Assembly (NCBI GenBank): GCA_963693285.1
Contig: OY848922.1
Location: 8,420,923 to 8,484,922, forward strand
Reading direction: 5' to 3'
Length of the DNA: 64,000 bases
Source: Xestospongia muta
Lineage: Eukaryota > Porifera > Demospongiae > Haplosclerida > Petrosiidae
Of this stretch, positions 1-64,000 are shown one piece after another. The notes beneath the pieces were generated by a model. The model worked only from the letters and a program-made list of their open reading frames with translations, was not told the origin of the DNA and ran no database searches. The position numbers and the translations under genes are program-made. The number at the start of each line of letters is the position of its first letter. Within the stretch, counting starts at the first letter, position 1.

Positions 1-1237
1 ATTGATACATGTTAAACATGTGTGGTACTTTATTGAATTGAAATGAAACATTTGTAAAACGAATGCTAGTTATTGAAAAAATTTGGGAAGCAAAGAAACC
101 TGATCCAATGTATGCAGTATTGTTGTATATAGTGCAGTTATTAAACTCAGTACTACTACTTCCTTTTCGCGAATCAATGTACACTCCTCCTCCTTCATAA
201 GAAGCAGTATTGTTGTATATAGTGCAATTACTAAACTCAATATTACCACTTCCTTTTTGCAAAGAAATGTAAACTCCTCCTCCTCTATTCCAAGCAGTAT
301 TGTTGTATATAGTGCATTTACTAAACTCAGTTCTACCACTTCCTTTTTCCAACTCAATGTAAACTCCTCCTCCTTCTCCTCCATACTGAGCAGTATTGTT
401 GTATATAGTGCAATTACTAAACTCAATACTACCACTTCCTTTTTGCAACTCAATGTAAACTCCTCCTCCATACTGAACAATATTATGTGAAAACTCACTA
501 TTTTCAATGATTATCTCAACTTCAATTTCATTATCAAAATAATGCACCAAAGTCATACCACTTCCTATACCCAGTGTAAAATTTGATTTCACGATATTAA
601 CTCTGGATAGTTTTTTAACCTGGTCATCATAGTAAATTAATGTATTGCCTACATCAGTCTTAAGATCTCCATTATTAGCAAATGTGGAATTGATGATTAA
701 CACATCAAAACCATTGTAAAGAACTAGTCCAATATCAGAACTATTCTGGACTGATACCCATTCCAATGTCACATTATTGATGTCACCAAAGAATAAGCTA
801 ACACCATTACTTCTAATCAAATTATATCCATAGTTTGTTATTGTTATTGATTTTAATACAACATCTGTGCTATTAGTAAATTTTATACCACCTCTGTTGT
901 AATCACTACATCTTATTACTGAGGTAGATTGCATGACAGTCTCATGAAAGCCTTGTTCTATATGACCCAGTCCCTGTAGAGTTATATTACTTACACCACT
1001 GATCTCCAATATACCTTGTAGAAAATGAGTTCCCTCTAGGAAGTAAAAGATTGTGTCATCAGTGAAGTAAGATATATAATCAGCAATATAGTAGGAGAGG
1101 TTGTGACAAGGTAGGTCAGTATGAGGACAAGGTACTTCATTAGGATCTGCAGAGACATAATACTCAGAAGCAGTAACATATCCACTGTAGATATACAGTA
1201 TAACTGATGTTATATAATAGATATGACACCAGCTCAT
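1..1237 (-). CDS. PMP-like beta-helix repeat membrane protein, copy A (5' part, runs off the window)
   Basis: The reading frame is open from the ATG at 1237 to the window edge, so only about 412 N-terminal residues are seen. It opens with the same MSWCHIYY signal peptide as the three other copies, ending near VTA|SEYYV. A Asn-rich region of about 230 residues follows. Then come four repeats of the type FSNCTIYNNTA...GGGVYI, a pattern resembling the FxxN / GGx motifs of chlamydial polymorphic membrane protein (PMP) repeats, which form right-handed beta helices. The start is supported by a TATA box 105 bp upstream, at the same distance as in the paralogues. By homology the missing part should carry a Cys-rich segment and a polytopic membrane domain. 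Function unknown; a cell-surface role is inferred. Confidence 0.85.
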   Translation of the reverse strand, partial: MSWCHIYYITSVILYIYSGYVTASEYYVSADPNEVPCPHTDLPCHNLSYYIADYISYFTDDTIFYFLEGTHFLQGILEISGVSNITLQGLGHIEQGFHETVMQSTSVIRCSDYNRGGIKFTNSTDVVLKSITITNYGYNLIRSNGVSLFFGDINNVTLEWVSVQNSSDIGLVLYNGFDVLIINSTFANNGDLKTDVGNTLIYYDDQVKKLSRVNIVKSNFTLGIGSGMTLVHYFDNEIEVEIIIENSEFSHNIVQYGGGVYIELQKGSGSIEFSNCTIYNNTAQYGGEGGGVYIELEKGSGRTEFSKCTIYNNTAWNRGGGVYISLQKGSGNIEFSNCTIYNNTASYEGGGVYIDSRKGSSSTEFNNCTIYNNTAYIGSGFFASQIFSITSIRFTNVSFQFNKVPHMFNMYQ

Positions 1238-1333
1238 GACGGTAGCGTGTTAAACAGTAAAGACCAAATGAACAATAGAAAATTAATGTCAAACTGATGA
1301 AGAAACAAGATAATTTAAGTTGTATTTCTGCAG

Positions 1334-1342
1334 CCTTTTATA
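1334..1342 (-). promoter_or_regulatory. TATA box of PMP-like gene A
   Basis: TATAAAAGG on the minus strand, 105 bp upstream of the ATG at 1237. The same element lies 105-106 bp upstream of the three other complete 5' ends in the family (12971, 18723, 29675). Confidence 0.6.
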
Positions 1343-1465
1343 AACTGAAATATTACATGTTGACATCATTTCCTGTGAATACCATAGCAACTCATATAAT
1401 TTAGTATAAAATGAATGTAAGTAAATTACAAGATGTTACTATAGAATCTATCATAAATTGATGAA

Positions 1466-1697
1466 CATTGTAAAATTGATTTGTTGATTTAACCAATGTA
1501 TTGTTGTACAGGTTGTATGTAGCAAACTAATATGATGTGAAAATAGACATAACATTGTTTTTATTACTAATAAATATAATATTAATAATATTAGTAATCA
1601 AAACAGTGTTATGTTTACTTTCACATCATATTAAGTTTGCTACATACAACCTGTATAACAATATATTAGTTAAATTAACAAATCAAGTTTTACAGTG
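1466..1697. mobile_element. 232-bp MITE, copy 1 (Tc1/mariner-like)
   Basis: A nearly complete palindrome with arms of about 100 bp around an AT-rich centre. Its ends match the 10-bp terminal inverted repeat CACTGTAAAA of copies 2-4, with one change at the left end (CATTGTAAAA). The TA target duplication is kept on the right only. It has no coding capacity. The rest of 1238-2171 is the 5' flank of gene A plus spacer like that at 3366-3856; I see no gene in it. Confidence 0.75.
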
Positions 1698-2171
1698 TAG
1701 TTATGATAATTATATGATTAGTGCTCGTACTTGAGGAAACACTTCTAAACTAAATAATGAATAGTCTACTAATAACTGCAATAGTTTCATAAGAATTGTA
1801 GTAGCCACAAATTAAGTACTATAATTATGACATCATTGGTGTAGTCTAATATTGTAACTATATATTAGCTATATAGTGAATGGTGTTTGTCCTTGTAAGT
1901 CCATAATAAATGATGTTAGTCAGTCACTATATATCAATCACATACTGTTATATTTTAAGAGGTACATTAGTAACACTACCTGTAGTAGAGATTAAATTCA
2001 ACAGTGTCATCAGAAGTTATGGGAGGGGCTAACTACATAATATTGAACTAACTGATATGGTCAGTAGATATTAGATGCACTAGCCCTCAAACATAAAGTT
2101 ATACAAATCAAACATAATCATTTTATGAAATAGAATTGAAATAATTGTATTATATATCAAGATATCAAGCA

Positions 2172-3034
2172 TTAGTCATCTTCATCATCCAGTAGTGATT
2201 CTCGTCTCATTACTACTGATACCACACTCACTGAACTAGTTTCACATAATAAAACAGGAGATCCAGGATGTATTAAAGGAATTTCTGCATCATCAGTAAT
2301 AGGATCTAATCGAGGCTTCTTAAATACCTTCATGATTTTTGCAATTGGTTGTTTTAAACAAGATTTAGACAGATAGTCCCAGACATGATAGAGGATAATA
2401 CCACAGAATATTACAAATGATACTGATACTAAACCAACACTTAACAGTTGTCTTGAATGTGACGCTTTGTAAGTTTGTACACTCACATAAGCAATGAACA
2501 TGAGATTAAGAAAAAAGACATCTCTAGACAAGCCAAAGGTAAATGTTGATATATTCCTTTTAAAAGGAAGTACATTGATATAATAACAAATAAAAGAGAT
2601 GTTAACACATCCAAACTTATAGTAGCCTTAATATCTAGAGACACCAGTGCTAATATAACACGAACAAGTAGTAAAAATTCACTCCAAAAACGACACTTGT
2701 CCTTATATGGACCTCCATATGCATCAAAGAAAGGCTTCATATACTTTTGGCAGCAACACATGTATTTTGATAGAGGTCCTTCAAATAATGGTATAGCAAG
2801 AAGATAGAAAGTGTATGGTACAATTAGTAAAATGAGTACAGCCACTGAGAACAGGAACAATGGTAGATGACAATAACCTCCTACATATTGGACATTAGCA
2901 TCAATGTACCACCTCAATAATGTCACATTATTATTACCATTACACTGAATATTGGTGAAATAAAGAGCCTTGAAGACAGTACGTATCAGTTTGGTATAAG
3001 AGAGAAGGATCATAGTGGCTAGTACTGGAATTGC
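2172..3034 (-). pseudogene. Truncated PMP-like gene fragment B (frameshifted)
   Basis: Encodes only the C-terminal membrane domain and acidic tail (ending DDEDD). It is near-identical to fragment C, but a run of A has 6 bases near 2511-2516 where C and the complete genes have 7. This 1-base loss moves the frame inside the segment CLEMSFFLNLM. The piece lacks signal peptide, beta-helix repeats and Cys-rich segment. A sequencing error in the homopolymer cannot be excluded, but the truncation alone makes it a likely pseudogene. Confidence 0.8.
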
Positions 3035-3133
3035 TTGTCTAGTTTAGTATAAAATGAATGTAAGTAAACTATTCCAGGTAACCACTTTGTAAATTACAAG
3101 GTGTTATTATAGAATCTATCATAAATTGATGTA

Positions 3134-3365
3134 CACTGTAAAATTGATTTGTTGATTTAACCAATGTATTGTTGTACAGGTTGTATGTAGCAAACTAATA
3201 TGATGTGAAAATAGACATAACATTGTTTTTATTACTAATAAATATAATATTAATAATATTAGTAATCAAAACAGTGTTATGTTTACTTTCACATCATATT
3301 AAGTTTGCTACATACAACCTGTATAACAATATATTAGTTAAATTAACAAATCAAGTTTTACAGTG
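3134..3365. mobile_element. 232-bp MITE, copy 2
   Basis: Perfect CACTGTAAAA / TTTTACAGTG ends flanked by TA on both sides (3132-3133 and 3366-3367). Same length and internal palindrome as the copies at 1466, 4820 and 6509; it was probably multiplied with the host 1.69-kb unit rather than by separate insertions. Confidence 0.85.
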
Positions 3366-3856
3366 TAGTTATGATAATTTATGATTAGTGCTCGTACTTG
3401 AAGAAACACTTCTAAACTAAATAATGAATAGTCTACTAATAACTGCAATAGTTTCATAAGAATTGTAGTAACCACAAATTAAGTACTATAATTATGACAT
3501 CATTTGTGTAGTCTAATATTGTAACTATATATTAGCTATATAGTGAATGGTGTTTGTCCTTGTAAGTACACAATAAATGATGTTAGTCAGTCACTATATA
3601 TTAATCACATACTGTTATATTTTAAGAGGTACATTAGTAACACTACCAGTAGTAGAGATTAAATTTAACAGTGTCATCAGAAGTTATGGGAGGGGCTAAC
3701 TACACAATATTGAACTAATTGATATGGTCAGTAGATATTATATGCACTAGTAACAGCTCATATACCTAAACCCTCAAAAATAAAGATACAAATCAAACAT
3801 AATCATTTTATGAGGTAGAATTCAAACAATTGTATTATATATCAAGATATCAAGCA

Positions 3857-4720
3857 TTAGTCATCTTCATCATCCAGTAGTGATTCTCGTCTCATTACTA
3901 CTGATACCACACTCACTGAACTAGTTTCACATAATAAAACAGGAGATCCAGGATGTATTAAAGGAATTTCTGCATCATCAGTAATAGGATCTGGTAGAGG
4001 CTTCTTAAATACCTTCATGATTTTTGCAATTGGTTGTTTTAAACAAGATTTAAATAGATAATCCCAGACATGATAGAGGATAATACCACAGAATATTACA
4101 AATGATACTGATACTAAACCAACACTTAACAGTTGCCTTGAATTTGACTCTTTGTAAGTTTGTACACTCACATAAGCAATGAACATGAGATTAAGAAAAA
4201 AAGACATCTCTAGACAAGCCAAAGGTAAATGTTGATATATTCCTTTTAAAAGGAAGTACATTGATATAATAACAAATAAAAGAGATGTTAACACATCCAA
4301 ACTTATAGTAGCCTTAATATCTAGAGACACCAGTGCTAATATAACACGAACAAGTAGTAAAAATTCACTCCAAAAACGACACTTGTCCTTATATGGACCT
4401 CCATATGCATCAAAGAAAGGCTTCATATACTTTTGGCAGCAACACATGTATTTTGATAGAGGTCCTTCAAATAATGGTATAGCAAGAAGATAGAAAGTGT
4501 ATGGTACAATTAGTAAAATGAGTACAGCCACTGAGAACAGGAACAATGGTAGATGACAATAACCTCCTACATATTGGACATTAGCATCAATGTACCACCT
4601 CAATAATGTCACATTATTATTACCATTACACTGAATATTGGTGAAATAAAGAGCCTTGAAGACAGTACGTATCAGTTTGGTATAAGAGAGAAGGATCATA
4701 GTGGCTAGTACTGGAATTGC
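3857..4720 (-). pseudogene. Truncated PMP-like gene fragment C (open C-terminal domain)
   Basis: An uninterrupted 280-codon frame beginning at an internal Met (MILLSYTKL) covers the last six or so membrane segments and the tail of the family. No signal peptide, repeats or Cys-rich segment are present, and homology ends abruptly at 4720. Relative to gene E it lacks one Val in the segment LALVVSL and has SEF in place of TGF, changes shared with fragment B only. The last about 120 codons are instead identical to fragment D. It could in principle make a short multi-pass protein, but no 5' exon or promoter is evident. Confidence 0.75.
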
Positions 4721-4819
4721 TTGTCTAGTTTAGTATAAAATGAATGTAAGTAAACTATTCCAGGTAACCACTTTGTAAATTACAAGGTGTTATTATAGAA
4801 TCTATCATAAATTGATGTA

Positions 4820-5051
4820 CACTGTAAAATTGATTTGTTGATTTAACCAATGTATTGTTGTACAGGTTGTATGTAGCAAACTAATATGATGTGAAAATAG
4901 ACATAACATTGTTTTTATTACTAATAAATATAATATTAATAATATTAGTAATCAAAACAGTGTTATGTTTACTTTCACATCATATTAAGTTTGCTACATA
5001 CAACCTGTATAACAATATATTAGTTAAATTAACAAATCAAGTTTTACAGTG
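4820..5051. mobile_element. 232-bp MITE, copy 3
   Basis: CACTGTAAAA ends, TA on both flanks (4818-4819, 5052-5053); almost base-for-base the same as copy 2. Confidence 0.85.
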
Positions 5052-5542
5052 TAGTTATGATAATTTATGATTAGTGCTCGTACTTGAAGAAACACTTCTA
5101 AACTAAATAATGAATAGTCTACTAATAACTGCAATAGTTTCATAAGAATTGTAGTAACCACAAATTAAGTACTATAATTATGACATCATTTGTGTAGTCT
5201 AATATTGTAACTATATATTAGCTATATAGTGAATGGTGTTTGTCCTTGTAAGTACACAATAAATGATGTTAGTCAGTCACTATATATTAATCACATACTG
5301 TTATATTTTAAGAGGTACATTAGTAACACTACCAGTAGTAGAGATTAAATTTAACAGTGTCATCAGAAGTTATGGGAGGGGCTAACTACACAATATTGAA
5401 CTAATTGATATGGTCAGTAGATATTATATGCACTAGTAACAGCTCATATACCTAAACCCTCAAAAATAAAGATACAAATCAAACATAATCATTTTATGAG
5501 GTAGAATTCAAACAATTGTATTATATATCAAGATATCAAGCA

Positions 5543-6409
5543 TTAGTCATCTTCATCATCCAGTAGTGATTCTCGTCTCATTACTACTGATACCACACTC
5601 ACTGAACTAGTTTCACATAATAAAACAGGAGATCCAGGATGTATTAAAGGAATTTCTGCATCATCAGTAATAGGATCTGGTAGAGGCTTCTTAAATACCT
5701 TCATGATTTTTGCAATTGGTTGTTTTAAACAAGATTTAAATAGATAATCCCAGACATGATAGAGGATAATACCACAGAATATTACAAATGATACTGATAC
5801 TAAACCAACACTTAACAGTTGCCTTGAATTTGACTCTTTGTAAGTTTGTACACTCACATAAGCAATGAACATGAGATTAAGAAAAAAAGACATCTCTAGA
5901 CAAGCCAAAGGTAAATGTTGATATATTCCTTTTAAAAGGAATTACATTGATATAATAACAAATAAAAGAGATGTTAACACATCCAAACTTATAGTAGCCT
6001 TAATATCTAGAGACACAACCAGTGCTAATATAACACGAACAAGTAATAAAAATCCAGTCCAAAAACGACACTTGTCCTTATATGGACCTCCATATGCATC
6101 AAAGAAAGGCTTCATATACTTTTGGCAGCAGCACATGTATTTTGATAGAGGTCCTTCAAATAATGGTATAGTAAGAAGATAGAAAGTGTATGGTACAATT
6201 AGTAAAATGAGTACAGCCACTGAGAACAGGAACAATGGTAGATGACAATAACCTCCTACATATTGGATATTAGCATCAATGTACCACCTCAATAATGTCA
6301 CATTATTATTACCATTACACTGAATATTGATGAAATAAAGGGCCTTGAAGACAGTATGCATCAGTTTGGTATAAAAGAAAAGGATCATAGTGGCTAGTAC
6401 TGGAATTGC
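5543..6409 (-). pseudogene. Truncated PMP-like gene fragment D (premature stop)
   Basis: Same C-terminal piece as fragments B and C. A TAC (Tyr) codon of the other copies is TAA here, at about 5942-5944, within the segment normally read SMYFLLKG. That stop removes the last membrane segments and tail. The upstream half keeps TGF and LALVVSL as in the full genes, so it is not a simple copy of B or C. Confidence 0.85.
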
Positions 6410-6508
6410 TTGTCTAGTTTAGTATAAAATAGATGTAAGTAAACTATTCCAGGTAACCACTTTGTAAATTACAAGGTGTTATTATAGAATCTATCATAAA
6501 TTGATGTA

Positions 6509-6740
6509 CACTGTAAAATTGATTTGTTGATTTAACCAATGTATTGTTGTACATGTTGTATGTAGCAAACTAATATGATGTGAAAATAGACATAACATTG
6601 TTTTTATTACTAATAAATATAATATTAATAATATTAGTAATCAAAACAGTGTTATGTTTACTTTCACACCATATTAAGTTTGCTACATACAACCTGTATA
6701 ACAATATATTAGTTAAATTAACAAATCAATTTTTACAATG
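6509..6740. mobile_element. 232-bp MITE, copy 4
   Basis: Left end CACTGTAAAA, right end TTTTACAATG (one change), with TA flanks. Lies in the partial fourth unit. From about 7130 to 7602 the DNA matches the 3' flank type seen near 13540-13620 and 25260-25530, and holds no gene that I can see. Confidence 0.8.
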
Positions 6741-7602
6741 TAGTTATGATAATTTATGATTAGTGCTCGTACTTGAAGAAACACTTCTAAACTAAATAAT
6801 GAATAGTCTACTAATAACTGCAATAGTTTCATAAGAATTGTAGTAACCACAAATTAAGTACTATAATTATGACATCATTGGTGTAGTCTAATATTGTAAC
6901 TATATATTAGCTATATAGTGAATGGTGTTTGTCCTTGTAAGTACACAATAAATGATGTTAGTCAGTCACTATATATTAATCACATACTGTTATATTTTAA
7001 GAGGTACATTAGTAACACTACCAGTAGTAGAGATTAAATTTAACAGTGTCATCAGAAGTTATGGGAGGGGCTAACTACACAATATTGAACTAATTGATAT
7101 GGTCAGTAGATATTAGATACACTAGTAACAGTTCATATACATGTTCTATTGTATACATATTATGTTAGAATTATAAGACAAGGACACTTACTTAGTGTGT
7201 AAAGAATGAGGGACTGGTTTATGAGACTCAAGTATTAAAGTTCATGTTACACAGTTGCCATGGTAACTAATATGTCATCATTTCCTTTAAGAATAGATAT
7301 TTGAAATGAACTGGTAATTATGGTTATTTCATCTTTATTTTAATATATAATTGGTTGTGCTCAGAAAGGTCTTCAAACTAAAAGTGTACCTTTATAATTA
7401 ATACTAAATAACAACAAGAACAACAACAATATTAACAATAAGTTTAGTAATACATAATAACACACTTCTATGATATTATTATTTACATTACATACTGTTA
7501 TTACTGTTAACTACATATCAAAAATAAAGTTATACAAATAAAACATAATCAGTTTATGAGATAGAATTCAAACGATTGTATTATATATCAACAAATCAAA
7601 CA

Positions 7603-10600
7603 TTAGTAATCTTCATCATCCAGTAGTGATTCTCGTCTCATTACTACTGATACAACAGTCACTGAACTAGTTTCACATAATAAAGCAGGGGATCCAGGAC
7701 ACATTAAAGGAATTTCTGCATCATCAGTAACAGGATCTGGTGGAGGCTTCTTAAATACCTTCATGATTTTTGCAATTGGTTGTTTTAAACAAGATTTAGA
7801 TAGATAGTCCCAGACATGATAGAGGATAATACCACAGAATATTACAAATGATACTGATACTAAACCAACACTTAATAGTTGCCTTGAATGTGACGCTTTG
7901 TAAGTTTGTACACTCACATAAGCAATGAACATGAGATTAAGAAAAAAAGACATTTCTAGACAAGCCAAAGGTAAATGTTGATATATTCCTTTTAAAAGGA
8001 AGTACATTGATATAATAACAAATAAAAGAGATGTTAACACATCCAAACTTATAGTAGCCTTAATATCTAGAGACACAACCAGTGCTAATATAACACGAAC
8101 AAGTAGTAAAAATCCAGTCCAAAAACGACACTTGTCCTTATATGGACCTCCATATGCATCAAAGAAAGGCTTCATATACTTTTGGCAGCAACACATGTAT
8201 TTTGATAGAGGTCCTTCAAATAATGGTATAGCAAGAAGATAGAAAGTGTATGGTACAATTAGTAAAATGAGTACAGCCACTGAGAACAGGAACAATGGTA
8301 GATGACAATAACCTCCTACATATTGGACATTAGCATCAATGTACCACCTCAATAATGTCACATTATTATTACCATTACACTGAATATTGATGAAATAAAG
8401 AGCCTTGAAGACAGTACGTATCAGTTTAGTATAAGAGAGAAGGATCATAGTGGCTAGTACTGGAACTGCATGTGAACCCACAAGTCGAACCACTTTGCTG
8501 GAATATTGTGATGATATTACAATGAGTATTAGTAGAAACCAAACATAGGCTGGAAAAATAAACTGTAGCCATGTCTTACTGCAAGAATCCATACCATCAA
8601 TGAAACAAGTCTCAATACCCAGATCTAGATTGACCCAGGAAATGAATTGACTAAGAACTTTCACAGGACCATTGGGAAAGAAGATGGGTTCATATATTTT
8701 GACAACATTAGCATAGAATATAAGTCCATTGATTGTACCCAAAGACACAGTTAAGTTTAAAGCAATGATAAAAGCTACCAGTGCTATACCAGCTAAACCA
8801 AATGGAATGATAAGAGCTATGTAGTTATTAGTACATTGTCCACATTGATTGGAACCTAACATGAGACTGAGTCCTTCACTACATTGTCCACAGAGTATGC
8901 CAGATCGATTGTAAAGACACTGTGGATCAGGAGAGGTGATTTTAAATTGAACTGTTCCATCATTGCAGTAATCAAAGGGGCAGTGAGGATAAACAATAAG
9001 ACAGTCTGAGTCATTATTATAACCAATCCACATATCACCATCTCTAGTTATAATTTGAGTGTTAATATCACAAGTTATTGAAGATGTATTTAATTCAGAT
9101 CTACAAACACAAGTATCATTTACTAATGGATAACCAATTGGACAGGACTCAATACTAATGTCAATAAATATAGGATAAACTTCAAATGAAAGTCCACTGA
9201 TTAAATCTTCAAGTGTTACATAGACTTTTGTTGTGTTCAACGAAGAGTTTGCTGTTAACTTGAAGGTTACATTGGTACAAGTTGCATTTAGTCTAGTATT
9301 GTCAGTTTGTACAGTAGATGATGAACTATCTGATGTTGTCAATTTTATCACACCCTTTGTTAAGCCATCTTTATTACCAACAGTAGCTAGTGATATATTG
9401 ACATTAATTCCAGGTATTGCTGTTATATTGATGTTTGTAATAGAGCAATTTTGTATGTTTGATTCACAAAAACACACTTTGATAGGATCTGATGACACTA
9501 CTGATAGACCTTTCTGTTTAGGGTAATGAAATTGGTGATCAAAGTCAAAGTTGATACAATTTGAGATTTTACCTCCATACAAGACATCACCAGATATATC
9601 AGCTGTATTGTTGACAAAATATAACATTCTCTTAGTACCATTATTATAATAAGAAAGATTTTTAAAGGGACAATTTATGATGTCAATGTTATAAACAACT
9701 TGTGACACAAATATTCCTCCACCTGACTCACTGGCATGATTATTGACAAATGATATGTTTGTGTTCGGCTTTAATAATAATTGGCAGAATCCATATAAAG
9801 CAATGCCTCCACCATTAATACCAGAATTGTTTACAAATGTACTATGTCCATCAAATATTATTGGGCTATTGATACTCACTAAACCAGTTGTGTTATGATT
9901 ACTAATGTCAATTTGGCTAAACATAACATTTTCAATGTTCACTAGAAACACAGCAGATTGATATTTGTTAAGCTTGTTTGGTAGTCTATTGAATTGAAAT
10001 GAAACATTTGTAAAATGAATGCTACTTGTTGAAGTATAATATAAAGCATTAATGAACAGTCCTGATCCATAGAATGCAGTATTGTTGTATATAGTGCAAT
10101 TACTAAACTCAATACCAAAACTTCGATTATACAATCGAATGTGTATTCCTCCTCCCCACATAGAAGTATTGTTGTATATAGTGCAATTACTAAACTCAAT
10201 ACTACTACTTTCATTATTCAAATCAATGTACACTCCTCCTCCTCCATACCCAGCAGTATTATTGTGTATAGTGCAATTACTAAACTCAGTACTACCACTT
10301 CCATTCTTGAAATAAATGGTCATTCCTCCTCCATACCAAGCAGTATTGTTGTATATATTGCAATCACTAAACTCAGTACTACCACTTCCATTATGCAAAT
10401 AAATGGCCATTCCTCCTCCAATCCTAGCAGTATTGTTGTATATATTGCAATCACTACACTCAATACTACCACTTCCATTTTGCAACAAAATGTACACTCC
10501 TCCTCCACCCCTAGCAGTATTATTGTATATAGTACAGTTACTAAACACAGTACTACCATTTTCATTATGCAAATAAATGGCCATTCCTCCTCCACTAATC

Positions 10601-12873
10601 CTAGCAGTATTGTTGTATATAATGCAGTTACTAAACTCAGTACTACTATTTCCATTTTGCAAGTCAATGGCCATTCCTCCTCCACTCCAAGCAGTATTAT
10701 TGTATATAGTGCAATTACTAAACTCAGTACTACGACTTCCATTCTTGAAATAAATGGTCATTCCTCCTCCATACCAAGCAGTATTGTTGTATATATTGCA
10801 ATCACTAAACTCAGTACTACCACTTCCATTATGCAAATCAATGGCCATTCCTCCTCCATTCGTAGCAATATTGTTGTATATATTGCAATCACTAAACTCA
10901 ATACTACCACTTCCATTATGCAAATCAATGGCCATTCCTCCTCCAATCGTAGCAGTATTGTTGTATATATTGCAATCACTACACTCAATACTACCACTTC
11001 CATTTTGCAACAAAATGTACACTCCTCCTCCACCCCTAGCAGTATTATTGTATATAGTACAGTTACTAAACACAGTACCACCATTTTCATTATGCAAATA
11101 AATGGCCATTCCTCCTCCACTAATCCTAGCAGTATTGTTGTATATAGTGCAGTTACTAAACTCAGTACTACCACTTTCATTATGCAAATCAATGGCCATT
11201 CCTCCTCCAATCGTAGCAGTATTGTTGTATATATTGCAATCACTACACTCAATACTACCACTTCCATTTTGCAACAAAATGTACACTCCTCCTCCACCCC
11301 TAGCAGTATTATTGTATATAGTGCAGTTACTAAACACAGTACTACCATTTTCATTATGCAAATAAATGGCCATTCCTCCTCCACTAATCCTAGCAGTATT
11401 GTTGTATATAGTGCAGTTACTAAACTCAGTACTACTATTTCCATTTTGCAAATCAATGTACATTCCTCCTCCAATCGTAGCAGTATTGTTGTATATATTG
11501 CAATCACTACACTCAATACTACCACTTCCATTTTGCAACAAAATGTACACTCCTCCTCCACCCCTAGCAGTATTATTGTATATAGTGCAGTTACTAAACA
11601 CAGTACTACCATTTTCATTATGCAAATAAATGGTCATTCCTCCTCCACTAATCCTAGCAGTATTGTTGTATATAGTGCAGTTACTAAACTCAGTACTACT
11701 ATTTCCATTTTGCAAATCAATGTACATTCCTCCTCCAATCGTAGCAGTATTGTTGTATATATTGCAATCACTACACTCAATACTACCACTTCCATTTTGC
11801 AACAAAATGTACACTCCTCCTCCACTCCAAGCAGTATTATTGTATATAGTGCAGTTACTAAACTCAGTACTACCACTTTCATTATGCAAATCAATGGCCA
11901 TTCCTCCTCCATTCGTAGCAATATTGTTGTATATATTGCAATCACTAAACTCAATACTACCACTTCCATTATGCAAATCAATGGCCATTCCTCCTCCATT
12001 TGTAGCAGTATTGTTGTATATATTGCAATCACTAAACTCAATACTACCTCTTCCATTATTGATAAAAATGTACACTCCTCCTCCATACTGAACAATATTA
12101 TGTGAAAACTCACTATTTTCAATGATTATCTCAACTTCAATATCATTATCAACATTATACACCAAACTCATACCACTTCCTAAACCCAGTGTAAAATTTG
12201 ATTTCATGATATTAACTCTGGATAGTTTTTTAACCTGGTCATCATAGTAAATTAATGCATTGCCTACATCAGTCTTAAGATCTCCATTATTAGCAAATGT
12301 GGAATTGATGATTAACACATCAAAAGCTTTGTAAAGAACTAGTCCAATACCAGAACTATTCTGGACTGATACCCATTCCAATGTGACATTATTGATGTCA
12401 ACAAAGTATAAGTTAATGTTTACATTTATATTGTATACTAGGTAACTAGTATTATAAAGACTTCCACAGTTTGCTATTGTTATTGATTTTAATACAACAT
12501 CTGTGCTATTAGTAAATTGTATACCACCTCTGTTGTAATCACTACACCTTATTACTGAGGTAGATTGCATGACAGTCTTATGAAAGCCTTGTTCTATATG
12601 ACCCAGTCCCTGTAGAGTTATATTACTTACATCACTGATCTCCAATGTATCATGTAGAGTATGAGTTCCCTCTAGGAAGTAGAAGATTGTATCATCAGTG
12701 AAGTAAGATATATAATCAGCAGTATAGTAGGAGAGGTTGTGACAAGGTAGGTCAGTAGAAGGACAAGATTCTCCATTAGGATCTGCAGAGACATAATACT
12801 CAGAAGCAGTAACATATCCACTGTAGATATACAGTATAACTGATGTTATATAATAGATATGACACCAGCTCAT
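7603..12873 (-). CDS. PMP-like beta-helix repeat multi-pass membrane protein, copy E (1756 aa)
   Basis: Intact single-exon frame. Residues 1-24 are a signal peptide. About 25-260 form a Asn-rich lead-in. About 262-950 hold 23 tandem units of roughly 29 residues with the core F/CS[ND]C.IYNNTA followed by GGG. These resemble chlamydial PMP repeats and predict a right-handed parallel beta helix. A Cys-rich stretch near 1290-1345 includes CGQCSEGLSL. Roughly eight or nine hydrophobic segments (about 1348-1700) follow, with the signature WLQFIFPAYVW, then a cytoplasmic tail ending DDEDY. I recall similar polytopic domains behind beta-helix or Cys-rich ectodomains in protists and basal animals, but give no named function. 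Many N-glycosylation sequons (NNT, NGS) fit an exposed ectodomain. Confidence 0.9.
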   Translation of the reverse strand: MSWCHIYYITSVILYIYSGYVTASEYYVSADPNGESCPSTDLPCHNLSYYTADYISYFTDDTIFYFLEGTHTLHDTLEISDVSNITLQGLGHIEQGFHKTVMQSTSVIRCSDYNRGGIQFTNSTDVVLKSITIANCGSLYNTSYLVYNINVNINLYFVDINNVTLEWVSVQNSSGIGLVLYKAFDVLIINSTFANNGDLKTDVGNALIYYDDQVKKLSRVNIMKSNFTLGLGSGMSLVYNVDNDIEVEIIIENSEFSHNIVQYGGGVYIFINNGRGSIEFSDCNIYNNTATNGGGMAIDLHNGSGSIEFSDCNIYNNIATNGGGMAIDLHNESGSTEFSNCTIYNNTAWSGGGVYILLQNGSGSIECSDCNIYNNTATIGGGMYIDLQNGNSSTEFSNCTIYNNTARISGGGMTIYLHNENGSTVFSNCTIYNNTARGGGGVYILLQNGSGSIECSDCNIYNNTATIGGGMYIDLQNGNSSTEFSNCTIYNNTARISGGGMAIYLHNENGSTVFSNCTIYNNTARGGGGVYILLQNGSGSIECSDCNIYNNTATIGGGMAIDLHNESGSTEFSNCTIYNNTARISGGGMAIYLHNENGGTVFSNCTIYNNTARGGGGVYILLQNGSGSIECSDCNIYNNTATIGGGMAIDLHNGSGSIEFSDCNIYNNIATNGGGMAIDLHNGSGSTEFSDCNIYNNTAWYGGGMTIYFKNGSRSTEFSNCTIYNNTAWSGGGMAIDLQNGNSSTEFSNCIIYNNTARISGGGMAIYLHNENGSTVFSNCTIYNNTARGGGGVYILLQNGSGSIECSDCNIYNNTARIGGGMAIYLHNGSGSTEFSDCNIYNNTAWYGGGMTIYFKNGSGSTEFSNCTIHNNTAGYGGGGVYIDLNNESSSIEFSNCTIYNNTSMWGGGIHIRLYNRSFGIEFSNCTIYNNTAFYGSGLFINALYYTSTSSIHFTNVSFQFNRLPNKLNKYQSAVFLVNIENVMFSQIDISNHNTTGLVSINSPIIFDGHSTFVNNSGINGGGIALYGFCQLLLKPNTNISFVNNHASESGGGIFVSQVVYNIDIINCPFKNLSYYNNGTKRMLYFVNNTADISGDVLYGGKISNCINFDFDHQFHYPKQKGLSVVSSDPIKVCFCESNIQNCSITNINITAIPGINVNISLATVGNKDGLTKGVIKLTTSDSSSSTVQTDNTRLNATCTNVTFKLTANSSLNTTKVYVTLEDLISGLSFEVYPIFIDISIESCPIGYPLVNDTCVCRSELNTSSITCDINTQIITRDGDMWIGYNNDSDCLIVYPHCPFDYCNDGTVQFKITSPDPQCLYNRSGILCGQCSEGLSLMLGSNQCGQCTNNYIALIIPFGLAGIALVAFIIALNLTVSLGTINGLIFYANVVKIYEPIFFPNGPVKVLSQFISWVNLDLGIETCFIDGMDSCSKTWLQFIFPAYVWFLLILIVISSQYSSKVVRLVGSHAVPVLATMILLSYTKLIRTVFKALYFINIQCNGNNNVTLLRWYIDANVQYVGGYCHLPLFLFSVAVLILLIVPYTFYLLAIPLFEGPLSKYMCCCQKYMKPFFDAYGGPYKDKCRFWTGFLLLVRVILALVVSLDIKATISLDVLTSLLFVIISMYFLLKGIYQHLPLACLEMSFFLNLMFIAYVSVQTYKASHSRQLLSVGLVSVSFVIFCGIILYHVWDYLSKSCLKQPIAKIMKVFKKPPPDPVTDDAEIPLMCPGSPALLCETSSVTVVSVVMRRESLLDDEDY
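10080..12090. repeat. Coding minisatellite (about 87-90 bp units, with a three-unit higher-order repeat)
   Basis: This stretch encodes the 23 beta-helix units of gene E. Units ending ATIGGG, ARISGGG and ARGGGG recur in the same order, giving a block of about 264 bp repeated near-identically around 10960-11820. That order is the mark of recent unequal crossing over or slippage in blocks of three. The repeat lacks stops in several frames, which explains the long antisense frame on the plus strand. Confidence 0.85.
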
Positions 12874-12970
12874 GATGACAGCAGATTCAACAATGAAAGA
12901 TCAAATGAACAATAGAGAATTAATGTCGAACTAATGAACAAACAAGATAATTTAAGTTGTATTTTTGCAG

Positions 12971-12979
12971 CCTTTTATA
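12971..12979 (-). promoter_or_regulatory. TATA box of PMP-like gene E
   Basis: TATAAAAGG on the minus strand, 106 bp upstream of the ATG at 12873; position conserved in the family. Confidence 0.6.
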
Positions 12980-14755
12980 AACTGGAAATACTATATGTTG
13001 ACATCAGTTCCTCTGAATACTACAGTAACTCATATAGTTTAGCATAAAACAGATGAACTATTTCTTTGTAACTTAGATGATGTTACTATAGAATCTATCA
13101 GAAATTGATGTTGTTATCACAACTTTAAAATTAGTGGTCAATCTACTGTGATGACAGCTGCATTTAGTAGACTATTCATTGTTTAGTTAACATGTTTTGA
13201 AGGTTTTCTTCTAACATGTAACTTTGCTGGTTTCATAAGAACTCTAGTAACCACAAATTAAGTACTATAATTATGACATCATTGGTGTGGTCTAATATTG
13301 TAACTATATATTAACTATATAGTGAATAGTGTTTGTCCTTGTAAGTTCATAATAAATTATGTTAGTCAGTCACTATATATCAATCACATACTGTTATATT
13401 TTAAGAGGTACATTAGTAACACTACCAGTAGTAGAGATTAAATTCAACAGTGATATATGAAGTTATGGGAGGGGCTAACTACACAATATTGAAGTAACCT
13501 GACATGATCAGTAGATATAAGATACACTAGTAACACTTCATATACATGTTCTATTGTATACATATTATGTTATAATTATAAGACAAGGACACTCACTTAG
13601 TGTGTAAAGAATGAGGGACTGATCATGAGACCAAAGAATAAAGTTTATTTGAGATTTGTTGCCATAGTAACTAATGTGTCATTCATTTAATAAGGATTAA
13701 TGTTAACTGGTAATTACTTATTATTTCATGTTAAACAAGTGCTCAATAAGAGTCATAAAAGGGTTAAAATATGTAAAAGTAGGTTATAATATTAACAAGT
13801 TCTATATAAATATAATTCCATATTTCCTTATATGGTCATTTACAAAAGGTACATTTGCTCATGCTGCAATCATAGTTGTACACCTCTTCCTCCTTTGTGA
13901 GCCTATGGGTTCCTGTGTTTTATCTAGGATTTCAGCATAGGTGGGGAGTAAAAATTCTAGGGGGGGTGGGGGTTCCTTTATTATGGCCTTAATATTAAAT
14001 GTACACATGACACCCATGCACTTTAATTCCCCTGAGTGGGGCAATGCATAGTTTCAACTTTGCCTTACAGTCACAACTGGAGCATTAAACACTATCAGCA
14101 TTATATTATGTTCTATACTTTGATATTCCATAATGCTCAACACTATAGTCCATTGTTTCTAAACAGTTGGACCTAATCAGTGTATACCCTTTGATGTACA
14201 TGTACTTGTACTTTGTACTATTACAGCAAGTATTAGGTGAGTATTATTAATGCATGTATACAATGTGCACCTTCACTTTAGGGGGGAGGGAATTTAGTAT
14301 TTTAGGAGAGAAATTCCCACCCTAAAAGGCCCTAGATTTAACACTGCTGTTAATACTTATTAATAAAAATAATACTGCAAAGCTAATTAATACATTATCG
14401 CACTATTCTATGATATTATATATTATGTAGAGTAGAGTATGAGGTGATCACTACACTAGTTGTAACTGTATTGTCAATTAATATGTCACTAGATAGTACT
14501 AGTACTTATAATAGTAAGAATTAGTTACAATATAAAATGTACCTTTATAATTAATACTAAACAACAACAACAACAACAACAATATTAACAATAAGTTTAG
14601 TAATACATAATAACACACTTCTATGATATTATTATTTACATTACATACTGTTATTACTGTTAACTACATATCAAAAATAAAGTTATACAAATAAAACATA
14701 ATCATTTTATGAAATAGAATTCAAACAATTGTATTATATATCAAGAAATCAAACA
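12980..14755. other. Intergenic spacer between PMP-like genes E and F
   Basis: No gene recognised. 13020-13620 matches family flanks. At about 13100-13120 lies the same sequence that flanks the 232-bp MITE elsewhere, here without the element, so it is an apparent empty site. At 14281-14325 a G-rich stretch pairs imperfectly with a C-rich one. 13745-13785 resembles part of an IFRD1 intron near 19406-19445. Confidence 0.6.
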
Positions 14756-17700
14756 TTAGTCATCTTCATCATACAGTAGTGATTCTCGTCTCATTACTAC
14801 TGATACCACACTCACTGAACTAGTTTCACATGATAAAGCAGGGGATCCAGGATGCATTAAAGGAATTTCTGAATCATCAGTAACAGGATCTGGTTGAGGC
14901 TTCTTAAATACCCTCTTGATTTTTGCAATTGGTTGTTTTAAACAAGATTTAGACAGATAGTCCCAGACATGATAGAGGATAATACCACAGAATATTACAA
15001 ATGATACTGATACTAAACCAACACTTAACAGTTGCCTTGAATTTGACTCTTTGTAAGTTTGTACACTCACATAAGCCATAATCATGAGATTAAGAAAAAA
15101 AGACATCTCTAGACAAGCCAAAGGTAAATGTCGATATATTCCTTTTAAAAGGAAGTACATTGATATAATAACAAATAAAAGAGATGTTAACACATCCAAA
15201 CTTATAGTAGCCTTAATATCTAGAGACACAACCAGTGCTAATATAACACGAACAAGTAGTAAAAATCCAGTCCAAAAACGACACTTGTCCTTATATGGAC
15301 CTCCATATGCATCAAAGAAAGGCTTCATATACTTTTGGCAGCAGCACATGTATTTTGATAGAGGTCCTTCAAGTAATGGTATAGCAAGAAGACAGAGGGT
15401 GTATGGTACAATTAGTAAAATGAGTACAGCCACTGAGAACAGGAACAATGGTAGATGACAATAACCTCCTACATATTGGATATTAGCATCAATGTACCAC
15501 CTCAATAATGTCACATTATTATTACCATTACACTGAATATTAATGAAATAAAGGGTCTTGAAGACAGTACGTATCAGTTTGGTATAAGAGAGAAGGATCA
15601 TAGTGGCTAGTACTGGAACTGCATGTGAACCCACAAGTCGAACCACTTTGCTGGAATATTGTGATGATATTACAATGAGTATTAGTAGAAACCAAACATA
15701 GGCTGGAAAGATAAACTGTAGCCATGTCTTACTGCAAGAATCCATACCATCAATGAAACAAGTCTCAATACCCAGATCTAGATTGAGCCAGGAAATGAAT
15801 TGACTAAGAAGTTTTACAGGACCATTGGGAAAGAAGATGGGTTCATATATTTTGACAACATTAGCATAGAATATAAGTCCATTGATTGTACCCACAGATA
15901 CAGTTAAGTTTAAAGCAATGATAAAAGCTACCAGTGCTATACCAGCTAAACCAAATGGAATGATAAGAGCTATGTAGTTATTAGTACATTGTCCACATTG
16001 ATTGGAACCTAACATGAGACTGAGTCCTTCACTACATTGTCCACAGAGTATGCCAGATCGATTGTAAAGACACTGTGGATCTGGAGAGGTGATTTTAAAT
16101 TGAACCGTTCCATCATTGCAATAATCAAAGGGGCAGTGAGGATAAACAATAAGACAGTCTGAGTCATTATTATAACCAATCCACATATCACCATCTCTAG
16201 TTATAATTTGAGTGTTAATATCACAACTTATTGAAGATGTATTTAATTCAGATCTACAACTGCAAGCATCATTTACTAATGGATAACCAATTGGACAGGA
16301 CTCAATACTAATGTCAATGAATATAGGATGAACTTCAGATGAAAATTCACTGATAAAACCTTCAACTCTTACATAGACTTTTGTTGTGTTCAATGAAGGG
16401 TTTGCTGTTAACTTGAAGGTTACATTGGTACAAGTTGCATTTAGTCTAGTATTGTCAGTTTGTACAGTAGATGATGAACTATCTGATGTTGTCAATTTTA
16501 TAACACCCTTTGTTAAGCCATCTTTATTACCAACAGTAGCTAGTGATATATTGACATTAATTCCAGGTATTGCTGTTATATTGATGTTTGTAATAGAGCA
16601 ATTTTGTATGTTTGATTCACAAAAACACGCTTTGATAGGATCTGATGACACTACTGATAGACCTTTCTGTTTAGGGTAATGAAATTGGTGATCAAAGTCA
16701 AAGTTGATACAATGAGAGATTATACCTCCATACAAGACATCACCAGATATATCAGCTGTATTGTTGACAAAATATAACATTGCCTTAGTATCATTATTAT
16801 AATAAGAAAGGTTTTCAAAGGGACAACTTATCATGTCAATGTTATAAACAACTTGTGACACAAATATTCCTCCACCTGACTCACTGGCATGATTATTGAC
16901 AAATGATATGTTTGTGTTCTGCCTTAATAATAATTGGGAGAATCCATATAAAGCAATGCCTCCACCATTAATACCAGAATTGTTTACAAATGTACTATGT
17001 CCATCAAATATTATTGGGCTATTCATACTCACTAAACCAGTTGTGTTATGATTACTAATGTCAATTTGGCTAAACATAACATTTTCAACATTCACTAGAA
17101 ACACAGCAGATTGATATTTATTAATCTTCATTGGTAGTCTATTGAATTGAAATGAAACATTTGTAAAATGGATTCTACTTATTAAAGTAAAGTGTAAACT
17201 AATAATGTACAGTCCTGATCCATAATATGCAGTATTGTTGTATATAGTGCAGTTACTAAACTCAGTACTACCACTTCCATCATACAAATGAAAGTACACT
17301 CCTCCTCCTCTATGCTGAGCACTATTGTTGTATATAATGCAATTACTAAACTCAGTACTACCACTTCCATTATGGATATAAATGGACACTCCTCCTCCAA
17401 ACAGAGCAGTATTGTTGTGTATAGTGCAATTACTAAACTCAGTACTACCACTTCCATCATACAAATAAAAGTACACTCCTCCTCCTCCATACTGAGCACT
17501 ATTGTTGTATATAATGCAATTACTAAACTCAGTACTACCACTTCCATTATGGATATAAATGGACACTCCTCCTCCAAACGGAGCAGTATTGTTGTATATA
17601 GTGCAATTACTAAACTCAGTACTACCACGTCCATTTCGCAAATCAATGTAAACTCCTCCTCCTTCTCCTCTATTCCTAGCAGTATTGTTGTATATAGTGC

Positions 17701-18625
17701 AATTACTAAACTCAGTATTACCACTTCCATTTCGCAAATCAATGTAAACTCCTCCTCCTTCTCCTCCATATGGAGCAGTATTGTTGTATATAGTGCAATT
17801 ACTAAACTCAATACTACCACTGCCTTTTTGCAACTCAATGTTTACTCCTCCTCCTCCATACTGAACAATATTATGTGAAAACTCACTACTTTCAATGATT
17901 ATCTCAACTTCAATATCATTATCAACATCATATACCAAACTCATGCCACTTCCTAAACCCAGTGTAAAATTTGATTTCACGATATTAACTCTGGATAGTT
18001 TTTTAACCTGGTCATCATAGTAAATTAATGCATTGCCTACATCAGTCTTAAGATCTCCATTATTAGCAAATGTGGAATTGATGATTAACACATCAAAAGC
18101 TTTGTAAAGAACTAGTCCAATACCAGAACTATTCTGGACTGATACCCATTCCAATATGACATTATTGATGTTAACAAATAATAAGCTAACACTATAATTT
18201 GCATTCAAATTAAATCCACAGTTTGTTATTGTTATTGATTTTAATACAACACATGTGCTATTAGTAAATTGTATACCACCTCCGTTGTAATCACTACATC
18301 TTATTACTGAGGTAGATTGCATAACAGTCTCGTGAAAGCCTTGTTCTATATGACCCAGTCCCTGTAGAGTTATATTACTTACACCACTGATCTCCAATGT
18401 ACCTTGTAGAATATGAGTTCCCTTTAGGAAGTAGAAGATTGTGTCATCAGTGAAGTAAGATGTATAATCAGCATTATAATAGGAGAGGTTGTGACAAGGT
18501 AGGTCAGTATGGGGACAAGGTACTCCATTAGGATCTGTAGAGACATAATACTCAGAAGCAGTAACATATCCACTGTAGATATACAGTATAACTGATGTTA
18601 TATAATAGATATGACACCAGCTCAT
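14756..18625 (-). CDS. PMP-like beta-helix repeat multi-pass membrane protein, copy F (1289 aa)
   Basis: Intact single-exon paralogue of gene E with the same order: signal peptide (1-24), Asn-rich lead-in, beta-helix repeats, Cys-rich segment near residue 862, about eight or nine membrane segments (about 880-1260), and an acidic tail. Only seven repeat units occur (about 256-480), against 23 in E. Two carry a GGEGGG insertion also seen in copy A. The membrane domain is almost unchanged from E and G, while the ectodomain differs in repeat number and in residues flanking the GGG motif. The start is fixed by homology and by a TATA box 106 bp upstream. Confidence 0.9.
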   Translation of the reverse strand: MSWCHIYYITSVILYIYSGYVTASEYYVSTDPNGVPCPHTDLPCHNLSYYNADYTSYFTDDTIFYFLKGTHILQGTLEISGVSNITLQGLGHIEQGFHETVMQSTSVIRCSDYNGGGIQFTNSTCVVLKSITITNCGFNLNANYSVSLLFVNINNVILEWVSVQNSSGIGLVLYKAFDVLIINSTFANNGDLKTDVGNALIYYDDQVKKLSRVNIVKSNFTLGLGSGMSLVYDVDNDIEVEIIIESSEFSHNIVQYGGGGVNIELQKGSGSIEFSNCTIYNNTAPYGGEGGGVYIDLRNGSGNTEFSNCTIYNNTARNRGEGGGVYIDLRNGRGSTEFSNCTIYNNTAPFGGGVSIYIHNGSGSTEFSNCIIYNNSAQYGGGGVYFYLYDGSGSTEFSNCTIHNNTALFGGGVSIYIHNGSGSTEFSNCIIYNNSAQHRGGGVYFHLYDGSGSTEFSNCTIYNNTAYYGSGLYIISLHFTLISRIHFTNVSFQFNRLPMKINKYQSAVFLVNVENVMFSQIDISNHNTTGLVSMNSPIIFDGHSTFVNNSGINGGGIALYGFSQLLLRQNTNISFVNNHASESGGGIFVSQVVYNIDMISCPFENLSYYNNDTKAMLYFVNNTADISGDVLYGGIISHCINFDFDHQFHYPKQKGLSVVSSDPIKACFCESNIQNCSITNINITAIPGINVNISLATVGNKDGLTKGVIKLTTSDSSSSTVQTDNTRLNATCTNVTFKLTANPSLNTTKVYVRVEGFISEFSSEVHPIFIDISIESCPIGYPLVNDACSCRSELNTSSISCDINTQIITRDGDMWIGYNNDSDCLIVYPHCPFDYCNDGTVQFKITSPDPQCLYNRSGILCGQCSEGLSLMLGSNQCGQCTNNYIALIIPFGLAGIALVAFIIALNLTVSVGTINGLIFYANVVKIYEPIFFPNGPVKLLSQFISWLNLDLGIETCFIDGMDSCSKTWLQFIFPAYVWFLLILIVISSQYSSKVVRLVGSHAVPVLATMILLSYTKLIRTVFKTLYFINIQCNGNNNVTLLRWYIDANIQYVGGYCHLPLFLFSVAVLILLIVPYTLCLLAIPLLEGPLSKYMCCCQKYMKPFFDAYGGPYKDKCRFWTGFLLLVRVILALVVSLDIKATISLDVLTSLLFVIISMYFLLKGIYRHLPLACLEMSFFLNLMIMAYVSVQTYKESNSRQLLSVGLVSVSFVIFCGIILYHVWDYLSKSCLKQPIAKIKRVFKKPQPDPVTDDSEIPLMHPGSPALSCETSSVSVVSVVMRRESLLYDEDD

Positions 18626-18722
18626 GATGACAGCAGATTCAACAGTGAAAGATCAAATGAACAATAGAGAATTAATGTCAAACTGATGAACAAACAAGAT
18701 AATTTAAGTTATATTTCTGGAG

Positions 18723-18731
18723 CCTTTTATA
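18723..18731 (-). promoter_or_regulatory. TATA box of PMP-like gene F
   Basis: TATAAAAGG on the minus strand, 106 bp upstream of the ATG at 18625. Confidence 0.6.
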
Positions 18732-18765
18732 AACTGAAATATTATAATTATTATTACATTATAAA

Positions 18766-19002
18766 TGTGACCAGATTTGCAAAAAGGGACCATTTCTGTT
18801 AACATATTCGTGACCTGATTTGTGAAAAAACCACTGTTAAAACATATCAAAAAACAGTTTTGCATACATATAGAATGGTTATGTATATATAGCTATTGTA
18901 TGCATACAAAAATGTGTTTTAATATGTTTTTAACAGTTGATTTTCTCATAAATCAAGTCACAAATACTTTGACACAAGTGGCCTTTTGCCAATCAGGTCA
19001 CA
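18766..19002. mobile_element. 237-bp MITE with TGTGACC ends (uninterrupted copy)
   Basis: Inverted ends: TGTGACC.GATTTGC on the left pairs with GCCAATCAGGTCACA on the right, with a longer imperfect palindrome inside. The hexamer TTATAA lies just outside both ends and may be the target duplication. No coding capacity. The other copy (29718-30533) is split by a second element. Confidence 0.7.
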
Positions 19003-19129
19003 ACTTATAATTAAATATAATGTCTTTATAATAAATAATATATTACTAATAAACAATCATTAATTTTATAATAAACTTTATAACAATAGACATTACTATA
19101 ATTACTAAGTAATATAATAATAAATAATA

Positions 19130-22222
<3,093 letters not shown>

Positions 22223-22336
22223 CTTGACAACTTTAGAAACGTGTCATATTTACAAGACCAAATACAAAATGAGAAAGAGAAAATGTTAGTCCATTCACTT
22301 TAAACCACAAGCTGTCATTATTTTCTTTTAATTTAG

Positions 22337-24280
22337 CCATCAACTTGAAGTGAGGTTATCACAGAAAGAGTCTCAACTTCAACAACAACTACAAAGTAAT
22401 GAGAGTACCAGTAGTAGCTGGGAACAATATATTGATGTAAGTACTATATCAGTAACAATCATCATATTTATGCTGAACCAAAGTTTGTAAATACAGTGTA
22501 AGTACATGGTGCTTTCTATTAAGACATTTTGTAAAGGTACATGTTAAAAGATAGCCACCTAACAACAATACATATGAAACTGTGAAGACCACTGCTATAT
22601 GTACATACATATCCTTATACAGAGTGCCTCTTAGTTAGTATAGTTTGATAATGTTTCTCATGGCTAGGAAATGGAGAAAGAAATGGAAAGAGTTCAAGGC
22701 GAGTTAAAAGCACTCAGAGATAAAAACCAAGATTTTCAGACTGAAAATCATCATTTGATGACAGAGAGAAACAGAGCAGTTGAGGAACAAGATAGATTGA
22801 AGAAGAATCTAAAACAAAAACAAGATAATTGTAAAGAATATCTTGAACAAGCTCAAATGTGGAAAGAACAAGTCAGTAGACAATGAAATGAAGTATTTAT
22901 GTATGTTCATGTAGTTTGAATCTGCTCAACGTGATTTTGAGCTTGAGAGAAATGTGAGAGAGAAAGAAGCTCAAGCTGTTCAAGCATTGCGGCAAAACAG
23001 AGATAGTTTACAGAAAGAAGTAGATGAGCTACGTAGAAGAGTCACTCAACAGCAATCAGATCTTGCTAACTATCAAGACCCTGATTTTGTAGGTGGTCCA
23101 ATGACAGAACCTCTGGGTGGTCATGGAGTAGGTAGTCCTTCATATCAACCTCCATCAGGTGATCAAAGAAGGGGAGGTTACAGCCAACAACATGGTTTTG
23201 GAGATCAAAGGGGTTTATCCACACACCCTCGTCACTCAGGTGAGCAAAAGTATCCTCTTGGACATGTTGAAGGCTCTCATCAACCAATTGAAAAAGTATC
23301 TCCACCAATTCCACGTAGAGAACAGGGTCCAGGTTATGGGAGTGATGTTTACAGTCCACCAGCTCGTCCTTTAGGAGAACAGGGTTATCGTCATCCAATG
23401 CAACAAGGATCTCCACCTATGCCGAGAGAACATGGTCCAGGACGTGGGAACATAGGTTATAATCAAACTGATCGTCCCACAGGAGATCAAGGCTATCGTC
23501 CTCTCCCACAAGAGGGCTTTCCTCCTCGTCAAACTGGAGGAGGGGATTGGACAGCACCTGTGGCAGGAATTGGCCAATTCCAAAGATCTGATCGTGCATC
23601 TGGAGGTGGTGAAATGTTAGGGCAACATTTTCAACAGTAAGTTTTGTTTGTCTTTGCAACTACAATATATGTATTTAATATATGCTATTTATCACTTTCC
23701 CTAGCTCCATGATATATTAATAGTTTATATGAAGACTATTAACTTTGACTCTAGTATTTAAAACATTGTAGACTCTAAATAAGATATGTCCTGGTGTTAA
23801 TAAGGCACTTTAACTTCAGCAAGTATTTAAAGGAACCTACTTAATGTATTAAGTAGTAGCATATTGACATTATCTTGATTTCATATAGGAGGCCTAGACA
23901 GAATGTAACTGCACAAGAGTATCGTCAAGTGGTAAGAGATTGAGACAAACAAAGAGAGAGAGAGAATAATATAAACTCACTTACGCTATTATTATTCTTT
24001 ACATATTTTAGACTCCTAAATATGAAAATATACGTCCTGGGCAACCTTATGGTGGAAATCAATTTCCACCACCAGATCCACAACCTTGGCAAGTAAGTCA
24101 CACAATCCCATATTTCTATGGCAACCATTTAACCACTCTTAGCAACAAAACCAAGGGGGTGTGGTTCTTCCAGGGGATATACCAAATTTAGCTAAACCAT
24201 CAATGAGTTGTCCGTTATGTGGTCGAGCAGACTTTGCTACTCAAACTGAACTTGAAATGCATTGTGCTAAATGTGACTGA
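22337..24280 (+). CDS. NEMO/optineurin-like coiled-coil protein with UBAN-like segment and C-terminal zinc finger (5' end unresolved)
   Basis: Exons 22337-22436, 22668-22871, 22915-23636, 23889-23931, 24012-24092 and 24143-24280 join in frame (about 428 residues seen). The first two are Gln/Glu-rich coiled coil. Across the 22871/22915 junction lies QRDFELERNVREKE, matching the DF..ER..RE core of the UBAN ubiquitin-binding motif of NEMO, optineurin and ABIN proteins. A Gly/Pro/Gln-rich linker of about 200 residues follows, then a C-terminal CPLCGRADF...HCAKC finger (C-X2-C-X13-H-X3-C) like the NEMO and optineurin fingers. Such proteins bind polyubiquitin in NF-kB signalling or autophagy. The first exon shown needs an upstream partner ending in phase 2; none fits between it and IFRD1 at 22222. 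A start at ATG 22671 is possible. TAX1BP1- or ABIN-like alternatives remain. Confidence 0.6.
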
Positions 24281-25531
24281 AAGAACAAGAACAAACTTGA
24301 ATGAAACTTTAGTAATAAAAGACACTTGTTATTTGCGTATTATACCTTAGTTTGTTTCTCAAACAGAATTAAAATGGCTACCATTAAATTTATATTTTAT
24401 TATGCTTTGTTCTTGAATAGTTGTAGACTACAGTGTTGACCCCAGACCTTTTATACAGACTTGGGGTGGAGATACAGTTAGTATTCTTAACTAGTACATA
24501 TAGAGATAATATATAATACGCTTAACAAGTAACTAGAATGGTAGGATTATAAACTCATAAGCTTTTAAACAATTATGGAGTATAAAGACTGCTACTAATA
24601 CTAATGTCAGTTAACATTGACTTATATGTAGATAATTCCTTTAAAAATTTCAAGTGATTTTGTGACGTGGAACAATTCTCAATGTTTGACTCAACATCAT
24701 GGACTAATATAGTCCATGATCAGAATTTAAAAATGGTTCAAAGTCATTAGTAGCCAAATCACTTGAAATTTTTATGAAGTTAGCTATATAGGTCCTTGTT
24801 AAGTAGAATAATTGGTTGTGATCATAAATGTTGTAAAGGCTGTAAAAAATTAAAAAGAATAATTAATTTACATGTACATGTACTAGTAAAACAAAGGGGA
24901 TTATTTTAATTTTAAAAGAATTAATGCAATATTTAAGAACAATTACATTAATTAATTAATTAATAATTAATTACATTATTGTTACTTAATAAGAACCAAT
25001 AATTCTATTCTAATAAAAATGTGTAGTGATTTTTAGTGAATTTTAAAAATATAATTGCCCAATAGTCACAGAATCACAAGTAATGTTGCTATGGTAATTA
25101 TTGCTATGATAATATATAAATGTTGCTATGGTAATCATTGTTATGGTAACAAAGATGTTGTCACTATGATAATAGTTACCATGGTTATTTCAATATTGCT
25201 TCATTTTGGATGTGAACACTTTAAAATAATGTTTATGTCAATTATGTCTATTGTGATGTACAGTATATATTTTAATATATAATTGGTTGTGCTCAGAAAG
25301 GTTTTTAAAATAAAAATGTACCTTTATAATTAATACCAAATAACAATAACAACAACAATATTAACAATAAGTTTAGTAATACATAATAACACAATTCTAT
25401 GATATTATTATTTACATTACATACTGTTATTACTGTTAACTACATATCAAAAATAAAGTTATACAAATAAAACATAATCATTTTATGAAATAGAATTCAA
25501 ACAATTGTATTATATATCAAGATATCAAGCA
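24281..25531. other. AT-rich intergenic spacer
   Basis: No gene recognised. It holds the fold-back element at 24642-24774, AT-rich simple sequence (24850-25000), and a short degenerate minisatellite around TTGCTATGGTAA (25080-25190). From 25260 it matches the 3' flank of gene E near 7340-7600. Confidence 0.6.
24642..24774. mobile_element. MITE-like fold-back element with a central 25-bp palindrome
   Basis: A perfect 19-bp inverted repeat (TAAAAATTTCAAGTGATTT at 24642-24660 and its complement at 24756-24774) encloses a perfect palindrome at 24696-24720 (11-bp arms ATCATGGACTA, 3-base loop). No coding capacity. Only one copy was seen here, so its mobile nature is inference. Confidence 0.5.
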
Positions 25532-28500
25532 TTAGTCATCTTCATCATCCAGTAGTGATTCTCGTCTCATTACTACTGATACCACACTCACTGAACTAGT
25601 TTCACATGATAAAGCAGGAGATCCAGGAAGCATTAAAGGGATTTCTGTATCATCAGTAATAGGATCTGGTGGAGGCTTCTTAAATACCTTCATGATTTTT
25701 GCAATTGGTTGTTTTAAACAAGATTTAGATAGATAGTCCCAGACATGATAGAGGATAATACCACAGAATATTACAAATGATACTGATACTAAACCAACAC
25801 TTAACAGTTGCCTTGAATGTGACTCTTTGTAAGTTTGTACACTCACATAAGCAATGAACATGAGATTAAGAAAAAAAGACATCTCTAGACAAGCCAAAGG
25901 TAAATGTCGATATATTCCTTTTAAAAGGAAGTACATTGATATAATAACAAATAAAAGAGATGTTAACACATCCAAACTTATAGTAGCCTTAATATCTAGA
26001 GACACAACCAGTGCTAATATAACACGAACAAGTAGTAAAAATCCAGTCCAAAAACGACACTTGTCCTTATATGGACCTCCATATGCATCAAAGAAAGGCT
26101 TCATATACTTTTGGCAGCAACACATGTATTTTGATAGAGGTCCTTCAAATAATGGTATAGTAAGAAGATAGAAAGTGTATGGTACAATTAGTAAAATGAG
26201 TACAGCCACTGAGAACAGGAACAATGGTAGATGACAATAACCTCCTACATATTGGACATTAGCATCAATGTACCACCTCAATAATGTCACATTATTATTA
26301 CCATTACACTGAATATTGATGAAATAAAGAGCCTTGAAGACAGTACGTATCAGTTTAGTATAAGAGAGAAGGATCATAGTGGCTAGTACTGGAACTGCAT
26401 GTGAACCCACAAGTCGAACCACTTTGCTGGAATATTGTGATGATATTACAATGAGCATTAGTAGAAACCAAACATAGGCTGGAAAGATAAACTGTAGCCA
26501 TGTCTTACTGCAAGAATCCATACTATCAATGAAACAAGTCTCAATACCCAGATCTAGATTGAGCCAGGAAATGAATTGACTTAGAACTTTCACAGGACCA
26601 TTGGGAAAGAAGATGGGTTCATATATTTTGACAACATTAGCATAGAATATAAGTCCATTGATTGTACCCACAGACACAGTTAAGTTTAAAGCAATGATAA
26701 AAGCTACCAGTGCTATACCAGCTAAACCAAATGGAATGATAAGAGCTATGTAGTTATTAGTACATTGTCCACATTGATTGGAACCTAACATGAGACTGAG
26801 TCCTTCACTACATTGTCCACAGAGTATGCCAGATCGATTGTAAAGACACTGTGGATCTGGAGAGGTGATTTTAAATTGAACTGTTCTATCATTGCAGTAA
26901 TCAAAGGGGCAGTGAGGATAAACAATAAGACAGTCTGAGTCATTATTATAACCAATCCACATATCACCATCTCTAGTTATAATTTGAGTGTTAATATCAC
27001 AAGTTATTGAAGATGTATTTAATTCAGATCTACAACTGCAAGCATCATTTACTAATGGATAACCAATTGGACAGGACTCAATACTAATGTCAATGAATAT
27101 AGGATGAACTTCAGATAAAGGTTCACTGATTAAATCTTCAACTCTTACATAGACTTTTGTTGTGTTCAATGAAGGGTTTGCTGTTAACTTGAAGGTTACA
27201 TTGGTACAAGTTGCATTTAGTCTAGTATTGTCAGTTTGTACAGTAGATGATGAACTATCTGATGTTGTCAATTTTATTACACCCTTTGTTAAGCCATCTT
27301 TATTACCAACAGTAGCTAGTGATATATTGACATTAATTCCAGGTATTACTGTTATATTGATGTTTGTAATAGAGCAATTTTGTATGTTTGATACACAAAA
27401 ACACACTTTGATAGGATCTGATGACACTACTGATAGACCTGTCTGTTGAGGGTAATGAAATTGGTGATCAAAGTCAAAGTAGATACAATTAAAGATTTTA
27501 CCTCCATACAAGACATCACCAGATATATCAGCTGTATTGTTGACAAAATATAATATTGTCTTAGTATCATTATTATAATAAGAAAGATTTTTAAAGGGAC
27601 AATTTTTGATGATGTTGTTATCAATAACTTGTGACACAAATATTCCTCCACCTGACTCACTGGCATGATTATTGACAAATGATATGTTTGTGTTCTGTTT
27701 TAGTAATAATAGAGAGAATCCATACAAAGCAATGCCTCCACCATTAATACCAGAATTGTTTACAAATGTACTATGTCCATCAAATATTATTGGGCTATTG
27801 ATACTCACTAAACCAGTTGTGTTATGATTACTAATGTCAATTTGGCTAAACATAACATTTTCAATGTTCATAAGAAACATATTAGATTGATATATGTTAA
27901 GCTTGTTTGGTACTTTATTGAATTGAAATGAAACATTTGTGAAATGAATACTACTTGTTGAAGTATATTGTAAAGCACTAATGTACACTCCTCCTCCATA
28001 CTGAGCAGTATTGTTGTATATAGTGCAGTTACTAAACTCCATACTACCACTTCCATTATACAAAAAAATCAACACACCTCCTCCACTCCAAGCAGTATTG
28101 TTGTATATAGTGGAATTTCTAAACTCAATACTACCACTTCCATTATGCAATTGAATGTACACTCCTCCTCCACACTGATGAGCAGTATTGTTGTATATAG
28201 TGCAATTATAAAGCTCAATACTACCATTTCCATTATTGAAATAAAAGTTCACTCCTCCTCCATACTGAGCAGTATTATTGTATATAGTGCAATTATTAAA
28301 CTCAGTACTACCACTTCCATTATACAAATAAACGTTTACTCCTCCTCCATTACTAGCAGTATTGTTGTATATAGTGCAATTTCTAAACTTATTATTACCA
28401 CTTCTATTATGCAAATCAATGTACACTCCTCCTCCTACTTGCTGAGCAGTATTGTTGTATATAGTGCAATTATTAAACTCAGTACTACAATTTCCATTAT

Positions 28501-29578
28501 TGATATAAATGGTCACTCCTCCTCCATACTGAGCAGTATTATTGTATATAGTGCAATTATTAAACTCAGTACTGCCACTTCCATTATACAAATAAACGTT
28601 TACTCCTCCTCCATTACTAGCAGTATTGTTGTATATAGTGCAATTTCTAAACTTATTATTACCACTTCCATTATGCAAATCAATGTACACTCCTCCTCCT
28701 ACTTGCTGAGCAGTATTGTTGTATATAGTGCAATTATTAAACTCAGTACTACAATTTCCATTATTGATATAAATGGTCACTCCTCCTCCATACTGAACAA
28801 TATTATGTGAAAACTCACTATTTTCAATGATTATCTCAACTTCAATTTCATTATCAACATCATACATCAAAGTCATACCACTTCCTAAACCCAATGTAAA
28901 ATTTGATTTCACGATATTAACTCTGGACAGTTTTTTAACCTGGTCATTATAGTAAATTAATGCATTGCCTACAACATTCTTAAGACCTCCATTATTAGCA
29001 AATGTGGAATTGATGATTAACACATTAAAACTGTTGTAAAGAAGTAGTCCAATACCAGAACTATTCTGGACTGATACCCATTCCAATGTGACATTATTGA
29101 TGTCAACAAAGTATAAGCTAATGCTTACATATATATTGTTTACTAGGTAACTAGTATTATAAAGACTTCCACAGTTTGTTATTGTTATTGATTTTAATAC
29201 AACATTTGTGCTATTAGTAAATTGTATACCACCTCTGTTGTAATCACTACACCTTATTACTAAGGTAGATTGCATGACAGTCTCATGAAAGCCTTGTTCT
29301 ATATGACCCAGTCCCTGTAGAGTTATATTACTTACACCACTGATCTTCAATGTATCTTGTAGAATATGAGTTCCCTCTAGGAAGTAGAAGATTGTGTCAT
29401 CAGTGAAGTAAGATATATAATCAGCAGTATAGTAGGAGAGGTTGTGACAAAGTAGGTCAGTATGAGGACAAGTTACTCCATTAGGATCTGCAGAGACATA
29501 ATACTCAGAAGCAGTAACATATCCACTGTAGATATACAGTATAACTGATGTTATATAATAGATATGACACCAGCTCAT
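25532..29578 (-). CDS. PMP-like beta-helix repeat multi-pass membrane protein, copy G (1348 aa)
   Basis: Intact single-exon paralogue of E and F. The start at MSWCHIYY (29578) is preferred over an in-frame ATG ten codons upstream, because it matches the other copies and keeps the 105-bp spacing to the TATA box. Order: signal peptide, lead-in, nine beta-helix units (about 260-540), Cys-rich segment near residue 920, about eight or nine membrane segments (about 940-1320), acidic tail DDEDD. The repeats contain a duplicated three-unit block (AQQVGGG, ASNGGG, AQYGGG occur twice in order), as in gene E but with different unit sequences. Expansion in threes therefore arose independently in the two genes. 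Confidence 0.9.
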   Translation of the reverse strand: MSWCHIYYITSVILYIYSGYVTASEYYVSADPNGVTCPHTDLLCHNLSYYTADYISYFTDDTIFYFLEGTHILQDTLKISGVSNITLQGLGHIEQGFHETVMQSTLVIRCSDYNRGGIQFTNSTNVVLKSITITNCGSLYNTSYLVNNIYVSISLYFVDINNVTLEWVSVQNSSGIGLLLYNSFNVLIINSTFANNGGLKNVVGNALIYYNDQVKKLSRVNIVKSNFTLGLGSGMTLMYDVDNEIEVEIIIENSEFSHNIVQYGGGVTIYINNGNCSTEFNNCTIYNNTAQQVGGGVYIDLHNGSGNNKFRNCTIYNNTASNGGGVNVYLYNGSGSTEFNNCTIYNNTAQYGGGVTIYINNGNCSTEFNNCTIYNNTAQQVGGGVYIDLHNRSGNNKFRNCTIYNNTASNGGGVNVYLYNGSGSTEFNNCTIYNNTAQYGGGVNFYFNNGNGSIELYNCTIYNNTAHQCGGGVYIQLHNGSGSIEFRNSTIYNNTAWSGGGVLIFLYNGSGSMEFSNCTIYNNTAQYGGGVYISALQYTSTSSIHFTNVSFQFNKVPNKLNIYQSNMFLMNIENVMFSQIDISNHNTTGLVSINSPIIFDGHSTFVNNSGINGGGIALYGFSLLLLKQNTNISFVNNHASESGGGIFVSQVIDNNIIKNCPFKNLSYYNNDTKTILYFVNNTADISGDVLYGGKIFNCIYFDFDHQFHYPQQTGLSVVSSDPIKVCFCVSNIQNCSITNINITVIPGINVNISLATVGNKDGLTKGVIKLTTSDSSSSTVQTDNTRLNATCTNVTFKLTANPSLNTTKVYVRVEDLISEPLSEVHPIFIDISIESCPIGYPLVNDACSCRSELNTSSITCDINTQIITRDGDMWIGYNNDSDCLIVYPHCPFDYCNDRTVQFKITSPDPQCLYNRSGILCGQCSEGLSLMLGSNQCGQCTNNYIALIIPFGLAGIALVAFIIALNLTVSVGTINGLIFYANVVKIYEPIFFPNGPVKVLSQFISWLNLDLGIETCFIDSMDSCSKTWLQFIFPAYVWFLLMLIVISSQYSSKVVRLVGSHAVPVLATMILLSYTKLIRTVFKALYFINIQCNGNNNVTLLRWYIDANVQYVGGYCHLPLFLFSVAVLILLIVPYTFYLLTIPLFEGPLSKYMCCCQKYMKPFFDAYGGPYKDKCRFWTGFLLLVRVILALVVSLDIKATISLDVLTSLLFVIISMYFLLKGIYRHLPLACLEMSFFLNLMFIAYVSVQTYKESHSRQLLSVGLVSVSFVIFCGIILYHVWDYLSKSCLKQPIAKIMKVFKKPPPDPITDDTEIPLMLPGSPALSCETSSVSVVSVVMRRESLLDDEDD

Positions 29579-29674
29579 GATGATAGCGTGTTGAACAGTA
29601 AAGATCAAATGAACAATAGAGAATTAATGTCAAACTGATGAACAAACAAGATAATTTAAGTTGTATTTCTGCAG

Positions 29675-29683
29675 CCTTTTATA
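29675..29683 (-). promoter_or_regulatory. TATA box of PMP-like gene G
   Basis: TATAAAAGG on the minus strand, 105 bp upstream of the ATG at 29578. Confidence 0.6.
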
Positions 29684-29717
29684 AACTAAAATACTATAAT
29701 TATTATTACATTATAAA

Positions 29718-30533
29718 TGTGACCGGATTTGCAAAAAGGGACCACTTCTGTTAACATATTTGTGACCTGATTTGTGAAAAAACCACTGTTAAAACATATC
29801 AAAAAACAGTTTTCCATACATATAGAATGGTTATGTATATATAGCAACTGTGTTTATTAGTGTTGTAAAAGTATTGAATTTGTATTTAGTTACTGTTATT
29901 GTTATTGTACAAAAATTGTTTGAATTTTAGTTTTTGTTATTGATTATTCACAAAATTGATGTTAGTATTTGCTTTAGTTATTGTTAGTGAATCAAATTTT
30001 TGTTATTGTTATTGATGAAAGTCTATTTTAAAGGGTTTTAAGTGCCAAATGGACAATGTCAAATGTTTAAGTAAAATTACATTGGGACCTTTTTGACTTT
30101 GCCAAAGCTGATTCTTTTTCCTTTATAATGTTCTTTTCCTTTTGAACGAAACAAATAAATCCTCATATAAACAGCCAAGTCAGGTGATGACTCGTGGTAT
30201 TGTAAAAGTTCTTTGACCATTCAATAGGTCTATGCACCTTGTTTATACATCAACGTGTTAATAATTTTTTCTTATTTTACTAGTATAGAGCTGCAATTTT
30301 TGTTTTAGTTATTGTTTGTTAATGATTTCTAACTAATTTTAGTTATAGTTTTGTTATTGTTAACAATAATGATTTCCTTTTTACAAAAATGGTTTTAGTT
30401 TTAGTTATTGTTAAACAATTACAACGCTAGTGTTTATACAAAAATGCGTTTTCATGTTTTTAACAGTTGATTTTTTCATAAATCAAGTCACAAATACTTT
30501 GACACAAGTGGTCCTTTTGCCAATCAGGTCACA
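29718..30533. mobile_element. TGTGACC-ended MITE split by a second element
   Basis: Ends match the 237-bp element at 18766-19002. Removing 29858-30437 (insert plus one target copy) restores a 236-bp element. TTATAA lies outside both ends. Confidence 0.75.
29858..30429. mobile_element. 572-bp hAT-type non-autonomous element
   Basis: Flanked by a perfect 8-bp target duplication GTGTTTAT (29850-29857 and 30430-30437). Ends TAGTGTTGTAA and TTACAACGCTA form an 11-bp inverted repeat with one mismatch, of the hAT type. The interior is rich in TTGTTATTG-like runs and has no transposase. The matching site in the other duplicate (near 18890) is empty, which dates this insertion after the segmental duplication. 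Confidence 0.85.
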
Positions 30534-30660
30534 ACTTATAATTAAATATAATGTCTTTATAATAAATAATATATTACTAATAAACAATAATTAATTCTAT
30601 AATAAACTTTATAACAATAGACATTACTATAATTACTAAGTAATATAATAATAAATAATA

Positions 30661-33499
<2,839 letters not shown>

Positions 33500-33671
33500 C
33501 TTGACAACTTTAGAAACGTGTCTTTTTTTGATAAAATGGAAAAAAAACTTTCACTGTCATCTACAACCAACAGCCATTGTTGATCACTTGTTGTGCAATG
33601 GTCACGTGATCAAAAGAATGACGCAACAAGTCTCGACCTTTATTAGCTCCACCCCTTTTGCAGGACAAAAG

Positions 33672-38963
<5,292 letters not shown>

Positions 38964-39206
38964 TTTAGATTTTTGACTCATTCTTTTGTCGGCTTGGGAT
39001 TTGATTATAATGTCTGTATTTTGTGAAAGACAGTGTTGTTTATGAATGTTTGCTCAACTGTACCATATCAGTATGCAATTATTGAGTTATTGAGCTATCT
39101 TGCACAACATTTTATAGTGATTGTGTTGTTTTATTACTCTCTAAAGCATCCTCCCTGTTAGTTATAGACAAAGATGCTTCTTTAAGAGTACAGTCTGAGT
39201 AAGGAC

Positions 39207-40033
39207 AACCTCTATATTGAGGACACTTGTTCTAGTCCCATACTAATACTTTAGTGTATTATACAACCTCTATATTGAGGACACTTGTTCTAGTCCCATA
39301 CTAATACTTTAGTGTATTATACAACCTCTATATTGAGGACACTTGTTCTAGTCCCATACTAATACTTTAGTGTATTATACAACCTCTATATTGAGGACAC
39401 TTGTTCTAGTCCAATACTAATACTTTAGTGTATTATACAACCTCTATATTGAGGACACTTGTTCTAGTCCCATACTAATACTTTAGTGTATTATACAACC
39501 TCTATATTGAGGACACTTGTTCTAGTCCCATACTAATACTTTAGTGTATTATACAACCTCTATATTGAGGACACTTGTTCTAGTCCAATACTAATACTTT
39601 AGTGTATTATACAACCTCTATATTGAGGACACTTGTTCTAGTCCCATACTAATACTTTAGTGTATTATACAACCTCTATATTGAGGACACTTGTTCTAGT
39701 CCCATACTAATACTTTAGTGTATTATACAACCTCTATATTGAGGACACTTGTTCTAGTCCAATACTAATACTTTAGTGTATTATACAACCTCTATATTAA
39801 GGACACTTGTTCTAGTCCCATACTAATACTTTAGTGTATTATACAACCTCTATATTGAGGACACTTGTTCTAGTAGTCCCATACTAATACTTTAGTGTAT
39901 TATACAACCTCTATATTGAGGACACTTGTTCTAGTAGTCCCATACTAATACTTTAGTGTATTATACAACCTCTATATTGAGGACACTTGTTCTAGTAGTC
40001 CCATACTAATACTTTAGTGTATTATACAACCTC
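39207..40033. repeat. Main array of the 58-bp palindromic minisatellite (about 14 units)
   Basis: Head-to-tail units with almost no divergence. Each holds CCTCTATATTGAGG, TTGTTCTAGTCCCATACTAA and TACTTTAGTGTATTATACA. The last three units carry an extra AGT, making 61 bp. Lies between the GCAT stop (38963) and the cystine-knot gene. There are no unique spacers, so it is not a CRISPR-like layout. Confidence 0.95.
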
Positions 40034-40215
40034 AGTAATATAGTAACATTAAAATAGTTTTATAAAATTAATACAGTAACTATATTTGCAGAAAATGTTT
40101 TCATCAATATATTGTACATAATAATAATAAGTATTGAAAATTAATGAAAAATGATCATTTCACTGGGATAGTTGAAAGAGAAGGAGAGAAACAATGTAAG
40201 TGTTTATTCCTTCTT

Positions 40216-40848
40216 CTAACAAGCTTGACATTGACATTTTGTGATAAAAGGTAGAAGACGTGTCTCTCGTACAGTGTAGTTACCCTTGCTGTCCTGACAC
40301 TTAAAATCAATGTTAACGTCTTGAAGTCTTGGCATCTCGCTATCATAAACAGGTTTACAACAGTTACAAGTTGTCTTTAAGTATTTTGGGAGACTCTCTT
40401 TATCAAACCTAGAATATAGATATAATTATAACATTTTATGATATAGTGACATATTGGGTCTGAAGCTCTGTTGTGAAAAATCTACTTGACATGTTTAACT
40501 AATTGAGGCTATGTAAAATATTTGAAGAATCATCAAAAGATTTAGGCTGGCACTGTCCTTGTATAGAAATGTTCTTATAATGTTCTAGAGGCGTACTCTA
40601 TACAATTGTGTGTACCATTTTGTCGCTATCAAGGACATTTCGTACGAGGAACAGAGTCCAGTACATGAAACAACAGGGGTTTCGCCGACACAACTGTCAT
40701 TGTTCGTGAATCTCATCAAGAAGAAGTACAGACTGCAGGTGTCTCTATACACAAGTTTAGGCGTTAAACTGTCGCTTTGGGAGCTGGCTATCTTGACCGT
40801 TCCTAAGACTAGCACAGCCAGACACACTAGGAGAAACTTGGCACACAT
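40216..40848 (-). CDS. Small secreted cystine-knot (CTCK-type) protein
   Basis: Two exons (40848-40616 and 40408-40216) join in frame to 141 residues. The start MCAKFLLVCLAVLVLG is a clear signal peptide; an in-frame ATG at 40911 would add 21 residues before it and is less likely. The mature part has the cystine-knot pattern: CTGLCSS (C-X-G-X-C), then CNCCKP, then FKC, and a final CQCQAC. This spacing fits the C-terminal cystine-knot class found in mucins, von Willebrand factor, bursicon and DAN/gremlin proteins, which commonly dimerise. The protein is almost nothing but signal peptide plus knot, so a diffusible ligand or antagonist is possible. The partner is unknown. Confidence 0.8.
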
Positions 40849-41079
40849 TATGAAGTCGGAGAGTTGGAGCTTCAACAAAATATTAAGAGTGCTTACAAAA
40901 CTCTCTTCCAACTAATTTTATAACACAGAGAAGTAATTAGAGTGGGTGTGGTTATGGTTTTATTAGAGAAAAGAATTTTAAATATGCTTTTATGTCATAT
41001 ATTCACAGCCAATTTATTATTGGATGTCTTACTTTAAATAAACAATAATTTATGCAAAGTCAGCTAAATCTTTAGTTCA

Positions 41080-42287
41080 TTATTTCTTTTTATTATGATG
41101 TTTTCTCTTTGTTGATTCAATTAATTTGAGTTCTTCCTCCAATGATACTGGCCCCATAACAAGATTACTATCTCGAAGAATCATTTCTTGTCTAAAATGA
41201 AAATATAAATACTAATATTTTAATATAATGAGATATCTTAGAAAGAATTCTATATTTAGAACACTTCTAGTCCCATAAAAGAATTCTATATTTAGAACAC
41301 TTCTAGTCCCATAAAAGAATTCTATATTTAGAACACTTCCAGTCCCATAAAAGAATTCTATATTTAGAACACTTCTAGTCCCATACTAATACTTAGAGAG
41401 ATGTTGCTGAGAAACATTACCAATTCAAGACTTATCCTGACTATGTTCTTTAAAGAAATCTTTAGTGCTGACAGGACTTCCTTGCTATTGTCCAAGTAGT
41501 CAATGTTTACAAAATACTATTATATATCACTTAATTATCCAACTTTTGATTCCTAATTGAATCCACAACTCTCTGTAAATATTCCCCTTAGCTATAGTCG
41601 AATCTTATCTAAAGACAACATTGCTAATAATAGTCTTAATTATTAGGGTACTCCTCTTTTCAGTAGGAATACAATATATATAATACAGATGTTTTGTAAG
41701 GCACAAACTGCATAATAAATAGAGAATATTTGAAACTTTCAACTGTAATACTTAAACTGAATAAGATCATATTTGACAGTTAAGTATCACTTACTTGTGT
41801 AAGTCTCTCAAGATGGTCTCGGCCTTCTTTTGCGAGTGTGTTCCTCTACGTGAACTCTTTGACTGTTTACATGATGATTGCTTTGAGGTGGCTGTATCTA
41901 TATCACCTTCTACCTGTACAGCTTTGTTGACATATCTCTAAAAATACAGATATATTTAAATAAAGTACAACTTATCGTTATGACCATCTATATTCTAGAC
42001 ACTTGTTCTAGTCCCATACTAATACTTTAGTGTATTATGCAACCTCTATATTCGGGACACTTGTTCTAGTCCCATACTAATACTTTAGTGTATTATATAC
42101 CCTCTATATTAAGGACAATGTCCATTTGCCCACTATAGAGAGTTTAATGACATCCCATAAATGAATTTAAAGCACATTGATGAAATTATCCTACTTTTTT
42201 CTGAGCCTCCATTCTACTCCTTGCCTCAGCAGCTCTATCTAGCACTCTCTGCTTTCTTAAAGCTTCATAATGATAAGCTTCTGCCAT
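41080..42287 (-). CDS. Unrecognised 115-residue charged helical protein
   Basis: Three exons (42287-42195, 41937-41795, 41191-41080) join in frame. It starts MAEAYHYEALRKQRVLDRAA and continues with a Ser/Lys-rich middle and a basic end KRKHHNKKK. Alternating Lys/Arg/Glu suggests long helices. No domain is recognised. Its start is 130 bp from that of the RASGEF1-like gene on the opposite strand. The in-frame splicing of three exons supports a real gene. Confidence 0.6.
41245..41390. repeat. 36-bp minisatellite, about 4 units
   Basis: Units contain AGAATTCTATATTTAGAACA and CTTCTAGTCCCATAA. They look like a shortened derivative of the 58-bp family. Lies in an intron of the 115-residue gene; scattered 58-bp units follow at 41990-42110 in the next intron. 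Confidence 0.85.
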
Positions 42288-42417
42288 AACTGATTCTCTA
42301 TTCGGTTAGCAAGTTACTTCTCACCTAAAAGTGTCAAGTCCTTCTCTGAGCCACACCCTGACCTGAGAGCTTGTGAATAATGTTGAGAGACTGCTGGAGG
42401 CCAGATACGCGATTAAC
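42288..42417. promoter_or_regulatory. Putative bidirectional promoter
   Basis: Only 130 bp separate two divergent start codons (42287 minus, 42418 plus). No TATA box is evident. Inferred from spacing alone. Confidence 0.4.
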
Positions 42418-44238
42418 ATGGCATCAGAAAAAGTGAGAGAAGACTTACCTTCAAACAAGTTAAAAGATATCCTTCACATTCAATTAGAGGTGAGAACAAT
42501 TAGATAGAAATCACTTTTTTAGAATAAAAGAGACTCATACAAGGCTTACCTTGTCATGAGCACAATTGAGGGAGGGGGCGTTACCCCTTTGCCTTTGCAG
42601 GTCACAGAACGCCTTCTTGAAGCTGAAGAGCAGAAATTGAGGCTTTTAAAAACAGAAATAGAAGTGGCTAAACACACTGTAGGAGGACATAATGCTTTAA
42701 AAGACAACAAAGTAAGACTATACGACTTAACTATCTTTATTCTCTACTTTGAAACTGAAGGACAAAGAGCTGGAGACACAAGAGAATACACTGATGTTAG
42801 TATCATTATATCAGGTTTATAATATATTTGTATGTAGGCGGATACGATCACAATATCAACGATTAGTCCAGGAAATGCAATCCATGGGTATGGTACATAA
42901 GAGGAAAATTCAGGTATCACCACAAGTCAACCAATGATATCGGTTTTAATATTTCATGTTTTTTTCTAGGTATCTCGTAGTTTACCTGCTATAGGTATGA
43001 AACAGACTCCTAAGAGAAGAGTAAGTGTTGTATTGACCAAAAACTCTTATAGTGGGACCTCATACAACGTACTAAGGAGACCCTCTATATTTAGTATACT
43101 CTAGTCCCATACTAATGTTTTAACATATTCTATAACCTCTATATTGAGGGCACCTCTATACTAAGGACAGTTTCTAACCTCCTAAGGTGTCCACTATAGA
43201 GATATTCCACTGTAACTTGCATTAATAAAAGTATACCCCATATTAGATTGTGGCATTATTGAGTAAAATTATTGTCTCATTATAAACTATTATTTCTTTA
43301 GCCTTCGGTATTTGATAGTATGGTCCCAAAGGAGAGACTATATGCTGCCAAAATGGATGAGGTAAACCCTTTCATTAAGCATTAATTAAATACTAAACTT
43401 TTGTTATAGATTACTCAGCATAAAAAAACTGATGACTACAGATTTTCCAGTGAAGATGCTAAGTCCATGTTGTATTCTCCACAGCAATTAGCTGAAGTAT
43501 ATTCACAACTTATAATGCTATCTCAGTCATTGCATCCTTTTGTATAGGAGGTACAATATAAAGATGGTGTTGTAGTCGCAGGCTCTTTAAATGCATTGAT
43601 ACAACTGTTAATACCAACTGAATCATATTATCCTGAGGTAAGACATTAATATTGACGACAGTGTCCAATATAAAGATATTCTACCTTAAAAATTATTTTC
43701 TTATTTATAGAGAACGTTTATATTTGCTTTCATTTTGTGCTCAAGAATGTTTATACAGCCTCACCAGTTACTAACAAGATTCTCAAGAGTAAGCTAGTTT
43801 TGATAAATAATTTCTTTTAAATAATTTTATGTAGATATTTCAAGTTATTCAACAACAACATACAACTTCAAAGAAAGTATGTGTATTGAGTTAGCCCCTG
43901 TTATTATTTCACTAATTATTAGCCTGGTAGTAAGAGTCCGGTCCCTCACTTTGTACAGTTAATTAGAGAATGGACAGAGACGTTTCCTTATGACTTCCGT
44001 GATGAAAAAATGATGCGTGCATTAAAAGATATTACTCAGATCTGTGCAACTCTATCACCAGTAATTACTTATATGATTTGTCTCGTTAATATTATTATTA
44101 ATAGGAGCAAAGACGAGAAGTGGGGCAATTACAATCAACTCTTATTCAGAACCTTTCAACATTAGACAGATATGAAAGTGTACTTGGTCAAGTTAATTCT
44201 GTAGCTTTGCAGAAATTGATAGATCCTCGAACACAAGT

Positions 44239-44290
<52 letters not shown>

Positions 44291-45041
44291 CAGAAGTTAA
44301 AATAAGCCACTAATTTTATTACATATTATTTTCAGGTTGACATATTAAGAACTTGTGACAATCCTCTTGTTTTAGCACAACAATTAACACACATTGAGCT
44401 GGTATGATAATACCACCTCTTCTTAAAATATTTAACTTCCTTTTTAAGGAACGACTCAATAATATTGGACCAGAAGAATTTGTGCAGACATTTATAAAAT
44501 CACCTGCAGACTCTGGGGTATTATCTATTAATATATGTGATTCTAAAACATTGTGTTCATTTATAGGAGGTTAAAAAGACCAGTAATATTGAAGCTTACG
44601 TTGAATGGTTTAACAGATTAAGTTATTTAGTAGCTACTGAGATTTGTGTGGTAAGTCCCTACTCATTTTGTCAATAATAAATAAAATATTGTATTGTAGT
44701 CTGATAGAGAAAGGAATAGAGTCAGATTATTGGAGTTTTTTGTTGACACGGCAATTCAGTGTTTGAGTTTAAATAACTTTAATTCTTTTATGGCTATTGC
44801 TGGTAAGGAAACACTTAGAAACAGTTATAAAAGACACTTTGAATTAAATTACATTTATTATCTCTTTCTTTAGCTGGTCTGTACATGAGTCCAGTTGTAC
44901 GTCTTAAAAAGACAGTAAGTTCTACTATTGTATTGAGAAATGTCATATTTATATTTTCAGAGAGCAAAATTGAGCCGTGATAAGCTTGAAGAACTTGAAG
45001 TATAAGTTATTTACTGATTGTAACTGAACTGACCACCTCTG

Positions 45042-45137
<96 letters not shown>

Positions 45138-46354
45138 ATAGCTTTACCTTGATCCTAGTGAAAATTTTAAGACATATCGAACATCTCTAGAGACAGCCAT
45201 GATGAGAGCACGAAAAGAAAAACCTAACTCTTGTGTTGTGCCTTTCTTCTCGCTAATAGTCAAAGATCTATATTTCCAAAATCAGGCTGTGTCAGACAAG
45301 TAAGTAGTGAATTGTAGTAATGGAATCTCCTACAAAGAATGGTCTGAATTAAGGAAAACTTCTATATTTAAGACACTTGTTCTACATAGTTCTATACTTA
45401 TTAAACTACTATATTGAGGATATATCTAAGGACAGTGTCTAACATTTAAAATATTCATATAGAGAGGTATCTTATTTTATTTTCTTTACAGGACTCCTAG
45501 TGGATTCATAAGATTTGAGGTAAACTATAATATACTCACACTCTCACAATATAAATGTGTTATATTAGAAATGTCTCAGTATAGCAAGACTTGTATCACC
45601 TTTACTGACTTGGAAGGAAACTGTCGTAAGTTATAGTGTCACTTATTAATAGTGTTATATAATATGATGGTGTTTCCTTTGTTAGTTGCCTTATGAAAGA
45701 CACAGGTTGATATTAAATTATTTAATGACTGTTCCTATTCATACTGATGACGGTTAGTTTATAGAGATGAATGGATTGATATATAGGTTTAAAAATGGTG
45801 GGCAGATGAATGGGTAAAGAGATGGCTTGATATTAGTATTTCTCTTTCTTTCTCTCTCTCTAGAACTGTTATTGGTGTCTTATGAGGTTGAACCACCAGA
45901 TACTCCAAGAGAAAAAATGCACTACCAAGAACTAAAGTTAGTCTCTACACTCTTTCTCTAACTCCTGTAACCCTCTTGTTTTCCTATCATCTCATTCTTC
46001 TCTATCTTTCTTTTCCCTCCTCTATCCCCTCCCCTGTGTCCCCATCTACTCTCCTTTATTTTCTTTCATCTTTCTACATTTGCCTCACCTTTTCTCCTCT
46101 GTAATCTGTCCCACTTTCCTCTACTCTCCTCCTGTGTTCCATTTTATGTTCCCTCTTCCTCTTCGACTTACTTCATTTCTCTCCTCTATCCTATCTGATC
46201 TACGTCCCTCTCCCCTCCTTCTACCCTCTCTCTCCCTCACAGAAAGCAACTAGGTTCTTATGCACGTTGTATTGGTAAACAAGGTGGTTCTGTTTCTAGT
46301 GCTTTCCCTTCAACAACATTCACAGCTTACCCAGTGAAGAAAGACAAGAACTAA
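42418..46354 (+). CDS. RASGEF1: RASGEF1-family guanine-nucleotide exchange factor
   Basis: About 24 short exons, all joining in frame, give about 620 residues. Residues 1 to about 100 are a coiled coil (exons 42418-42489, 42601-42711, 42761-42795, 42838-42913). The RasGEF N (REM) region has GSLNALIQLLIP and RTFIFAFILCSRMF. The linker has EWTETFPYDFRDE, and the catalytic RasGEF domain has LAQQLTHIELERLN, EEFVQTF, EAYVEWFNRLSYLVATEIC, FNSFMAIAGLYMSPVVRLKK, VVPFFSLIVKDLYF and LLTWKETV. These match RASGEF1A/B/C, which activate Rap2-type small GTPases. The vertebrate proteins that I recall lack the N-terminal coiled coil and are about 470 residues. Exon 3 uses a weak acceptor (CTGAAG) and is the least certain. 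Intron tracts: GA at 44241, CT at 45042. Confidence 0.9.
44241..44283. repeat. (GA)n microsatellite beside a splice donor
   Basis: Begins four bases into the intron after the exon ending at 44236 of the RASGEF1-like gene. Confidence 0.9.
45042..45136. repeat. (CT)n microsatellite beside a splice acceptor
   Basis: Ends just before the TAATAG acceptor of the next RASGEF1-like exon, so it is in the polypyrimidine position. One TT interruption at 45061. Confidence 0.9.
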
Positions 46355-46729
46355 CTAGAACCACCAATTTTTAATCCTTGTTATATACCCTACACACAGC
46401 AACTTTGTATGATAAACACACACATTGTTATATATATATATAGTAGTATTACATTATTCTGAAAAAAGAACTATGTATAAAGGAACTTAGGGGATTTGAA
46501 CTCTAGGGGATATGGTTCACTACTCTACCCACTACACTAATTGCTAAATTGATGAATAATTCAACTACAGGTAGCTATATATAATTCTCCTATGGCTGCT
46601 ACAACTACACACCTGTTGATTACAAATTGGTGTTACAAACCTCAAAGAAATGCAAAGTATTAACATTATAAATTAACAGATGGTCAAATATATTTATACA
46701 AGAAATGAAAGGTGATAAAATATAATGAT
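46355..46729. other. Spacer between convergent RASGEF1-like and PDZ genes
   Basis: Holds the two 3' flanks, including a short (TA)n near 46430. No gene seen. Confidence 0.6.
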
Positions 46730-47782
46730 TTAACTGGGGTCAGTCTTTGATTCTATTAAAGGTAATAGTGTTAATCTGACAGTCAGTAATCCTTCGAGTA
46801 ATGAGGATACTTCAGTTATTGATAGATCACGTATGATATGGTCATTTATGGCTAAAATTTCATCGCCTGGGTTAAGCAAACTAGCGTAGAATTTATTCAT
46901 ATTTTCTTGATAAAATCGCGATACAAATATGCTCTTTTTTGGTGAAGTTAAATCAGGATCATATCCTTGAGCTATATATATACCAAATTTGCCATGAGCT
47001 GGACGGTTTAGTTCTACAGTTTTAATAGTACCAGGTCCAGTTGTTATTACATGACCTATATGACGAAAATAAGATGGCCGACTTACAGGATCAAGTTCTT
47101 CCTCGTAATCTACCCATCTTTTTCCACTCAACATTGCACTTTTGTCTGATACTGTACGTCCAACTGGGCGGTGCTTGTTGCCACGGAAACTGTTTCTAAG
47201 TCGAGAAAATAGACCTTTTTTCTTCCTGTCTAAAGAAACAGTTAACTGTTGAGCACTTTGACTAGCTGGTATGTACATGACTGGCTTATAAGTTGTGGTT
47301 TTTGGAGTAAAACTTTCGTGATAAAATTGAGAACCAGAACGTTGACGAAATTCTTGTAAACTGTTGTCTGTACTTTCGTTGACTACAACTTCAGGAATGG
47401 ATGACTTTGAAGGATCACTGTCACTCCTTCCAGGTTTAGAAGGTAAACAATCTAGTGAGTTGACATGACCGTCTTCGGATGTTAGAGTACTACTACTACA
47501 GCTAGAATTATCTTCGATTGTGTTCAAAGGGACATTGTTTAGCCAACCCAAAACTTTCCGTGGAGAAGACGGTTCTGATATCGAGGCCTTATGTTCACTA
47601 GTTGTGGTCACTGGTAAACCAGCTTTTCTTACCATCTCGATCAGTTCTTCTCGACTTGGTCGCTGTCTGTTAGACATTACACGACTAGAGGAGTCTTCTA
47701 TAGGAGAATATCTGTTGTCTAGTTCCATAGCAGAAGATGGCATTTCGTTTGATTGAATAATAGTTTCATCCAGTGCAGCCAT
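46730..47782 (-). CDS. Single-PDZ-domain protein (350 aa)
   Basis: Intact single-exon frame. Residues 1 to about 240 are Ser-rich and low in order, with RPSREELIEMVRKAGLP near the start and a basic patch KKKGLFSRLRNSF near 190-205. About 250-345 is a PDZ domain: GTIKTVELNRP opens it, KFGIYIAQGYD holds the carboxylate-binding loop position (FGIYI instead of GLGF), then SIFVSRF, LLNPGDEILAIND and VSSLLEG. A scaffold role binding C-terminal peptides is known for PDZ domains; this protein's partners and exact orthologue are not recognised. It is head-to-head with syntaxin-6 (186 bp between start codons). Confidence 0.8.
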   Translation of the reverse strand: MAALDETIIQSNEMPSSAMELDNRYSPIEDSSSRVMSNRQRPSREELIEMVRKAGLPVTTTSEHKASISEPSSPRKVLGWLNNVPLNTIEDNSSCSSSTLTSEDGHVNSLDCLPSKPGRSDSDPSKSSIPEVVVNESTDNSLQEFRQRSGSQFYHESFTPKTTTYKPVMYIPASQSAQQLTVSLDRKKKGLFSRLRNSFRGNKHRPVGRTVSDKSAMLSGKRWVDYEEELDPVSRPSYFRHIGHVITTGPGTIKTVELNRPAHGKFGIYIAQGYDPDLTSPKKSIFVSRFYQENMNKFYASLLNPGDEILAINDHIIRDLSITEVSSLLEGLLTVRLTLLPLIESKTDPS

Positions 47783-47968
47783 GCCGTTTTAAAGAAAGAA
47801 GTTATTCATTGGTGATGGGCGTGGCTATTATGATAGCTCGTGACCTCACTAGAACTAAAGTGAACTGTGTGATTGATAAAGGGGTGACGCAGATCCTAGT
47901 TCACCATTATAACAATCCAGTCAATTCTTCTTGTTTAATATCCTCTAACCTTGTCTTAATCATCAACC

Positions 47969-50484
47969 ATGTCACTTGAGGATCCTTTTTATACCGTACG
48001 AGAGTAAGTTAAACATTTCCTAGTTTATATTGAATATTAGCGTCTTTTTCCTTTAGCGATGTTCGCGATTCACTAAATAATGCTCAGCAGTTATACTCTC
48101 AATGGTGTATGCTGTTAGAGGATCAATCTGACTTAGAAAAGCTCCAGACAGCATCAACAGACTTGAGATCATGTATAAAAAGCATAGAGTGGGATTTACA
48201 AGACTTGGAGGAAACCATAAGTCAGTGAATGAATTATCTGTGTATTTACGACTATTCTGATATAGGTATTGCTGAAACCAATCCTCAAAAGTTTAGATTA
48301 AGTGTTGGTGAACTAGAAACTAGAAAACATTTTATTCGTGATACCAAACATGTTGTTGATGTAAGTACTGCTAACTCAACTTGTCAACATAATATTATAA
48401 TGTTTGTTAACAGGACATAATATACAGTAGACTAACTTACTTTAAAAGTGTTGTGTTATTGCATCTGATGTGTGTCTTGTGACCATTTATGTCCATATGG
48501 GTGGCTATTGATGTCCATTAGCCCATCCCAATGTCAAAGAGCTTTGTAGCAGTACTATGCCTTTTATCATAATGCTTTGATAATGTAACTCCTACTATAT
48601 TTCTTACTATAGAAAATTAAGACACACATGACTAGTAACCAGGCACAGGGAGTTATGGAAAATATGAAGAGACAAGTAAGTTAATAATATCTATTTTTGG
48701 AAGAATTTCAATAGTAAACTGTGTCACTATATTTAGTATAGAGGTGTCCTCAATATAGAGGTTGTATAATACACTAAGGTATTTGTGTGGGACTAGAACA
48801 AGTGTCCTCAATATAGAGGTTGTATAATACCTGAAGTGTTTGTGTGGGACTAGGAAAAGTGTTCTAAATAAAGAGGATGTCAATTCACTGTATAGTTTCG
48901 ATGTGAGTGAACTTCTCTATATAAGGTGGCCTTACTTTAAAGGCATTGCTTAAGGTCCCTTATGGATTGCTCCATAAAAAGAGAAAGACTTTTTAATTAA
49001 CACAACCCCATGGAGTGTAGATAACAGATGTATATACATGTGTGTTTCCCCATTTGGGAATAGTTGCTGTTCTGTTTTGTTGACAGGACATCATTATTGC
49101 ATCATACTATGACAATATAAGGACATATACATGTATAGCGGATATGTAATATAATGTACTATCATCCGATTGTTCTTGTGGTCACTTCCCTTTACTATTG
49201 GTTTGGTAACTGATGTCATAACTTTATCTGTTCCGTGCTTTTGTGGGTTTCCCTAGTAAACTGTAGTTGTCGTAGCAACAGATATTTGAATGGGTTCATG
49301 TGACGTCATGAATATTATTATAGCAATGATGAATTTGGTATGATATCCCATGAAGTTATTGAGTTAGCATACAAGCATACTGTATTAAGGACACTCCCTA
49401 TATTGAGGACACTTGTTCTAGTCCCATACTAATACTTTGGTGTATTATACAACCTCTATATTGAGGACACTTGTTCTAGTCCCATACTAATACTTTAGTG
49501 TATTATACAACCTCTATATTGAGGATACTTGTTCTAGTCCCACGCTAATACTTTAGTATATTATACGACCTCTATATTGAGGACATCTCTTGGACTAGTA
49601 TTAATGAACAGCACAAAAAGAGAGGATGTCCCTGTAATTACAATAATTAACCTAATAAGCTCTCCTATTGTGTCTCCAACTTACTTGGCAGTTATATTAA
49701 TTATGGACATTGTTGATAAATGTTTTACCTAAAATAAGTAATATGCACTTGTATATTTATTCCATATAAACTACAGTTGTTAATGTTGTGTCTCTTTATA
49801 TAGCAATTATTGAGCAGTAGTTCACAGAAAAAGTCTCGTGGACGATATCAGAAATTAGAGGAAGAGTTAGAACGTTCCAATCAAGATTATATTGATCAAC
49901 AACAACATCAGCAACAAGTAACTATTTGTCCATTCATGTTATGTCTGTCCATCTCCTTGTTGTCTATTCATCCATTAAACCATCCATTCATCCATTAAAC
50001 CATCCATTTATCCATTAAACCATCCATTCATCCATTATGTCTGTTTTATTCATTTGTTAATCTATCTTTGTACTACCATTCATCCATTCATCTTTTAACC
50101 TGTCCATTCATTTATCCATCCATCCATCTATATATTCATGTCGTCCATTGTCTATTTATGCATCTATAGTACTACTTTTATATGTCCATTTATCTCTTAG
50201 ATGCTTCTCACACAACAAGATCAAAAAATTGATAAAGTCAGTGGGACAATAGGAGTATTACATAAGATGGGTCAAGATATAGGAATCGAGTTAGACGAAC
50301 AAAATAAGTTAGTATATTTGTTGTTAAAAACATGTATTTTTAATGTTTTTTTAGAATTATTGATGATATTGATGATGATATACAAAGAACTGATACCCGA
50401 CTTGTGGCTCTGACAAAACGTGTAAATAAAGCAATCAGAAACTCTAGTGGTAAGTTTATATATAGCGTCATACATTGTATAGAT

Positions 50485-50528
<44 letters not shown>

Positions 50529-50610
50529 AGATCGTTGTCAAATCATTTGTATTGTTATACTTATAGTAGTTATTGTATTAATATTAATTATGTTCTTTGT
50601 TCCGTTTTAA
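47969..50610 (+). CDS. STX6: Syntaxin-6 (Qc-SNARE)
   Basis: Eight exons splice in frame: 47969-48003, 48057-48220, 48266-48360, 48613-48675, 49804-49917, 50201-50307, 50355-50449 and 50531-50610 (250 residues; human about 255). The start MSLEDPFYTVRE matches the human MSMEDPF. SIEWDLQDLEETI is the N-terminal three-helix region. The SNARE motif runs about residues 160-225 with QQDQKIDKVSGTIGVL and a central Gln (Qc). The end is one hydrophobic anchor (CIVILIVVIVLILIMFF) as for a tail-anchored protein. It acts in endosome to trans-Golgi vesicle fusion by family knowledge. Intron 4 carries 58-bp repeat units, intron 5 a CCAT-type minisatellite, and intron 7 a (CT)n before the acceptor. Confidence 0.95.
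48735..48870. repeat. 58-bp repeat units in STX6 intron 4
   Basis: Two units, more divergent than in the main array. Confidence 0.8.
49376..49600. repeat. 58-bp repeat units in STX6 intron 4 (opposite orientation)
   Basis: About four units, inverted relative to those at 48735. The intron RNA could therefore form long hairpins between the two sets. Confidence 0.85.
49955..50150. repeat. CCATTCAT-type minisatellite
   Basis: Degenerate units such as CCATCCATTCATCCATTAAA in STX6 intron 5. Confidence 0.85.
50489..50524. repeat. (CT)n microsatellite before the STX6 exon 8 acceptor
   Basis: Runs directly into CTCAG, the acceptor of exon 8. Confidence 0.9.
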
Positions 50611-50850
50611 TGAAATAATATAAATTATTTATAACTTTCCTTTCTGTTATTTGTTCTTGAAATATCACAATGTTTACTGTAATACCAATTTAATTAATGG
50701 GCGTGTCATGATTCTATGTTAACCACGCCCTCTTTTTATATGCGCATGCGTTTATCATTACATCAGTCAGCAGAAATTCAAAGAAGAAGCGCCAGTACTT
50801 ACCTCATCAGGGCCAAGTCTTAGAGAATAAACTATTTAAAAAGAGTAGTC

Positions 50851-51724
50851 ATGTCTATAGACGATTATACAAAGATTGAAAAGATTGGAGAAGGGACTTA
50901 TGGTGTCGTTTACAAGGTAAGTCGTCATCCATGGTATATTGAATAGTATCTTTTACTCTTTTTAAAGGCTAGACATAAAGCCACTGGTAAGTTTGTTGCC
51001 TTAAAGAAAATACGTCTTGAGAGTGAGGAAGAAGGTGTGCCCAGTACAGCTATTAGAGAGATTTCTATATTGAAGGAAGTTCAACATCCTAATGTTGTGA
51101 CGTAAGTTAGAGAGTGTGCGTGTGTGTATTGTGAAGTAAGCGGAATATCCTGATAGAATGCCTCGAGACAATCTCTCTCTCTCTTTCTCTCTTTATCGTA
51201 GACTTGAGGAAATAATTCATCAAGATTCTAAGTTCTATCTTGTTTTTGAATTCATGAGTATGGACTTAAAGAAATATCTTGATACTATTCCAGCTGGACA
51301 ATATATTGATCCAGTATTACTAAAGGTAGTAATGGATACATGATTTGATAGATGGATACATGGATTGACAAATGGATGAATAGATAAATGGATTAATAGA
51401 TAAACATATAACTGAATGGATGGATGTATGGATCAATGGATGGACATACAGATACCAATCTACAATGAACATATATTATAGTAGTCATATCCATTGTAGA
51501 TGTTCTATTATTAATATTATTATTTACTTCATTATTTCTTATATTTATAGAGTTATACTTACCAGATCCTCAAAGGTACAGTTTTCTGTCATTGTCGACG
51601 TATTATTCATCGTGACTTAAAACCACAAAACCTGTTAATTGATGCCAAAGGTGCTATTAAACTGGCCGATTTTGGACTTGGACGAGCCTTTGGTATACCA
51701 GTTCGCGCATATACCCATGAGGTA

Positions 51725-51802
<78 letters not shown>

Positions 51803-52337
51803 ACCCCTTTTTAAATTACACAGGTAGTAACACTGTGGTACAGGGCCCCTGAAGTCTTACTTGGTTCAGCACGATATTCTTGTCCCATTGATGTGTGGAG
51901 TATAGCTTGTATATTTGCTGAAATGTCTAATAAAAAACCTTTGTTTCAAGGAGACTCTGAAATTGATCAGCTCTTTCGAATTTTCAGGTTTATCAAACAG
52001 GTTTTATAAACTTGTTTAACTAGTTCCACTGTAGGATTTTGGGCACACCTAATGATACAACATGGCCTAATGTAACAGAACTACCAAACTTTAAACCAAA
52101 TTTCCCTAAATGGATTGGTAAGACAATAAAACAAGTTTGTCCTCGACTTGATGCAGCAGGCTGTGACCTATTAATGGTAAGTTATTGTTGAATGATCCTT
52201 TTAATTCTAGTTGTATTTAATATCAGCAAATGTTGGTTTATAATCCTGGGAAGAGAATGTCAGCAAAGACTGCTATACAACATCCTTATTTCAGTGATTT
52301 AGACAAGTCAGGTCTACCTGATACAGTGCAGTCTTAA
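50851..52337 (+). CDS. CDK1: Cyclin-dependent kinase 1
   Basis: Seven exons in frame (50851-50916, 50968-51101, 51202-51325, 51551-51721, 51824-51987, 52035-52176, 52227-52337) give 303 residues (human 297). Diagnostic features: [10 protein letters not shown] with the inhibitory Thr/Tyr pair, [20 protein letters not shown] with the exact PSTAIRE cyclin helix, [18 protein letters not shown], and the T-loop [15 protein letters not shown] with its activating Thr. It is the cell-cycle kinase partner of cyclins A and B. One oddity: the DFG region reads DFGLGRAFG where animals I recall have DFGLA. A CT tract fills the intron before exon 5. This is the working copy; 58672-60094 is its ruined duplicate. 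Confidence 0.95.
51728..51798. repeat. (CT)n microsatellite in CDK1 intron 4
   Basis: Fills most of the intron; a similar tract (59550) is in the pseudogene copy. Confidence 0.9.
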
Positions 52338-52541
52338 GAAGATGTTATACAGTACTATTTTATGTCTCATTAACTGTATACTGTATTAACACACACTAAT
52401 ACATGTGAATTGAATAAGTTCTAATAAATAAAATGACTTGTATATTCTAAGATTACTTGTTTTATGATGGAACTTGTAAGTAGTGAGTTGTCCTCAATTA
52501 AAATAACTGAGATTCTTATTAAGGGCGTGTCTGTAGAGAAG

Positions 52542-55500
52542 ATGGCTACATCTAGATCAGTTTTGTCTACATTATTATATTAGTTATCTATTGTTATGTG
52601 TGTGTGTGTCATGTTCTATAGATTATTATGTACCTACAAAGAGGTCATATCACTCCACACATATAGTGGGTGACTACCTCTACATGTGGGGTGGTTATAT
52701 ACATGGTCTCCCTGAGGTACATGATAATGAAGTCAAACAGAGGATGACCTCTGTTATTGAGTTATTTCACTTACCAACTGGTAAGTGGGAACAACAACCT
52801 ACCAATGGAAAACCTCCACTGGGTGTCTCTTGTTATGCCTCAACTATTATCAGTAACAGGATCTACTACTTTGGAGGATATTGTAGTCATGACAAGTGTC
52901 GTCACAACAGTCTCAACTCATTAATAACAGATTCACTTACATGGAATGAACTGTTCCCAACTAATCCAAGTATGGGTCCAATGATGAAGTCAGACTGTGG
53001 GATGATATCTCTTACATTCAATAAAGTGGATTATCTACTGGTAGTTGGTGGATATGGTCCATGTCCTACCTCTCCACAACCTGGTGCTCAGTATAGTAAT
53101 ATTTATGGTGCTAATGTTCATACTAATGAGCACCATTACTATCAGTTATCCAGTTGTAAGAAGATCAATATATCATGTTATCAATACATTATATATCAAG
53201 TTCAATTTTATAACTGTTTGTATTTCAGGTCAGTGGATAACACCAGATATTAGTGAAGAATCCCCACCTCCTTGTAGCCACTTCACTCTTACATCACTAC
53301 CAAATAACAGAGCTCTGTTATTTGGTGGTGATACTCCTAATGGTCCTGTTAACACTGTGTATATTGCACAATGTACAAAGACTGCAGTGGTGAGTACAAT
53401 ATGTACTAAGTTAAAGTATTTAGTTACTGTATAATATTGTGGAGTAATCAAGTTTAAAGTTTGAGAATGTTGAATGAACTAAATTTAGAGTACTTAGAGT
53501 AAACAATTGAGTTGACAAGGAGGTAATATTTACTTAAAACTCCTGTCAAAGCTTGATCTATCATTTACTAACTGATATACAAAGTTTAAAGCTATTGTTT
53601 ATCAGGAATGTTCATAATCACTTCTAACTCTAGAAACTTTAATGATTCACAATTATATTTTAAATACTGTCCTTGATTAGACAATGTCCTCAAATAGTAA
53701 ATTTCCCTGTTGTTGATGAATATTGAAATAGATGTCCCAGGTCTTATTGAAGGAAATATGGTAACTAAATTAAAATCCACATAAAGTATAAAATGAGCAA
53801 TATTCTTAAACATTTCCCAGTATACAGTATTAATTACAGCTATGTTAATTGTATAATATGTTAACTTGAGTATTATCTACCCAGCACTGGGAGAAGATAA
53901 GTGAACCACTTCCCAAATCAGTGAATTGGCCTCAGAGGAAATATGGTCATGCTACCACTATTATCAGTGACCTACATGTGATGATAGTGGGTGGAGCTGG
54001 TACACATGACAGCTGGTTATTTAACATTGATACAAAGACATGGACAAAGGTTAGTTACTAGTTAACATGTGACCTAACTCTAACACAAAGTGAGTTAATA
54101 TCTATGATCTACAGTATGAGGGGACATAATAAAGTTTGAACTTTGACCTCTGACAATAACCCTCATCTATAGAAAATTTATGATTAATAATAGTTATTGT
54201 TTTTATGACCTGGTTTTATAACTGTAGTCCTGACACTATAGTATGTTAACATTTATGATAGTATAGTCTTTTGATATATCTGATTTGTTTATAGTTGTAA
54301 TTCAGTTATTAAAGACTATACATAAGTACTTATGTTCATGTTTTAAAGTCTTGTAACATGTCAACTCTACCAGTTGATACAAAGTTATAGTCTGTTACTA
54401 GAGTACATGTATCCACTGATGTTACATGTATAATGACTAGTTTTGTAGTAATATCATAACATCATTATTATAATGTCATATAGTACACTATATTCCATCT
54501 TATAGCTCACTATACCAGAGTCAGTGACTAAGAGACATGGCCACTCCCTCTCAGTATGGAATGTGTCACCTTCCACTGTATGGGTAATACAATTTGGAGG
54601 ATACTATCGTGGTAAACTCAATGACACTACAGTGGTAGAACTTAGTAAGTACTGTCTATTGATGATAGTATTTGTTATATAGTACACACACACATTATCA
54701 GTATTATCACAGTATGATATAGGAGTGTTGACACACTAACTGTTTGTATTACAAACTAGTCTCATAACTCAATACTATTGTAACATACTATATCTCTCAC
54801 TGTAGTATGTAATAATGACCAATGGTCTCCAGGCGATGTAATAACTAACCTGAGGTCAACTGAAGAATATCAACTTAAGCTACGACAGAAGAGACAAGAA
54901 ACATCTGTACAACCTTTTGTGAGACATGGACAACCTCAACTTACTGTCCAATCTCCTACATGTCTTCAACCTTCTTCTTCATCACATCAAGAGTCACAAG
55001 AGAAAGATAGAGAAATCCAACGATTAACACAACAACTTGAAGTTACCAACAAAGAGCTACAAGATACCAAACAACAGCAGATAAATGTGACAAGAGCTCT
55101 TGAAGAGGACCTTCAAACAAAAGAAAGACAACTAAATCAACTACATCGAGAACTTCAAGAGAAACAACAAACTCAAGCTACACTTCAGAGTGAACAAAGA
55201 TTACTTCAACAACAGCTACAGGATAGTCAAGAGAGGGAAAGAGTACTACGTCAAGAGTGTGATGACCTTTGCCGAGAACATGAAAATATTGAACAAGATC
55301 TTCGTCAACAACTCCAAGAGTCAACATCTGCTCTTCAACAAAGACAACACACTATATCCACTCTTCAACAACAAGTTCAACAGTTACAAGAACAGTCTCA
55401 CTGGGTAGTGAGGAGAGAGGAGATTGAGATGACAGTGGAGATCCTTGGGAAAGGAGGTTGGGGAGAAGTCAAGGTGGCTAAATTTCGTGGCCTTAAAGTA

Positions 55501-56154
55501 GCTGCCAAATGTCTTCATGAAGTTATCCTGTCACCATATAACATATCAGTTTTTACACGAGAAATGGAGATTGCTGCTCGAGTACGTCATCCTAATCTCC
55601 TCCAGTTCATAGGAGCCACTCGAGTGGGTACTCCTATCATCCTATCTGAATTAATGCCAACTAGCCTTCGTAAAGAGCTAGAAACTGGTCCTCTACCTTA
55701 TCATGGTGTTTTAGCAATCAGTCAAGATATAGCCTGTGGTCTCAACTATCTCCACCTCTTTAAACCAGACCCAATACTGCATAGAGATGTCAGCACTGCT
55801 AACATCCTTCTTACTCGTGGTGATTACAGTTGGAGAGCCAAGGTATCAGACTATGGTTCAGCTAATCTTCAACCAATGATTGGTCGAACAGTCAATCCAG
55901 GTAATCCAGTTTATTCTGCTCCAGAAGCTGGTGTACCAAGAGACCATTCTCCTGCAATGGATGTTTACAGTTATGGTGTTGTCTTGATTGAAATGATGAT
56001 CTGTCGTATTCCTGAGGTAGCTCAGAGACAACTTCATATTAACAGTATTCGACGACAAGCGTTTAAAGCTCTTATTGAACGATGTTTGAAGGAGAATCGT
56101 AGAGAACGTCCAACAATGTCTGAGATCATAAGAGACTTCAATGAAACCATTTAA
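52542..56154 (+). CDS. Kelch / coiled-coil / TKL-type protein kinase
   Basis: Exons: 52542 to about 52560, 52622-53155, 53229-53389, 53885-54049, 54506-54644 and 54806-56154; about 788 residues. Residues 1 to about 360 are kelch repeats (YLYMWGG, RIYYFGG, YLLVVGG, RALLFGG, VMIVGG, WVIQFGG), probably one beta-propeller. About 385-535 is a Gln/Glu-rich coiled coil. About 545-785 is a kinase: LGKGGWGEV loop, VAAKCL with the ATP-binding Lys, HRDVSTANILL with catalytic Asp and Asn, DYG in place of DFG, and APEA. All catalytic residues are present, so activity is plausible. There is no signal peptide, so a cytosolic sensor-kinase is inferred. The exon 1 donor reads TCAG|TTTTG (no GT at the position used by the duplicate); an ATG at 52591 reads straight into exon 2 and may be the real start. 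Confidence 0.85.
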
Positions 56155-56273
56155 TAGTAGACAATAATATAGTGTGTATTACAATATTATTAGTGAGTTT
56201 ATTTTAATAGTTGGTTTAGTTATTGTACTATGTGTGATCATTATAATAATATTACCATATTTGGACATTTCAC

Positions 56274-56431
56274 TATCTCAACCTCCTACTTCTAAAACAG
56301 CTGACAAAATGACTCAATCAGAGACTATCCAGTGGCCAGCTATGAAACATCTCGTTCAAAGGTGTATCTCTCATGAGAGTCAAGTTCGTCCATCTATTTC
56401 TCAAGTACTTACTTACCTTGAACATATGTAG
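56274..56431 (+). pseudogene. Kinase C-terminal tail remnant
   Basis: An open frame ends with WPAMKHLVQRCISHESQVRP and SISQVLTYLEHM, the pattern of a protein-kinase last helix (RC....RP.....L). It lies just after the complete kinase stop at 56154 and does not belong to it. It is probably the leftover of another kinase copy, or an alternative 3' exon. Upstream residues in the frame are hydrophobic and may be chance. 56432-56910 holds nothing else recognised. Confidence 0.5.
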
Positions 56432-56910
56432 TTCATCCACTATACATGTAAGTAGTTCATTTAGTATAATCTTCCTATAATGTACTATGAGTATTATATT
56501 ATTTAGTAGTTTGTATATTACTGTTGTATTACTGTGTGACTAGAATTATTATTAGTATTGAGTGTATTACCATATATGGACATTATAAATATAATTAGTA
56601 TTACTTATGAATAATCTTTTGTGTGTGACCTTTTTCATTTATTAATTTTATATTAACAAGTTATTATTTATAATATAATAAGTTGATCTTTAAAAGGGTC
56701 CACCTCCTACTATGTCAAGATCCGTCAAGATGGATTATCCCAGGTTCGCCTACTCCACGTTTGCCTACTAATTCTCACATATTACAGTTTTACCTACTAT
56801 TAAGTATTCATTAAATTAATAATAATTATTTTCAAAATGGTGGAAATGTACAATATAGAAAAGGTAAGTATTGTATTATATGACTACAGATATGTAAGTT
56901 CTAAATTTAC

Positions 56911-57759
56911 CTATATGTTAGTGTGTGCAGCCATACCAGCTACATATTCAGACAAGCTGATAGCATTATTTGAAAACCTTTTCTTAAGTTCAGTAACCTT
57001 TTTGTCTCTTGTTATTGACTTTAAGGTCCTTCTGGGTGGTTTTGATCCTGTTGATAACTGTTGGAGAGATATTTCTGTGGATGTTTGCTCCCTTTGAAAA
57101 ATCTTCACACATTCGAAGATGTTAGGGTGTGGTTTTCTGACGACTCTTTTTAATCGGTTATGCCAACTTTCTAAATGATTGTTGGTCCGTAGTCCATCTA
57201 CATAAATTGTATCTGACTCACATAGTAGCTCAATATTTTTGTCTGTTCCAAATATTATTAGCTTATCATCTCCATCTCCATCCTCAGCAATAAGAAAAGG
57301 TTCTCCAGAAGGTGTCTTAACCCATTTGTCATTAAAATGTACATCTCCCCGACTTTTGGGAATTGTTGGTAATCGTTTACGCCGACTGTCATACAAAGAT
57401 GTTTTACATTGATCAAATGTAGGCATCTTTGAGGCAAGATCATCTTTGTTGTTCATGCTAGCTATCTCTTGAATTGCATCATGATATATAGCAGGAATTG
57501 GTCTTGTAGTCTTCATGGCCTTTATCTTCATGTTGGAAACAATTTTTTCTATTGCAATTTCATCCTCGTCTGGCTCATGATTATGGACATCTCGTTGAGA
57601 TAGAATGTTATCATCCATTGTAGTAATAGAACCACTGCAGCTCCTACTTCTCCCACATCTCCAGAAAATTCTACCATCCTGTCCTCTTCTATTAATAACA
57701 TATCTGTGTCCTCTATAAATAAGTGCCCTAGGTCCTCTCTTAGTAGTAGTGAAATCCAT
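56911..57759 (-). pseudogene. FLYWCH / MULE-transposase-derived ORF with core deleted (282 aa)
   Basis: The N-terminal part (about residues 10-65) is a FLYWCH-type zinc finger: YRGHRYVINRR, FWRC, SCSG, then VHNHEPDE. The middle reaches SDTIYVDG, the usual beginning of the MULE-type transposase domain. It then jumps to LRTNNHLESWHNRLKR and FQREQTSTEISLQQL, which normally lie at the far end of these proteins. The catalytic centre is therefore missing while the frame stays open. It may be a non-autonomous transposon copy or a domesticated zinc-finger protein. No clear terminal inverted repeats were found. Confidence 0.65.
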
Positions 57760-58034
57760 GATAAAATGAATGTTACCAATTGCAAAAAATGTTCTTTATA
57801 CACACACACACAAGGTATCTAATTTAGTTATCACAGTCTTATATCATGTACATTTTTGTGGGTAAGTATTAACACACTAAAGGATGTGTCAAGACTTGAA
57901 AGGGTAGGTCTTATTAAGTGTAGTAAAATCACACTATGCATCATTTAGTAGACAAACACGGACATTACCCTCAATATAGAGGGTGTCCTCACTGGGAAGT
58001 TCCACATTATTACATGATATGTTTCATTTTTTAG

Positions 58035-58302
58035 TCAAGCTACCAACTGTTACTATTGAGTCGGAAAGTCCAGTGGTTTCCATGGCAACACATACTCCAC
58101 TACATTGTAGTTCACTACCTGTATCAGTCTCATTTGCCATTCATCATAAGTGGGTGTGGTTACATTAGTAACTATGATGTAATATTGTACTCTAGATGGT
58201 CTAGTCTCCTTGATCCTACAGGAGGTGAGATGTCATTATGTTCTGGTTTAGTGAGTATTGTAGTCACTGACAAGAATATGTTAGCTGGAGTGTATAAACT
58301 AG
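58035..58302 (+). pseudogene. Orphan exons of an exosome subunit (EXOSC8/RRP43-like)
   Basis: Two pieces, 58035-58149 and 58196-58302, join in phase with proper GT-AG borders. They read KLPTVTIESES, then PVSVSFAIHHK, LLDPTGGEMSLCSGLVSIVV and LAGVYKLG. This resembles the C-terminal RNase PH-like part of EXOSC8 (KLPTVTI, DPTGEEE, KPGG). No upstream or downstream exons of such a gene are present, and the next block is the CDK1 duplicate, so it looks like a gene cut by a rearrangement. 57760-58034 shows nothing else. Confidence 0.5.
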
Positions 58303-58671
58303 GTAAACCACACCCACTACCACACCCCTTTATATTACACTAAATCTTTCAATAATTCTATCCTCTAACTTATAAATTTATCAGTACAATAGTTCATGAT
58401 TATGTAATATTATGTAACAACAACATATCATATAACAAACTAGTGTGGTCTATTATAATCTTGTTTAATAACTAGTATTAATAACTATTTCATTCATTGG
58501 TTAATATCATTATTATTAATTATCTCTATTATATTAGGGGGCGGGAGATCCCAGAATATCTAATCCCAAAACATGTAATAGTCAAAATGTCTAATTCAAT
58601 GAATGTGTGGAAGAAGTGTCACTACTTACCTCATCAGGACCAAGTCAAGAAAATATTTAAAAAGAGCAGTC

Positions 58672-59546
58672 ATGTCTATAGACGATTATACAAATATTGA
58701 AAAGATTGGAGAAGGGACTTATGGTGTTGTTTACAAGGTAAGTTGTCATCCATGGTATATTGAATGGTATCTCTTACTTGTTATAAAGGTTAGACATAAA
58801 GCCACTGGTAAATTTGTGCCCTTAAAGAAAATACGTCTTGAGAGTGAGGAAGAAGGTGTGCCCAGTACAGCTATTAGTGAGATTTCAATATTGAAGGAAG
58901 TTCAACATCCTAATGTTGTGACGTAAGTGAGAGTGTGTGTGTGTGTGTATTGTGAAGTAAGCGGAGTATCCTGATAGAATGCCTCGAAACAATCTCTCTC
59001 TCTTTATCGTAGACTTGAGGAAATAATTCATCAAGATTCTAAGTTCTATCTTGTTTTTGAATTCATGAGTATGGACTTAAAGAAATATCTTGATACTATT
59101 CCAGCTGGACAGTATATTGATCCAGTATTACTAAAGGTAGTAATGGATACATGATTTGATAGATGGATACATGGATTGACAAATGGATACATGGATGAAT
59201 AGATAAATGGATTAATAGATAAACATATAATTGAATGGATGGATGTATGGATCAATGGATAGACATACAGATACCAATCTACAATGAACATACATTATAG
59301 TAGTCATATCCATTGTAGATGTTCTATTATTAATATTATTATTTACTTCATTATTTCTTATATTTATAGAGTTATACTTACCAGATCCTCAAAGGTACAG
59401 TTTTCTGTCATTGTCGATGTATTATTCATCGTGACTTAAAACCACAAAACCTGTTAATTGATGACAAAGGTGCTATTAAACTGGCCAATTTTGGACTTGG
59501 ACGAGCCTTTGGTATACCAGTTCGTGCATATACCCATGAGGTATTA

Positions 59547-59625
<79 letters not shown>

Positions 59626-60094
59626 CTCTTTTTAAATTACACAGGTCGTAACACTGTGGTAGCTTGTATATTTGCTTAAATGTCTAATAAAAAACCTTTG
59701 TTTCAAGGAGACTCTGAAATTGATCAACTGTTCCGAATTTTCAGGTTTATCAAACAGGTTTTATAAACTTGTTTAACTAGTTTCCCTGTAGGATTTTGGG
59801 CACACCTAATGATACAACATGGCCTAATGTAACAGAACTACCAAACTTTAAACCAAATTTTCCTAAATGGATTGGTAAGACAATAAAACAAGTTTGTCCT
59901 CGACTTGATGCAGCAGGCTGTGACCTATTAATGGTAAGTTATTGTTGAGTGATCCTTTTAATTCTAGTTGTATTTAATATCAGCAAATGTTGGTTTATAA
60001 TCCTGGGAAGAGAATGTCAGCAAAGACTGCTATACAACATCCTTATTTCAGTGATTTAGACAAGTCAGGTCTACCTGATACAGTGCAGTCTTAA
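58672..60094 (+). pseudogene. CDK1: CDK1 pseudogene (duplicate of 50851-52337)
   Basis: All seven exon equivalents can be placed. Changes that kill or cripple it: the cyclin helix reads PSTAISE, the Mg-binding DFG is NFG, and ALKK is PLKK. A 64-bp deletion in exon 5 (missing the counterpart of 51841-51904, covering YRAPEV and beyond) shifts the frame and creates TAG, and the codon GAA of the segment FAEMS is TAA. The rest, including introns and exon 7, is near-identical to the working gene, so the loss is recent. Confidence 0.95.
59550..59622. repeat. (CT)n microsatellite in the CDK1 pseudogene
   Basis: Counterpart of 51728-51798. Confidence 0.9.
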
Positions 60095-60300
60095 GAAGAT
60101 GTTATACAGTACTATTTTATGTCTCATTAACTGTATACTGTATTAACACACACTAATACATGTGAATGGAATACGTTCTAATAAATAAAATGACTTGTAT
60201 ATTCTAAGATTACTTGTTTTATGATGGAACTTGTAAGTAGTGAGTTGTCCTCAATTAAAATAACTGAGAGGTTCTTATTAAGGGCGTGTCTGTAGAAAAG

Positions 60301-63092
60301 ATGGCTACATCTAGATCAGGTTTGACTACATTATTATAATAGTTATCTATTGTTATGTGTGTGTGTGTGTCATGTTCTACAGATTATTATGTACCTACAA
60401 AGAGGGATGGTCACTCTACACATATAGTGGGTGACTACCTTTACATGTGGGGTGGTGATATAGATGGTCTCCCTAAGGTACATGATAATGAAATCAAACG
60501 GAGGATGACCTCTGTTATTGAGTTATTTCACTTACCAACTGGTGAGTGGGAACAACGACCTACCAATGGAAAACCTCCACTGGGTGTCATTGGCTATACC
60601 TCAACTATTATCAGTAACAGGATCTACTACTTTGGAGGCCATTGTAATCATGGCCAGTGTTGTCACAACAGTCTCAACTCATTAATAACAGATTCACTTA
60701 CATGGAATGAACTGTTCCCAACTAATCCAAGTGTGGGTCCAATGATGAAGTCAGGCTGTGGGATGATATCTCTTACATTCAATAAAGTGGATTATCTACT
60801 GGTAGTTGGTGGATGGGGTCCACGTCCCACCTCTCCACAACCTGGTGCTCAGTATAGTGATGGTGGTAATGTTCATACTAATGAGCACCACTACTATCAG
60901 TTATCCAGTGGTAAGAAGATCAATATATCATGTTATCAATACATTATACATCAAGTACAATTTTATAACTGTTTATATTTCAGGTCAGTGGATAACACCA
61001 GATATTAGTGGGGAACACCCACCTCCTTGTACTGCATTCACTCTTACATCACTACCAAATAACAGAGCTCTGTTATTTGGTGGTTATACTCCTAATGGTC
61101 CTGTTAACACTGTGTATATTGCACAATGTACAAAGACTGCAGTGGTGAGTACAATATGTACTAAGTTAAAGTATTTAGTTACTTGTATAATATTGTGGAG
61201 TAATCAAGTTTAAAGTTTGAGAATGTTGAATGAACTAAATTTAGAGTACTTAGAGTAAACAATTGAGTTGACAAGGAGGTAATATTTACTTAAAACTCCT
61301 GTCAAAGCTTGATCTATCATTTACTAACTGATATACAAAGTTTAAAGCTATTGTTTATCAGGAATGTTCATAATCACTTCTAACTCTAGAAACTTTAATG
61401 ATTCACAATTATATTTTAAATACTGTCCTTGATTAGACAATGTCCTCAAATAGTAAATTTCCCTGTTGTTGATGAATATTGAAATAGATGTCCCAGGTCT
61501 TATTGAAGGAAATATGGTAACTAAATTAAAATCCACATAAAGTATAAAATGAGCAATATTCTTAAACATTTCCCAGTATACAGTATTAATTACTGCTATG
61601 TTAATTGTATAATATGTTAACTTGAGTATTATCTACCCAGCACTGGGAGAAGATAAGTGAACCACTTCCCAAATCAGTGAATTGGCCTCAGAGTAGATGG
61701 CTTCATGCTACCACTATTATCAGTGACCTACATGTGATGATGGTGGGTAGATATGATAAATCATATAAGACTATTGCTGACAGCTGGTTATTTAACATTG
61801 ATACAAAGACATGGACAAAGGTTAGTTACTAGTTATCATGTGACCTAACTCTAACACAAAGTGAGTTAATGTCTATGATCTACAGTATGAGGGGACATAA
61901 TAAAGTGTGACTATTCGAACTTTGACCTCTGAAAATAACCCTCATCTATAGAAAATTTATAATTAATAATAGTTATTGTTTTTTATGACCTGGTTTTATA
62001 ACTGTAGTCCTGACACTATAGTATGTTAACATTTATGATAGTATAGTCTTTTGATATATCTGATTTGTTTATAGTTGTAATTCTGTTATTAAAGACTGTA
62101 CATAAGTACTTATGTTCATGTTTTAAAGTCTTGTAACATGTCAACTCTACCAGTTGATACAAAGTTATAGTCTGTTACTAGAGTACATGTATCCACTGAT
62201 GTTACATGTATAATGACTAGTTTTGTAGTAATATCATAACATCATTATTATAATGTCATATAGTACACTATATTCCATCTTATAGCTCACTATACCAGAG
62301 TCAGTTACTAAGAGAAATGGACACTCCCTCTCAGTATGGAATGTGTCACCTACCACTGTATGGGTAATACAATTTGGAGGATACTATCGTGGTCAACATA
62401 ATGATACTACAGTGATCGAACTTAGTAAGTACTGTCTATTGATGATAGTATTTGTTATATAGTACACACACACATTATCAGTATTATCACAGTATGATAT
62501 AGGAGTGTTGACACACTAACTGTTTGTATTACAAACTAGTCTCATAACTCAATACTATTGTAACATACTATATCTCTCACTGTAGTATGTAATAATGACC
62601 AATGGTCTCTATCAAATGTAATAACTAACCTGAGGTCAACTGAAGAATATCAACTTAAGCTGCAAGAGAAGAGAAGTGAATGTATGAATTAATTTTAATA
62701 GCTAGTGTTTAATTATAGGCTTAAAAATAATAGTATGTTTAAAAAATTTGAGTTTTATTTATACTATAGATATTGAAGATATATTAGCCAAGAAACCAGA
62801 CTTTACTGATGTTGTTGATCTATTAGCTGATATTAAGTATGAGTGGGAAAAAATTGGCATTGCCTTGAAAGTCAGGCAAAGTGATTTGGGTGAGCTACGA
62901 CAAAAGGAAGATTGTACTATTAAGCTTATTGGTGTGATTAGAAGCTGGCAGAATACTATGCCAACAGAGATCACATGGAAAGTGGTCATTGCAGCAATTG
63001 AGGGACGAATTGTGAATCATCGTGCAACTGGAATAGAGATACGTAAATTTCTTGCTAAGCAATACAAAATTACTTGGGTTGACTACATTTAA
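60301..63092 (+). CDS. Kelch / Death-domain protein (481 aa)
   Basis: Seven exons join in frame: 60301-60319, 60383-60910, 60984-61144, 61641-61820, 62286-62424, 62586-62681 and 62770-63092. Residues 1 to about 370 are the kelch propeller, paralogous to the kelch-kinase at 52542. Exon 6 keeps the shared EEYQLKL, then uses a new donor (GAAT|GTATGA) instead of running on into coiled coil. The last exon encodes a Death-fold domain (about residues 390-470) with YEWEKIGIALKV, SDLGEL, IGVIRSWQ, ITWKVVIAAIEG and IRKFLAKQY. The conserved Trp and helix pattern fits the Death superfamily (adaptor-type protein interaction in apoptosis or innate immunity). No kinase follows. It is likely cytosolic. A kelch-Death architecture is unusual to my knowledge. 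Confidence 0.85.
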
Positions 63093-63510
63093 TATGAACA
63101 TTGACTATGTCAGTGTATTTATCATGTATATGGTTATGTTATTTGACTACTTCATAGTGTCAACAAATAATTTATTTAATTTTCTATTTCAATAGTTTGA
63201 CATTTTTCTTTTTATTAATACAATGTGATATTAGGGAACTGTTTGTTCTTCCCACACAAACTCAATCATTTCACTAAACATCAGTTATGTCTATAGACTG
63301 TCCTTAATGTATCATACTACACCTTCAACAAAGAGCAGGGTCTGATGTGATTAAATGAAGCTGTCCTTAATATAATGGTGTCCTCAATATAGAGGTTAAA
63401 TAATACACTAAAGTATTAGTATTGGACTAGTACTGTATATATAGAGTGTGAAGTTTATTTCAAAGTTACTATTATTAACAGATATAATTATTAAGAATTG
63501 TATATGTACA
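63093..63510. other. Spacer with a 58-bp repeat unit
   Basis: 3' flank of the kelch-Death gene; about one 58-bp unit at 63365-63440. No gene seen. Confidence 0.6.
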
Positions 63511-63755
63511 TCATATACTATATGATGGACTTCTTAATGTACAGATGTCTTCATTAGGATGATAATGAGCTGGTCCTGGAGTAGATTCTGTTAACAAAAT
63601 AGAACATCAATATTTTAGTTGTTAAAGATAATACTGACTTGATCTTTTGTTGTGAGATGGTAGAGGTGACATAGTATAAGATGGATAAGATATAAGTGTC
63701 GTTTTAGTTGCCTCTAGTGTGTTATAACTGTTAGGAGCTGGTTGACTAGTTGACC
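63511..63755 (-). CDS. SHIPPO-repeat (ODF3/CIMAP-like) protein, 3' exons only
   Basis: Two exons, 63755-63639 and 63587-63511, join in frame and end in TGA. They encode PAPNSYNTLEATKT..., YPSYTMSPL and STPGPAHYHPN. The STPGP-x-Y unit and PAPNSY are SHIPPO repeats, found in sperm-tail and ciliary microtubule-associated proteins such as ODF3. The first exon shown begins after a CTAATAG acceptor, so upstream exons lie beyond the window or were not recognised in 63756-64000. An in-frame ATG at 63807 exists but would read through that acceptor. Confidence 0.6.
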
Positions 63756-63904
63756 CTATTAGAATATACAATATCATACTTAAATGGAACATGTCTATAG
63801 TGGACACTACAGAAGTCTAGTGTGGTAGTCTGAATCTTAGGTCATATACTTAATGTTTAGGGTTTAGGATCAGTATTAATATATGATGATCTTGGACTGA
63901 GCTT

Positions 63905-64000
63905 TTGTAGGACACTGTCATTAGTAGAGGTGTGTCCTTAATATAAAGGTCACTAAAGTATTAGTATGAGACTAGAACAAGTGTCCTCAATATAGAGGTT
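63905..64000. repeat. 58-bp repeat units at the window end
   Basis: One shortened and one further unit, running off the end. Confidence 0.8.

Follow-up and report, generated by a model that had tools for sequence, protein, structure and literature searches.

How can the coding exons of duplicated genes diverge much further than the introns that separate them? This question is raised by a pair of kelch genes in a 64,000-nucleotide stretch of contig OY848922.1 from the sponge Xestospongia muta (hereafter, the window). The pair belongs to a tandem duplicate in which each unit combines a CDK-like gene with a kelch gene downstream of it (unit A, 50783-56154; unit B, 58610-63092). Both kelch genes begin with a short exon 1 that encodes MATSRS, followed by the kelch exons 2-5, and the two differ in their C-terminal parts. 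The features of the two units, all on the forward (+) strand, are as follows.

50783..52337, +, CDK-like gene of unit A, named from motifs by eye; duplicated along with kelch gene A
52542..52560, +, kelch A exon 1, coding part: MATSRS and the first base of the next codon (coordinates by eye)
52622..53155, +, kelch A exon 2 (534 bp)
53156..53228, +, kelch A intron 2
53229..53389, +, kelch A exon 3
53390..53884, +, kelch A intron 3, with dozens of near-identical copies genome-wide
53885..54049, +, kelch A exon 4, with a short loop before DSWLFN
54050..54505, +, kelch A intron 4
54506..54644, +, kelch A exon 5, the last blade
54645..54805, +, kelch A intron 5
54806..56154, +, kelch A exon 6, encoding a coiled coil and a kinase domain (Pkinase, E 1.8e-31), through the stop codon
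58610..60094, +, CDK-like gene of unit B, identified from motifs by eye; duplicated along with kelch gene B and used as a local control for divergence
60301..60319, +, kelch B exon 1, coding part, followed by a GT donor (coordinates by eye)
60383..60910, +, kelch B exon 2 (528 bp)
60984..61144, +, kelch B exon 3
61145..61640, +, kelch B intron 3
61641..61820, +, kelch B exon 4, with a long loop (DKSYKTIAD)
62286..62424, +, kelch B exon 5
62586..62675, +, kelch B exon 6, a linker whose 3' end is a GT donor read by eye
62770..63092, +, kelch B last exon, Death-like domain, through the stop codon

In copy A, the base that follows exon 1 does not start a GT donor, which is present in 21 of 22 copies. 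No signal peptide was seen by eye in exon 1 (MATSRS) of either kelch gene, so that the products of A and B, and the proteins of the family at large, are probably intracellular.

The first-pass annotation, made by eye, put the difference between the two copies of intron 3 at about two positions, and alignment yields one substitution and one single-base indel in ∼495 bp. Its count of 30 or more differences in exon 2, about five of them synonymous, holds as well (35 bases, with 24 nonsynonymous, 5 synonymous and 2 gap codons), as does the replaced loop before DSWLFN in exon 4, which is longer by five codons in B. Altogether, 70 of the 990 bases differ in the kelch exons, compared with 10 of the 1095 in the introns (Fisher p 2.8e-14), and the four exons contain 44 nonsynonymous codons and 8 purely synonymous ones. 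The contrast between conserved introns and diverged coding loops is therefore genuine in this pair, and it extends far beyond two genes. The annotation also named an outcome that would speak against diversifying selection, namely, dN/dS below 1 with the synonymous divergence of the exons equal to their total divergence. For this pair, the result is ambiguous: the Nei-Gojobori estimates are 0.075 for dN and 0.073 for dS, that is, a dN/dS of ∼1.0 with dS close to the total exon divergence of 0.071, but dN and dS each exceed the intron divergence of 0.009 about eightfold.

A search of the 158-Mb, 28-contig assembly with exon 2 gave at least 150 related kelch matches, and a second search likewise at least 150, a copy number typical of a large multigene family. 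Intron 3 alone has 75 matching pieces, dozens of them near-identical, on contigs C1, C2, C6 and C12. Among 33 close copies that were compared, out of the 60 exon 2 matches in the close-copy list, the mean pairwise difference is 7.9, 9.0, 11.8 and 14.5% for exons 2-5, respectively, and 3.2, 5.2, 3.4 and 3.7% for introns 2-5 (median of 3.6% for intron 3). In a core of 21 genes, with the older lineages left out, the kelch exons are more diverged than the introns in all 210 pairs (8.7% versus 2.2%), including pairs on different chromosomes. The codon analyses encompassed 29 of the 33 copies, after removal of L013 (frameshift), L027 (stop), and L032 and L037 (incomplete sequence). Over the resulting 406 pairs, dN/dS is 0.93 (bootstrap 95% 0.73-1.16) and dN exceeds dS in only 196, so that the dN/dS outcome named in the annotation is not cleanly avoided by the family either, but dN is greater than the intron divergence in 397 pairs.

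The excess of change in the exons is far from being evenly spread. When hypervariable columns were defined by an entropy of >1.6 bits across the 29 genes, 43 of the 349 columns qualified, 31 of these being occupied in 28 or more genes. Structural faces were assigned from the DSSP line of an AlphaFold model of one relative. On this model, 32 of the 163 residues in the b-c and d-a loops are hypervariable, compared with none of the 165 residues elsewhere, which bears out the earlier placement of the changes in propeller loops. All hypervariable columns that can be placed on the model belong to these loops and hence to a single face of the propeller, and hypervariable residues are absent from the strands and the opposite face of the modeled relative. 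The six-bladed kelch fold matches that of KLHDC2, the human receptor through which Cullin-2 ubiquitin ligases recognize C-degrons, and all seven KLHDC2 pocket contacts named in PMC11377542 fall on hypervariable columns. The variation is thus concentrated at the presumptive ligand site, with 32 of 163 loop residues against 0 of 165 others and seven of seven contacts, as would be the case in a recognition repertoire. The KLHDC2 residues Y50 and R189, which we take to be pocket residues as well, also align with variable columns and are additional to the seven contacts tested. Diversifying selection on a binding surface, one of the two options put forward in the annotation, is well supported by the one-face placement and by the homology of the variable positions with the residues that line the degron pocket of KLHDC2; that this selection on the pocket residues is strong while the scaffold is held by purifying selection is probable.

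A conserved scaffold contradicts relaxed constraint or pseudogenization after duplication. The frameshift in L013, the stop in L027 and the absence of the usual exon 1 donor in copy A would be expected under such decay, but the stretch read is open in 29 of the 33 copies, two of the four exceptions being merely incomplete sequence, the conserved codons have a dN/dS of 0.22, and the strands and the other face are devoid of hypervariable residues, so that this explanation is barely credible.

The introns, in turn, might be unusually constrained, with the exons evolving at an ordinary rate, and their near identity across chromosomes is consistent with such constraint. The flanks contradict it, being about as little diverged. 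Between B and nine close copies (WINA, L022, L017, L012, L026, L019, L014, L010 and L028), divergence is 0-5.9% in the flanks (the last two CDK-like exons and their intervening intron, the intergenic DNA, and kelch exon 1 plus intron 1) and 0-4.3% in the kelch introns, compared with 5.5-14.4% in kelch exons 2-5; for older copies such as L016 and L018, divergence from B is higher throughout, and in several copies, homology to B is lost in the 5' part of the CDK-like gene. The synonymous sites argue against constrained introns, too: at invariant amino acids located beyond five codons from the pocket codons, synonymous diversity is 0.00-0.03, which is not above that of the introns. Special constraint on the introns is, accordingly, very improbable. 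Because the flanks are about as little diverged as the kelch introns and the far synonymous sites no more so, the introns are a fair clock, and all three were adopted as the yardstick of neutral divergence. Within five codons of the pocket codons, synonymous diversity at invariant amino acids rises to 0.03-0.15, and 30 of 66 synonymous sites are polymorphic near the pocket codons, compared with 11 of 56 far from them (p 0.004). It is because of this rise in synonymous divergence beside the pocket codons that plain dN/dS reaches only ∼1, and it was discarded as a misleading test.

Copies B and L026, on separate contigs, differ in 7 of 1095 intron bases, yet 24 of their 31 hypervariable codons differ. 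The number of differing pocket codons averages 23-25 of 31 in every class of intron divergence, from <1% to >7%, and because it does not rise with intron divergence, the pocket is saturated. Targeted germline hypermutation of the pocket codons, akin to diversity-generating retroelements or somatic hypermutation and spilling over to nearby synonymous sites, would explain saturation already at <1% intron divergence as well as the local synonymous rise. It would also fit the linkage among variable codons, which is confined to neighbors (mean z of 2.75, dropping to 0.52 for codons 2-3 apart and to 0.03-0.28 at larger distances, in 26 genes, with near-identical or broken copies left out). However, four genes at C6:7.21-7.24 Mb (L016, L018, L029 and L033) keep their pocket codons, with 1-6 of the 31 differing in the six pairs at an intron divergence of 1.1-4.2%. 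Here the exons are about as diverged as the introns and, in the three pairs tested, not significantly above them (p 0.19-0.8). Diversification is absent or halted in this clade, which implies that pocket codons do not change by themselves. Furthermore, among the 662 T-ending codons at variable sites, TAT occurs 120 times, compared with 13-14 times each for CCT, CTT and GTT, so that the outcomes are selected, and the indel-bearing loops shared between genes are indicative of exchange. Hypermutation thus seems decidedly unlikely.

The loops do carry clear traces of exchange. The length classes of the loops in exons 2, 4 and 5 are mutually independent (26 genes, again without near-identical or broken copies; p 0.72-0.96), although the length of the exon 5 loop, and of no other, depends on the chromosome cluster (p 0.0002). 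In addition, indel-bearing loops that are closely related to one another are found on both C2 and C6. Together, these observations imply that segments have been exchanged or retained from an older pool. An explanation in which exchange dominates, with exon pieces, perhaps derived from spliced cDNA, copied among older and younger members of the family, introns spared and little selection involved, draws on this independent assortment and on the related loops on two chromosomes, as well as on the elevated synonymous diversity near the pocket codons. It also draws on exact matches to a third paralog (sought in a core of 22 genes, older lineages left out) for 12 of the 25 clusters of A-B exon differences on the A side and for 10 of the 25 on the B side. 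Clusters of intron differences, however, match third paralogs at least as often (7 of 12 on the A side and 9 of 12 on the B side). The exon-only conversion proposed in the annotation is partly right, in that segments have been reassorted among the copies. Conversion alone is inadequate because it would not confine the variation to one propeller face; moreover, linkage that links only neighboring codons is shorter than the usual tracts, and copying alone makes no new pocket residues. Gene conversion was therefore rejected as the sole cause, and a dominant role of exchange is unlikely. Of the 219 sites that segregate in the introns of the 22-gene core, 194 are singletons, and the four-gamete test fails for 91 of 300 informative pairs; an apparent strong linkage across 1.5 kb of intron was set aside, since a few older lineages account for much of the depth of the intron tree.

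In our reading, the diversity arises from point mutations together with exchange of short segments, in some mixture, and is then filtered by selection. Overall, it is probable that the window samples a germline repertoire of kelch receptors in which the pocket is under strong diversifying selection fed by these two sources. Counting against this explanation are the plain dN/dS of ∼1, the four genes at C6:7.21-7.24 Mb with little changed pockets, the dependence of exon 5 loop length on the chromosome cluster, the high divergence of intron 4 in a second subfamily (see below), the weak model behind the Death-like domain and the missing exon 1 donor of copy A. Under this scenario, a large family of KLHDC2-type six-bladed propellers would be joined to kinase or Death-like signaling domains; purifying selection would keep the scaffold, whereas the residues on the one face that corresponds to the KLHDC2 pocket would diversify, so that the pockets differ from copy to copy. 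Point mutations and the exchange of short segments among copies on several chromosomes would supply new pockets, and the introns, the flanking CDK-like gene and the far synonymous sites would gauge a short neutral time or strong homogenization.

The other ends of the proteins are compatible with a signaling role. Among the 22 copies with 3' sequence available, 19 encode a coiled coil and a kinase and three a Death-like domain (B, L014 and, over 29 residues, L021). The kinases of the 19 copies fall into two types, with identities of 90-97% and 63-65% to the kinase of copy A, itself a predicted C-terminal kinase domain (PF00069, E 1.8e-31); the Death-like domain of B, a candidate six-helix Death fold, is predicted from a weak model (pLDDT 70.8) and has no Pfam match. 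Given that copies end in either a kinase or a Death-like domain, sensor and output look interchangeable. The residues with which KLHDC2 binds the carboxylate have not been retained: across the 29 genes, Arg occupies the R236 column in none and the R241 column in four, and Ser the S269 column in two. A constant C-degron reading is unlikely for this reason, and the simplest reading would be that recognition is variable and directed at peptides or protein surfaces. Each pocket may bind a distinct protein or peptide, and binding may then trigger the kinase or Death-like domain. The kinase and Death-like outputs, together with the high number of copies, hint at defense or self/non-self recognition, so that the repertoire might serve innate immunity or the discrimination of self. 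An inherited, antibody-like set of at least 150 intracellular kelch receptors in an animal that lacks adaptive immunity, in which ∼30 codons of the pocket used by KLHDC2 to read protein C-termini vary and are reshuffled nearly codon by codon between copies on several chromosomes, with kinase and Death outputs that act in pathogen or self/non-self recognition, is a fuller picture that we offer tentatively, with slightly less than even confidence.

The proposed repertoire resembles several known systems without coinciding with any of them. KLHDC2 is a single gene with a fixed pocket, whereas here there are many copies with a variable pocket, altered carboxylate-binding residues and a C-terminal kinase or Death-like domain. 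Nematodes and plants possess large families of ubiquitin-ligase adaptors with positive selection in the substrate domain and a suggested role in defense; the many copies and the diversified substrate-binding part are shared, but these adaptors use MATH-BTB or F-box domains, none of which was seen here, where a kinase or Death-like domain forms the output. NLR-type intracellular immune receptors, which join a variable sensor to a Death-fold or kinase output in many germline copies, are alike in all these respects, but the sensor here is a kelch propeller, and a NACHT or LRR match is absent in the proteins scanned. In the genes for venom phospholipase A2 and other toxins, introns are more conserved than exons, the same juxtaposition of accelerated exons and conserved introns as here; the kelch proteins, however, show no sign of secretion in their short exon 1 and have no venom context. 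In MHC genes, diverse peptide-binding exons lie beside more uniform introns, and the likeness consists in old or exchanged variation within a narrow linked region of the ligand-binding part, although here the variation was compared among the gene copies of one genome. A literature search, with most subscription journals and bioRxiv preprints outside its reach, found no paper on this family; in PMC6208332, a kelch-motif transcript decreases after microbial signals in each of two tables. How sponges discriminate self, symbionts and pathogens is an open question for which this family provides specific candidates, and selection can be timed by a built-in clock, namely, the contrast of its pocket codons with its introns. 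If the proposed reading is correct, the kelch propeller joins the natural scaffolds for diversified recognition.

The pattern recurs beyond the close copies. In a protein search, all relatives with an organism in the name come from the sponge Amphimedon queenslandica, and the columns that vary among the close copies also vary among 41 proteins of this species (Pearson 0.66, Spearman 0.41, 325 columns). One database protein, P0003, has zero mismatches to L021 across the aligned exons, too little for allele statistics. Within X. muta, a second subfamily of 10 loci at C6:2.25-2.40 Mb, with exon 2 45-48% identical to that of B, matches the close copies in the kind of positions that vary and in the codon-base pattern. 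In these genes, exon 2 differs by ∼8% and intron 2 by ∼3%, whereas intron 4, at ∼12%, is more diverged than exon 2, so that introns of one gene can differ in age.

Judging from the sequences, the output domain, that is, the C-terminal part of the encoded protein, is swapped among the kelch copies, because in close copies elsewhere in the genome (L009-L028) near-identical kelch parts are followed, at the 3' end, by either of two kinase types or by a Death-like domain. The copies differ at other points as well. In copy A, exon 1 is followed by TT (52561-52562), at the position of the GT donor in 21 of the 22 copies, and most copies beyond the cluster in the window carry a few hundred additional bases at positions 103-111 of intron 3 (53492-53500).

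By eye, exon 3 of copy A contains a perfect 28-bp palindrome (53299-53326). Nearly all kelch copies have a self-matching inverted repeat here, which could play a role in exchange between copies.

In the CDK-like gene of block B (58672-60094), visual inspection shows NFG replacing the kinase DFG motif and PSTAISE where PSTAIRE is expected, and therefore, this kinase may be inactive.

Further open frames and tandem repeats in the window include the following.

7603-12873, minus strand, long open frame with a beta-helix domain match (PF13229)
14756-18625, minus strand, likewise
25532-29608, minus strand, likewise
56911-57759, minus strand, open frame matching the FLYWCH zinc finger (PF04500), between duplicate blocks A and B
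21777-22128, 58-bp tandem repeat
37233-37574, 58-bp tandem repeat
39205-40033, 58-bp tandem repeat
49398-49585, 58-bp tandem repeat

The three beta-helix proteins are mutually related and contain tandem repeats of 87-90 bp that vary in copy number. The FLYWCH frame perhaps originates from a mobile element. All four 58-bp sites carry the same repeat, with both orientations represented.
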